Assembly: GCA_037039685.1 (NCBI GenBank) | Contig: JAWNGF010000003.1 | Span: 4,190,571-4,254,570, forward strand | Origin: Ceratobasidium sp. AG-K | Taxonomy: Eukaryota; Basidiomycota; Agaricomycetes; Cantharellales; Ceratobasidiaceae | DNA length: 64,000 nt | Reading direction: 5' to 3' | Program-made: the position numbers and the translations under genes | In this document: piece by piece, positions 1-64,000 of the stretch | Position numbering within the stretch: position 1 is the stretch's first letter | How the letters are laid out: every line of letters starts with the position of its first letter | The notes under the pieces: model-generated | Told to the model about the DNA's origin: nothing | Seen by the model: only the letters and a program-made list of their open reading frames with translations | Database searches by the model: none

Positions 1-302
1 CCTCACATACAATAGCTTATGAACCCAGGTGGTAAATAGTGCGCCAGCCTGTTACCATGCTGAAATAGCACAAGGCATATTCAACCCCCAGAATTAGCTA
101 TTGATGGCCAGTGCAAATTCCATAAGTACAGAACAAGGCGGCAACCAACAATTGGAACAATTGATGTATGAATTTATGACAAATTTCACAAGGTAGACTT
201 GTCACAGGAGTATTTGGGCACAAGAATACAAAGAGTTAAAAGCCGCTGGTTTACTGAGAGCTTGGTTTGGGTGGCAATCTCCTGGCAAATTGGAATGGCA
301 CT
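1..302. other. Flank left of element 1, no gene seen
   Basis: AT-rich sequence with no convincing reading frame or splice pattern. It is the continuation of the pre-insertion site that resumes at 7259, and probably lies beyond the 3' end of the aquaporin remnant. Bases 303-307 (CCTTT) are the left target-site duplication of element 1. Confidence 0.5.
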
Positions 303-307
303 CCTTT

Positions 308-722
308 TGTCCTGACTTGGGTCAATTAGGTATATAAAAGGTTAAGGGGCTTGACTAGATAAGTCTTAGAACCCAAGGAGCAGCAATAGTAAAGAGGATT
401 GGATTGGGCAAGTCCTAGTGGAGAGGAGGTCAAGCCTTGTCGTTAACCGGCTTGACCTCTGGGTTTATATACATGAGGGATCAGTGCCACGTCATCATCT
501 ATCAGTGTGAGAAAGCCAAGTACATCTGATGATAAGCAAGATAAGAGGTATGACTCGACATTCTGGAAGTTCTGGAAGCAATCACCAATCTCAAATGGAA
601 AGACAAATACATCACATGATACAAGTTAAGCGCCAGAGGACATTTGTACCAAAAAAGGAAAGTGTTCAAAAAAAAAGATATAAAATCAGAATAAAATGTC
701 TGAGCTTAGTCAGCTCATGACA
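308..722 (-). repeat. 3' LTR of element 1
   Basis: The 415-bp terminal repeat matches 6840-7253. It begins TGTCC on the plus strand and ends TGACA at 718-722. In element orientation this is the 3' LTR, directly after the polypurine tract. It carries the same TATATAAA box seen in the other LTR. Differences from the 5' LTR are nearly all transitions, many of them CG versus TG/CA. Confidence 0.93.
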
Positions 723-735
723 TTACCCCCTCCTA
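723..735 (-). other. Polypurine tract of element 1
   Basis: On the minus strand TTAGGAGGGGGTAA lies immediately before the 3' LTR, whose minus-strand end is TGTCATGAG. It is the expected plus-strand priming site, and it overlaps the pol stop codon TAG. Element 2 has the near-identical TTAGGGGGGAGTAA before its 3' LTR, so the two families share this arrangement. Confidence 0.8.
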
Positions 736-3700
736 AGGGCCTGGCGCGGTGGGGTGGAGTTTGTGAAATTTATCAACTAGTTCAGGAGCATTCTTGAGGT
801 CTTCCTTTGTCTGCCAAGAGTTGTCTGCATGAGAGTATCCTTTCCATTTGACGTAATAGTGGAGTTGACAGTGAATTTTCTTGGAATTAAGGATTTCTTC
901 AACTTCCCACTCTTCTTCTCCTTCTTGTGTGACAATAGGGGGTGGTTGAGCGGGTTCGCGACCATGGGGATCATAGTGAAATTTCTTGAGCAACATGACA
1001 TGGAAGACAGGATGGATCTTCATTGACTTTGGTAATTCCAGTCTAAAGGCGTGAGTCCCTATTTTTTCCAGTACTTTGTAAGGGCCTAAAACTTTGTGAG
1101 AGAGTTTTACTGAAGGTCTATCTGTGGATATGTTTTGATGATTAAGCCAGACTTTATCTCCAGGGTTTATTTCTTCTGGTTCCTTGGCTCCTTTATCAAA
1201 GTAGTGTTTGTAGGATTGGTTTGCTAGGATGAGAGTGGCTTTGACTTCATTGTATCCTTTCAACAGGAATTCTGCGTGGGCATCAGCTTCAGGAACAGTA
1301 TAGTCTGATTCTTCCCCAATGTTCATTCTAGGGTTGAAACCTTGACAGATCTGGAAAGGGGTTTTGCCAGTGGATGCTTGGATTCCATTGTTGTAAGCAA
1401 ACTCTGCCATAGGGAGTAGGGCTACCCAGTCGTTTTGCCTATGGTTGACAAAAGCCCTGATAAAGATTTCAACAACTTGGTTTGCCCGTTCTGACTGTCC
1501 ATCTGTCCTTGGGTGATAGGCTGTGCTGAAGGTGGGTTTTACGTCCAACCATTTGTACAGATGTTTAATGAACTTTGAGTTGAAGGTGGATCCTCTATCC
1601 AAGACTGTTGCTTTTGGGGTGCCATGGAGTTTCCAGATGTTTGCGACAAAGATATTGGCTATGTCTACTGCTGTAGCCGTTGATTTGCAAGGGAGATAAT
1701 GTGCCATTTTGGAGAAACAATCTACCACTGTTAAGATTGCATCATATCCTTCTGACTCTGGGAGCCCTACAATCATGTCATAAGAGATCTCTTCCCAAGG
1801 TCTCTCAGGAATGTGCAAAGGACGCAGTAGTCCTGTGGGGAGTTGGTTTGATGGTTTAACTCAAATGCATGTTTTGCAGTGTGACACGTAAGAGTTGATG
1901 AATTTCTTCATGGTTGGCCAGTAGTAAGTTCTTGAGACCAATTCCAAAGTTCTTGCCTGTCCAGGATGCCCTGCTGTAATATTGTCATGGCGCGATTCCA
2001 ATATCAGGTTTCTGATGGTTTCATCCTTGGGGACAAAGATCTTTCCTTTGAACATTAGGAGTCCTTCTCTGTATTCCCAATCTTTGACTTTTTCTCTGTT
2101 TCTCAGTTTATTGTGAGCTTCCTCTAATCTGGGATCTTCAAGGATTGCTTCTCTGATTAGATTGTTAATCTCCTGGTCAGGGGTAATAGCTGAAATAAAA
2201 ATGTCTGGTTTGAGGAGAACTTGGTTCTCTACCCCCCCCCCCCAAAGGTTCTAAGTTGTATCGCCTCGAGAGGATGTCTGCTTTTTTATTCTGGCTGCCT
2301 GGCCTATACATGATTTGGAAATTGAAGTCTACCAAAAAGTTCATCCATCAAATTTGGCGTTGGTTCAGTTGTTTGGATGATGAGAAGTATTCCAAGTTTT
2401 TGTGATCTGTTATGACTTGAATGGCTTTTTCTGTGCCTTGAAGTAAGTGCCGCCATTCCTTGAAGGCTCTAATAATTGCCAATAGTTCTTTGTCAAAAAT
2501 ATTGTAGTTTTGTTCAGCCGGATTTAGTGATTTAGAAAGGAAAGCCACTGGGTGTAATTTCCCTTCTCCATCCTTTTGAGATAAAACTGCTCCTGTGGCA
2601 AACCCTGACGCGTCTGTTTTGAGGAAAAACTCTTTATTTTGGTTGGGCTGCATCATTACCGGTGCCACCTTAAGAGCTTCCTTTAGTGCATTCATGGCGT
2701 CTTGTTCTTTGCTTGTCCATTGCCACTTTTGGTCCTTCTTGAGTAGGTTGTATAGGGGTCTGGCTTTGCCAGCAAAGTCTTGAATGAAGCTTCGATAGAA
2801 ATTGACAAATCCTAGGAACTCTTGAACTTGTTTAATGTTCTTTGGAGCTTTCCAATTCATAGCCACTGTGACTTTTTCTTGATCTGTTTCGATTCCTTTA
2901 TTGGAAATGACTAGTCCTACCCAATCCAGTTTGGTTTGGTGGAACTTGCATTTCCTCAGTTTTGCAATTAACTTATGTTCCCTTAGTCTTCTTAGCACCT
3001 CTTTTACGTGTCCTGGATGGTCTTCGACTCGTTTGGAAAAAATGAAGATGTCATCAATGTATACGAGTACAAAAACCCCCATAATGTCTCTGAATATAGA
3101 GTTCATCAGAGACTGGAAGCTTGATGGGGCATTTTTGAGACCAAAGGGCATGACTTTCCATTCATACATGCCGTACTGAGTTTTGAAGGCTGTTTTCCAT
3201 TCATGTCCTCTTGCTATTTGGGTTTGATGAAATCCTTGTGCCAAGTCCAGAGTGGTACCAATGACAAATCCTTCCAGGGCTCTTAACCATTGATCCAGTA
3301 GAGGGATTCTGCTCGCATTGAATTTGCACAGCGAATTCACATATCTATAGTCAACGCAAAAGCGTAATTCTGGGTTGTTTGGATCTTCTGGATGGGGCTT
3401 TTTGACAAATAGTACTGGCGATGCTAAAGGAGACTTGGAAATTTGAATGTGTCCCCTCCGGATGAGGGTTTCTAGTACTTTCTTCATTTCTTTGTCTTCA
3501 GCTGGGGACGTTTTGTAAATAGGACCATGCTTTAGTTTGGCCTCTGGTAGAAGATCCAATGTGATGTTGGTTGGTCTGTGAGGTGGGAGTTCTTCCAATC
3601 TGGATTCATCAAATACATCTGCGAACTCCTTATATTCTTTGGGTAATATGGTTTCAGCTGCAATTTGGAGTGTAGATGGGACTTCTAGGCAGTTTTTTGA

Positions 3701-4135
3701 GCAAAACTTGCTTGTGTATGCAATTGTCCTATTTTTCCAATTAATTTGTGGGTTATGTTTCTTGAGCCATGACATCCCAAGTACAATGGGGTGTCTTCCA
3801 ATGTTTGTGATGTGACATTCTATTTTGCTGGAATGTGTTCCCATGACAAGTTTAAATTTGGTATAATGGGTGACCTTTCCAGACAAAACTTCTCGCCCGT
3901 CTATAACTTGCAGAGTTTTTGGTTTTTCGTGTTGAAAAAGGGGGAGGTTTGCTTCTTTTGCTAGGGAAGGGTTGATGAAGCAGGATGTTGCGCCGCAATC
4001 AAGTAGTGCTTGTCCAGAGAACTTTTTTGATTTGTTAACTGACTTAGAATCAGGAGCCGTAGCTAGTGGATGAGCAGTGAAATCAAGGTATAATTGGTTT
4101 TCATTTGATATTGACATGATTTCTAGTTCATCCAT
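733..4135 (-). pseudogene. pol: Element 1 pol (PR-RT-RH-INT-chromodomain), broken
   Basis: Read on the minus strand. Protease: LLDCGATSCFI (about 4000). Reverse transcriptase: motif VYIDDIFIFS with the catalytic Asp pair (about 3060). RNase H: KTDASGFATGAVLSQ (about 2600). Integrase zinc finger: a His-Cys array with HCKTC (about 1870-1980). Integrase core: VVDCFSKMAHYLPC, TVLDRGSTFNSKF and DGQSERANQ, giving the D, D, E residues. C-terminal chromodomain: EEILNSKKIHCQLHYYVKWKGY (about 830-900). Breaks: in-frame TGA at 2348-2350 and at 1861-1863, each where the family usually has Arg, and a frame change in between at or near a run of 12 C (2232-2243). Pol is in a different frame from gag. Confidence 0.9.
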
Positions 4136-4170
4136 ATTACTAGCTAATATATCACCGAGTACTTGGCTCC

Positions 4171-5523
4171 TTAATAAGCCTTGGTGACGTCTTTTCCCAA
4201 CTCAATGTCTGAAGAGATTTCTTCAATCTGGGCTTCAAACCCTGAGGCTGTGTTCTTGGAAGGACAGACTCTTGCTGAATGTCCCTTGCCGCCGCAGGTG
4301 AAGCAAATCATGGGTGCCTTTCCCTTGCCATCAAGATCCATTGCATTGGGGTCTTTAGCGGGAGTGGGTGTCTTAGGCATTTGGGTTGTGGGAGTAGTGA
4401 AGGTAGTGGTTCTGGTGTCTTTCTGGATTGCTCCAAACAGAACATTTCCTTTAGTTCTGTCATCCCAGGAGATCTGTGGAACTGCACGGCCCTTTGCATT
4501 CCTGGAAATACTTGAGATTTTTCCATATTGCACCCCCCCTGTAGGTTTTGACATGAAGACACGATTGTTTATATTGAACCTTTGACCTAGTGAGGTGTTT
4601 GCAGTGTTCATGTCAACCTTAGGTGTAGTTTGTTTTGAGGTGCTGGCTTGTAGGCTTTGAACCTTTTTTGGTGCGTTAATGGCATTCATTGTGGAATCAA
4701 TTTCCAGGGCTCATTTGCAAACTTGGTTAAATGTCCTTGTTGCTTCATGGGGTTTGAAGTTTTGTGATACCATGGCCATTTTGATTTCATCTTTAAGACC
4801 GTTGTAGAAATCATCACAAAGTACTCGATCAGTGTACCCGAGTACCAATGAATAAGTGACAAAATCCCATAGGTAATCTTGAACGGAATTCTTCTGGACC
4901 AACTTTTTGTATAGTTGTCTATATTGGTCGATTTTGTGGACGTCGCTGAACCTAGCTTGCATTTTGTTCAAGAATTCATCTATGTTGTGTAGCCAATTAG
5001 TTGCTCCTCTTCTTGCCATATCTACATCAATTCCAGGTTGCATCCATACGTAGGCAGGCCCTTTGCAATAACCCATGATATAGGTGATTTTTTGTTCTGT
5101 AGTTGCTTGCGGGGACGTATGGTTTATGTACAGAGTACATTGCGATTTAAACTCATCAAATTTGTCTACATCTCCAGAGAATTCTTCTGGGGGATGCATT
5201 TTGAGTTTGTATCCTGGAGTAGTTGTTGACGCAGTTGTGGAGGGTGTTGCTCCTAGGTTTGTCAGTGATTGAGATACCGTGGTTATTAATTGGTGAAGAG
5301 GTGCAATCTGTGAGGTTTGATTTTGGATTGCCATGACATCCGCAACAGTGTTGTCAATTCCTTGTTCTAGCATAGTAGTGATGCTATTCAAGGCATTGAT
5401 GTGACCATTTATCTTTTGCACTTCATCTATTAGGGTGTTGATTGCGTGTGCTACTACGTCGGGTGGGGATGTTTCAGAGATTTGAGTGAACCCTCCTTGA
5501 CTTGGTGATGGGGCTCTAGACAT
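4171..5523 (-). pseudogene. gag: Element 1 gag, one in-frame stop
   Basis: Starts at an ATG at 5523 (MSRAPSPSQGGFTQ). The first 270 codons hold the capsid-like region (PEEFSGDVDKFDEFKSQC, later FSDVHKIDQYRQLYKKLVQ), typical of Ty3/gypsy Gag. An in-frame TGA at 4711-4713 interrupts it, and the same frame continues at once (ALEIDSTMNAINAPKK) for another 170 codons. The C-terminal part holds a CX2CX4HX4C zinc knuckle, CFTCGGKGHSARVC, at about 4270-4310, used for RNA binding in the particle. The frame ends at 4171, and pol opens 36 bases later in another frame, so a frameshift or reinitiation step would be needed. Confidence 0.85.
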
Positions 5524-5744
5524 ATTGGAGCAGGGAGAAGTGTGGATTTATTGGGAGCCCAGACCATACAGAATATTGCGAATCCTTCTGCGAACTCGTC
5601 TATCTTTAATGACACATAAACTTCTTAAAAACACCAATTCAAGATTTTTGTCTTCCAGAAACAATGTGTTAATCACTCCTAGTTTGTTGTACTGTTTGTA
5701 TATGTAGTTGCAATGAACGTCTTCAATAAAGAGTGATAGGGATT

Positions 5745-6358
5745 CTAGCCTGAGCTGTTCCCTGTGTTGTTCCTGTGTGAGTCAAGGTCTTGGTCCCACT
5801 GAAAAGGGTTGGGGGCGGTGGTGTTAAGATAGTTTAGAAGGCGGTAATCCTGGTAAATAGGAATACGCACTTCTGATGCAAGAGGGCAGTATCTGCCCTT
5901 GATTTTGTCTTTGAGAGTCTCGATGGTCGCCACTGACGTTTGTTATTGTTGATGAGGTTTTCAACCTTTCGAGTGTGTTTTTCTTGGATTTTGATAAGTT
6001 GGTCGCAATTTTCAATCAGGATGCGGGTCTGCTCTTGTAGGTGCTCAACTTTGATCTTGGTGTCAGCTAGATTTATGCTTTGGACACAATCTTGATCAAT
6101 TTGTTGCTTGTTCGTGTTATCAATGCTTATTTCAATGAACTCGAGTCTTGAATGAAGTGATTGATAATCAGCTTCAAGTTGATTGTGGCTTTCGTCATTC
6201 CTTGTATGTTCTCCCCTTAGTTCCTCTGCTTGCTCGACTTGATCTTCTTCTAGTACTTCAATTTGACTGTTTAATTTGTCGATTTTGGTGTCTAGATCAA
6301 GTACAAAGTCTTTTAGTCTAAAGACTGCTTTGCAGAGGCTAAAAAATGCGGGGAACAC
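5745..6358 (-). pseudogene. Element 1 coiled-coil reading frame upstream of gag
   Basis: Minus-strand reading frame beginning with an ATG at 6358 (MFPAFFSLCKAVFRLKDF). It is rich in Leu, Ile, Glu, Gln and Lys in heptad-like spacing (for example LDTKIDKLNSQIEVLEEDQ and IKVEHLQEQTRILIENCDQL), so a long coiled coil is likely. Near 5933 the natural continuation (ATIETLKDKIKGRYCPL) is in the next frame and runs to 5745, which suggests a 1-base indel. About 220 bases separate it from gag. Whether it is a separate small protein or a displaced N-terminal part of Gag cannot be decided from one copy. No catalytic motif is seen. Confidence 0.55.
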
Positions 6359-6825
6359 TTTTAAGGTTAATTAGTTAGTTACTAATTAATTTCCTTTCAG
6401 TGCGTACTGATGGGGACAACGAGTTGATGTGGTTCTTGATGGATGTGAGTGTTAACTTGAGTGGTGCTCCGACCACTTTCCAGGTTGACTTGAGAGGATC
6501 TGGCTTCCTTGAGATGTTGATTGGGATGTGAAGGGTGCTAGACGCTAAGCTTTTGCTTTATATACTCCTTATCTGATCTTATCAATTATCAACAGCCTTG
6601 GGTGGGCGTGATAGTGACAGTGTATGATAGAGTAAGGGTGTATTTAGCTGACTTAAGCCACTATGACCCGAAAGAGGACAACGATTGGGTTCACTGACAG
6701 CGTATAGCGATGTGGGACTACTGGTCTATAGCAAGTATAGCTCTTTGTCCGTTGTACTATGCCTGTTTTCCCATGTACGTTCTATCTACTTGGTGGAAGA
6801 GCAGGGGCTTAAGGCCAATGCTAGA
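6359..6825 (-). other. Element 1 leader, no gene
   Basis: The untranslated leader between the primer-binding site and the first reading frame. It contains AT-rich stretches (TTAATTAGTTAGTTACTAATTAA at 6363-6390) and no reading frame of note. Packaging signals are expected here in LTR elements, but none can be recognised by sequence. Confidence 0.5.
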
Positions 6826-6837
6826 AAGGCTTGACCT
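6826..6837 (-). other. Primer-binding site of element 1 (self-priming type)
   Basis: On the minus strand AGGTCAAGCCTT lies 2 bases inside the 5' LTR. It is the exact reverse complement of AAGGCTTGACCT at 6959-6970 within the LTR, which begins 33 bases after the first base of the TATATAAA box. That is where the RNA 5' end should be. No match to a common tRNA 3' end (TGG first) is seen. This is the arrangement of Tf1/sushi elements, in which the RNA 5' end folds back to prime reverse transcription. Confidence 0.75.
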
Positions 6838-6839
6838 AA

Positions 6840-7253
6840 TGTCCCGACTTGGGTCAATTAGGTATATAAAAGGTTAAGGGGCTTGACTAGATAAGTCTTA
6901 GAACCCAAGGAGTAGCGATAGTAAAGAGGATTGGATTGGGCAAGTCCTAGTGGAGAGGAGGTCAAGCCTTGTCATTAACCAGCTTGACCTCTGGGTTTAT
7001 ATACATGAGGGATCAGTGCCACGTCATCATCTATCAGTGTGAGAAAGCCGAGTACATCCAATGATAAGCGGGATAAGAGGTATGACTCGACATTCTGGAG
7101 GTTCTGGAAGCAATCACCAATATCAAATGGAAAGACAAATACATCACATGATACAAGTTAAGCGCCAGAGGACATTTGTACCAAAAAAGGAAAGTGTTCA
7201 AAAAAAAGATATAAAATCAGAATAAAATGTCTGAGCTTAGTCAGCTCATGACA
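6840..7253 (-). repeat. 5' LTR of element 1
   Basis: The 414-bp repeat matches 308-722. It holds the element's promoter. It is followed by the target duplication CCTTT (7254-7258) and then by the host sequence that carries the last aquaporin exons. Confidence 0.93.
6959..7003 (-). promoter_or_regulatory. Element 1 TATA box and predicted RNA start
   Basis: TATATAAA reads on the minus strand at 7003-6996. The 12-mer AAGGCTTGACCT, complementary to the primer-binding site, starts at 6970, 33 bases from the first T. The spacing fits polymerase II initiation at or next to this 12-mer. Element 2 has the same 33-base spacing. Confidence 0.65.
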
Positions 7254-7501
7254 CCTTTGCTCTAGAATCCTTTCCATTTCTAATGTCTAGGTGCATCAAG
7301 TCTTCAGTGCAGAGCAGATATCAATTGGCAAAAACGGTGGCTCAGGAAACAATGTACTATTTAAACCGTGTTCATCCTCGAGGGGATAGCCTTGCACTTG
7401 ACTTCACCAAGTGTGTACATGCAACAGCGACGAGTTTCTGCAAAACTATATCTGGGCAGTTATAAGTTGATTCATGAAATTAACGGATTGAAATCACTTA
7501 C

Positions 7502-7798
7502 AGCTTGTTAAATATACTCTCTGAGCCAGTGAAAGTTAGTCCATCATAAATAATGGTACCAATGGTAGCTCCAACAATAGGTCCCAGCTAGAACAGATGT
7601 TAGCAGGTTTAAGCACAGATTTGATTGTGTGAACATACAACAGGGGTGTAAAGCCAGTATTGGCTATGATATTTCCACACCAGAGATTATTTCATAATAA
7701 GTGCACGCCACCAAAAGCAAAGGATGCATGCTTGCCTTGGTGGCCAAATCCAATCATCCAGCACATCAGGCAAGCACCAAGATCACAACTTGGATTGA
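7502..7798 (-). pseudogene. Aquaglyceroporin remnant, 3' exons
   Basis: These are the last exons of the gene that starts at 16235, cut off by element 2. The exon at 7736-7798 encodes LNPSCDLG then CWMIGFGHQ, the second NPA-box region. Families usually have NPARD, so Ala is Ser and the pore Arg is Cys. The exon at 7639-7682 encodes VWKYHSQYWLYTPV and the one at 7502-7587 encodes LGPIVGATIGTIIYDG, the final membrane helix, followed by a good donor GTAAGT. The intron after GHQ has a GC donor (GCAAGC), but no AG acceptor is seen before VWKYH, which supports decay. Downstream exons toward 7260 are not recognised. Confidence 0.75.
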
Positions 7799-8254
7799 TG
7801 TCATGAGCTAGCTCCCTCCATCAGACTTGCCTGTTGTCTTGCCTGCCTGTGTCCTCCTTTGCATTGTGTTTCTGTTTCTGTTTGCCACGTTGCCACCTTC
7901 TTGTGGTTGTTTGTGTTACACTGTGTAAGGTGGCTGTGCTTTGTACGAGTCATGTCTGTTCATACAGCATGACTCACATGGACACTCCTGACTGGCTGTT
8001 TTGTGTGACTTGTGTGGCTGCGCCTTGTATGACTTGGCCACTTCTTGAATATATATAGAGGACCAACAAGCCTGGTAACCCCAGCTTGTTTTGTCTTGTC
8101 AAACATGCCTTTTGAGTGACACTTTGAACCACCCCTACCCTTAAGAGCCTACAGACACTTAAGTGTGTTGTGGTTCAAGAGGTCGCTTAGGTCTTAGTGC
8201 TGTCCACTCTCCATCGCAGCTTGTCTCATAGCCACCAAGAAGAAGCTTACAACA
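7799..8254 (+). repeat. 5' LTR of element 2
   Basis: A 456-bp repeat starting TGTCATGAGC and ending TTACAACA. Compared with the 3' LTR it differs at roughly twenty sites by eye, mostly transitions of CG to TG/CA, usually with the mutated state in this copy. The LTR starts TGTCATGAGCT just like element 1's LTR in its own orientation. Confidence 0.94.
8050..8094 (+). promoter_or_regulatory. Element 2 TATA box and predicted RNA start
   Basis: TATATATA lies at 8050-8057. AGCTTGTTTTGT at 8083-8094, the complement of the primer-binding site, begins exactly 33 bases after the first T, the same spacing as in element 1. This predicts the RNA start at or near 8083. Confidence 0.65.
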
Positions 8255-8256
8255 TT

Positions 8257-8268
8257 ACAAAACAAGCT
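8257..8268 (+). other. Primer-binding site of element 2 (self-priming type)
   Basis: ACAAAACAAGCT begins 2 bases after the LTR end. It is the exact reverse complement of AGCTTGTTTTGT at 8083-8094 in the LTR, at the predicted RNA 5' end. The match is 12 nt with mismatches on either side, the same length and spacing as in element 1. It does not begin with TGG, as a tRNA-primed site would. Confidence 0.75.
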
Positions 8269-8276
8269 TAACAATC

Positions 8277-10257
8277 ATGTCTATTCAGGAGGACGCGGGA
8301 TCACGCCTTGCAACACCATTATCAATAAGGAGAGGACCAAGTAGGGCATCAAGACCTACGAGTTCCCTCAACAAACAAGATATTGCACAAGCACGGGCCG
8401 GAGGACCAGCAAGGCCTCAACCACAAAGCCAAGCTTCTATGCCTGGAACATTCAACACCGAGAACGTTTTGGTTATTCAGGAAGAACCTACCATTGTTAG
8501 GGAACCAGGGGATATTACCAAAGATCCCACACCAGTCACAATTCGAATCCCAATTCCAAATGCAAGTCCAGGTCCCTCATGTCCACTATGGCCTATGGGA
8601 CCAAGAAGACAGTTTTTTTCCCCCCAGCCTGAGGCTCACGGGGGTGTATCCCTGGTCCCTGTCAGACCTCCACCCACACTGCACATTGCACACACCCCTC
8701 AAGTACCCCAGATTGGGGGAACTATCACCAACGCTGGACCAATCCCAATAAGCTCTCAGGCCGTGACACCTGTTAACCCAGCACCGCCATACGTACCACA
8801 AGGGTATTCCCAACAAACAGCAGCAACCAAAGGCCAAGATGCCCCAGGAATTCCCAGTTCAAGTTCTAGCTCCAGCAGTAGAACTGTGATTAACAATCTT
8901 GACGACCTTGACGATCTTCACCTTGGAAGACACAACGCACTCTTAAGGATTATCAATGGAATGAGGATAACAATTGATAGAAGACTTAACGGGTTAGAAC
9001 AATCCACTCAAGTATTGGCTTACAACCAACAGATCTTCAATGATTCCCTCAACAATCTACAAGGAACCCTCACAGACATCCTTAACGCTGCGCAAAGTAG
9101 TGAACATAACAGTTTCCTGGTTGGACAAGATGTAATCCGCTTGAGAAACAAAGTCACAAACACACAAGGACTAGTGAACAATGTGCAGGAAGATCTTAAC
9201 ACCACAAGACAGGCACAGCTAGCCTGGAACAAAGCAGTCACCCAACGACTAGAAGGACTAAGGGGAGATGGAAGAATTGCAATTGGACAAATTAACACCA
9301 TGCAAGAGGCAATCAACAACATATGCAAACAAATGGACGAAGCATCCCTACATGCTGTATCACCTCCCCACCCCAAAGCAGAATCTACCAGGTTAGATGA
9401 GTTGGAGCAAAGACTTTGCCAACTCACAGAAAACCCCAACAACAGAAGAGAAACTAGACGCCCAAAAGTAACTCAGCCAGAAGCTTTTGACGGGAAGAAA
9501 GGAGAAGGAGCAGAAATGTTCATTACCCAAATGGAAAGTTACTTCGTCAGGTTGGGTGACCAATACAGCTTGGGACAAGAATGGATTAGAGAAGCACTAG
9601 CCAATTTCAAATCGGATAACAGATCTGCTACACATTGGGCGCAGGTGTTGCTACGATCTATGAACAATGGAGTCCTAGACCCAAACCTAAGGTCGTGGGA
9701 AATGTTCAAAACACACTTCATGGAGCAATTCAGTGACCCTAACAAGAAGGCCAAAGCGGAGGCCGATATCCAAAAAAAGCAAGCAGTCCAACTCAGTAGC
9801 AAATTACGCAGCAGAATTCCGCTTTCACATGGTCAATGTCAATTGGGGGGAAGAAGCTCTCATCAACCAATTCAAGGAGCGACTCAAGCCGGAAATCAAG
9901 ACAGAACTGGCACAATTCAAGCTTTCCCTTATCAACAAAGATGGAACCAAAAGACACCTTAACCTTAATCAATGGATCACTCTTGCAATCTCAATTGATC
10001 AGAAATTGCAACAGATCAAGGTTGCCACCGGAAAAAAGACACCCCAATCAACCACTAGCGGACAAACCTCTACGAAACAATTACCAGACAAAGTATACAA
10101 GGCAAGGATAGCATCAAACCAATGCCTGAAGTGCGGACAAGAGGGACACCATTCACTCAAATGCTCCTCCAAGGAATGGATAACAACCAAACCCAGCATA
10201 AAAGGAAGAGAAGCAACAATCTTGGAAGAATTGGGAAAAGAAGGGGTCTCTCTCTAA
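8277..10257 (+). pseudogene. gag: Element 2 gag, frameshifted
   Basis: The ATG at 8277 opens MSIQEDAGSRLATPLSI. An extended Pro/Ser-rich N-terminus of about 200 residues is followed by a coiled-coil-like stretch (about 8900-9400) and then the capsid-like core (PEAFDGKKGEGAEMFITQME; SWEMFKTHFMEQFSDPNKK). At about 9772-9778, a run of seven A, the frame shifts by one, and the homologous sequence continues as NYAAEFRFHMVNVNWGEEAL. The zinc knuckle CLKCGQEGHHSLKC (CX2CX4HX4C) lies at 10126-10165, and the frame ends at 10257. The total is about 660 residues, long for a Gag because of the N-terminal extension. Pol overlaps in the -1 frame. Confidence 0.85.
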
Positions 10258-13200
10258 CTGTGTGTGGAGAGACCAAAGAACCGGCAAAGGAATCAGTGTA
10301 CTTTAGAGCAACAAATGAATCGACCATTGTTTACTCAAACATTACCGGAATCACAGACCCTATCCCTACCCTCATTGATATGGGAGCATCAAAAAACTTC
10401 CTGGATATCTCCTGGGCTCACTCCAACAATATCCCACTCATTGAACTTTTTACCCCACAAAGAGTAATTGGCATCCAAGGAAAGGAGCTTTCTCACCAAA
10501 TACAATGCAAGGCCAAGATAGAACTAGAAGTAGAAGGAAGAACCTTTAAACAGGTCTTCTTGGCTATGCCCACCGGGGAGACCAAGCTTATCCTAGGACT
10601 AGAATGGTTAGAAGAAGCAAACCCTGGTATCAACTGGAAAACAAAGCACATATCATGGCGACTAGAACCCATCCAAGCAAGAATGGCCTTGATAGACAAC
10701 TTACCTGAAGAATTCAAGGAATTTGCCAACGTATTTAGTGAAGAAAAATTCAAAAGGATCCCGGATCATTGTCCTTATGACTGCGCTATTGACTTTAAGG
10801 AAGGAGCTGAACTTCCAAAACCAGCCAGACCAATCCTGCTCTCTCCAGCCGAGTCAACTGCACTAAGAGAATACCTGGATGAGGAAATTGCGGCTGGAAA
10901 AATCCAACCAAGCAAATCACCCATTGCATCACCCTGTCTCTTTGTAAAAAAGCCAATTGATCCAAAAAACCCAGAAGCCGTACACCAATTACAACTTGTC
11001 CAAGATCTCAGGGGGGTAAATGCAATCACAAAGGATGACAGGTTCCCAATGCCACTGATGGAAGACCTCTTGGACAAAATCAAGGATGCAAAAATCTTCT
11101 CCAAAATCAATCTACGCATGGGGTTCAACAATATCAGGATCAGGGAGGGGGACGCATGGAAGACAGCTTTCAGAACCAAGGAAGGACTGTTCGAATACGT
11201 TATCATGCCATTTGGACTAAAGAACACCCCCGCCGTATTCCAAAGATACATGAACCACATCTTCCATGACCTTATCAACGTATGCATCATTATTTACATT
11301 GACGACATCCTGGTCTTCTCTAAGAACAGAAGTCAACATACTGTGGATGTCAGGAAGGTATTAAAGATCTTACTGGATGAAAACCTGTTTGCAAAACTCC
11401 CGAAATGCGAGTTCTTTGTCACCAGGTTAACATACACCGGGCTTCAAATCAGCGACACAGGCATCTCAATGGAGGAAGAGAAGGTCAAGGCAAAAAGGGA
11501 ATGGAAGGAACCAAGGACGGTCAAGCAGGTTCAAGCATTCCTAGGATTTGCAAACTTCTATCGAAGATTTGTACCAAATTTAAGCCGACTAGCAAAACCC
11601 TTGACGACCCTAACAAGAAAGGATAACAAATGGGAATGGGGAAATAATCAGCAGGAAGCATTCGAGGCTCTAAAAACAGAAATTAGCAAGGAACCCACAC
11701 TACGCCACCCCGACCCTGACAAACCCTTTTTTTTGGAAACGGACGCGAGTGGAGTAGCAATGGGAGCAATTCTCTCCCAAAGACAAGACAATGGCTACCT
11801 ACACCCTATTGCTTTCCTATCAAAATCCTTCAACAAGGCTCAACTCAACTACAATGTCCACGACAAAGAACTTATGGCAATCATAGAATCTTTGACACAC
11901 TGGAGGCTTTACCTTGAAGGAACAAAGGAGCCTATCACTATCTACACCGATCACAGGAACCTACAGTTCTGGAAGGAAGCAAAATCATTCAACCGTTGAC
12001 ATGCAAGATGGCACCAATTACTAGCCTCCTACAACTTTGATATCATATATTGCCCTGGGGTCCTTTCATCAAAACCGGACCTACTGTCCAGACAATCAGA
12101 CCACAAAGATATCCCCACTCCTGAACAAGTTATGATATCTGGCAAAAGGTTTAAAGGATTTATGGGGCAGGTAGACACAGACATCATAGCAACAATCAAG
12201 GAAGCACAGGAAACAGATGAAGGGTTGGCACAAATCAAAGAAATCTGCAAATCAAAGGAAATGTTACCAAAAACCCTGCAACACAGTACTAGAGATTACA
12301 ACTTCAAGGAGGGATTATTATGGTTCAAAGGAAGAATTTATGTACCAGAAGACAAGGAAGCCAGACTGGCCATCATGCAAATTCACCACGACTCAAAGGT
12401 TGCGGGCCATCAAGGACAGGCTAGAATGTTGGAACTAATATCAAGAAGATACTTCAGGCCAGGGATGAAGCAAAGCATCAACAGATACGTGGAATCCTGC
12501 AAAACTTGCCAACGCACAAAGGGGTCAAAATCAATAGTCCCGATCAAGCCTCTAGAAATTCCAAAGGGACCCTGGGAAGACATAGCTTTTGACTTGGTGG
12601 TGAAATTGCCAAAGTCTAAAGGGTCAGACAGCATCATGGTAGTGGTGGACCAGTTCTCAAGAATGGCGCATTTCATACCCTGCAAAGAATCTCACACAGC
12701 AAGCAATCTTGCAAATCTTTTTGTCACAGATGTCTGGAAACTGCACGGTTTTCTGAAAAGCACTATCTCAGACCAAGGAACTACCTTCAATTCTAAACTT
12801 ATGAAGGCCATTTACAAGAGAATTGGAAATAGCCCAAGTTTCAGCACTGCCTACCACCCCCAGACAGATGGGATAATGGAAAGAATTAACCAATGGATGG
12901 AAGGCTGGCTACAATCTTTTGTCAACTACCGGCAGGACAATTGGGCGGACCTGTTGCCAATTGCAGAATTCAGCTATTACCTGCAAAAGCACCGCGTAAC
13001 AGGCAGTTCCCCTTTTGCAATAGTCTACACCAGAGAACCACTGTGGAACATCTCATCAGAAGAAACAATGGTTCCTGAAGCAAACAACATCACGGAAAAA
13101 TGACATAGCATCCACGACAAAGCAATTGCATCAATGGAAAGCCAAAGGCTCCCCAAAGAAGAGCCTGAAAACAAGTACCAGGAAGGAGATCTAGTATGGC

Positions 13201-13769
13201 TGTTGGGAAGGAACATCCAAACAAAAAGACCATCAAAGAAACTGGATAACAGAAAGCATGGGCCATTCATTGTGAAGCAAAAGGTTGCATCACACACTTA
13301 CAAGCTCACTTTACCAGCAACAATGAGGGTGCACCCTGTTTTCCACATTGACTTGCTCAGCCCTTACAGGGAAGACACAGAGTTCAGACAAAACCAGCCC
13401 CAACCACCGCCTATCATAACAGAAGAAGGAGAAGAAGAATATGAAGTAGAAAAGATCCTGGACTGGAAGGAGACAAAGGATGGTCTGTTTTACAGGGTCA
13501 GATGGAAGGGTTACGGAAACAAAGAAAACACGGAACAAAGGGCGGAAGATTTTGGCCACCTTTTGAAGATCATCAAGGACCTTCTGCGCCGACACCCCAA
13601 AGCTCCCACACCATCTAACTACGTTCCAGGGAAGATAAAAGGCAGAGGGGGCGCAACTGGTAGTGACATCTGCAAAACTTGCTACTACTCCAAAACACAC
13701 TTCCAACTCTACGCTCTAAATCTTTTTTGCTCTCCACAATGCCTGCCGTTACCCGTGCCACCATCTTGA
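10122..13769 (+). pseudogene. pol: Element 2 pol (PR-RT-RH-INT-chromodomain), broken
   Basis: One continuous frame interrupted by two TGA codons (11997-11999 and 13101-13103). Protease: LIDMGASKNFLD, with Met where Ser/Thr/Cys is usual. Reverse transcriptase: motif A reads FSKINLRMGF, so the expected catalytic Asp is Asn; the second motif YIDDILVFS is intact. RNase H: ETDASGVAMGAILSQ. Integrase zinc finger: HHDSKVAGHQGQARM and CKTCQ. Core: VVDQFSRMAHFIPC, ISDQGTTFNSKL, QTDGIMERINQ. Chromodomain: YEVEKILDWKETKDGLFYRV, in which the tryptophan usual after the WKGYG block is missing. The first TGA falls in SFNR-TGA-HARWHQ, where Arg is usual. Homology with the family fades after about 13,620. Confidence 0.9.
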
Positions 13770-14394
13770 ACAACCTCATCCGCGTCCTCAAGGGACCCGC
13801 TTTGCTACTGCAAGGATCCTCGACACTGGAGCCACCCTCTACGTGTTCAAGAGGTCACAGCAGAGCTCCAGGAGAATGCACTTCAGGGCGTCGGACGACA
13901 TCCTACACTTGGACCTGGGATAATTCCAGTGGGTTGGAAAGAAATGGCCAACACGCATGCAACTCCTGTGGAAGGACATCTTTGTCTGCCGAGGATGCGC
14001 AGCGTTCCAGGTCTCGGAGGTTGTCCTCCTCTCCACCCACATGCTTGGGGTGGTCAAATGGGGACAAGAAGGGGCATACTTGAGCAAGTGGGTACCAGGG
14101 TACAACGGAAGACAACCAATGCTCCGACCTAGGTGGAACAACGCCTGGGACGCCAACTATGAAAGGGACCTGAGCAACTGGAAGATGGAAAGGGGAAGAT
14201 ACCAGAAGGAAAAGTTTGAATGGGTGCCGAACTGGTGGAAGTGGGAGGAGGTGGACGTGTCAGCATGGAAGGAGGCAGAACCAGACGTGCGACAATGGGA
14301 TGAGGAGTTTGTCAAATCTCAGAAGAGGGTTTTGGACTGGTCCAAGGCCAACTGGACAAAGGAGGAGACATGGGAAGAATGGGAAAAGTTCTAG
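13739..14394 (+). pseudogene. Element 2 extra Trp-rich reading frame between pol and 3' LTR
   Basis: ATG at 13739 begins MPAVTRATILNNLIRVLK. One base of frame change near 13792 leads to RFATARILDTGATLYVFKRS, then a TAA at 13921, after which the same frame runs open from 13924 to a stop at 14392-14394. The continuous part is strikingly rich in Trp, Glu and Lys (RWNNAWDANYERDLSNWK; WVPNWWKWEEVDVSAWKEA; WTKEETWEEWEKF) and includes CRGC. The orderly composition and continuity argue for a once-coding protein of about 215 residues carried by this element family. No signal peptide or membrane segment is seen, so it is not env-like. The function is unknown. Confidence 0.55.
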
Positions 14395-14532
14395 GATGAA
14401 CCAGGTAACACTGCGTTCAATCCCATTGATTTAACCTTTGACAAGGATGAGGGGCTGGAAGAACACATGCTCGCAAAAAGCAAGGATTGCAAGATCCAGT
14501 AGAGCCCGTCCAGGTCCCCTAGACAAACTCTT

Positions 14533-14544
14533 AGGGGGGAGTAA
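14533..14544 (+). other. Polypurine tract of element 2
   Basis: TTAGGGGGGAGTAA (14531-14544) directly precedes the 3' LTR start TGTCG at 14545. It is the expected plus-strand primer and is nearly identical to that of element 1. Confidence 0.8.
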
Positions 14545-15000
14545 TGTCGTGAGCTAGCTCCCTCCATCGGACTCGCCTGTTGTCTCACCCGCCTGTGTCC
14601 TCCTTTGTGTTGTGTTTCTGTTTCCGTTTGCCGCGTTGCCACCTTCTTGTGGTTGTTTGTGTTACACTGTGTAACGCAGCTGTGCTTTGTACAAGTCATG
14701 TCTGTTCATACAGCATGACTCACATGGACACTCCTGACTGGCTGTTTTGTGTGACTTGTGTGGCTGCGCCTTGTATGACTTGGCCACTTCTTGAATATAT
14801 ATAGAGGACCAACAAGCCTGGTAACCCCAGCTTGTTTTGTCTTGTCAAACATGCCTTTTGAGTGACACTTTGAACCACCCCTACCCTTAAGAGCCTACAG
14901 ACACTTAAGTGTGTTGCGGTTCAAGAGGTCGCTTAGGTCTTAGTGCCATCCACTCTCCATTGCAGCTTGTCTAATAGCCACCAAGAAGAAGCTTACAACA
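14545..15000 (+). repeat. 3' LTR of element 2
   Basis: A 456-bp repeat matching 7799-8254, ending TTACAACA at 15000, followed by the target duplication ATTGA (15001-15005). Confidence 0.94.
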
Positions 15001-16235
15001 ATTGAGTACATAGCTAAATTTACATGTCTCACCATAAATTAAGCATGCCAATAACCATAGCGTTGACTTGCACTGTTTGCATACCAAGACCAACACCCTG
15101 TCCAGTTATGGTGATGAACAGAACAAACAGAGTCAGGCCATTGGGAGGAGGGCTGTTCCGCTTGTTGGCTACAGCAAAAACTACAATGACAAGGATAACA
15201 GTGCCCAGAGCTTGCAAAAAAAAGCACTCCACTTCATGTGCATGTTAACATAGTACATAAGAGACATATCAACCCCTCACTGTTAGAAATATGGTCCATC
15301 TAGATATTATTCAAGTTTAGCAAGCATTGATCAAGCTGGCAGGCCTCAAACCTACAGGAAAAGAAGCAAACAGGGAAGCAGTTCCCAGTACTGTGCAAAT
15401 ACCCTGTCCTCCCTCATGGAGATCAATGGCGCAGTGGTAGTTTGCATAGACAAGCACAGTGCTGGTGCATGCACCCAGTATTTGTGCAAGTATATAGAAG
15501 GGGACCTTTTTCCAAGAGAATCCACAAAAAATCGCCTGGGCTAAAGTGACTGCTGCATTGATATGTCTGCCCTATGAAGTTTGTTAGGGAACCTCTTAAA
15601 ATGGCTCTAAACCTTCCTGGACTTACAGAAACACCAGCTGAGACCCATACACCAATTGAGGTGCCAACCACCCATCCAAATGTGTTGGAAAGATAATCCT
15701 GGAACAAGTCACATCAACATAGGTTCAGACCAAAACTTGGAGGCTTACTCCTTTTGGGCTGTCTGAGACTGCAGTGTTTTTAGATAGGGTAACTTGGCAA
15801 TTAGCACCAGTACCAAAAATGAGCAAAATCATTGTCTGAAAGGGAATTAGTTGTCAGCATATGCACAAAACGGAAAAAATAAATAAAATAAAATCATTAC
15901 TCACTCCAAGAAACTTGGCAGCCAGTTCTCTGAGGTAATATCTTTACTAGCAAGTGAGCATAACCATGAGTAGAACTGAAGAGGGAACAATGCTACCTAG
16001 TTTTTGCCCATTTGTTTAGGAACTCAGTAATGTGGTCAGGCTTGTTGTTAGAATTGGCCTGGTTGACCTGCTCTATGTGTCAAGTGTGTTCTTTTGAGTC
16101 TTTGATCTTGTGGTGTTTGAATGTAGGCTGGCTTCTCAAGGTGTGGCTGCTGCAGGTGTGCTCTGAGTGACTATGAAGGACAGGGGAGTTTGGTATGACC
16201 TGAGCTGTATGCAGGGTGATATTGTTAGGAGACAT
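15001..16235 (-). pseudogene. Aquaglyceroporin gene, 5' exons, split by element 2
   Basis: Minus strand, start ATG at 16235 (MSPNNITLHTAQ). Exon 1 has an in-frame TGA at 16080-16082 (EHT-TGA-HIEQ). Then come short exons with good splice sites: 15905-15941 (YYLRELAAKFLG), 15749-15835 (TMILLIFGTGANCQVTLSK), 15627-15698 (FGWVVGTSIGVWVSAGVS), 15571 down to about 15345 (GRHINAAVTLAQAIF, the first NPA box as NAA), and about 15232-15029 (NKRNSPPPNGLTLFVLF ... GMQT). An acceptor at 15014-15018 opens the next exon, CTATGTACTCAAT, into which element 2 inserted. The family moves water, glycerol or small solutes across membranes. The intact fungal protein would have six membrane helices. This copy is dead. 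Confidence 0.8.
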
Positions 16236-16923
16236 GGGTTGAGGTGAGGAGTGTCAAGGGGTGGGTATCCTGCAGGGGATCAATGGAATGTCAATTCAGA
16301 TTTCATCGGGCCTGGGGGTGAGGGATTATCTCTTTGCACTTGTGCTCCAACCATCATGGTCTTGTCAGACTGGTTTCAAAAGTGCGGAGTCATGGATATG
16401 CCTTGGTGTTGTCATTGTCATCAGTCTGCAGGAACTCAGACCTTGCAGTCCTTTGACATAATGAGGATGTGGATATCTTTTGGAGCCTTATTTGCCGCCA
16501 AACAACGGTTGATCACGTGAACAGTGGATATTGATCAAGGCTCGGCCTGACTCATCGGCTTTGTTGATGTTCGGTACCGCTGATCACGATCAAAAGTCTC
16601 AGAGGCCAAAATGCACAACAAATGACCTTGGTCATCGCACGGAAAATACAACGTGTACTGCAACAATGGGATAGCCGTATATTCATATAATCGACATCTC
16701 TAAATAGGCTCACAATATTGCCAAAAAATAGTATTTTTGTCATTCTCAGTGGGAGTGGTGTAGTGCCCAAGGTTAAGATGCTAAATTTAGCAGAGCAAGG
16801 TTACTACGATTATTGACAAATTTAGGACAGATGCAACCCCGGATCCAACGAACAAAGCTTCCTCGGGCGCTAGTATAAACGAGGTCATGACAGGCGCTCG
16901 AGGCCAAGTCATTCTCGACGACC
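16236..16923. other. Intergenic region upstream of aquaporin remnant and NLR-A
   Basis: No supported gene. It should contain the 5' side of the minus-strand aquaporin remnant and the promoter of NLR-A; a TATA-like TAGTATAAACG lies at about 16868, some 50 bases before the NLR-A start. Around 16500 the base composition changes from AT-rich and CpG-poor to more balanced, marking the edge of the decayed block. Confidence 0.4.
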
Positions 16924-19900
16924 ATGGCATCACCTCCACTAACGGGAGGATCAAAGCGAAAACTTCCCGAAAATGCCGTGCAAGAAGGCATGAAAAGGTT
17001 TAAGAACGATCCCAGGCCCGGTTCGACAAGCGTTGAAAGTCCACTCGCCAGGTCACCCAACACCACTCCCGGACCAACCTCGACCCTGGGTTCTCTGACT
17101 TCTGCCCCACACGGCCTTACCCAAAGCTCTACAGCAACTAGCCATACCCAAAATTCTGGGCATTTGGCACAGAGTCAAACCATGGGATTAGGTATCCAAG
17201 CCACCGGCGCTAAAGCAAGTACTGCTGGCAGACTCAAGGCCGCCGCGACCTCTGGATTGGAGTCTGCTCTTCGAGCCCTACACATCAACGCGGGCGTCAT
17301 ACCTCCTCTCAAACCTGCCATCAACGAATTCGTTGGTTGCTTGGATATAGTGCAGGCAAGCTATAGGGCTAAATATCCGAAACGAGACAGAGCTGACTGT
17401 ACTTCAGGCAGCGACTACGAGTGCTGAGGAGTATAATGAGCTTACCTTGGAGCTTGCAATTGTTGCGAGCACACTAAAAGAGTACTTGGGCGAATTGAAC
17501 CCGGAAGACAAGAGCAATAGCGCCGCATGTGAGCGTATCGCGCTGTAGGTCTCAGAAGTTTATAAAAGGTACCTAGTGACACTCAGTTAATTCATAGAAC
17601 TATGGAAGCAGAAGTAGCACATATCAAGAAACAGGAAGGGCGTAGCAGGGCAAAGAGAGCACTCAAGACAGTTGAAGACAGGGACGATGTGATTAGACGC
17701 TATCGGCGAGTTGAATCCTTGTTCAGGCAGCTGCAAGTGAGTCTCCAGTCCCTTGAAGAAGGCATATCCTAACCAAAGAGCAGAGCAATATTAACCTTCA
17801 GACACTGAAGAACACCAACAAGCAGCATATGGTAAGGGGCCCGTGGGCATGTGTGGCTGTGCTTACCTAACTATGCACCTAATAGACCATGTTACTCCAA
17901 AGCATGTCACCCGTGGATGACGCGGTGTATGACTCGAGCTACTCCACAACCATAAAACGCCGTGAATGCACCGCTGAGACGCGCGAGCAGGTTCAGGCAC
18001 AGCTGCAAGACTGGGTGCAAGACCCTAACAGCGCCAAGGTATACTGGATGAACGGCATGGCGGGAGCTGGCAAGACGACGATCGCATACAGCCTGTGCAA
18101 GTGGCTCGAGAGAAATCAACGACTGGGCGGGAGCTTTTTCTGCTCTCGTGTTTCTTCCTCGTGCCGTGACGTGAATGGGATCGTACCGACCATCGCATAT
18201 CAGCTTGCGTTGTACTCTCCAGCATTTCGGTCAGCGCTATGCAACAGTCTCGAGAACGAACCGAGGGGATACAAGCGAAACGTGGCCAGGCAGTTTGAGA
18301 AGCTGGTGCAAGAGCCAATGATGGCATGCAAGAACGAGATTCCGGAAGGTGTAGTTGTGGTGATAGATGCGCTCGACGAATGCGAAGACGACTATGGCGT
18401 ACGTCTGATCCTTGGAACCCTTCTGAAGCTGGGGTCAAATCTCCCTTTGAAGTTCTTTGTTACCAGTCGACCGGAACCTGCGATTCGTGATCATATGCAA
18501 TCGTCCAGCTTGTTCGCCCCATCCGTACTACACTTGCACAACATTGAGCAGTCAGTTGTGGAATGTGATATCAAGAAGTACCTGGTGGAGGCATTCCAAG
18601 CGATGTCTTCACCCCCTTCCGACGAACAAATTGGACAATTAGCAAAGCTATCCGGAAAATTGTTCATCAATGCAGCGACCATTGTGCGTTACATTCTTTC
18701 CGGAAAAGGACCGACGAACCCAACTGCACGACTCGATTCGATATTGAAGACAGCTCCACCCAGAGACGAGAAACAATCCAGCAAACAATACGAGAAGCTC
18801 GACGAATTATACACGCAGAGTCTCAGCACAGCATTCGATGTTGAGGCCGTGGGTGAATCAGAAATCGAACCCATGCAACTCGTACTCTGGACCATAGTAT
18901 GTGCCAAAGAGCCAATGACTATCAAGACTCTGGCAGCATTTCTATCCATTTCCGAAAACGAGGCGTTATCTGCGACACAGCGACTTTTGTCGGTGCTTCA
19001 TATATCCGAATCAAGCGGACTAATATCCATTCTACATGCGTCATTCCCCGACTTTTTACTTGACTGGACTCGCTCAGGAGAATTTTACTGCGACAAGGCT
19101 AAGCACAGCGAGTTTTTGGCGACTCGTTGCTTCGAGATAATGAAGGAGCAGCTTAGGTTTAATATTTGCGGACTCGAGTCGTCATTCGTATTTGACGAAG
19201 ATGTGCCGGGCTTGGATCAGCGGATCCAAGCCAACATCCCGCCGGTTCTATTCTACGCTTGTCGGTACTGGGGCGAACACTTACATATAACTATCGTATC
19301 CGTGGTGATCTCGCAGAACCTGTTCGAATTTCTGGGCAACCAACTGCTATTTTGGATGGAGTTGCTGAATTTGAAAAAATGTGTAGTGGATGGGGTGTCA
19401 AGCTTGAGTAAGGCGGAACAATGGCTAATGGTGAGCAGTGCAAATAAAATCAATAATATAGCTAGAAATCCTGAAATTTTTTTAGAATAGCAAAATTGCA
19501 AACGAGATCAAGGACCTGGTTTCGGAGGCCAGGATTTTTGTCGCCCGATTTGCGGCAGGGGCGTGCGTACGTAGTACCCCGCATATCTACATTTCCGCGC
19601 TGGCGTTGTGTTCAGATTCTAGCTCGGTATCTCGGATCTACTGTGAAAATATGCGTAATTTCCTGGAATTGAAGGGAACGGCGATGAGCCGACGGAGTAC
19701 AGCCGCACAAGCCACTTGGATCACAGTCTCCCCAGTTACGTGCGTTAATTACTCATCCGATGGCACACGTGTCGTTTCTGGCTTTGAGAATGGCTCCGTT
19801 CAAGTGTGGGATGCACGCACTGGTGATGTTGTCGCAGGACCGTTTCACGGACATACACACCTGGTGTGGTCAGTGGCATTCTCTCCTGAGGGAAACCGCA

Positions 19901-21972
19901 TAGTCTCTGGAGCCCAAGATATGGCAATCCGAGTGTGGGATGCATACAGCGGCGATATCATAGCAGGACCATTCCAAGGGCATACAGACTCGGTCAACTC
20001 GGTTGCTTTCTCTCCTAACGGCACGCGTATAGTCTCTGGGTCAAGTGATAAGACCGTCCAAGTGTGGGACGCGTACACGGGCGATGTTGTAGCAGGGCCG
20101 TTCCATGGACATACAGACAAGGTCTGGTCAGTTTCATTCTCTCCAAGTGGCGCATACGTAGTATCCGGCTCTCATGACAAGACTGCTCGAGTCTGGAACG
20201 CATACACCGGTGATATTGTGACTGAACCATTCCAAGGGCATAGAGATCTGGTCTGGTCCGTTGCTTTCTCTCCAGATGGGACGCGAGTTGCGTCTGGCTC
20301 CGAAGATGGCGCCATTCTTGTGTGGGACGGACACAGCAGCAATGTTGTAGCCGGTCCATTCCGAGGGCATACAAGGGCTGTCATCTCGCTTGCTTTCTCT
20401 CCTGATAGCAAACGCATTGTTTCTACCTGCGTTGATGGGAACATCCGAGTGTGGGATGCACTCACTGGCGAAGTCGTCGCTGGACCATTCCAAGGGCATA
20501 CAAATATTGTTTGGTCGGTTGCATTCTCTCCCAACAATTCGTGCGTTGTGTCTGGCTCTTACGATAGCACTATCCGATTATGGGAAACGCGCACCAATCA
20601 TGTCGTAGCCGGATCGTTTCAAGGCCATAAAGACATAGTCATGTCGGTTGCGCTCTCACCCGATGGCACCCGCATAGCCTCCGGATCTAACGATAGAATC
20701 GTCCAAGTACTTGACGCGCGCACCGGAAACATTACAACCGGCCCATCCAAGGTGCATGCATTCCCGGTCTGGTCGGTTGCTTTCTCCCCTAATGGTGCGC
20801 GAATTGTCTCCGGCTCGCTTGATAATACGATCCGAGTATGGGACGCACGCACTGGCGAGGTGCTCGCTGGACCGTTCCGAGGGCATAACGGCTGGGTTGA
20901 GTCGGTTGCTTTCTCCCCCGACGGGGCTCGCATCGTATCCGGTTCCTATGATAGGACTATCCGAGTGTGGAATGCACACAGCGGCAATGTTGTAGCAGGT
21001 CCGTTCCAAGGGCATACAGAACCGGTCCACTCGGTCTCATTCTCTCCTAACGGCAAACAAATTGTCTCCGGTTCCGGTGACAAGACCATCCGATTATGGG
21101 ATGCATGGACTGGTAATGCTGCAGCTGGAGCGTTTTACGGGCATACAGGCGCGGTCTTTTCGGTCTCATTCTCTCCGAATGGCGCACGCATTGCCTCTGG
21201 CTCCAAAGATACAACCATCCGAGTCTGGGATGCAAGCACCGGAAGAGTCGTAGCAGACCCATTCCGAGGGCATGTCGACGTGGTCTGGTCAGTCGCTTTC
21301 TCCCCCGATGGCTCTCATGATAACACCCTCCGGCTATGGGACGCACACACCGGTGATACTGTAGCTGGGCCGTTCTGGGGCCACACAGGCCCTGTTCGCT
21401 CTGTTGCATTCTTCCCCGATGGCATGCACGTCATTTCCAGCTCGCACGATCTAACTATTCGAGTGTGGGATACAAGGACTGGCGAATTTACAACCAACCT
21501 ACCCCCAAATTTTCCCGGACAAACCGGATTGCAGACACACTCCGACTCATCTCATACTAGGCATGAATCGACCCACCAAGCCAGCAAGTTGACACACCTA
21601 TCCTCTAGCGCCTCATCTACCCAACGCATGCACCCGGTTCAAATGCCTTCGAACGTGCCCCAATCTATCGCCTATTCCGGCAATCATCCACTTGATTCTT
21701 TGCCTAGCAATTACAGCCCCCTTCCCCCAAGCCAAGTCGGCGGTAACTATCTGAACGAGCTATTCGCGTATAGGCGACAATTCGAAGTCGATCGCAGTGG
21801 ATGGGTCATGTCCGATGGTCTCCCACTCTTCTGGGTCCCTCCAGACCTCCGCGACTACATACCTCACCCGCGTACCACTCTATTGATAGGTCCCCTGGGT
21901 ACGCTCTCTATCGACTATGGGTCTCTTCTGCTGGGTGAGAGGTGGGCTGAATGTTATATCGTTGATCATTGA
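16924..21972 (+). CDS. NLR-A: NACHT-WD40 STAND protein (HET-E-like)
   Basis: Six exons inferred: 16924-17355, 17408-17544, 17598-17736, 17784-17831, 17886-19430, 19486-21972. The first intron is GC-AG (GCAAGC...TTCAG). With these introns the frame is open throughout. Domains: a disordered Ser/Pro-rich N-terminus with a Lys/Arg patch (SKRKLPENAVQEGMKRFK), a helical segment (LESALRALHINAGVIPPLK), predicted coiled coils, then NACHT with Walker A GMAGAGKTT (about 18060) and Walker B VVVIDALDECED (about 18360), and a winged-helix-like region. Next are fourteen WD40 repeats (about 19730-21480), enough for two seven-bladed propellers; repeat 13 lacks about eight residues (SPDGSHDNTLRLWD). The C-terminal module reads LFWVPPDLRDY ... 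LSIDYGSLLLGERW. Likely cytosolic; a role in non-self recognition or programmed cell death is inferred from the HET-D/E family. Confidence 0.85.
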
Positions 21973-22606
21973 GTAGTAGCATTACGTTTCTTTCCAAGAA
22001 TGTTGTCCAACGAATGTATATCATTTGAGTTGCCATGAGAGTGTTAGATGCGGCTTACGAAGAGCACAAAAAGAGCTCATCCATGAGTATTGCCGGACGC
22101 AGTAGTAGCTCAAGTTGGGACGGCACCCGCAGCCCCTGCCGGTAAGTCGACTGGGGTACCAAGGGAGACAATCGCGATAGTCGCTACAGCGTATGCACCA
22201 GAAGTTCTAAGCGTTAACTTGCCTACAACCATCGGTGTGACAAGAGAGAGGCTTGGTTCCCTGTGGCGTCGGAGGATGTCGGGGCCAGCTGGAGGATAGA
22301 TGAGGCTACGCCAGCTATGAATTAATATCGGCAAAGACACAACTTCGTCGTTTTCGCTCGCTCTTAATATGCTCTTGATTTTCCCGGTTTGCCGATGCTC
22401 GGCCAAACGACGCTAACGCGGTTGAAAACAGAAACTACGCAGAACTTTCAGTCTCAATCACGTGTCAAGGACTCACGCCCATGGCCGTATGCACGCCACC
22501 CATCTGACGAATTGCCACTAGACCCATAACACGCACCAAACTAAACCCACAACATTAATGCAATTAAATAATGTTCCATACAAAATACTACACATGCACA
22601 AAAAAG
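21973..22606. other. Intergenic region between convergent genes
   Basis: No supported gene. It contains the 3' flanks of NLR-A (+) and the minus-strand gene ending at 22607. Confidence 0.5.
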
Positions 22607-24139
22607 TTACCTCGCCCCAATCACAGCCCACACAACAGCTACCAGCGCAGCACCAAACACCACAAACCCACTCACAACGCTCGCAATCCGACACCGCTTG
22701 ACCCACTGGGCGCCTTCAAAGCTCCGAACACCAGACTTTTCAATGTCGAGAACGGCCATGGGCGCATGGTAGTGTGTCATCCACCCTCCGACGAGCCAGC
22801 ACCACGGACCGAGGAGGAACCCGAGGAGGAACCATGAGCGAGGTGTGAACCCTGCTCCGACGGCTGGTTTGCGGTTCACGCGCATACGCGGTCCGACGTG
22901 TGGTCCGCCTGGTCTGAACTTGTAGATCGACCCGATGCGAGAGGCGGATGGGGGAGGTGTGGGCAACGAAGGAGCACGGGGTTCGCGCTTGGCCTTGACG
23001 CTCATCACTTCGCTATGTGACCCGTCTTCTGCCCCAGTCTCGACAATCCGCACCGTCTTCATCCGAGGAGGCGCCAATAAAGGTTGGTGCGTGAAACTCT
23101 GTCGCCCAGCAAACGTCGCATCGCTCTCCCGTTTCGCAGTCGTCGCTGAATCCCGTTTCGACCATGCGCCCTCGACCGAAGGACGGTATGTCGACTCGGT
23201 CCAGCCGGATATAGGACGAACGTCGGATCGGTAGTTGTTATCCATCCGAATGCCCATCCCAATCGGGTTACTTGGTCCAGCGCCAGGACTACTAGGAAGC
23301 GGCGGAGACTTGGGGAACGGGCTAACGGGGCTCCACCCGGGACTCGGACTCGACGCGGCGAGAAATGGACTCATAGGCGCCCACCCCTCTTCGCCGACCG
23401 TCCCGCTCCGAAGCGGACTTCCGAGTCGGCTGTGGACAGAGGGATACGTAGGGCTGCCCAACGTTTTCGGAACCAACTGGCGGGAACGAGGGATAGGGGA
23501 TATAGGCGTAACATAGGTATTAGGAACGCGGGGAGTGGTATCTTGTGAGCTCGCGCGAGACGCGTCGTGCGGACTCGTAGGTGGAGAGGGGAGTGCAGTC
23601 GGTACGCCCAACAGTGTTCGACCCGTCGAAGTAGATGCGTCAAAGTCGAGTCCTAGGCCCGACCCAGGCGGGGAGGACGCGCCACTCGGACCAACCTGGG
23701 CAAACAACCCTCTCGAATGCTTGATCGGCATCTCGGGTACTTCCAACCCCCCAACGCTCGCACTCCTAAATCGCCTGGCAGTGACGGTGGGAGACTCGGG
23801 CTCGGGTCCTTCACTCCCCTCTGACGACCGAGCCGACACGAATGACGCAGAGCGCCTTGACATCGAGTTGGTATCGGAGGGAACGGCGAGCGAGACATAG
23901 GCCGAGCTGGGCGTCGAGGTTCCGGGTGCGACGGAGCGAACGGTCCCGGACTGTTTCGACTCGGCGGTGAAGAAGCTTTGGAAGCTTATTCGCGATCGTG
24001 TCGTGCCTGTCCCGGTGGCTGATCGTGGAGGCGGGGCGTGTGTTGGTGTGGCTTGTGAGCTCGGTGTGGCGAGAATTTCCCCTGGCCCGGGACTCTTTCT
24101 CGGACCCATCAACCCGCCCTCGCCGAAGAGCGGGCTCAT
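22607..24139 (-). CDS. Ser/Pro-rich protein with two C-terminal membrane segments
   Basis: A 510-codon frame on the minus strand. The first 400 residues are low-complexity and Ser/Pro/Thr-rich with many SP motifs (for example WAPMSPFLAASSPSPGWSP), suggesting a long disordered, phosphorylated cytosolic tail. Two hydrophobic segments follow near the C-terminus (WFLLGFLLGPWCWLVGGWM and VVSGFVVFGAALVAVVWAVI), separated by a short polar loop. The start used is the ATG at 24139, but the frame stays open upstream (TPQRRHTPKALSLASTINAF) to a possible acceptor CTATAG near 24222 with a CTAAC branch-like motif, so a further 5' exon is likely. I do not recognise the family; the closest impression is fungus-specific membrane-anchored Ser-rich proteins. 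The gene lies downstream of another Ser-rich gene on the same strand. Confidence 0.65.
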   Translation of the reverse strand: MSPLFGEGGLMGPRKSPGPGEILATPSSQATPTHAPPPRSATGTGTTRSRISFQSFFTAESKQSGTVRSVAPGTSTPSSAYVSLAVPSDTNSMSRRSASFVSARSSEGSEGPEPESPTVTARRFRSASVGGLEVPEMPIKHSRGLFAQVGPSGASSPPGSGLGLDFDASTSTGRTLLGVPTALPSPPTSPHDASRASSQDTTPRVPNTYVTPISPIPRSRQLVPKTLGSPTYPSVHSRLGSPLRSGTVGEEGWAPMSPFLAASSPSPGWSPVSPFPKSPPLPSSPGAGPSNPIGMGIRMDNNYRSDVRPISGWTESTYRPSVEGAWSKRDSATTAKRESDATFAGRQSFTHQPLLAPPRMKTVRIVETGAEDGSHSEVMSVKAKREPRAPSLPTPPPSASRIGSIYKFRPGGPHVGPRMRVNRKPAVGAGFTPRSWFLLGFLLGPWCWLVGGWMTHYHAPMAVLDIEKSGVRSFEGAQWVKRCRIASVVSGFVVFGAALVAVVWAVIGAR

Positions 24140-24588
24140 ATTCGGTGTCCGGAACGCATTGATCGTCGAGGCTAGAGATAACGCTTTCGGGGTATGCCGG
24201 CGCTGAGGTGTGGATGTCGAGGCTATAGGCAGCGCGGTGTTAGCAACTATTTACCAGCACCGGATGAAAGAAGAGCCAAACCGAATCAGAAACTTCAAGT
24301 CCAGTCAGAGCAAGAGACGATTACGGTTCACGAGTGACCCAATCAGAGAGTGGAGGAAGAAAGAAGCCAGCCAATTTCACCGACTCGAAGCCGAGCCGAC
24401 TCTTGACGCGAGGTTGGCCAATGAGCGTCATATCACACGACCAAGCCCGTGATCGACAACGTCAAAAAACTGAGATCAGGAGGGGATAAAGAGCTCATGT
24501 GGCGTTGCATGAGCTCCCTCTCCCCTCCTCGCAGGGGCGATCCCCCTGAAAGCCGACTAGCGGCAAAAGACATTCGCCCTCGCCAGCC

Positions 24589-25938
24589 TCATTTACAGGC
24601 AATTCCATCCGCCCATCCAACCCGCCCACGCCACAACCGAATCTCCAGTCCCAAACCAAATATTCTTGACTCACCACCGGCCTCTTCGCCCAACCACCGC
24701 CTAACCAACCCCCACCCCTTTCCATACTCAAACTGCTCCGTATCATCGTCCTCCCAGACCGAGCGACACATCTCTCCGGCGTCTTGCGAACGTTCTCCTC
24801 CGACTCCGATCCGGTCTTCTCGGGATATAGTTGATATGGTTCGCGCCCGCGAGTGAGCAGAAAACGTTCGTGCCCGAGGACGTCCAATGTCGATAGCTGA
24901 ACTCGTTCCAACCGATTCGCCAACGTGGACCCACTCTTCAGTAGGTTCTTCTGGCGTGTCGACCAGCGGTGCTTTGCCCTTGTCGTAACGCGGCCCTGAG
25001 CTCGTCGTGTACGCGGAAGAATACGACTGCCCACGCGTGTGTCCTCCGCTCGAGCCTTCTCCCTGACCCGGCAAATTCGCTCTCCCGCCTTGTAGCGACC
25101 CCCTCGGACTAGAAGACCCTGACCCTCCGAGTCCCAACAACATGCTCAGTCGGTCACGCGAGCTCCGTCGTGAATGTCGTCGCAAATCCACTCGTTTCGG
25201 CTCTGGCGCAGGTTCGTGCGTGTCCGAGAGGTCCAGAGATGCCGGTCGTGTCGGACGTGTGGGTGGGCTCATTCGAGGTTCAGCATCGAGTTCAGGCATA
25301 TGGGTAGGAGGAAGAAGGGAAGGTTGAGGGGCGGGAGACGACGACTGTTCAGCAACAAGGTTCGTGCTCGACATGGCACTCAGCACTGCGCTCAGCTCTG
25401 GGTCTACCTCCGATTCCGGTCGGACAACGAGCGGGTCTGTGCTCGGTCGGTAAAACAATGTGCGGCCAAGTTCGTCTGTCGAACCAGAGATGGAACCATA
25501 CTCTGACTCTTCTTCGTCTTCTTCCTGAGCGTCGGACAACATGCCATGTTCGCTCGCTCGCCAGGACATGTGAGGATCCTCCGAGTCGACACTGGGACGA
25601 AACGACTCGGCAACCGTGTGCTCCGACTGCATTCTCCTCAGTTGCGGGCGTCCAGGATTGGCCACGGTAATGTCGGGAGGGGGATGGAGGATGGGGTGAT
25701 TTTCCTTGCCGTCTGGGGAATGTGAATTATGCGGAAGTGGTATAGTATGCACGTTGAGGTTCGTCGATGAAAGCACAGAAGAATTAAACGAAGTTGACCC
25801 AGTGTTTGTGAGCGAAGGCGCCGAGTGCATTGAGCGCACCGAGCGATCTGAATGCGAGAGCGTGTCTTGGATCGTGCTAGTATCGTAGTGCTTCGTAACC
25901 GCGGGCGAGCTGTGGGGCGGTTGGTACGATACAGACAT
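24589..25938 (-). CDS. Ser-rich protein of unknown function
   Basis: The minus-strand frame starts at ATG 25938 (MSVSYQPPHSSPAVTKHY). It is rich in Ser, Pro and acidic residues, with an acidic patch (DAQEEDEEESEYGS), a basic patch (RVDLRRHSRRSSRDRL, kinase-site-like), Gly/Ser runs, and a more ordered C-terminus (FEYGKGWGLVRRWLGEEA). A consensus donor GTGAGTC directly after the last segment (about 24682) suggests that the frame as written, ending at 24589, reads into an intron and that the true last exon lies downstream. It could even be the 5' part of the same gene as 22607-24139, but no intermediate exon was found. No catalytic motif is seen. Probably a disordered regulatory or scaffold protein. 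Confidence 0.6.
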   Translation of the reverse strand: MSVSYQPPHSSPAVTKHYDTSTIQDTLSHSDRSVRSMHSAPSLTNTGSTSFNSSVLSSTNLNVHTIPLPHNSHSPDGKENHPILHPPPDITVANPGRPQLRRMQSEHTVAESFRPSVDSEDPHMSWRASEHGMLSDAQEEDEEESEYGSISGSTDELGRTLFYRPSTDPLVVRPESEVDPELSAVLSAMSSTNLVAEQSSSPAPQPSLLPPTHMPELDAEPRMSPPTRPTRPASLDLSDTHEPAPEPKRVDLRRHSRRSSRDRLSMLLGLGGSGSSSPRGSLQGGRANLPGQGEGSSGGHTRGQSYSSAYTTSSGPRYDKGKAPLVDTPEEPTEEWVHVGESVGTSSAIDIGRPRARTFSAHSRARTISTISREDRIGVGGERSQDAGEMCRSVWEDDDTEQFEYGKGWGLVRRWLGEEAGGESRIFGLGLEIRLWRGRVGWADGIACK

Positions 25939-26851
25939 GACGAGTAGCAACGTGAACAGTCAAATGGCGCGTCAAACGCGTAACTCGAGTCGTGCAGTGT
26001 CTTGACTACCATCAGCACGAGGCACCAACACGAGGCAAGCACTAACCTAGAAACGAACGTGAAGAGCAAGCGAGAGGCAGAATACAGTCGAGGGAGGGAA
26101 CAAGGTGGGGGACAGTCAAGTTCGTAAGCGTGGACGTCGTCAGGATCTATACCCGAGTCCAAATTTCCTTCCCTGCATCGGCGCCAATTCATTTCGTCAC
26201 ATCACGCTAATTGGGCTGGCGTCTAAATCAATCAATTCTCCCATCATACTGTTCATACATGGTATAGAACATATTTTAAACGTCTACACAATCTATCTAT
26301 TTTTGCTCATCCTCCAGCACAAGTAGTAAAGCTCCCAACCGAACCAGTCGTCGCGGCGCTGCACAGCTTTCCAATTCCGGCTTTTCTTTCAACACACAAA
26401 CCATAACCGGCAGTTGTTTCAGTCACCGGCCGAAACGAGGGTTGAAATGACCAAACGGGGGATCGAGTTTGCGCAGTGCGACATTCCAGAATGGCTTGTG
26501 CGCTGTTCGAGTTCCTATACTGTTCCTATTACCTCAAGTGTCGAGTCCCCAACCGATCTACCCATTCTACGCATCCCTCCGACTAAACCGGGGTTCTAAA
26601 ACTGAATGCACAGCTCATCCCCCTTTCTTCACATCGAATCACCAAGCAGCACTCACTTGGAGAGCTCAGCTTTCGTGCACAACCTTCACTTAAAACCTAG
26701 TGTAAACATTCTATCCAAAAACAAAATCTAAACCCAAACGCCGCCCAGGAACATTGGTGATCGTCACAACAGATTTGATCGCCGGAGCGCAAATACGTAA
26801 AACCCAAAACCTTGAAATTCTATTTTGTGAATTCAGCCCCTGTCAAGCTGA
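25939..26851. other. Intergenic region, no gene seen
   Basis: Upstream sequence of the Ser-rich gene (25938) and downstream sequence of the permease that ends at 26852. Only short frames without family features occur. Part of it may be 5' untranslated sequence. Confidence 0.5.
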
Positions 26852-29055
26852 TCATCGTCCGACAATCCTCTTCTCGAGTGTTCTGAGAGGAACGTATAAG
26901 AGTCCGGCGAGGACAAGTCCCACCTGAATTGAATGGCGTTGGTTTGGAAGCAGGGGCGCATATAGTTTGGGCGTACCTCGAGTCCTAGATCGCCTGTGTG
27001 TTTGGCGATGATTCCAGTGTACCATGCCTTGCTCATGCAAAGGGCGATCACTCCAAATGTGAGTGTGCACGCCCCGAGTGCTGCCATACCAGGTGGTAGT
27101 CCACGAGCAGTCTCCCAGGAGGAAACGTCATAGTTGGAAAATGTCGCGCGGCGGAAGTAGACGTGTTCGACTATGAGGACTGAGACGAAGGTTGAGCACC
27201 AGTAACCAACGATCCCAAGGCTAAGAGTGAAACCTTGTTAATAGGAATTAGACGAATTTAAGCGATGAACTTACAAGCCGACTAGTGTAGTTTCGAACCG
27301 TTTGGCACCAATAATCGCGAGTGGCACAAGGATGAGAATCCCCATGATCGAAAACACATATCGCGGCACGCGAGACGCAGGTGGGATGACGACTTGGAAG
27401 CTAAAGCAGAAACTGTACATGTTCGGACCCTACCAGAATGTTAACCGCCGATAAAGAAATGTAAATGTCAATCGAGCGCTTACCAAGTTGGTAATGACGC
27501 TCAGCCCTAGCAGAACAGTCAAGAACTTTCCAAACCCTCCGAGGGGCTCCAGAACTGCCGCGATGAGCCCACCCGGACCAGCCGCGTCGTAACCTGCTTG
27601 CCAGGTTGGATTGGACTTGAGCGAGGCGCCGAACGCGGCTCCTAGCATAGCCACCAAGACCTGAAATAGAAGCGCCCTGAATTTCGTGATTCGGAGTCTA
27701 GAACTGTCAAGACTTACAGAGGGAAGAACCAAGCTCAGATGTGCGAATGCGAATATTTTCCGACTGTTCCACATTGTTCAGTCTACCAGCCCAGATAAGT
27801 AACTAGTGGTCTTACCTGTCTACTTCTGGGCGCATATAGTTCGTATAGTCAGACATAGCGGGAGAGTACGAGAGTGTGTATGCGGCGATCGACGACCCAA
27901 ATCCTAGGATACCCTTGTGGGTTTCGGGCGTACTGGCGGGAATAAACGACGCAGAGGAGAGATTTTTGGCTCCTACAGCGATGAGGGCAATGAAAACCAC
28001 GAGCATTGGAATCCATGCAACACGTGCGTATCTGCTCGTTGCGCCGTGGGTCAATTACGCCTTGGTTGAAATTAAGAATTGACGTACAGGGTTAATACTC
28101 GGCCTCCGAAAAAGGAAATCTACCATTATCCGGTTCATGTTTCAGTTGCGTTTAGCCAGTGGGTCTTGCTTTACTCACGACTAGTCCACCAGCGCTGCGC
28201 CTGTGTTAGAACCGGGGCGTGGAGAATAACTAGGCCTACATACCAAACGACCACGATACCGACATTCCAGCTTAGGCTCCCACCAGAAACGGCGGATAAA
28301 ATCTTCCCTCCTAAGATGACGTTGATGACGCTGTATCCAATCATACCCAATACTTCGAGTGAGCCGGGTACAATTGCACCATAGTATCTGATCCTCTTGT
28401 CAATGACGTGAACGAGGGTCTGAAACCCGGGAGACTGACCCAAAACTGAACCTCGCTTGAACCATCTGGCGAAGTCCGAGCTTAGGTCCAAACGTCGCTC
28501 TGTTGCCGAGATTGAGACAATGAGCCGCGACGCAAATGATGAGACCCACAGGTATGCCGGGGGAAGACCAGCCAGGGTCACAAACCCCACAATCACGCCT
28601 GCTGAAGTCTTGAATGAGAGCCCATTGACAATAGGGCCGAGCGTGCCCAGAGAAAATCTAGCAAAAAAAAACTCAGTATTGAGCATGACTGATAGCAGTA
28701 CGCGTACGCCAGGATGCTCAAATTATAGGACAACCTATTTCGCAATTGTTAGCATGATTGGAAATGACCAACGGGAGAAGGGCGTACCAAACAAAGAGCG
28801 CCTTGCTGTACTGAGGATCCGTGCGTTCTTCTACAGGAACAGGGCATATTCTAAAAGATTTTAAGCTAATAGATTCCTCGGCGTCTTCATTATTACCTAC
28901 CCGCGAGTTTCAACCCCCCATGTCGCGAGTCTCTCCAACCATCTCAAACACCCGCTCTTCCTTTCTAAAGGAGCGACATCAGAATAAAACAAGACTTTTT
29001 CAGTCTCAACGTCAATTGCGTCCTCGATGCTACCGGGAGAAATTTTGTCGGTCAT
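26852..29055 (-). CDS. Purine-cytosine permease, NCS1/Fcy2 family, copy 1
   Basis: Minus strand, ATG at 29055 (MTDKISPGSIEDAIDVETEK), many short introns, stop TGA at 26852-26854. Recognisable exons: RTDPQYSKALFVW, FSLGTLGPIVNGLSFKTS, FGPKLGLRQMVQARFSFG then YYGAIVPGSLEVLGMIGYS, NVILGGKILSAVSGGSLSWN, DYTNYMRPEV, AAGPGGLIAAVLEPLGGFGK and the last exon VGLVLAGLLYVPLRTLEKR. This order matches yeast Fcy2-type proton symporters for cytosine, adenine, guanine and hypoxanthine, with twelve membrane helices in the plasma membrane. A close paralog follows at 29759-31973 in the same orientation. Exact exon ends were not all fixed; substrate preference cannot be read from the sequence. Confidence 0.85.
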
Positions 29056-29758
29056 GCTGGTCGAGGTTGGGGCAATTGCTTGAATTGTTCGCTTCGGGCT
29101 TTTTGAGTCTGGGCTCCGTTAGCTAATACGTATATTTTAGCTCAAGATTCGAGGCCTAGGCATAGTCTTTGGAGCTTCCTGTGCGCGATGTGGATAAGAT
29201 ATGCAATGTGCCCGTGGCGCTGCTTATTGGACAGAATCGGACCGGTGACCGAGCTGACACCAAGCTTACTTGACTGTCTAAATCGGGGGTTGTTGCTTGC
29301 ACAGCGATCCTTTCAAACCGCGGTTCCTGGTTGGAGCAGATGGATGGAGGAAGAACATACGTTACAATCCATCGATCATCCATCTGACAATGTTGAACCT
29401 CCTCACCAGAGCTCAGCGGTAGACTTTACGGTAAGTGTTGGGTTCGAACGTCCAGAGCGAAATGTGTTAGTACACATCAGGAATCCGAAATCGTTTATTG
29501 AACGACGGATGCAATAAGGTCCCAGGTTTCAGGAGGTAAGACTTTCCGTGCTTGCCAGTAATGCCAAGGGATAAGGTCCTAATTTAAGATGATTACAAGT
29601 AAGCGCTGTGGATGGCACCTCGGAACGAGCCGGCGACGAGCATTCGGTTGGCCAATTTGAGTTAACTGGGATTGGTAAGTTAACACAAAACCATCACATT
29701 CGGTAGAATACACGGTTTTGCATAAAGTAAAGTAAACTTCAAGTTAATTATCCTGGAT
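29056..29758. other. Spacer between the two permease genes
   Basis: Promoter side of permease copy 1 and 3' side of copy 2. No gene supported. Confidence 0.5.
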
Positions 29759-31973
29759 TCAACGGCCGTAAACCTTTTTCTCGAGTGTTCTCAAAGGGAT
29801 ATAAAACGCTCCGGCCAGTACCAAGCCCACCTCCCGTACCTATCAAGACGAGCGCATACATCCAGTGGCTAAACTCACCTCCAGCCCGATATCCCCAGTT
29901 TTTTTAGCGGCTACTCCGACGTACCATGGCTGACTCATAAAAAGTGCTACCACTCCAATCGCGAGTATACAGGACCCGAGAGCTGCCATGCCGGGTGGGA
30001 GCGCCCGAGGATCATCCCATGAGGAAATGTCGTATGTCGAGAACGACGAGCGACGGAAGTAGATGTGCTCGACGATGAGGACTGATACAAAAGTAGAGCA
30101 CCAGTAGCCTACTATCCCTAGGCTAGGAGGATGAAGAGGGCGGCTTGGATGAGAAGTATCACCGATCTGGGGGAAGGAACTTACAAATTCGTCAATGTGG
30201 CTTCAAATCGCTTCGCGCCAACGATCGCCAGTGGTACGACAACTACGGCGCCCACTACCGAGAAGACGTACCGCGGGACGCGGTTAAAGGGAAGCACAAC
30301 TACCTGAAAGCTGAAGCACAAGCTGTAAAAGTTTGGGCCCTGGTAGTCCGCAGCTGAGCATCACAAAATCGAAGATAAGCCTGGTTTTATATACGTACTA
30401 GGTTGGCAATGACACTCAGACCTAAAAGAACAGTTAGGAACTTTCCGAATCCTCCAATGGACTCTAAAACGGCTGCAACGAGACCTCCAGGGCCGGCGGC
30501 ATCATAGCCTGCTTGCCAACTTGGATTGAATGGTAACGAAGCTGCAAACGCTGCACCGATAATAGCTACCGATACCTGGGAACAACAATCATTGGCGATC
30601 ACAATCGTGTAGGATATTGCATGACTTACGCCGGGAAGAACCAAGCCGATATAGGATAAGATGAATATTCTCCAGCTACCCATCTAGATCAGCCCACTCC
30701 ACTGGAAGGAAGGACGAATCACGAGATCTCACCTATTTACCTCGGGGCGCATATAGTTTGTGAAGTTTGACATATTAGGAGCGAACGAGATCATATAACC
30801 GGAGATTGTCAATCCAAAGCGTAGGATGTTTGTATAAGTTTCAGGCGTATCAGGCTTATACGAGGGAGGGGGCAAGTGCTTGGCTCCGACACCGAGGACA
30901 GCTAGAAAAACAACGAGCATAGGGATCCACGCGATACGCACGTATCTTCCCAAAGTTCCATAAGCAGCCGACATTTCAGTGGAGGGTAGAGAAGACTCAC
31001 AGATTTACTACTCGGTATCCAAAGAACGAAATCTACCATATCATGGTTTAGTTAGGTCTTGAGGCCTAATCCCGTTAGACTCACAACCAATGCTGCCGCG
31101 CTGCAACCGCTTGTTAGTCAGTGATAAAATTGACCACTGAAAATAAGTACCTGACGACTACAACACCGACATTCCAACTCAAACCTCCGCCAGACACTGC
31201 AGACAGGATTTTGCCACCCAGGATAACGTTGATGACGCTATACCCAGTAATGTTCAAAAGTTGGAGTAGACCTGGTATAATTGCACCGTAGTATCTGCAC
31301 TTTTTCATCAGTTATCTGGAGGGATGTTCGTGCTAGGAGATGGGAAACTTACCCAAAGCTATACCGCGGTTGAACCATTTGGCGGAGTCCGAGTTTAGGC
31401 CCGAATGTGGACCTGTAAAATAGCTTTAGAGGTAGGATTGCCCAAAAAAACGGTGAATGCGCACAGGTAGGCGGCAGGGATTGCAGCGGGGACTCCAAAT
31501 CCTACAATCACGGCCGCTGAGGTTTTGAATGAGAGTTTGTTCGGAATAGGACCAATTGTGCCCAAAGAAAACCTAATTAAAGCTGAATATCAACCTAAAT
31601 GCCAGAGTGAAGCACTCACGCTATGATGCTGAGGGTATAAGATAGCCTATTTTTCGGCTGTTCACATCAGTGGTAAAAGCATGGAAAGGGGGTGAGGCTT
31701 GCCAAATGAAACATGTCTTGCTATATTGGGAGTCTGTGCGTTCTGCTACGGGAACTGGGCATATACTGCAGTATAAAGGCACTGTGAGTTCATTTAGGCA
31801 ATGTGTACGGACTGTACTGACCCGCGCGACTCTACTCCCCATGTCTTTAATATATGCCACCACGAGTGTCTGCGCTCGTGTTCCACCTCGGTGATATTCG
31901 AGTCGATTTGAGCCTTTTCAAGCTCGCTCCCGGTATTTTCCTGAATATGAACGGGTGAGGTTTTACTCGTCAT
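29759..31973 (-). CDS. Purine-cytosine permease, NCS1/Fcy2 family, copy 2
   Basis: Minus strand, ATG at 31973 (MTSKTSPVHIQENTGSELEK), stop TGA at 29759-29761. It has the same exon order and spacing as copy 1: NVILGGKILSAVSGGGLSWN, NFTNYMRPEV, AAGPGGLVAAVLESIGGFGK and the last exon VGLVLAGAFYIPLRTLEKK. The N-terminal tails and loops differ more than the membrane segments, so this is a tandem duplicate that has diverged rather than a recent copy. Expected role: proton-coupled import of cytosine and purines at the plasma membrane. All recognised blocks are open, but several introns were placed only by eye, so an inactivating change cannot be excluded. Confidence 0.8.
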
Positions 31974-32391
31974 GGTGGTCGAGGCTCAATTTTGCTGCGC
32001 TTGATCAATTTCGACCGGCGGGTTGAAGGTTTTGGAGGTTGTGTATTGAGTCAAAGTGATATATAATTACGAGAGCGCGGTGGTCATGGGACGTGGAGCG
32101 TGTTCTCGGCGCGGGTCAAACGGTTATTCCCGGATTGCACCGATTATGCCAAGACAACTCGGAGTTTATCCTAAAAACGTCTAGACACTCCGGCCCGGAA
32201 GCCGCATTGCCGATCTTTGGAGGGGAAGGGAACAAACTTAAAGGACGGGAACTTCAGGAAGCAGTAACCATTGATTGCGCGAGTCGCTGAGCGGACGACA
32301 GGGAAGGTGGCAATGAATAAGTAGTGCGCATACATCCCCAGTGTAATCGCTAGTTATGAATTAAATACTGATATTGCAAACCAATGCGGTA
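31974..32391. other. Intergenic region
   Basis: Promoter side of permease copy 2 and 3' side of JIP5. No gene supported. Confidence 0.5.
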
Positions 32392-34018
32392 CTATAACTC
32401 ATCGAAAAAGCCAGTGTCAACTTTGCCTTTTTTATTCTCAGGCCCACCCATCTTTTGCTTGCCTTTGCGCTTTTTGGACAGTGCTGGTTGCGGTTCTGGT
32501 TGTGGTTCCAGTTCAGAGTCGGACCCAGATTCCTGCTGGGGCTCATGGGAAGCATCTCTGGACGGTACCTGGGCTTGGCTTGAAGCTGATTCCGAGTCGC
32601 TTTCAGCGTCCACCAAGTCTTTTGATTGGGGCTTCTCAGCGTCTTCACCTTCTTCTTCATCGCTATCGTTATCGGCTCCTCCACCCACGGCACCCTCATC
32701 GTCCGAGTCCGAGTCCGTTCCGCTCCCTTTTTCAGCTTCCTCGTCTTCCTCGTCAGAGTCGACCAGTGCGTCCCTCACGTCGGTCAATTTTAGTACGTTA
32801 TCGTGTGATGCGGATCCAAGCCATGCTCCATTTCGGTCGGTACGCAAGCGCTCGATGGGGAACGTGCCGTGGTCTAAGCGCATAAGCACCAATACTGAAG
32901 TCCAAAATAAGGGATATCGCACCAGCAATAACGCCTAATAATTTGTGTGGCAGCACTTGCAAGACTCTGACCAAGCCGTCCGAGGAGCCCGTTGCTATCA
33001 CGTCGTCAGAGAGCGAGGCAAGTGCGTCTACCGAATGTGGATGCCTATGCGAGCTGTCCGTTAGCGTCTAGACCCAGGAATTGGACAGAGGAACAAACCC
33101 CTTGATTCGGTCCACACAATCTGCCCATCCGCTGCTTCGGTTCCAGAGACTGATAACTCCCGTTTGAGTCCCAACCGCCACTTTAGCTCCCCTAATAAGG
33201 CTGGATTAGCATATGGCGCTACTAGTTTGATTATCGACTTGCTCTTTGATGCTAACAATGGACAAGAGCTCGTCTTCTTGATCTTCTGACTGCGCGAATG
33301 GTTGTGTTTTACTTGATCGAACATCGAGGACAGAGAGCGTCCCGTCTCCACTGCATGAACGAATGTCAGCAAGTGACGCGGGAAGGCGTATGGGGGATAT
33401 GAACCTGGTGACGACAAGCTGTTTCTTATTCTCCAGCCACAGAAAATCCGAGACAAAGTCGGAATGATGGGTATACGACCGGACCGGAGCCAATTGGCGA
33501 TAGTCCCAAAGCTAGGAATATGTGGAATGAGCGGCAGGTAGTGGGAGGATGTGCGGGAAGGGACAAACCTTGACAACACCGTCGTCGTCTCCCGTAGCGA
33601 GCATAGACATGAAGCGCGTGACCCGATTAATTGCACATCTTGGAGTGAAATGTCAGGTTGGTGAAGGATAATTGGATGCGACGCACTCGTGAGCCTGAAG
33701 CTGTTCCCGCAGTACTTTCCCCGTGGTCGTATCAATGACGCTAGGCAAGAATCAGCGTATGTTTCAGGGAATAATAGCAGAGACATACTGGATAGATCGA
33801 TCCTTTGAGACATTGTAGAGCTCCAGCCCGTCCGGACTGGTCGCTAGTGACCTCGCCGTCCTCTTTGTCGGCCGAATATCAAACTTGAGTGTGCATGCTC
33901 CTTCATCATCGTAAGAGAACGCTTTGACGTGGCCATTTAGGAGCCCAGTATACACTATATCGTGCTTTGGGTTGAACGCAAGGTCAAAGACTTGAGTGCC
34001 GAGGTGGACGTCAGGCAT
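32392..34018 (-). CDS. JIP5: JIP5/WDR55-like WD-repeat protein
   Basis: Minus strand, ATG at 34018 (MPDVHLGTQVFDLAFNPK), split by several short introns, stop TAG at 32392-32394. The N-terminal motif followed by DIVYTGLLNGHVKAFSYDD is characteristic of JIP5, the fungal WDR55 homolog. WD-type blades follow (SGDGTLSVLDVRS near 33340; RNGAWLGSASHDNVLKLTDV near 32810). The C-terminal tail is long, acidic and Ser-rich, then basic (SKKRKGKQK), ending FFDEL. JIP5/WDR55 acts in the nucleolus in ribosome biogenesis. It is divergent from MCM4 with 124 bp between start codons, which suggests a shared promoter. Confidence 0.85.
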
Positions 34019-34142
34019 CACTCAAAATTGATTGCCAATTGCTCCTTCCATTAGCCTATCTGGCGCTTGATATCAATGAATGACAAAGCAACACGCATCC
34101 AACCTGACGCGTGACTTGAACTTGGATACCACAACCGCGACT
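34019..34142. promoter_or_regulatory. Shared JIP5/MCM4 divergent promoter
   Basis: The 124 bp between the two start codons must hold both 5' untranslated regions and promoters. No TATA box or named operator is evident. Confidence 0.5.
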
Positions 34143-37100
34143 ATGAGTTCTCCACTCGCGTTTCCTCCCTCGGACGATGGCACACCGCGCCCATCTAACC
34201 GGCGCACGCCTCTGTTCAACCCCGCTACACCTGCTGGGTCAACACCCGGATCTGTGCGTTTCAATGATGGTGGGTGTCTATCCCGACGCCTGCTTTATTA
34301 CTAAATTATTTCCAGCTTTAATGGCAAGCTCACCTCTGGCGTTCCCTGAGGGCTCCTCGTCTCCTATGCGTCAGCCCGAGACGCCTAGACGTTTATTCCG
34401 ACCCTCGTAAGTATTGTTATTAGTCAACTGCGCGGTATCTCAATGTGCCGCGCATAGATCGGACCCTCCATCCGCAGGACCAACACCTCGATCTGCCCGA
34501 CCTCGCTCCGACTTGCGCTCTGCAGCAGCACGAAATAGCGTTCGCCGTTCACATACCAACCAACCACCCTCCACCCCAGGCGGTGACGACCACATTGCAT
34601 TCCCAAGCAGTTCGGCCGCGCCCACCAACCCAACCCTCTCCGCTCAGGCACTTCCCTCTGCTGATGACACCGTCGAGCGCTTGGCTTGGGGTAGTACAAT
34701 CACCCACCACGAAGTCTTCCACGCCTTTTCCGACTTTTTGCGAAACTACAAAGCCAAGTACAGGACCGTGTTTGATCGGGAGAGACGCGTTCAAACGCGC
34801 GTCGTTGCCCGCCCGCAAGACGGGGAGAGGCTGGTGTACCAAGGTTACCTCAAGACGATGCTGGTCACCGACCAATACCAGCTCAATTTGGATCTCATCG
34901 ACCTTCAGGCATATGCGCCGACGAAAAAGCTGCACAACGCGCTAATCAAGTTTCCCCAGGAAGTCGTTCCGATGCTGGATCAGTGTTTGTCTGACGCGAT
35001 GGAGGAGCTGGTCCAAACGCAAGGAATGGATACGGACAGGGACCAGCAAGACGTGGTGTACAAAGTGCGACCGTTTATCAGCGACAATGTCGTCAATATG
35101 CGCGAGCTCAACCCGAGCGACACCGATAAACTCGTTGCGATCAAGGGCCTAGTTATCCGCGCGACTCCCATCATTCCCGACATGTCTGAGGGTAAGCTAT
35201 TCGAGACTTGCGTGTTTTCGCGCGCTAATGCGCCTTCCGATTCCAGCGTTCTTCCGTTGCGTGGTTTGCCACCACACTATGCAAGTCCAGATTGACCGTG
35301 GTCGGATTACCGAGCCCGACCGGTGCCCTCGCGCAGTCTGTGCCTCCCCAGGCAGCATGACGCTCATCCACAACCGAAGCACATTCGCCGATCGGCAGAT
35401 TGTCCGTCTCCAGGAAACACCCGACGTCGTCCCAGCGGGTCAGACACCCCACACAGTCTCTCTGGGGTGCTACGATGAGCTGGTCGATGTGGGAAAGCCC
35501 GGTGACCGAGTCATCGCGACTGGTATATTCCGAGCTGTTCCTGTGAGGGCGAACCCCAGGCAGAGGGCGGTCAAGGCGTTATTCAGGACGTATCTGGACG
35601 TGTTGCACATTCAACGTGGTTCGCCTACTCGACTCGGTCTTGACGTCAGTACTCGGGAGGAGGGCGAGAGGCGGGTGGGAGCGATGGGTGTTGGTGGAGA
35701 AGACGAAGAAGATGTTGCGCTTACGGTAGACGCCGAACGAGAGGACGGGGCCGAGGAAGACGAAACAAGAGCCAAGCAACTCGAAGCTACACTGAAGGAG
35801 ATTAGCGAGCGTCCAGACGTGTACAATCTGCTTGCGCGATCGTTGGCGCCGAGTATTTGGGAGTTGGAGGATGTAAAGAAGGGTATCCTGCTACAGGTCT
35901 GTTTTAAGCGCCAGTTGGCCCAGCCCAGGTTACTGACATCCAACCATAGCTTTTTGGGGGGACGAATAAAAGTGTCGCACGCGGAGGTGGAGGTGGTGGA
36001 CCTCGCTACCGTGGTGACATCAACGTTCTCCTTGTTGGGGACCCTGGTACCAGTAAAAGTCAGATCTTGCAGGTACGTCTGTTTATTATCTTGACCATAG
36101 AAGAGAACCGTGTTAACCCTTTCTCAGTATGTACACAAGATAGCTCCTCGTGGTGTATACACATCGGGTAAAGGGTCCTCAGCTGTCGGTCTTACCGCGT
36201 ACGTTACGCGTGACCCCGATTCGAAGCAGCTTGTGCTAGAAAGGCATGTCAAAAAGATAATTGTCGCGTTGATGGCTGCTAACCCTGGTACAGTGGTGCT
36301 CTAGTGCTCAGTGATGGCGGTGTGTGCTGCATCGACGAGTTCGACAAGATGTCAGACGCGACCCGAAGCGTGCTGCACGAAGTCATGGTACGTTTCTCTG
36401 CCTCCTATGTGTACTTTACCTTCACCTCGCTACAGGAACAACAAACCGTATCGATCGCCAAAGCTGGTATTATTACTACTCTCAACGCCCGTACTTCGAT
36501 TCTCGCCGCTGCCAACCCCGTGCAGAGCAAGTACAATCCCAAGTGGCCGATCACTCGGAATATCGACCTACCCCCGACGCTTATCTCGCGATTCGATCTC
36601 GTGTACCTTGTACTAGACAACATCGACGAGTCGACAGATAGACGATTGGCGCAGCACTTGGTTGGACTGTATTTGGAGGATAGACCGGAAAGCGCTGCAA
36701 CCGATATTATTGTATGTTCATCACATTCCGTATGGACAGTGGGCAATTGCTGACTAATCGACCCAGCCCATCGAGACTCTGACCGCATATATCTCCTATG
36801 CGCGCACAAAAATCCATCCGCGTCTTACCGAAGAGGCTGGCAACGAGCTTGTCTCTGAATACGTTGCCCTACGCAAACTCGGATCAGATGCTCGTGCCTC
36901 GGAGCGTCGCATTACGGCTACCACCCGTCAACTGGAGAGCATGATTCGACTGTCCGAGGCTCACGCCCGAATGCGATTCTCGCACCTCGTAGAGCTGGAA
37001 GACGTCCAAGAAGCATGTCGGCTGATGCGTGAAGCCCTGCGGACGAGTGCAACGGATCCGACCACTGGCTTGCTGGACATGGACCTTATTAACACGGGCT

Positions 37101-37354
37101 CTGGAGCTGGACAACGCCGGGCACGCGCAGATCTGAAGCGCGAGGTGACGAGGCTTGCGTCTGAGCTTGGAGCAGGAGGTACTCGACCTGTGAAATGGAA
37201 CGAGCTACAGCGTGAGCTGGCCAAGCAGAGCTCAGTCGGTGTGGAGGCAGCCGAGTTTACTGAAGTTGTGCGGGCGCTGGAGGCTGAAGGGGCTGTGAGG
37301 ATTACTGGAGATAGGGAAAGGAGAACGATACAACTAGTAGGAGGTGCGGCCTAA
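34143..37354 (+). CDS. MCM4: MCM4, replicative helicase subunit
   Basis: ATG at 34143 ([18 protein letters not shown]); the Ser/Pro-rich N-terminus is spread over three exons. Then come the MCM N-terminal domain ([19 protein letters not shown]), the zinc-binding region with CVVCHH and later CPRAVCAS, and [17 protein letters not shown]. The AAA+ core has a Walker A region near 36040 ([11 protein letters not shown] spans an exon end), then [19 protein letters not shown], Walker [10 protein letters not shown] (36330) and the arginine finger SRFDL (36590). The winged-helix C-terminus ends [11 protein letters not shown]. The residues and order are diagnostic for MCM4 of the MCM2-7 helicase, loaded at origins in G1. 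About eight short introns. No defects seen. Confidence 0.93.
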
Positions 37355-37837
37355 CTTGGGCTCATGAACAAGGTTCTATTTGTTGGTTTTGTATGATTAC
37401 AGTTTCCGGTGAAGACTATTTGAACGCGAAATGTTAAAAAGACGGCGGCGACCTTAAGTAGGAAGTCGTACACGCGTATATAAAGCAAAGACTTTCAAAT
37501 CCAAATTTTAGACACCTTGCCGCTGGGCGTGGCACTCAGACAGCCTACAAGTGGCAGATCCACAGCCAATGGAAAGGGTACCTGAACGGTCTATCACGGC
37601 CGGTTAGTGAGTCACTAAGGTGGTGCAAGGACGGAACACTCAGAAAAGTAGGAGGCTGCCAGATAGCTAGTATAACCCACCCATTCTGGTGGATGCTAAA
37701 GGCGCGACCACCTACAAATATTTCCTGGGAACTAGTTGACCGACGACCAGCTCGGGTGTTGCCTCCTTTAGGTAACGCAATACACGGGACGCCTTACAAG
37801 CGATATGATAATTTAGTACTTAGGTCTCACACTCTGA
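37355..37837. other. Intergenic region, no gene seen
   Basis: 3' flank of MCM4 and the edge of the decayed NLR fragment. No frame or repeat stands out. Confidence 0.5.
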
Positions 37838-39420
37838 TAGTCCGGTTATCGGAGCCAGATACAATACGAGCGCTGTGCTGTGTGGGGAGAACGTGACAGA
37901 CCCCTGTAATAACCCGGCTAAACCACCAGTATAAAGAGTCGGGTGTATTGAGAATTGAATGGAATAGAATTGAATGAACACGTATGAATTACTGAATATG
38001 GTTGAATGAGTGGATGTATGCTTACTGATTCTTTCTCATGCTAACTGAGAGTACACGTATGCATGTTACGAACTGTTCTCTTTGCATCTTTCTATGTTCT
38101 ATGACTACATGTATATAAACCTGATTGCGTACTCAGTATACACATCACCCAGTTGTTTACTTCGCTTTCGCTGCGATACTTGCCTAAGAAGTTTTGAGTG
38201 CGGAACCTTTCCGGTAATATCTCAATAGGGCGCTGTCAAGAGAGAATGCCACAGATCTGAGCGAGCCTGCGTGCCCTCGTAACGGGATCACTACAACGTT
38301 GCCTGTATGTCTGTCCTAGACCCGAATGGTGCTATTATAAGAGCTAGAGACGATCGGGGTGCCATCGGGAGATAATTCAACAGACCTGACCGAGCCTACA
38401 TATCCTTGTAGCAGGCTCGCTACAATGTCACCTGTACTTGTGTCCCAGACTCGGATGGTCCGATCATCAGAGCCGGAGATGATCCGAGTGCCGTCTGGAG
38501 AGAATGCAACAGAATTGACCAAGCCTGTGTGCCATTGTAAGGGTTCCACTATGGCGTCGCCTGTGTATGCATCTAATACTCGAATGGTGCCACCTGTATA
38601 GCTAGAGACAATGTGTATACCACTGGAGGAGTAGTTGACACATACGACGGCAGAATCCACACTCCAGGTCGCTAGCGCGCCGGTGTCACGTCCGTTTACT
38701 ATAGTCCTCGTTACGTCCAGCAGGTGCTGCATATGCGCCCGATAGTTCTTGTATACCGAGGTTGGCTGGGGACATAATGGCAGTGCAGAAACATAGGGGT
38801 GAGGGGTGCTTCGTACGCATGCTCCGGCTGCAAATCGGGTTTCAAACCTTCGGGCTTCGACCGCAAAGTAGACTATTTGCTTCGGTGCTTTGATGGACTG
38901 TGTGTCTCTCAGCATACTTAGCTATTCGACTCACTCATATATCTCGCCTTTAGCCATCGCTCCGCCTGGCTCAAAATCTCCACTCCATCAACAACCAGTT
39001 TTCCCAAATTCAGGGCCTCCATCCAAAACAGTGTGTGAAATTTCAGAAATGTAACTAACTTACGAGAAAGTACCGTGGAGGCAACCTCCGAAGGCAGGTG
39101 GTCACCCCAGTACCGGCAAGCATACAGCAGCGCTGGGGGTATATTGGTTGTGATCCACTCATCCAGGTCCGGCAGGTCCACGTCAAACACATATGACGAC
39201 TCGAGGTTACATATATTGAATCGAAGCTGCCCTCTCTTCACATCGAAGCAGTTACTTGCCAGTAGCTCACCGTGCTTGGCTTGGTCACAGTAAAAGTCTC
39301 CAGACCGAGACTGGTCGAGCATGTAGTCAGGGAATGATGCGTGCATGGTGGATACCAGTTGGTTTGACTCTGACACGTGAAGGACAGACAACAGTGATTG
39401 CCGTGCCAGCGATACTTGGT
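37838..39420 (-). pseudogene. Truncated NACHT-WD40 relic (NLR-E)
   Basis: A minus-strand relic of the NLR-A type. The 5' end breaks near 39415 inside the module after NACHT (RQSLLSVLHVSESNQLVSTM; compare NLR-A RLLSVLHISESSG). It runs through FNICNLESSYVFDVDLPDLD to about 38930, then the linker ARRFETRFAAGACVRSTPH and WD40 repeats (about 38650-38230). The frame ends where TAG replaces the Trp codon of a WD motif (TIRV-stop, 38316-38318). A further repeat relic, ARIVSGSDNRTIRV followed by TGA, lies at about 37838-37890, beyond 300 bp of unrelated sequence. Walker motifs and the whole 5' half are absent. It cannot encode a working NLR. Confidence 0.8.
37906..38225. other. Unrelated segment inside the NLR-E relic
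   Basis: AT-rich DNA separating two WD40 relics. It begins TGTAATAACCC and contains a TATATAAAC box at about 38110, features of a solo LTR, but no terminal CA with a target duplication was found. It may be an insertion or simply diverged sequence. Confidence 0.3.
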
Positions 39421-40548
39421 CCTGGGGAAGAAATAATCTCGGCAAAGATCGAAAATGCTCCGGGGTGCTCCAGAGCCCTCCGTCGGCTCCTTGAGCGCTT
39501 CGGAGCGCTCCCGAGCAAAACCGAGCTACAGAGCGCCCCGCCGCATTTTAGGTTTTCGCTGAGCGCTGTAAATACAGCAATATGATAAGCTAAGCCCAAG
39601 GATGTCCCTGTCTGTACTGATTACAGCAGAACTTTTACGCAAATAATTCTGCATCCTGGAGACTCTGGGATTTGGTGTTAGACGACATAACTTTGAAGGT
39701 ACGTCCATGTTGGTCATCTGTCTAAGAGTTCTGTGCAAACCCACGTACTCGAGTAGTATTATGACCGTACAGTACTAATAAATATATGAAAAATTCGGCT
39801 TTCCTTCCCACCAGCCGCCCGCTGGCCTGGAAGCAAGATGAAATAACTTTCGCCACTGAGACCAATTTTCGATTCCCTAGGCAGAACCGGCGTGCTGTTT
39901 CCGAACGAAGAGAGTGCATATCAATGATTACAAGGCTTTATAATTCACCTCGACGTGATATTGGGGGTCTTATCTCTGTGTCATCCGTCAGCGTGCGGGA
40001 TCCTTTGGACACAAGCAGGAAGCCAGAGGAATAATTGGCTTATTTTAGCTACTACCAGTTGGCAAGCAGACTTTCAGCCGGGCGTGCAATCGCACTTCTT
40101 CGCGACACAGTGTGTTTGCTTGAGCTTCTGCTTCGATTGCCACCCGATCGAGCGACTCGGGTATGATAATTTGGGCTAAACATACACGCGCCCGAGTACC
40201 GAGCTTTGACAGCTGAAACGAACAAAAGTTTGACAGAGCCGCGTGCTCAGAGGTCAAACACTACCCGCTGGCTAAGCTCTCAAGCTGGCACACCAAATGA
40301 AAAAAAAGTGGTAGGCCAAGTCAAGGATCGGTAGACCGGCATCCGGTTAGCGATGATTCCGAGCCGTCGGGATCTTCCAGAACAGGAAGATCGCGTGCCT
40401 AGTGTGGAACCTCGCGCGCTTCGTGAGCTCAAATGTGCAGGTACGAGAAGCATTGCGTCGGCATGCTCGTTGCGCATATAATGTTGCCGAGGCAAAGGTG
40501 GTTGCACCAGGCTGAGTTTTTCCCTCCCGCTCTTTCTACTGTTTTGCG
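39421..40548. other. Intergenic region with a short GC-rich block
   Basis: No gene supported. A GC-rich block at about 39450-39545 repeats GAGCGCT/GAGCGCC-like words. The rest is the upstream region of the FAD oxidase gene. Confidence 0.5.
39493..39510. repeat. Small perfect hairpin with TCGG loop
   Basis: GAGCGCT, TCGG, AGCGCTC: a 7-bp perfect stem with a four-base loop, within a block rich in the same word. No poly-T follows, and a terminator role is not implied in a fungus. Confidence 0.55.
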
Positions 40549-42731
40549 ATGGTTCGATACTTGACTGCTGGCCTTGTTGCCGCCGCTTCGCTCTCTGGCG
40601 TTCTTGCTGAGGAGAATAACGCGACGATTACCGCCAAGTTCCAGGATGCCAATACGGTGACTGTCCCTGCGATTAGCAAGGTTCCCAAGGTTGTGTGGAA
40701 CGTGTTGAATGGAGTTGTTGGTGGGCGGTTGTATACCAATGGAGCCCCATTCTCGAGGCCGTGTTTCGCGAACGGGACGTCGACTGGGTCGTTCAACGCG
40801 GATGCGTGCTCGGCGGTGCAGGCGAATTATTTAAGCAATAGTGAGTTTGGACCGTGGCCTTGCTGAATCGGCGCTTACCTCTTACAGCTTTCCGTGCGGA
40901 CAATTTTGGCGCATACATTAACGTGAGCTACATTTATTTACAAGTCAAGGACTGGTGGCTAACTCTTATCCAGACCCAATGGGAGACGTGCCAAAAGACC
41001 CAAGCCAACTGCTACCTCGACTACACCAACCCCACCAACGCCGCTGCATTCAGCCCACCCGCCACATGCGCTCAGGGCAGCGTCTCTGCCTACTACGTGC
41101 GTCATCTGCGTCTGTCAAGTCCAATTGATGCTCACATCTTCGTAGATTGATGTCCGCAACGCCGTCGACGTGATCGCCGCGTTTGTCTTTTCGCGCCTCA
41201 CCTCGGTGCCTCTGGTTATCAAAAACTCAGGAGTGAGTTTCTTCGAGGATCAAATTCTGCAAATTCTGATTTGATTCTCGGTAGCATGATTACAAGGGTC
41301 GCTCGAGCGCTCCAAATGCGTTGACGCTTTGGACGCATAATATTAAATACGTAAGTACACTCTCATCTGTCCCTGGCGCCGATTGATTGAGGCCGTGTAG
41401 ATCAACTACAACGCCAACTTTAAACCCGATTCATGCTCCTCGGTCGCGGCGACCGCCGCATTCACCTACGGCGCGGGCCAAGACTTTGCCTCGCTCTACC
41501 AATTCGCCGAAGACAACGGACTCACGTTCCTCGGCGGGACCGACAAAACTGTCGGTGCGGCTGGTGGATGGGTGCAAGGCGGCGGACACGGCATGCTCTC
41601 CAACACACTCGGGCTCGGTGTCGACCGTGTGTTGCAATTCAAGATCGTCACCCCCGACGGAATCCTCCGCACCGCCAATGCGTGCCAAAACTCGGATCTG
41701 TTTTGGGCGCTCCGGGGTGGTGGAGGTGGGACGTTTGGTGTTGTGTTGGAGGCGACGAGTCGGGTTGAGAAGAAGGTGCCGACGCAGAGTATTTTCGTCA
41801 AGTTTAATCCGGTGACGGCGAATGTGGTCGCTTACATGAACACTATTATCGAAAACTCGGTCAAGTGGGCTGAGGATGGCTGGGGTGGATACATTAGCGT
41901 GAGTATTCTGTGGAAGTGGATGGATTGGGTGCTGACGAGTGGTATAGCCCAACTATGCGATTTTTGCGACTCCCAAGTTGAACAGGACCGAGGCCGAGGC
42001 GTCGATGGCTCCGTTGGCCAAGGTCGTGGCGTCGTTTGGCTCGGATGTGATCACCAACGAGTTTACCTCGTACGACACCTTCCTCCCCCTCTTCAACAAC
42101 GTGGTTGCCAATGCTGCGGCACCCGTCGGACGTCCGTTCACTATGGCCACTCGGTAAGCACAATAGCTCACATCAAGATAACCTACTGACAGCCCTACAG
42201 TATCATCCCTGCTACCAACTTTGCCACCGCCGAAAGCCGAACTGAACTCCTTACCAACATGCTCGGCGCATTTACCGCCGTCGGTGGGGCTGCGCAGATC
42301 ATGGTAACCGCGCCATACAGTTATAACTTGACCTCGCCCTCGGACACATCGGTCACCCCGGCCTGGCGTAATGCTCTCTGGCACACACTCCTCGTCGGGT
42401 TCTGGAATTTCGATTCCACGGCCGAGCAACAAGCTGCAGTCTACACTCGCGTTAGTGCGGCTGCTGACAAGTTGCGTGCCATTACGCCTACGTCGGGTGC
42501 GTACCAGAACGAGGCGGATGTGAGCGAGCCTGATCATGAGAGTGAGTACTATGTCTAGTGGCACAGGATGAGACTAACGAGTGGCTAGATTCGTTCTGGG
42601 GATCCAACTATGCCCGGTTGGTGACGATCAAGAAGAAATACGACCCCAAGGGGCTTTTGGAATGCTGGCACTGTGTCAACTGGAAGGGCTCGAGTAATGA
42701 GAGGTATCAATGCTATACTCAGTCGGGTTGA
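40549..42731 (+). CDS. Secreted FAD-linked oxidase (berberine-bridge/AA7 type)
   Basis: ATG at 40549; the signal peptide MVRYLTAGLVAAASLSGVLA is followed by a mature domain over about eight exons. The FAD-binding PCMH-type domain contains VPLVIKNSG joined to HDYKGRSSAPNALTLW (the His is the usual covalent FAD attachment site), then GGTDKTVGAAGGWVQGGGHG and ALRGGGGGTFGVV. The C-terminal BBE domain ends NSFWGSNYARLVTIKKKYDP then GLLECWHCVNWKG, with stop TGA at 42729-42731. Such enzymes oxidise oligosaccharides or aromatic alcohols outside the cell and release hydrogen peroxide. The second covalent FAD residue, a Cys in bicovalent members, was not identified. Exon borders have normal GT-AG sites, and no damage was seen. 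Confidence 0.87.
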
Positions 42732-43401
42732 GTGGGATCTTGGACTTTTCGTCTGTCGTTTTTCGGTTCTCTGGCTAGCTTTTTATCAATAATAATCAAC
42801 CATTATTCTATTGTTGGACTAGCGAGTCACACGGTTCCGGTTATCAATGCGTCACCGCCCTCAAGAGCGCGGGTCACCTGGCAAAGCACTGAACTGCCAA
42901 CCGGGCTCTCCCGTAGCCACCGTACTAGTGCCTGTTACACCAGAGAGATGTCATAGTTGTGACGATGACGCAGGGTGAAACAAACTGCGCGCAGAGGACA
43001 GCAGACAACCATGGAAAGCCATTTCGATCGAGTCGGCAAGCAAAGCCCAGTAGAGCGCCAGAAAGGAAGACACCGGCTCTCTCTTTGTGCCCGGTTTGAT
43101 GACAGGGTCTCGGATGACCAATCATTATCGCCGACAAACGCCCCTGGACATACGTCGAGCACGTTATCGCCAACGACCGCAACGAGTCACAAAAACACAC
43201 CTCACAGCATAGATCAGCACTAGAGTTTTCTGCGAATTTGTGGGAATTTATATTATTGGTTTGTAAGCAGACTCGCTGACTCGGGCGCGGTGCAGAGCCA
43301 CAAAGTTCCTTGTTTGGACGCACACGGCGAGCGACTGGGCGCAACACGTTATCTTCTGGTTCTGACTAGGTTCTTCCTTAACTCGACTACCACCCCCCAC
43401 C
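42732..43401. other. Intergenic region between FAD oxidase and ATG1
   Basis: Promoter side of ATG1. No gene supported. Confidence 0.5.
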
Positions 43402-46378
43402 ATGACGCCTGCTGTCTCCCGACCCCCCGACGACGACGAGGTCCACCCATATGTGATCACTAATGAGATTGGCAAGGGGAGCTTTGCCACTGTCTATCGA
43501 GGATATCACAGTGTATGTATACAAGTGTTCCGGTTGATAGTGAGCTAACTTGGAGATAGGAGAACCGACGAGCGGTGGCGATCAAGACCATCTCTCGCGC
43601 GATCCTCACCACCAAACTCCTGGACAACCTCGAGTCTGAGATCAACATCCTCAAGGCTCTCAAGAACAGACACATCACCGAGCTCACAGATATCGTCGTA
43701 CGTACTCCACCTGCTTATCCAACTCGCACTGACGTCCAACAGAAAGCCCAACGGAACATATACCTCATAATGGAATTCTGTTCTGGCGGCGACCTGAGTT
43801 CATACATCAAACATCGGGGACGCATCGCCGCACTACACACCCCCGACTCTCCATTACCATCATATCTTCCACATCCCAAGGTCGGCGGATTGGCCGACTC
43901 GGTCGTCCGCTCGTTTATCGGCCAACTCGCATCCGCTATGAAATTCCTCCGCGCACGGGACCTAATTCATCGTGACATTAAGCCTCAGAACTTGTTACTT
44001 GCTCCAGCAACTAGCGCCGACGAATACGCATGTGTCGGCAAAGGTGGATGGATTCCTGGGCCGGTCGGGACGCCGATCTTGAAGGTGGCAGATTTCGGAT
44101 TTGCGAGGATTTTGCCGAATGCGAGTATGGCGGAGACGCTGTGCGGGAGTCCGTACGTGGCTTTCTTATTGTCTGCTAGCTGTTAACTAACATAGGTATA
44201 GACTGTATATGGCGCCGGAGATCCTGCGTTACGAAAAGTACGACGCCAAAGCCGACTTGTGGTCCGTTGGTGCGGTTGTGTACGAAGCAGCCGTCGGCCG
44301 ACCACCATTCCGAGCACAGAACCATATCGAGCTACTGAAGAAGATCGACCACGCCCGAAGCCGCGTGCACTTTCCTGACGAGGCAAGTCCAATCCCATGT
44401 TTACATGCACCCACTGACCATTTCGTAGGACCCGAAGAACGCCGAAGCCATCGCCCGAGGCGACCTCGTGCCCGTCAGTCCAGCGGTCAAGGCGCTTATC
44501 AAGTCACTCCTCAAGCGTAAATCCGTTGAGCGACGCTCGTTTGAGGACTTCTTTACCGCCGCCGAGGAAGTCGTCAGGACTGTCATGGAGCCTGAGCGAG
44601 ACGTGGGACTGGAGCTGCAGGATGCGATGAAGGATGGAGACGTATTGGTTGCATCCGGCGGGGCGAGTGCGAACGGGAGTTTAAAGATTGAAATCCGGGC
44701 GTCGAGGCGAGCTCCTCAACCGCCCACCAAGTCGGCTGAGCCCAAGTCGGCTGTTGAGCCTAAGTCAGCGGTCGAGCCCAAGTCGGCCGTGGAACCCAAG
44801 TCGGCCGAGCCAGAAGACAAGCCCAAGCGACGCAAGGAGATTGAAGGCGGAGATATCGACATTAAAGCGGTTATGCCTGCGAGTACGTTTAAGTTTCGGC
44901 GGGCTGTTCGGTCTGGGGAGAAGGATGCGGGTGTGGTGGAGGTCAAGGCAGCTGGGCCGCCGCTCGGACGGGAGGAGACCTTGTAAGTATTATGCGTGCG
45001 CATCATCGGTTGATGCTGATTAGGTTTAGGATCGAGTTTCCAGGACACGAGTCGAGGATTCGGCCTAAACCATTGCCTACGGGGAATGCAGTTCAGAAGA
45101 CCGAATCGGGACAGTCGTTCCATTCTGCCAAGGCTGGGCCGGGCGGAGAGGAGGATGCAGCCGAGGATGCAGATGGGGGATGGAGGCGTGAATATGTTCT
45201 CGTAGACGAGACAAACGCTGTCGAGTTTAATCGGGTCGTTGATGGTACGTTATTTCCCTGCGCAACTCCTCATAGCTAACGCCCGGACAGAACTCGACCA
45301 CGCCCGGACGGCACGTCCGAACCTTCCACGAGCGATCAAGTCGAGTCCGGTAATGACAACGACCACAGCGCCTATCGACGTGCCTTCACCAATTTCACCC
45401 AACCGCCCTGGGATGCCTCAACCCTCGCCCGCGTCCACACCTGCCAACGCACTCGCACGAGCGCTGAACCTGGCGAGCAAGAAACTGTTCGGAACGAGCG
45501 CATCTTCTAATTCTGGCTCGAGTGCAGCAGCTGAAGGTTCGCCCGCTGGTCAACGTCGACAGATCCTACTCCCACCTACCAACGCCGAACCCGATGCGGA
45601 AGAAGAGCTCCTACTCGGCACGCTCGAAGACATTGCGCAAAAAGCCGAAACGATCTCTGCGTGGGCCGACTCAAAGTACACTCTCGTCGCCTCCCGTCCG
45701 TCTAAACCGATCGCCGACCCAGCCCGGTTCTCGCGAGCCGAGGGCGAAAGCGCTCAAGTCGCTGAAACCCGTCGGAAGCGCGAGGTTGAGGTGGAGATGG
45801 CTGCGGTGACAGCGATTGGACTGTACATGGCCGTGATGAGCTTCGCAACGGGTGCGATCGTGGTCGCTCGCAGGTTTTTAGATGGGCGAGAGGGTGCGGA
45901 AGTGAGCGTCGGATTCGACGAGGCGCAAAAGTGGTTCCGGGATACGTTTCACCGCTCGACGGAACGTGTGAGCATACTGAAGCACTGGCTTCCGCGGGAT
46001 CATGTTATGCCGCAGATGTGGATCGATCGGGTCATCTATGATCATGCGCTAGGACTTGTGAGTTCTTTCCTTTAGTTTTGCTGGGTTGTACTAATTTGGT
46101 ATAGATGCGAGGCGCGGCGAGTCGTGAGCTTTTAGAAGACTATGCGACGTGCGAGCGAGATTACGAGACTGCATTGTGGCTGTTGTATGCGATTTATGAC
46201 GATATTATGCAAGACGGGAATCCGTACAAGGATCAGGATCGGGTGACTATTGGGCGATGTGAGTGCCTTTCATCTCCTCTCGGTCCTAACTTACGCGTCT
46301 GTAGTTATTAAATCGACAAAAGACCGACTGGTCCGAGTGCAGAAGCGCATGGAGCGGCAGAAGCTGAATGCGCGATGA
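43402..46378 (+). CDS. ATG1: ATG1-type autophagy Ser/Thr kinase
   Basis: ATG at 43402. N-terminal kinase domain: [12 protein letters not shown] (Gly loop), VAIKTI (catalytic Lys), [13 protein letters not shown] (HRD), [10 protein letters not shown] (DFG), then [21 protein letters not shown] disordered linker contains five tandem PKSA-type repeats (44735-44815) and the conserved FVLVD-like [19 protein letters not shown]. The C-terminal helical tandem MIT (EAT) region starts with [20 protein letters not shown] and ends [12 protein letters not shown], stop at 46376-46378. ATG1 starts autophagy with ATG13 and ATG17 under TOR control. The gene has about eight short introns and is intact. It is the upstream copy of a tandem duplication; a broken second copy lies at 54266-56815. 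Confidence 0.92.
44735..44815 (+). repeat. Tandem PKSA(V)E repeat in ATG1 linker
   Basis: About five copies of a 15- or 18-base unit encoding (A/V)EPKSA. They are kept in the duplicate at 54903-54983 and lie in a disordered linker. Confidence 0.75.
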
Positions 46379-47500
46379 TCCAACAGTTTTTTTCTTGGTT
46401 CTAGTTCCTATTCGTTACGAACGCTTTACTATTTACGATTGAGCTGTGGATGCATGGTGTATATTATATTTTGTACCAATGGAAGTGTAAGTGTACGCGA
46501 GGGATAGTAAACTTGTCGAAGCAAATTATCATCAGCGCCGGCGTCGATGTTTCCGACTCCCTCACGTTCGACATCGAGATCTCATCGACCTCGCAGCATG
46601 CACATGCAAGCGCTTGAATAGCGCATATATTATGCGATTCATGAGATGAAGACACTCGACCGTATCTGCGGTCTGCTAGATCTGAGAATTGGTCACCGTG
46701 TGGTGCTTAGGGAAATGAATACGTGGAGTGGGTGAGCCTCCAAGTTATGTTGTGTAAAGTCAGAAAGTGGGGGTAACGCGATGTGCTCAACGCAGTTGAT
46801 ACGCAAGTATTACCTCTTTCAGTTTACTTGTTTTTTGGACATCCGCCAATGACAGGTATCATCACTTTTCAGACTGGAAGCAATCCATTGGCAATTTATT
46901 GGGAACTAGTGTCCGGGCACGGACCGGGGACCTTGCTACTGCTCTGTGGTTTCACAGCGTCAGTTGAGTACCAAGCAGCCGCTTCGTGATATCAATGCAT
47001 GCGAGATCGAGGCACGTCCACAAACCACGTCAAACAGCGCCAAAATAGCAAACATTCCCATTAATTATGTTTTAATCATTTATTAAATTAATGTCACTTA
47101 CGAGTGCATTGTGCCCTACACACCTGAGGATGCCTAGGTAATCATAGTGTGACACAGTTAGTGGTGCAGAGCGCTCACAGATCTGCATTTTCGAAATCCT
47201 GATCGCTCTTAGCACCGGCATGCCGCCAGAAGCTATATTGTGTAACAAATAAATCTATAGAGCTCACTCATCACGGAGCTTGACGCAAATATAGTTGGCG
47301 TTTGCTCCTCGTAATTGTCGCATTATCCCTGCTGCAGCTCGCGCATTTTCATGCGTGCAGCTGCACGTTTGATTTTCTGCTGGGTTCCCGTCCCATTCTT
47401 TGAAATTACCAGCGATAGCAGTCACCCAGCTGTCTGTAAATGCTCTGGCCCGTGCCATCGCTTTGTTGGGACTCCCAACCCCCACCGGTGTACAGTAGCG

Positions 47501-47707
47501 CTATAGAACCCAAACGTGCGGAAAAACCGTAGGTCAAAACCACAGGTTACAGGCGGTTCGTTGGCAAAATCCGCAGGTTACCTGCGAATCCTAAGTGAAT
47601 CCTGGACTGGCGCGCGTGGACTTGCGATCGAATCCAGAGGTAACCTGCGGATTTTGCCAGTGAACCGCAGGTAACCCCTGGATTTTCCGCACGTTTGCGT
47701 TCTGTAG
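47501..47707. mobile_element. Foldback/MITE-like element with 25-bp inverted ends
   Basis: The left end CTATAGAACCCAAACGTGCG (then GAAAA) and the inverted right end CTACAGAACGCAAACGTGCG (then GAAAA) match at 23 of 25. Inside, the arms also pair: GGCAAAATCCGCAGGTTACC at about 47565-47585 is inverted at about 47640-47660. The 207-bp size, no coding capacity and near-complete foldback are MITE-like. No target-site duplication was resolved. Confidence 0.7.
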
Positions 47708-47708
47708 T

Positions 47709-47740
47709 ATAAAATGACATACTATAGTATGTCATTTTAT
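47709..47740. repeat. Perfect 32-bp palindrome
   Basis: ATAAAATGACATACTA and its exact reverse complement meet with no spacer. It sits one base after the MITE-like element. It could be two abutting terminal repeats left by excision of a DNA transposon. Confidence 0.85.
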
Positions 47741-47821
47741 GACGGTATATGCACGCACTCACTCGAATTGACATTCTAGAGTCAAATTTATTTAACTTCT
47801 AGATCTCCTTGGCAATAAATG

Positions 47822-47862
47822 CAGCTCAGCGCGGCTGGGCTCCGCCCAGCTGCGCTGAGCTG
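47822..47862. repeat. GC-rich hairpin, 19-bp stem
   Basis: CAGCTCAGCGCGGCTGGGC, loop TCC, GCCCAGCTGCGCTGAGCTG. The stem has 18 of 19 pairs. No flanking gene uses it visibly. Confidence 0.85.
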
Positions 47863-48544
47863 TCGTACGTGCCCTTTAATTGCGATATATTCACCACTTA
47901 GGTTTACCGCATATCCCCTACGCTGAAAGTCAGAAACTCCCATTCGTTGGCCAAGTGCAGCCCTACATCTAAACCCAAACCGCTTCGTACAAGGTGCCGA
48001 GCGCTGTAATTATTGTCTATCATAAAACTGCTTAAGCCAGTGGAACAAAGTGTGTTCCCACGGACCCCCGAGGCATCACGTGACTGACGGCAAGCGTGCT
48101 TATTCGAAATTGAAATTAGCCCATGAAAAGACCTCGCGGTAGCAAGGTAAAGCGTGTAGCACATGATACGCATACATGCTATTGGTTCACACGATTGACT
48201 CGATTAACTTCTCGGAATGTTCGAGCATATTCCGGATTTCAAAAGGATGGACTCCAAAGGCAAGTGTTGCTACTTTTCCGACTCGAGCCACGCGATCAGT
48301 CATATATTGGGAAAGTGTAATGCACAAAGCTCAGTCAGATTTCTATACACGATTAACCTGATATCCGAGTCTGACTAGCGTTTGGAAGCAGTAGGACTAT
48401 GGGAGGGCGAAGACGCGATGGCAAGAGCGGGTTACTGTCCATGAGCGGGGTGGACATTTCAGTAGTTCGCCAAAGGCAAGAAATCAGTCATGAGGAAATC
48501 AACCGCCGTGGGAGCATACCTATGCAAGACTTCAAATCGAGTGA

Positions 48545-51500
48545 CTACGAGAAATAGTCGAGCCAGCAAGTTCCGTTCAAAACGTTGCTGTAGTCGATAC
48601 GAATTGCGCCATTTGGCCCGATTACGCATGGATTGTACGGCGTTGGCAAGTAGGGAGCGATGTCCTGTGGGACCCAGAGGAGTCTCCGAGAATCGGGGCC
48701 TGTCACCCATCCATCATCTGCGAGGGACCATGTATCGGCTAAAGTGCAGATTTATATGAGACCCGCCTAGAAAACTTGAAAGGACTAGCTGGACACCTAC
48801 CAAGCAATGGCGCATTATGCTGTGGAAGCCAAATACGTACGGCCTTGTTGTCTGATCCGGCGATGGCATGTGAGCTGTCGGGTGAGAACGCAACCGACTT
48901 GACAGAGTTGAGCTGCCCCGTGAGAGGTACGCCAATGGGACTACCGTCCTGACCGTTCCAGATGCGGATGGCCTTGTCGTCCGAACCAGAGAGGAGGAAC
49001 ATACCGTCGGGTGAGAACACAACCGAAAGGACAGCACCATTATGGCCCTGGAGTGGCACACCGACAAGGCTACCATCCTCAGTGCTCCAAATGCGAATGG
49101 TCTTGTCATAAGAGCCAGAGACGAAGCGTGTGCCGCTGGGTGAGAACGCAACCGACCTTACCCAGCCCGTATGACCCTGAAGAGGTACACCGATGAGACT
49201 ACCACCCTCGGCGTTCCAGATACGAATGGTCTTGTCATCGGAGCCAGAGATGATGCGCGTGCCGTCAGGTGAGAACGCAACCGAGTTGACCCAGCCAGTA
49301 TGACCTTGGAGAGGTATACCGACGGGACTACAATCCTGACTGTTCCAGATGCGGATGGTCTTGTCTTCGGAGCCAGAAACGATACGTGTGCCGTCGGGTG
49401 AGAATGCAACTGAGTTGACCGAGTTGGTATGACCTTCGAGAGGCGCACCAATGGAACTACCATCTTGACTGTTCCAGATGCGGATAGTCTTGTCATGGGA
49501 GCCAGAGACGATGCGCATGCCTTCGGGTGAGAATGCAACCGACTTGACTGAGCTGGTATGACCCTCGAGAGGTGCACTCATAAGGCTGCCATCCTGAGCA
49601 TTCCAGATACGGATGGTCTTGTCACGAGAGCCAGAGACGATGCGCGTGGCGTCGGGTGAGAATGCAACCGAGTAGACAGCACCGGTATGACCCTGGAGAG
49701 GTGCACCGATGAGACCGCCATACTGAGCGCTCCACATGCGGATGGTCTTATCATAAGAGCCAGAGACGAGGCGTGTGCCGTCAGGTGAGAACGCAACCGA
49801 CTTGACCGAGCTGTTATGTCCTTCGAAAGGTGCCCCGATGAGGCTACCATCCTGACAGTTCCAGATGCGGATGGTCTTGTCATGAGAGCCACAGGCAATA
49901 CGGGCACCATCGGGTGAGAATGCAACCGAGTAAACAGCAGCAGTATGACCCTGGAGCGGCGCACCAATGAGACTGCCATCCTGAGCGTTCCACATGCGAA
50001 TGGTCTTGTCATTCGAGCCAGAAATGATACGCGTGCCGTCGGGCGAGATTGCGACCGAGTTGACCCAGTCGGTATGACCCCTAAGAGGTGCACCGATGAG
50101 ACTACCACCGTCAGCGTTCCAGATGCGAATGGTCTTGTCATCGGAGCCAGAGATGATGCGTGTACCGTCAGGTGAGAACGCAACCGACTTGACCCAGTCA
50201 GTATGACCCTGGAGAGGCGCACCGATGAGACTACCATCCTGACCGTTCCAGACGCGGATGGTCTTGTCATAAGAGCCAGAGACAATGCACGTGCCATCGT
50301 GTGAGAATGCAACCGAGTTGACCGAGTTGGTATGACCCTCGAGTGGTGCACCAATGGGACTACCACCCTGAGTGTTCCACATGCGGATGGTCTTGTCATC
50401 GGAGCCAGAGACGATGCGTGTGCCGTCGGGTGAGAATGCAACCGACTTGACTGAGCTGGTATGGCCTTGGAGAGGTGCACCGATGAGAGCACCGTCATGC
50501 ACATCTTTGATTATAATGCTACCGTTACCGCACCCAACCGCGATCCGAGTGCCATCAGGGGAGTATGCCACAGACGGCACATCCGAGCCAACTCTCCAAC
50601 TTGCAATCACAGTCTGGTACCTGGACGTTATCCCAAATCCCTCAGGCTTTACCATCCATCGCATCTTACTCCAGTGGTACTTGTACACAGCGCTGGACTG
50701 ATGGCAGAAGGGCAGTGCCGACACATAGATGTGCGGAGTCGATTGGGACACTGCATTCGCCGCAAAGCTGGCCACAAAGTCCCGAGCGTCCTCTATCTCT
50801 TGTAACAGATCGGAGTGCATATTATTGGCCTGTACATACACACCTCAGTAAGGCGCGTGCCACACTCTACCACCTCGCTCGCTCACCATGATCCAGAGCT
50901 TCGTCGTGAGCATCACCCGCGCCCCTAGCCCCATCCAGTGCTTCAGGTTCATCACCTCCATCCAGAACAGCAGACGCTCAGATAGGAAATCCACTATTAA
51001 GTCATGTAAGTCATCGGAATAGTTGGCCTGTCGTAGGTGATCGGCCCAGTAGCGACACGCATATGAAAGCGTCGGCGTGATCGCCTCATTGACGCGGCTC
51101 TCGAAGTTGGGCACCGCTTCGTCAGGTATATACGACGACTCGAGTCCACAGATGTTGAATCGTAGTTGCTCTTTCATCAGTTCGAAGCATCGTCGTGCGA
51201 GTAGTCTATCGTGTTGCTCCGGATTGCAGTGGAATGTCGACGAGCGGGATGAGTTGAACATATAATCCGGAAAAGACGCGTGCAGGGTCGACACGACACT
51301 GCAATCCTCAGACACGTATAGGACCGACCGGAGTGGCTTGAGGGCTTCAAGAACCTTTTCCAAGTCGGGAATGTTCGTCAAGGCAGCAAGAGTCCGTACG
51401 CTGATTGGCTCGCGAGTGCATACGGCTGTCCAAAGCACGAGTTTCATTCGTTGCTCTTCGTCTTCTTCCAGTACGTCAGTGTTTAATGCTGCCAATAAGA

Positions 51501-53362
51501 TAGTGGTGTATAATTTGTCGATCTCGGCATGTGCCTTTTTTGATACGAACTTCACTGATAGTATTCGTGTCAAGCGTTCCTCGATGTTCCCAGCTTTGAT
51601 ATATCGGGCCGCCGTCGCCGCATAGATAAACAAACCGCCGGACTGCTCGGCCAGTTGCTTTAGGTGGGGAGGCGCAACCGACGGAAGTTCCTCATGCAGA
51701 TATAGCTCGATGTCCGCCTGTACGTCCGATGGTTTAATAGTATGGAGTTCGTACACGGAGCGCACACTCTCGGGCTGCTTCTGGATTTTGCTGCGTATGC
51801 TCGGCTCAGGTCGACTTGCGACAAAAAGCTTCAGAGGCAGGTTCGGCGCCTCTTGCAGCAGTATATCCAGAACAAGCTTCACTCCGTTGCTGGCCGTACA
51901 CTCGTCGAGAGCATCGATCACGACCACAAGTCCACTCGGGATCATATCCTTCGCCTCCAGGAGTGGCTGCTTCAGGATCTCCTCAAACTGACTCGGTATG
52001 GAGCTCGATAGAATGTCTGGATCATTGCGAAGTACACGACAGAGGGCATGTAGGAATGGCGCACAGTGGCGGGCGAGCTGGTACGCAATAGTGGGTACGA
52101 TACGGGCGACATTTCGACATTCGGCTGTTGTGCGCGTGCAGAAGAAGCTCGCAGCTAGCTGCTTGTTCTTTTCGAGCTCTCGAGCAAAGGTATATGCAAT
52201 GGTTGTCTTTCCGGTGCCGGCCATGCCGTTCATCCAGCAAACATTGGGGCTGTTGGGATCTACCAGCCAGACACGAAGGTCGGATAGAACGCCGGTACGG
52301 GTATTTTCAGTGCAGGCTCGTCGGTTGATATCCATTGCCAAGCTTGAGTCGTAGGCTGCGAGTTTTGCGGGATTGAGATCCTTTAGTTGATTTTTCTGTC
52401 AAACCCGAGTGTGTGAGTTTCCAAGTAAGTTCTACACTGGGTTTGAGACTCGCCTGTTGTTCGGTTACGCTACCAAGGCCTGCGTCAAGCTGCAAATACA
52501 TAGTCAACTACTTCTCTGATTGCATACGAATCAAGGCGAGGTTACCTGCAACTGCCGACACAGGACTTGGATGAGACGATCGCATGTCGAAAGCGCCTCT
52601 GTAAGGTGTTCTGCCTTCAGAAAGTATCTACCCAGGTTGCTGTTTTGTTCTTTGGCGATGAGATCGACCTGTGCCTGGATCGATCTGTATAACCTTAGGC
52701 CCTATCGATCCAAAGGTGATTCGTCTGCCACTCACTGGACAATCTTCACGATGGAATCCATGTTCGGAAGCGTATTGGAGCCCTGTAAATGTCGGTCAAG
52801 CGTCTCGCTCATCATCTTCAGTTCGAGTGCGAGTGTTTCGCACTCTTTTTGGTTCCTCGTAGATTCCTATTCATAGAAATTATCAGAGTGTGATGCTGCA
52901 TATTAGAGGGGGGATCACCTCGAAGAGCTCGAAACCCGAAAGTAATTCGCCAATCACTGATTGAAGGGGCGGGAAGAGTGCCGAGTTGGTATGCAAGGTT
53001 TGAAGTGCAGAACGTAGTCCGCCCCATGAGTTTCCTTCATTCCCGGTTGATGTCAGATCTCGGAGGGTCGGAGGAACGCGCAAGGACGGCACTTGCGACG
53101 CAGATCCCGGCGGCAGAAGCGCTGTGGCGGAGGGGCCAAGGGATGACGCGGGTGAAACTGCTGATGCCTGTAAGCTCGACGACGGCAGAAGTATGTTTGG
53201 GTGAGTTCCTGGGGATCCAGAAGCAGGGGAAGAAAGTATGACTGATGGTTGGCTTGGGGTAGAGGGTCGGGAAGGGGGCGCCGTCAACGATGGCGATCCG
53301 AATGCTTTATCCCATGCGCGAGTTGCACGGGCGCGCAGGCTTTTGGACTTTGGCTTGGACAT
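48545..53362 (-). CDS. NLR-C: NACHT-WD40 STAND protein, 14 repeats
   Basis: Minus strand, ATG at 53362 (MSKPKSKSLRARATRAWDKA). Exons inferred: 53362-52919, 52866-52736, 52693-52546, 52489-52454, 52395-50887, 50829-48801, 48738-48545. The intron after 52454 is GC-AG (CAG/GCGAGT). Order: basic and Ser/Pro-rich N-terminus, helical segment (LRSALQTLHTNSALFPPLQS), coiled-coil exons, NACHT with Walker A GMAGTGKTT and Walker B VVVIDALDECTA, helical module (FNICGLESSYIPDEAVP), then fourteen WD40 repeats, and a C-terminal module in its own exon (LLWVPQDIAPYLP ... GAIRIDYSN). Likely an intracellular non-self or damage sensor that can trigger cell death, inferred from HET-D/E. It is paralogous to NLR-D within the tandem duplication. 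Confidence 0.87.
48855..50600 (-). repeat. NLR-C WD40 array, 129-bp units
   Basis: Fourteen repeats with a 43-codon period and a shared core (SVAFSPDGTRIVSGS.DKTIR.W). The residue after the SGS core varies: D, Y, D, N, H, Y, R, H, E, D, Y, D in the twelve regular repeats. The pair after the GH(T/N) motif also varies: SS, NS, DW, AA, GA, GW. Confidence 0.9.
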
Positions 53363-54004
53363 CCTCGCGATGGGTAGCGGAGGAGGACGTCAAGTTGGCA
53401 GTGCATTTTGAATGCTATAAAAGGACGATCAGCATACACGCGCTGGGCGCGAGGATCCAGAAGGCAACGCGTTGATAAGATAACGTTTATCGGGGAGAGT
53501 GGGAATGGAATTGTGTCTATTATCGCAATCATAGATATAACATTGATATCATGGGTGCCTAGCAGAACCTGGGTAGCATTATTCGATACCAAATTCGCTG
53601 GGGTTCGCAAGCGGCGATTTTGCTCGTGGGGGTTCGCTTGCAGCACCGTGAGGAAGGCAAACAAGTGATCCCGAGAGTGAATACCGTGTATTCTTCTTGC
53701 TAAATGCTCGTATAGATTACTATAAGTAGGCTAACTATCATGGGCAAAGCTGGCGGTGTGGGACTCCTGGCGCCGGCGAATTGTGCTGACGGAAGTCATG
53801 AAGATATGTCATTTATGGTAAACGTCAGCGGAGAACGCGGGGTTCGGCGCTTGCGAGAAGAGTAGACCACACGGGTCGCGACCACCTGCTCGCTGGCATT
53901 CCGCGCCGCTCACAATTTACTCGACGTCAGCTGGATTCCGATTCAACGTACTACTCGCATAACCTTGCTGATAGCAATTTTTATACACCTCCACAGTCAC
54001 CACC
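53363..54004. promoter_or_regulatory. Divergent promoter, copy 1 (NLR-C / transporter fragment)
   Basis: The part next to the plus-strand ATG (about 53810-54004) is closely similar to 61790-61977 upstream of the intact transporter, including GTGGACCACACGGGTCGCGAC-like sequence and ACCTCCACAGTCACCACCATG. The truncated transporter fragment therefore kept its own promoter. Confidence 0.6.
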
Positions 54005-54265
54005 ATGCAGCGACGAAAAACGAGCACAGAGAAGGCTGAAGACGAAGCAGCCGAGCAAGAGCCTGTTGACCCTCTGCAGCGAGAGGGCGTACCTCCGAAC
54101 AGCTCCACCCCACGAACCAATGGATATCCGAATCCTCGACTTCCCCCATCCCCGCCGTGTCCATGCGCCGTCGTTGGGTGAGCCTCCCAGCGCCCCATCG
54201 CCGAATCAGAAATTTGAAGTGCGCCTCCGCCTATGAGCAGATACTCGCGTGCAACATCGGCCATC
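54005..54265 (+). pseudogene. 5' fragment of the CDF zinc transporter gene
   Basis: ATG at 54005 (MQRRKTSTEKAEDEAAEQEP) matches the start of the gene at 61978 (MHRRKTSKEDAEDEAVEQEP). The frame closes with TGA at 54179-54181 after 58 codons because of small deletions. Nucleotide similarity continues to about 54260 (CCTATGAGCAGATACTCGCGTG against CCTATGAACAGACATTCACGTG at 62215) and then switches to ATG1 sequence. No membrane segment is included. This is the left side of the duplication breakpoint. Confidence 0.85.
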
Positions 54266-56815
54266 GTACCTGCCCCATCCCCAGGTTGGTAGACTGGCCG
54301 ACTCGCATCCGCTATGAAATTCCTCCGCGCACGGGACCTAATTCATTGTGACATCAAGCCCCAGAACTTGTTGCTTACCCCAACTACAAGCGCCGACGAG
54401 TACGCGTGTTTCGGCAAAGCCGACTTGTGGCCCGTTGGTGCAGTTGTGTACGAAGCAGCCGTCGGCCGACCACCATTCCGAGCACAGAACCATATCGAGC
54501 TACTGAAGAAGATCGACCACGCCCGAAGCCGCGTGCACTTTCCTGACGAGGCAAGTCCAATCCCATGTTTACATGCACCCACTGACCATTTCGTAGGACC
54601 CGAAGAACGCCGAAGCCATCGCCCGAGGCGACCTCGTGCCCGTCAGTCCAGCGGTCAAGGCGCTTATCAAGTCACTCCTCAAGCGTAAATCCGTTGAGCG
54701 ACGCTCGTTTGAGGACTTCTTTACCGCCGCCGAGGAAGTCGTCAGGACTGTCATGGAGCCTGAGCGGGACGTCGGACTGGAGCTGCAGGATGCGATGAAG
54801 GATGGAGACGTATTGGTTGCATCTGGCGGGGCGAGTGCGAACGGGAGTTTAAAGATTGAAATCCGGGCGTCGAGGCGAGCTCCTCAACCGCCCACCAAGT
54901 CGGCTGAACCCAAGTCGGCTGTTGAGCCCAAGTCGGCGGTCGAGCCCAAGTCGGCCGTGGAACCCAAGTCGGCCGAGCCAGAAGACAAGCCCAAGCGACG
55001 CAAGGAGATTGAAGGGGGAGATATCGACATTAAAGCGGTTATGCCTGCGAGTACGTTTAAGTTTCGGCGGGCTGTTCGGTCTGGGGAGAAGGATGCGGGT
55101 GTGGTGGAGGTCAAGGCAGCTGGGCCGCCGCTCGGACGGGAGGAGACCTTGTAAGTATTATGCGTGCGCATCATCGGCTGGTGCTGATCTGTTTTAGGAT
55201 CGAGTTTCCAGGACACGAGTCGAGGATTCGGCCTAAACCATTGCCTACGGGGAATGCAGTTCAGAAGACCGAATCGGGACAGTCGTTCCATTCTGCCAAG
55301 GCTTGGCCGGGTGGAGAGGAGGATGCAGCCGAGGATGCAGATGGGGGATGGAGGCGTGAATATGTGCTCGTGGACGAGACTAATGCGGTCGAGTTCAACC
55401 GGGTGGTTGATGGTAGGTTTTTCTCCTATGCCACTCCTCATGGCTAACGCCCGGACAGAACTCGACCACGCCCGAGCGGCACGTCCGAACCTTCCACGAG
55501 CGATCAAGTCGAGTCCGGTAATGACAACGACCACAGCGCCTATCGACGTGCCTTCACCAATTTCACCCAACCGCCCTGGGATGCCTCAACCCTCGCCCGC
55601 GTCCACACCTGCCAACGCACTCGCACGAGCGCTGAACCTGGCGAGCAAGAAACTGTTCGGAACGAGCGCATCGTCTAATTCTGGGTCGAGTGCAGCAGCC
55701 GAAGGTTCCCCCGCTGGCCAACGTCGACAGATCCTGCTCCCACCTACCAACGCCGAACCCGATGCGGAAGAAGAGCTCCTACTCGGCACGCTCGAATTCA
55801 TTCTGCAAAAAGCCGAAACGATCTCTGCATGGGCCGACTCAAAGTACACTCTCGTCGCCTCCCGTCCGTCTAAGCCGATCGCCGACCCGGCTCGGTTCTC
55901 GCGAGCCGAGGGCGAGAGCGCTCAAGTTGCTGAAACCCGTCGGAAGCGCGAGGTTGAGGTGGAGATGGCGGCGGTGACGGCGGTTGGACTGTACATGGCC
56001 GTGATGAGTTTTGCGACGGGTGCGATTGTGGTCGCCCGGAGGTTTTTAGGGGGCGAGAGGGTGCGGAAGTGAGCGTCGGATTCGACGAGGCGCAAGAGTG
56101 GTTCCGGGATACGTTTCACCGCTCGACGGAGCGCGTGAGTATCCTGAAGCATTGGCTGCCAAGGGATCATGTTATGCCGCAGATGTGGATCGATCGTGTT
56201 ATTTACGATCACGCGCGGCCCTTTCAGTTTCTCCCCCCTCTGCTCTCTTTACCGTGCTCGGCTTTGACTTCAGACGCCTCCTCTGTACGCCTCCCTTGTG
56301 GACGAGCGGTTTGACCCTGTGTTCATGTAGCTCGTTAAAGATGTATTTAAAATAAAATAAAATAAAATAACGATCACGCGCTTGGACTCATGAGTCCCTT
56401 CTTTTTCGATATTGAGGTGGTGCTGACGTTTGCGTAGATGCGAGGAGCGGCGAGTCGCGAGTTGCTGGAAGATTACGCGACGTGTGAGGGGATTACGAGA
56501 ATGCGTTGGAGTTGTTGTGGCGATATACGATGACATTATGCAAGAGGGCAATCCGTACAAGGATCAGGATCGGGTAACTGTTAGGCGATGTAAGTCCATC
56601 CTCCCACTTATTGACCCTTGCTCACACCTATGTAGTTATCAAATCGTCAAAAGACCGACTAGTCCGAGTGCAGAAACATATGGAGCGGCGGAAACATGAC
56701 AATGCGCGATTATCTCACGGCTTTCTGTTGGTTTTTGTTCCTATTCGTTACGGACGTTTATAGTATTTGCGATTTTGTTGTGGACGCATGGTGTATATTA
56801 TATTTTGTACCAATG
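54266..56815 (+). pseudogene. 3' part of ATG1 duplicate, broken
   Basis: Starts inside the kinase domain (similar to ATG1 from about 43880) and runs through to ATG1 3' flank sequence. HRD reads IHCDIKPQN, so Arg is Cys. The DFG motif and activation segment are missing because of a deletion of about 210 bp between CAAAG words (ATG1 44038-44042 and 44246-44250). The linker with its PKSA repeats is kept. A 1-base loss near 56050 (RRFLGGERVRK then stop) and indels near 56480-56515 destroy the MIT region. A retroposon is inserted at 56217. The lack of the N-lobe and of the catalytic motifs means no kinase activity. Confidence 0.9.
56217..56370 (+). mobile_element. Short retroposon insertion with AAAAT tail
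   Basis: A 154-bp insert flanked by an 11-bp duplication CGATCACGCGC (56206-56216 and 56371-56381), absent from the intact ATG1 copy. It ends in about four AAAAT units, a tail typical of non-LTR retroposition. GGTTTGACCC at about 56310 resembles a polymerase III B box, so a SINE is possible; a 5'-truncated LINE is the alternative. Confidence 0.8.
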
Positions 56816-57062
56816 GATGCATGAATTGCTAACGTATAATACGCAAGGCTCGGCCAGATAGTTGTATATAAAGATGTAACTATCCGAGTCTGACGAGCGT
56901 TTGGGAGTGGCGAGACTGGAGGAGGTGGACTTGATTGTAAGCAGGAATTCTTGTCCGCCGAGGGAGAGGGGTAGACTTTCCAGTAGTTTTCCGGAAGTAA
57001 GGAATTAGTCTGGAGCAAATCAAGCACAGTCATGGCATACCTTCGTGAGACCTGAAACCGAG

Positions 57063-60000
57063 TTACTGCGAGAAATAATCATGCCAGCGACTTCCGTTCA
57101 AAACGTTGCTGTAGTCAATGCGAATAGCGCCGTTTGGCCCGATTACCCATGGGTTGTACGGCATTGGCAGGTAAGGGACGAGGTCCTGTGGAACCCAGAG
57201 GAGAAGCCGAGAATCGGAGCCTATCACCCATCCATTCTCTGCGAGGTACCATGTGTATGCTGAATTTAGATTTAGCGGGGAAAACGTTTGGATTAGCTAA
57301 AGACACCCACCAGGAGAGGTCGTGCTATCATGCGGACTCCAAATGCGTCCGCTGTTATTGCCTGGTTCGGAGATGGTACGTGTACTGTCGGGTGAGAACC
57401 CAACCGAGTTGACAATACTGGTATGACCCTCGAGAGGCGCGCCAATCGGACTGCCATCCTGAGCGTTCCACATCCGGATGGCCTTGTCAAAAGAGCCAGA
57501 GACGATGCGTGTGCCGTCGGGTGAGAACCCAACCGACCTGACATAACTGGTGTGACCCTGGAGAAGCGCGCCAATCGCACTGGCATCCTGAGCGTTCCAC
57601 ATCCGGATGGTGTTGTCATAAGAGCCAGAGACGATGCGTGTGCCGTCGGGTGAGAACCCAACCGAGCTGACAGAACTGGTATGACCCTCGAGAGGTGCGC
57701 CAATCTGACTGCCATTCTGAGCGTTCCACATCCGGATGGTGTTGTCATTTGAGCCAGAGACGATGCATGTGCCGTCGGGTGAGAACCCAACCGAGCTGAC
57801 ATAACTGGTATGACCCTCGAGAGGCGCGCCAATCGCACTGCCATCCTGAGCGTTCCACATCCGGATGGTGTTGTCAAAAGAGCCAGAGACGATGCGTGTG
57901 CCGTCGGGTGAGAACCCAACCGAGCTGACATAACTGGTATGACCCTCGAGAGGCGTGCCAATCGGGCTGCCATCCTGAGCGTTCCACATCCGGATGGTCT
58001 TGTCCCTTGAGCCAGGGACGATGCGTGTGCCGTCGGGTGAGAACCCAACCGAGTTGACATAACTGGTATGACCCTCGAGAGGCGCGCCAATCGCACTGCC
58101 ATCCTGAGCGTTCCACATCCGGATGGTCTTGTCAGAAGAGCCAGAGACGATGCGTGTGCCGTCGGGTGAGAACCCAACCGAGTTGACCCAGTTGGTATGA
58201 CCCTCGAGAGGCGCGCCAATCGCACTGCCATCCTGAGCGTTCCACATCCGGATGGTCTTGTCAATTGAGCCAGAGACGATGCGTGTGCCGTCGGGTGAGA
58301 ACCCAACCGAGCTGACATAACTGGTATGACCCTCGAGAGGCGCGCCAATCAGACTGCCATCCTGAGTGTTCCACATGCGGATGGTGTTGTCATGCGAGCC
58401 AGAGACGATGCGTGTGCCGTCGGGTGAGAACCCAACCGAGCTGACATAACTGGTATGACCCTCGAGAGGCGCGCCAATCGCACTGCCATCCTGAGCGTTC
58501 CACATCCGGATGGTCTTGTCAGAAGAGCCAGAGACGATGCGTGTGCCGTCGGGTGAGAACCCAACCGAGCTGACCCAGCTGGTATGACCCTCGAGAGAAG
58601 CACCGATCAGGGTACCGTCATGTGCATCTTTGATCATAATCCTGCCGTTGCTGCACCCGACTGCGATCCGAGTGCCATCATGGGAGCACGCAACAGACAA
58701 CACAGCCGAGTCAACCCTCCAACTTGCAAGTACAGTCTGAAATCTCGACGCTATACCTGGTCCTTCCACCTTGATCGCCCCACGTATTTTATGCCAGTAG
58801 TGCTTGTACACGACGCTGGAATGCTGACAGAACGGTAGCGCTGATATGTAGATGTGTGGAGTGGATCGGGCAATGGCATTCGCTGCAAAGCTCGTCACAA
58901 AGTTCCGAGCGTCCTCTGCCTCTTTAACAAGCTCAGAGTCCGTGTGTTTGGCCTATACATACAACTCTGAGTAAGGTACGCGTCAAACCCGACCATCGTC
59001 TTTGCTTACCATGATCCATAGCTTCGCGGTTAGCATCACTCGTACACCTAGCCCCATCCAGTGCTTCAGATTCATCACCTCCATCCAGAATAGCAGATGT
59101 TCAGACAGGAACTGGGCTAGTAAGGCACGCAATTCGTCCGAAACCTTGGTCCGCTGCAGGTGGTCGGCCCAGTAGCGACAAGCATATGCAAGTGTTGGCG
59201 TGATTAACTCATTCACGCAGCTTTCGAGCCCAGGTACCTCTTCGTCGGGTACGTACGGAGATTCGAGTCCACAGATGTTGAATCGCAGTTGCTCTTGCAT
59301 CAGTCCGAAGCATCGTCGTGTGAGTAGTCCATCATGCTGCTCCGGATTGCAGTAGAAGTCCGACGAACGGGATGGGTTGAGCATGTAGTCGGGAAACGAT
59401 GCGTGCAACGTCGACACGACATTGTGATCCTCTGAGATGTAAAGCACCGACCGGAGCGGCTCGAGGGCTTCAAGTACCTTCTTCGAGTCATCGATTCTTG
59501 TCATCGCGGCAAGAGTACGCACGCTGATTGGCTCGCGAGCGCATACAGCTGTCCGAAGCACGAGTTCCATCCTTTCCTCTTCGTCATGTTCCAGTACATC
59601 CCTGTTGAATGCTGCTGACAAAATCGTGGTGTACAACTCGTCGATCTCGGTATGCACCCTTTTTGACACGAACTTCATTGACAGTATCCGCGTCAATCGT
59701 TCTTCCATGTTCCCCGCTCGAATATACCGTGCTGCCGTCGCCGCATAGATGAATAAACTGCCAGACTGCTTGGCCAGCTGCTTTAGTTGAGAAGGCGCAA
59801 TAGATGGCAGCTCCTCACGCAGATACAGTTCGATGTCTGCTTGTACGTCCGATTGTTTAACGGCGTGAAGTTCGTACACGGAGCGAACACTCTCGGACTG
59901 CTGCTGGATTTTGCTTCGTATGATCGGCTCGGGTCGACTCGTAACAAAAAATCGTAGAGGTAGGTTTGACGCCTCCCGGAGCAGCATATCCAGAACTAGC

Positions 60001-61485
60001 TTCACTCCATTGCTAGCCGTGCATTCGTCAAGAGCATCGATCACGACGACGAGTCCACTTGGGATCATATTCTTGGCGACCAGGAGCGGCTGCTTTAGGA
60101 TTCGCTCAAACTGATTCGAAATGGAGCTCGAGAGAATGTCCGAATCATCACGAAGTACACGACACAGGGCATGTAGGAATGGCGCACAGTGGCGGGCAAG
60201 CTGGTACGCGATGCTGGGTATCATACGGGCCACATCCTTGCAATCGGCTGTTGTGCGTGTACAGAAGAAGCTCGCAGCTAGCTGCTTGTTCTTTTCGAGT
60301 TCTCGAGCAAGGGTATATGCGATAGTGGTCTTGCCGGTGCCGGCCATCCCGTTCATCCAGCAAACATTGGGGCTATCGGGGTCAACCAACCAGGTACGAA
60401 TGTCGGACAGAACGCCGGTGCGAGTGTTTTCAGTGCAGGCTCGTCGGTTGATATCCATTGCCAAGCCTGAATCGTAGGCCGCCAGTTTTGCGGGATTGAG
60501 GTCCTTGAGCTGATTTTTCTGTCAAGTTCAGTCCGTGAGTCTCTAGGTGAGCTGCAAATTGTGTTTGTGACTTGCCTGTTGTTCGGTTACGTTCCCAAGG
60601 CCTGCGTCAAGCTGAAAAGGTCACCATAAGCTATCTTTCCGATCCCATGCTGATCAAGGCGAGATTACCTGTAACTGCCGACACAGGACTTGGATAAGAC
60701 GATCACATGTCGAAAGCGCTTCTGTAAGGTGTTCTGCCTTCAGAAAGTATCTACCTAGGTTGCTGTTTTGTTCTTTGGCGATGACGTTGACTTGTTCTTG
60801 GATTGATCTAGATAACCTGAGGCTCTGTCGATCCAAAGGTAATTCCTTTACCACTCACTGGATAATCTTCACGATGGAATCCATGTTCGGAAGCGTATTG
60901 GCGCCTTGCAAATGTCGGTCTAGCGTCTCGCTCATCATCTTCAGTTCGAGCGCCAGTGTTTCGCACTCTTTTTGGTTCCTTGTGGACTCCTATTCAGTAG
61001 ACATGATCAGAGTGTGATACTCCGAGTTAAGTCGGTATTACCTCGAACATATCGAAACCTGATAGCAATTGGCCGATTACTGTTTGTAGCGGCGGGAAGA
61101 GTGCAGAGCTGGCGTGCAAGGTCCGAAGCGCAGAATGGAGTCCATTCCATGAGCTTGCTTCGTTTTCAGTTGACCCAAGGTCCTGGAGCACTGCAGGAAT
61201 ATGCAAGGACGGCGTTCGCGAGGTAGACAACGGAAGTGGAAGTCCTGTGGTAGAGGGAGCTGGGGATGAGGGCGCTGGGTCCGCCAGCCTACGTGAACTC
61301 GACGACGGCAAAGGTGCATGCGGGTGAGCTCCCGGGGGGGCAGAAGAAGGAGGGGAAAGTAGGACTGATGGTGGGTTTGGGGTGGAGGGCCGGGAAGGGG
61401 GTGCTGATGACGATGGTGATCTGAATGCTTTTTTTAAGAAACGAGTTGCACGGGTGCGAAGGCCTTTGGGCTTTGGTTCAGACAT
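57063..61485 (-). CDS. NLR-D: NACHT-WD40 STAND protein, 11 repeats
   Basis: Minus strand, ATG at 61485 (MSEPKPKGLRTRATRFLKKA), stop TAA at 57063-57065. The exon plan is the same as NLR-C, including a GC-AG intron (CAG/GCAAGT at about 60570). Ser/Pro-rich N-terminus, helical segment (LHSALRTLHASSALFPPLQT), coiled coils (NSNLGRYFLKAEHLTEALST), NACHT with GMAGTGKTT and VVVIDALDECTA, and FNICGLESPYVPDEEVPG. The WD40 exon (about 58950-57320) has eleven repeats; the first and last are degenerate and the middle nine nearly identical. The C-terminal module exon is LLLWVPQDLVPYLPMPYNPW ... RIDYSN. No stop or frame break was found. Role inferred as for NLR-C. Confidence 0.87.
57410..58590 (-). repeat. 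NLR-D WD40 array, nine near-identical 129-bp units
   Basis: Units read HTS.V.SVGFSPDGTRIVSG then S.D(K/N)TIRMWN. Outside a few codons they are almost identical in DNA. The residue after SGS is S, H, I, S, R, F, N, Y, F in nine successive units (one unit has PGS), followed by D and K or N. The residue before V in the HTS.V motif is W, Y or S, and NW occurs once. Confidence 0.92.
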
Positions 61486-61977
61486 CCTAGCAACGAGTGG
61501 TGGTAGAGGGTGTCAAGTTGTCAATGTGCTTTGAATGCCATAACGGGACGATGGGCACATGCGCCGAACACGAGGATCCAGAGGGAAACGTGTAGATAAG
61601 ATAAGATTTACCGGATACGGTAATGGCATTGTGTTTATTCATGTTACACAACCATACATACAGGCCATTCCTATTAACCATAGATAGAACGGGTCCCAAG
61701 AGGAGTGCAGATGCTCAATAGCCGTGAGCCCAAGTAGATGTGGAATTTTGGAGGCCTTATTTATGAGTCCCTGAAATTATGTCAATTATAGTAAACGTCA
61801 GCGGGAGCGCGGGGCTCGGCGCTTGTGAGAAGAGTGGACCACACGGGTCGCGACCACCTGCTCGCTGGCACTCCACGCCGCTCACAATCTACTCGACGTC
61901 GACTGGATCCCACATCAGGGTACTACTCGCATAACCTTACCGATAACAATTTTTGTACACCTCCACAGTCACCACCA
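61486..61977. promoter_or_regulatory. Divergent promoter, copy 2 (NLR-D / zinc transporter)
   Basis: It lies between the NLR-D start (61485) and the transporter start (61978). The last 190 bases are closely conserved with 53810-54004, including the sequence around the ATG (CACAGTCACCACCATG). Confidence 0.6.
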
Positions 61978-64000
61978 TGCACCGACGAAAAACGAGCAAG
62001 GAGGATGCCGAGGACGAAGCAGTCGAACAAGAGCCTGTAGGTCCCCTACAGCGAGACAGTGTGCCTCCGAACAGCCCCACCCCACGACCCAATGGATATC
62101 CGAATCCTCGACTTCCTCCATCTCCGTCGCGTAGTCATGGCATACGTGCTCCGTCGCTGGGTGCTCCGCCCAGCGCTCCATCGTCCAGACAGACATTCGG
62201 ATTGGCTCCTCCACCTATGAACAGACATTCACGTGCTCCGTCGGTCTACGAGCCGCTTTATGGCAACCCACCAAGTGCTCCGCCTACAAAACAAACATTT
62301 AGCCCGACGTCACCGACAGCTCCTCCCCCAGCCTCGCCATGGAGAACAGCGTTCCCACCTCCCTCTCCGTCGACTGGGTCGTCTGGAGTGAGCCCACAGA
62401 CCGCTACATCTGGTCGACGTGGACACGGTCGAGTACATTCTCGGAATTTGTCCGTGTACTTTCCGAGGCCTGGCCAAGCGCCGGCTGGCGGTGTCGAGTC
62501 GATTGCCGAGGACGCAGACGGGCAGGAGATCGAGTTTGGCAATGGACGTTCTGATGCGCCGATTCAGCTTATCCCAGCCCCGGCGGGTTCACAAAAAGCA
62601 TTTGGGGACTTTAAATTTGGTGGGCTGCCAATGGGTGACGCACCCAGCGTGAGCGAGGGTGGGAAACGACGAGGGTGGGTTTTGGTGTACGATCTGATTT
62701 TCAAGCTAATTACTATGAGCAGACACCACCACAAACACTCCCTCTCGCACAACTTTTTCTCATTCATGGAGCCCGGGGGAAACGCCAAATCCAACGCATT
62801 CCCAAACCTAAAATCACCCATCCCAGAATCCCCATGGGCCCCACTCACACCGTTCCCCGCATCCGCAACTTATCCAAGCACAGCTTCCACCCTCGCTCCG
62901 GGCGTCTCACTCACACCCGACCCACCCCGACGCGACCATTCCCCTCTCCACGCACCTCGCGGCGGATCCTATGCGTATTTCCAGGACCTTCCGCCCGGCT
63001 CGAAACGCGCCCTCATGTTTGGTCTAATCGAGTTTATTGTGGGTGGAATGGTTTGGGTCGCTGGACAGCGTCGAGGTAGTTTGGCCTGCGCGGGGTTGGG
63101 ATATTGGGTCGTGTTTGATGCGATGGGAGTCGGGATGGGTGTCGTCGGACGGGAAATTGGGAATGGCGTCGTTGGCGAGACTGTCGCACGACCATACGGG
63201 TACGTACTCCAAGTCGGTTCCGAACGCGGGGTTAACGAGTGATAGGTCTGTCCGATTGGAGACGACACTCATGTTTGGTCAAGCGGTGTATCTAATGTTT
63301 GCCGCTGTGTACACGTGTAAAGAGACGGTTGAGCACTTGTTGCTCGCCGCTGGGTCCTCGCACCATCATCATTCTGGGGACGAGGAGGCGTATACGCCTG
63401 ACGGGTGCGTCGAACCCTGAATTCATTTGTGGCGTACTAATGGCAATGGTAGATTGTTATTCCCAAACGTGTTATTAGTGCTCTCGGCGCTATGCATGCT
63501 CTTTACTGCTTTCATGCTCGGGACGCATGAGCGACTATTATCTGGTACGCTCCCGATGTTTCGCCCCGGTCAGCACCTAACATTTGACTAGCAACAATAA
63601 ACGACGTACCCACACTCTCTTCCATATCTCAACACTTTCGTTCATCTTCCTCCAGTAAACCATCTCGTTCTCACTCGTCTCAATACAACTCGCAACCCAA
63701 ACTCGTCCGGGTTCTCGATAACCCGTTTTGTATCACCCCGGTCGTGTTTGCTGTGACCTTGCTTGGGGTGTCTACTTTTATTCCTTCGTAAGTTCGTCCC
63801 TCTGGTAATTGTGGAGATTTTAACAAGTTGGGCAGGACGGAACACCGTTCGCTGGATTTAGCGCTAGCAGGCGTTGAGACGCTCGTTACGTGGGCGATTG
63901 CGTATCCGACTGCCGTGTCGTTGGGCAAGGTCTTGTTGCAGACTGCGCCCGAGGTGGGGATGGAGGGTGTGCAGAGGGTCGTGCGAGAGGTTAGTGTGAT
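61978..64000 (+). CDS. CDF-type zinc transporter, Zrg17/Msc2-like (3' end outside window)
   Basis: ATG at 61978 (MHRRKTSKEDAEDEAVEQEP). The long Pro/Ser-rich cytosolic N-terminus is followed by a His-rich motif GHHHKHSLSHNFFSFMEPG, made by splicing out the intron from about 62675 to 62720. Hydrophobic helices follow (MFGLIEFIVGGMVWVAG; LACAGLGYWVVFDAMGVGM; TLMFGQAVYLMFAAVYTC; NVLLVLSALCMLFTAFML; CITPVVFAVTLLGVSTFIP), with a second His cluster SSHHHHSGDEE. Introns at about 63200-63245, 63415-63452, 63545-63590 and 63788-63834 keep the frame. This fits cation-diffusion-facilitator proteins of the Zrg17/Msc2 branch, which load zinc into the ER. The subfamily call is tentative. Confidence 0.7.

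Follow-up and report, generated by a model that had tools for sequence, protein, structure and literature searches.

We conclude that NLR-D, a gene in the 64,000-nucleotide window of Ceratobasidium sp. AG-K DNA (the whole stretch analysed here), is probably a tripartite fungal NLR, in which a family-specific N-terminal region and a NACHT switch are joined to a WD40 sensor of HET-E-type design, that is, a homogenised propeller with diversifying top-face residues. We place the probability of this explanation as a whole at about 0.8. NLR-D is not regarded as a member of HNWD proper, because no HET domain was found. The sensor array, its degenerate end units and the corresponding features of the neighbouring sister gene, NLR-C, are listed in Table 1.

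Table 1. Features of NLR-D and NLR-C in window coordinates.
Feature	Position	Strand	Basis or remark
NLR-D exon 1, Ser/Pro-rich start, then beginning of family N-terminal region	61042-61485	-	gene model
NLR-D exon 2, N-terminal region	60859-60989	-	gene model
NLR-D exon 3, N-terminal region	60669-60816	-	gene model
NLR-D short exon 4, proposed GC donor, least certain exon	60576-60611	-	gene model
NLR-D NACHT exon, PF24883 and PF05729, Walker A/B intact	59010-60518	-	Pfam and motifs
NLR-D WD40 exon	57311-58952	-	gene model and Pfam
NLR-D C-terminal exon, closing motif GWVIGSDSRLLLWVP	57063-57259	-	gene model
Nine highly alike 129-bp WD40 units, sensor array	57429-58589	-	repeat and unit alignment
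Degenerate first unit D0	58590-58718	-	0.81 identical to C0 of NLR-C
Unit D1	58461-58589	-	first of nine
Unit D9	57429-57557	-	last of nine
Degenerate last unit D10, about 0.6 identical to other units	57300-57428	-	0.69 match to C13 of NLR-C
NLR-C NACHT open frame	50845-52398	-	Pfam and frame comparison
NLR-C unit C0	50467-50595	-	unit alignment
NLR-C units C1-C12, less homogeneous sister array	48919-50466	-	unit alignment
NLR-C unit C13	48790-48918	-	unit alignment

The gene model of NLR-D (57063-61485, minus strand) comprises seven exons encoding 1368 amino acids, with the splice sites read from the sequence, and all of the exons are open. The NACHT exon matches PF24883 (NPHP3_N, 1.8e-32) and PF05729 (NACHT, 3.1e-12) in Pfam and houses a Walker A motif, GMAGTGKT, and a Walker B motif, VVVIDALD. 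The WD40 exon matches PF00400 in nine stretches (1.7e-116) and belongs to the same gene as the NACHT exon in the model, through predicted splicing. The N-terminal region is common to the family, with 117 domain matches among the 120 relatives listed, and carries no Pfam name. Exon 1 gave no Pfam match at 0.001, a 168-residue slice of the region returned only DUF7145, below the cut-off, and twelve slices of it matched 18 families, none of them HET, at the sensitivity of Pfam. A profile search of the region against solved structures returned designed coiled coils (best E 7.6e-8), segments of O-GlcNAc transferase and other helical pieces, all of which were taken as coiled-coil-like chance matches. 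The region may resemble the MLKL-like domains of basidiomycete NLRs. Domains of this kind have been reported in such NLRs (PMC9815663).

The initial annotation described nine successive, nearly identical 129-bp units, and this description holds. The nine units lie in one open frame, each exactly 129 bp long, with a pairwise DNA identity of 0.891-0.984 (mean 0.931 over 36 pairs). Amino-acid identity averages 0.871 over 387 amino acids (0.767-0.953 for single pairs) and reaches 0.946 over the 37 positions outside 4, 5, 7, 23, 25 and 37, where unit codons are numbered from the G of GHT. Together with D0 and D10 this makes 11 recognisable units, three fewer than in NLR-C, a difference that the initial annotation overlooked. 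Every unit differs from the other eight, and the longest exact repeat, of 128 bp, recurs exactly three units apart.

The codon after the SGS core (codon 23) encodes S, H, I, S, R, F, N, Y and F across the nine units, in the order originally given, although the core itself is replaced by PGS in one of the nine. The K/N variation two residues further on (codon 25: K, N, K, K, K, N, N, N, K) and the variable residue before V (codon 5: W, Y, Y, W, Y, Y, Y, S, Y) were likewise described correctly. Codon 23 is indeed variable, but to speak of one hypervariable residue is too narrow, as four to five codons take part. These include the residue after V (codon 7: S, S, S, N, N, S, S, S, R), which was missed along with codon 37 (A, L, A, A, P, A, Q, A, P). 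The combination at codons 5, 7, 23 and 25 is distinct in all nine units. Codon 37, which starts strand d in the structural model, is as variable as codon 5 in NLR-D and falls well below codons 23, 7, 5, 4 and 25 in eight pooled arrays of the same genome (pN 0.115).

Nei-Gojobori counting over the 36 unit pairs gave a pN of 0.375 at codons 5, 7, 23 and 25 vs. 0.037 at the other 39 codons. The overall pS of the array is 0.063, and that of the four codons is 0.033, on only 2.1 silent sites. These four codons hold 54% of the non-synonymous differences, a strong but not total concentration by this counting method. We take unit codons 3, 4, 5, 7, 23, 25 and 32 to correspond to the seven positions used to type HET-E repeats, matched through the conserved residues of the HET-E repeat. 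Six of the seven are variable in NLR-D, and 13 of the 24 extra amino-acid states of the array fall within them, which was equalled in 1 of 100,000 simulations; six extra states in one codon were reached in 78 of 100,000. The typing positions themselves are given as 10, 11, 12, 14, 30, 32 and 39 (PMC12222747). The array observation is thus confirmed, and the finding is well supported.

In the Podospora repeat unit, codons 7, 9, 25 and 27 are reported to be strongly diversifying, one pair flanking conserved codon 8 and the other conserved codon 26, and are placed in the d-a loop and the b-c turn at the top of the propeller (PMC1805685). The pairs in NLR-D, 5/7 around V6 and 23/25 around D24, are the Podospora set shifted by two, in a register that we infer from the spacing and the loop placement. 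A random top five would contain all four Podospora codons with a chance of 4e-5. By the rule of Wu and colleagues, codons 5, 7 and 23 are the residues R1-2, R1 and D-1, top-face residues that are widely involved in partner binding in WD40 complexes (PMC3419727).

A closer look at their placement comes from an AlphaFold2 model of the WD40 exon, built without the C-terminal exon from a shallow alignment of 24 rows (mean pLDDT 73.5, pTM 0.51). DSSP assigns the strands of the first unit to residues 6-11, 17-22, 26-31 and 37-43, which places codons 4-5 and 23-25 in loops and codon 7 at the start of strand a. Surface placement was judged from DSSP and the published hotspots, and on the predicted propeller the variable residues would lie in or beside the d-a and b-c loops, matching R1-2, R1 and D-1, as expected of positions on the blade surface. 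The best sequence match to the array in the Protein Data Bank is 2ymu. Domain-wise fits were used because global superposition is poor for double propellers, as seen for 5i2t among the 50 matches listed (TM 0.54 and 0.50 for NLR-D, 0.44 and 0.50 for NLR-C). In such fits the model of NLR-C forms two closed seven-bladed propellers (288 and 286 residues aligned, at 1.0 and 0.8 Å), while the best match to the NLR-D model, which is without its last exon, does not close two propellers.

NLR-C (48.5-53.4 kb) carries 14 units (C0-C13) and provides a time scale for the array. The NACHT frames of the two genes share 82% protein identity, with a dS of 0.61 and a dN of 0.10 (dN/dS 0.17), and are therefore constrained, with more private changes on the side of NLR-D. 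The end units pair one to one between the genes, while the inner D units form one group with a local support of 0.994, whose nearest unit is C1 (with one tie with C7). Since pS within the array is only 0.063 against a NACHT dS of 0.61, homogenisation of the inner D units took place well after the two genes had separated, and the homogenised units proposed at the outset are borne out.

The NLR-C array has a longer-range order of its own. A 387-bp higher-order period suggested by TRF was rejected, as identity by offset favours seven units instead (0.829, p 0.0076 before correction for 10 offsets); the same measure gave no favoured higher-order offset in NLR-D. Its units are most alike at a distance of seven (C1 and C8, C3 and C10), as if a whole propeller had been copied in NLR-C.

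The source genome contains further arrays of this kind. A protein search was scored for 79 of 846 first-look candidates, and 43 arrays were read, namely 40 places from the best of the listed matches to NLR-D and the window arrays A, C and D, so that fractions among them are not genome fractions. Median unit identity is at least 0.85 in nine of the 43, none having been dropped, and NLR-D ranks eighth of the nine. These homogeneous arrays have 7 to 20 detected units. The longest, L034 (1-5901), reaches 20 detected units; 19 of these closely resemble one another, and the array would nearly suffice for three seven-bladed propellers. Eight of the nine were pooled, excluding L028, a near copy of L030, and keeping both L009 and L016, also near copies, with 92 of 99 units retained as at least 0.85 identical to the consensus of their own array. 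The top codons in the pool are 23, 7, 5, 4 and 25. Pooled pN at codons 5, 7, 23 and 25 is 0.332 vs. 0.030 elsewhere, with an overall pS of 0.050 and a raised pS at the four codons (0.108 vs. 0.046), and the result is nearly unchanged when NLR-D is left out (0.326 vs. 0.029).

Near-identical pairs within this genome, taken in place of a second strain, show turnover in residues or in length. L028 and L030 have 11 units each, and their flanks are 0.966 identical, while their arrays differ at 53 of 1419 bases, amounting to 32 non-synonymous and 4 synonymous codon changes. All but two of the 32 non-synonymous changes fall in codons 4, 5, 7, 23 and 25, the other two being in codon 6 (binomial 4e-26, which treats the changes as independent and is a guide only). 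L009 and L016 differ in length, with 7 vs. 11 units between upstream flanks that are 0.996 identical and downstream flanks that are 0.919 identical. Eight other pairs, whose arrays do not belong to the homogeneous class, have 92 non-synonymous changes, 24 of them in the four codons and 36 in the five, alongside 70 synonymous changes. All 24 are supplied by L012/L013 (13 of 40) and L015/L048 (11 of 31); of the 21 non-synonymous changes in the remaining six pairs, none lies in the four codons and two lie in the five. The sharp codon effect is thus seen in the one homogeneous pair tested, L028/L030, and not in young pairs of the other class. Between L012 and L013, identity is 0.992 in the flanks and only 0.949 in the arrays, where 40 codon changes are non-synonymous and 31 synonymous; a possible cause is array turnover by exchange rather than by point change.

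Several NLR pairs of the genome are placed as mirror images, on opposite strands and about a common midpoint (contig C4 at 4.927 Mb, twice, and contig C7 at 1.519 Mb, twice), with further midpoints at 9.287 Mb in contig C1, 1.843 Mb in contig C10 and 0.058 Mb in contig C9, where these labels are contigs and not units of NLR-C. The arrangement suggests inverted duplications of large size, or a contig in which two haplotypes were joined, and L028/L030 and L009/L016 may accordingly be alleles.

Beyond this genome, 120 relatives were listed of 1313 protein matches, nearly all of them from Ceratobasidium and Rhizoctonia, with one from Flammula alnicola; the best-scoring NACHT match among them is 55% identical. 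At least six units were present in 121 of 126 proteins (the 120 relatives, five window fragments and the NLR-D model), and 13-14 units are the commonest counts in relatives. Mean unit identity is at least 0.80 in 12 of the 120 listed, 11 of which come from Ceratobasidium sp. AG-Ba. The mean profile of the 12 has codons 23, 7, 5, 25 and 4 on top (0.77-0.55), followed by a next value of 0.24. Taken singly, the top five of positions 1-38 include all five codons in four of the 12, four of them in six, and three in two.

Elsewhere in the window, the genes beside NLR-C and NLR-D (44244-46049 and 54412-56216) are 95.8% identical, with a dS of 0.05 and 0.14 in two frames. Such values, far below the NLR dS of 0.61, suggest that these genes were duplicated separately or underwent gene conversion. 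Positions 308-7253 and 7792-15000 hold two probable LTR retrotransposons with reverse transcriptase frames, whose end repeats are 96.9% identical in the first and 95.5% in the second. On the minus strand, 38240-39547 contains short frames with fragments of another NACHT-WD40 gene, probably a broken copy.

From these observations, we propose that recombination among units would homogenise the sensor array, keeping the framework alike while units are created and lost, and that selection would keep new residues at codons 5, 7, 23 and 25 (and 4 in relatives). The d-a and b-c loops, which are predicted to hold or adjoin these codons, sit on the top face of each blade, so that the encoded residues could form a rewritable ring of contacts. 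Binding of a non-self or modified-self protein at this ring may then cause the NACHT domain to oligomerise, after which the N-terminal region would start cell death, in a putative role in allorecognition or defence. The initial annotation had suggested an evolving recognition surface in a basidiomycete NLR with a signature of the HET-D/HET-E type. The signature is there, in that non-synonymous change is concentrated at the Podospora codons, and the evolving surface is supported by the same codons in NLR-D, the pooled arrays and the 12 relatives, with recognition itself a prediction from sequence.

The variable residues might instead be neutral leftovers of pure homogenisation, a young array showing chance variation without selection. 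The homogeneity of the array and the few silent sites that nine units provide are compatible with this, but pN at codons 5, 7, 23 and 25 is roughly sixfold the array pS, in NLR-D as in the pool of eight arrays, arrays of other genes and species vary at the same codons again, and non-synonymous changes far outnumber synonymous ones between L028 and L030, which together make this account extremely unlikely. It has also to be considered whether a local mutational hotspot, or RIP-like repeat-directed hypermutation, at SGSxDx makes the variation. Silent changes at codon 22, which adjoins codon 23, and the raised pS at the four codons of the pooled arrays speak for such a process, and codon 22, like codon 37, counts against a pure selection reading. 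However, two separated stretches vary together, and codon 23 varies mainly at its first two bases (0.64, 0.81 and 0.22 at the first, second and third) and mostly by transversion (46 of 60 base differences, vs. 72 of 184 in the other 39 codons, without codons 5, 7 and 25), unlike C-to-T hypermutation. This argues against simple hypermutation, and we consider a hotspot very unlikely.

Whether NLR-D is still active is a separate matter, as it may be a contracted, inactive copy in which three units were lost and two propellers can no longer close, comparable to the non-reactive het-e/het-d alleles. Its 11 units against the 14 of NLR-C suggest that it may be contracted, and the commonest counts in relatives, the exact repeat three units apart, the double closure found for NLR-C and the private changes in its NACHT domain all fit such a loss. 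On the other side, the exons are open and the NACHT motifs intact, homogeneous arrays of the genome vary widely in unit number, and the NLR-D model is without the C-terminal exon and built from a shallow alignment; some WDR5 rows reach residue 535 of this model, so that a late strand may close a propeller. We regard contraction as possible but doubtful, and it bears on the present activity of NLR-D, not on the design. An assembly artefact in the unit number or the whole array would be a further explanation, as short reads are known to yield misassembled arrays of this sort (PMC12222747). The source genome, however, consists of 17 contigs over 53.6 Mb, with NLR-D in a 5.7-Mb contig, which suggests long reads, and the units differ enough that no exact repeat spans a full one; an artefact is accordingly very improbable.

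There is about an even chance that this basidiomycete holds a battery of rewritable receptors of that type, in which NLR copies or haplotypes keep the body and gain new residues at five codons per blade together with new unit numbers. The shared codons would then mean that the scheme predates the ascomycete-basidiomycete split, or was reached twice as only these blade residues vary freely. A codon-level signature known from ascomycete work on Podospora, in the literature covered, now extends to a basidiomycete lineage with a large WD40-NLR repertoire. In L028/L030 and L009/L016, little of the body has changed, and the copies are set apart chiefly by recognition surface or by length; such near-identical pairs offer ready contrasts that make ligand searches and cell-death tests direct.

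Several known systems share parts of this design. The structure 2ymu, which we take to be of a bacterial protein, has near-identical blades in one chain as NLR-D does, but is not an NLR sensor. Proteins of the Ceratobasidiaceae named 'Vegetative incompatibility protein HET-E-1', a label of the source that shows no function, share the NACHT domain, the WD40 array and mostly the same N-terminal region, but most of their arrays are less homogeneous. By pairwise amino-acid identity, NLR-D fits the class of high internal conservation of Dyrka (2014), with repeats more than 85% identical over at least 100 amino acids, which makes up 21.6% of fungal NLR WD repeats and occurs in ascomycetes and basidiomycetes (PMC4986451). 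Per-codon selection was tested there on Podospora ANK and TPR repeats, and the part of that source covered here contains no codon-by-codon test of a basidiomycete WD array (PMC4986451). A search of the Rhizoctonia and Ceratobasidium NACHT-WD40 literature by title found no publication on the NLR-D array.

The closest known system is HNWD of Podospora anserina, which includes HET-E, HET-D and HET-R (PMC1805685; PMC12222747). In the published descriptions, NLR-D differs from HNWD in having no N-terminal HET domain found, a 43-residue unit instead of 42, the extra variable codon 37 and a basidiomycete host, and in being known from sequence alone. Both, however, combine a NACHT domain with a WD40 array of 42-43-residue units of high internal identity, both vary at the same four codons (7, 9, 25 and 27 there; 5, 7, 23 and 25 here), paired around a conserved codon, and both show concerted evolution with change in unit number. 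While the kind itself is already known, NLR-D as a member and the codon-level agreement across two phyla are new in the literature covered.
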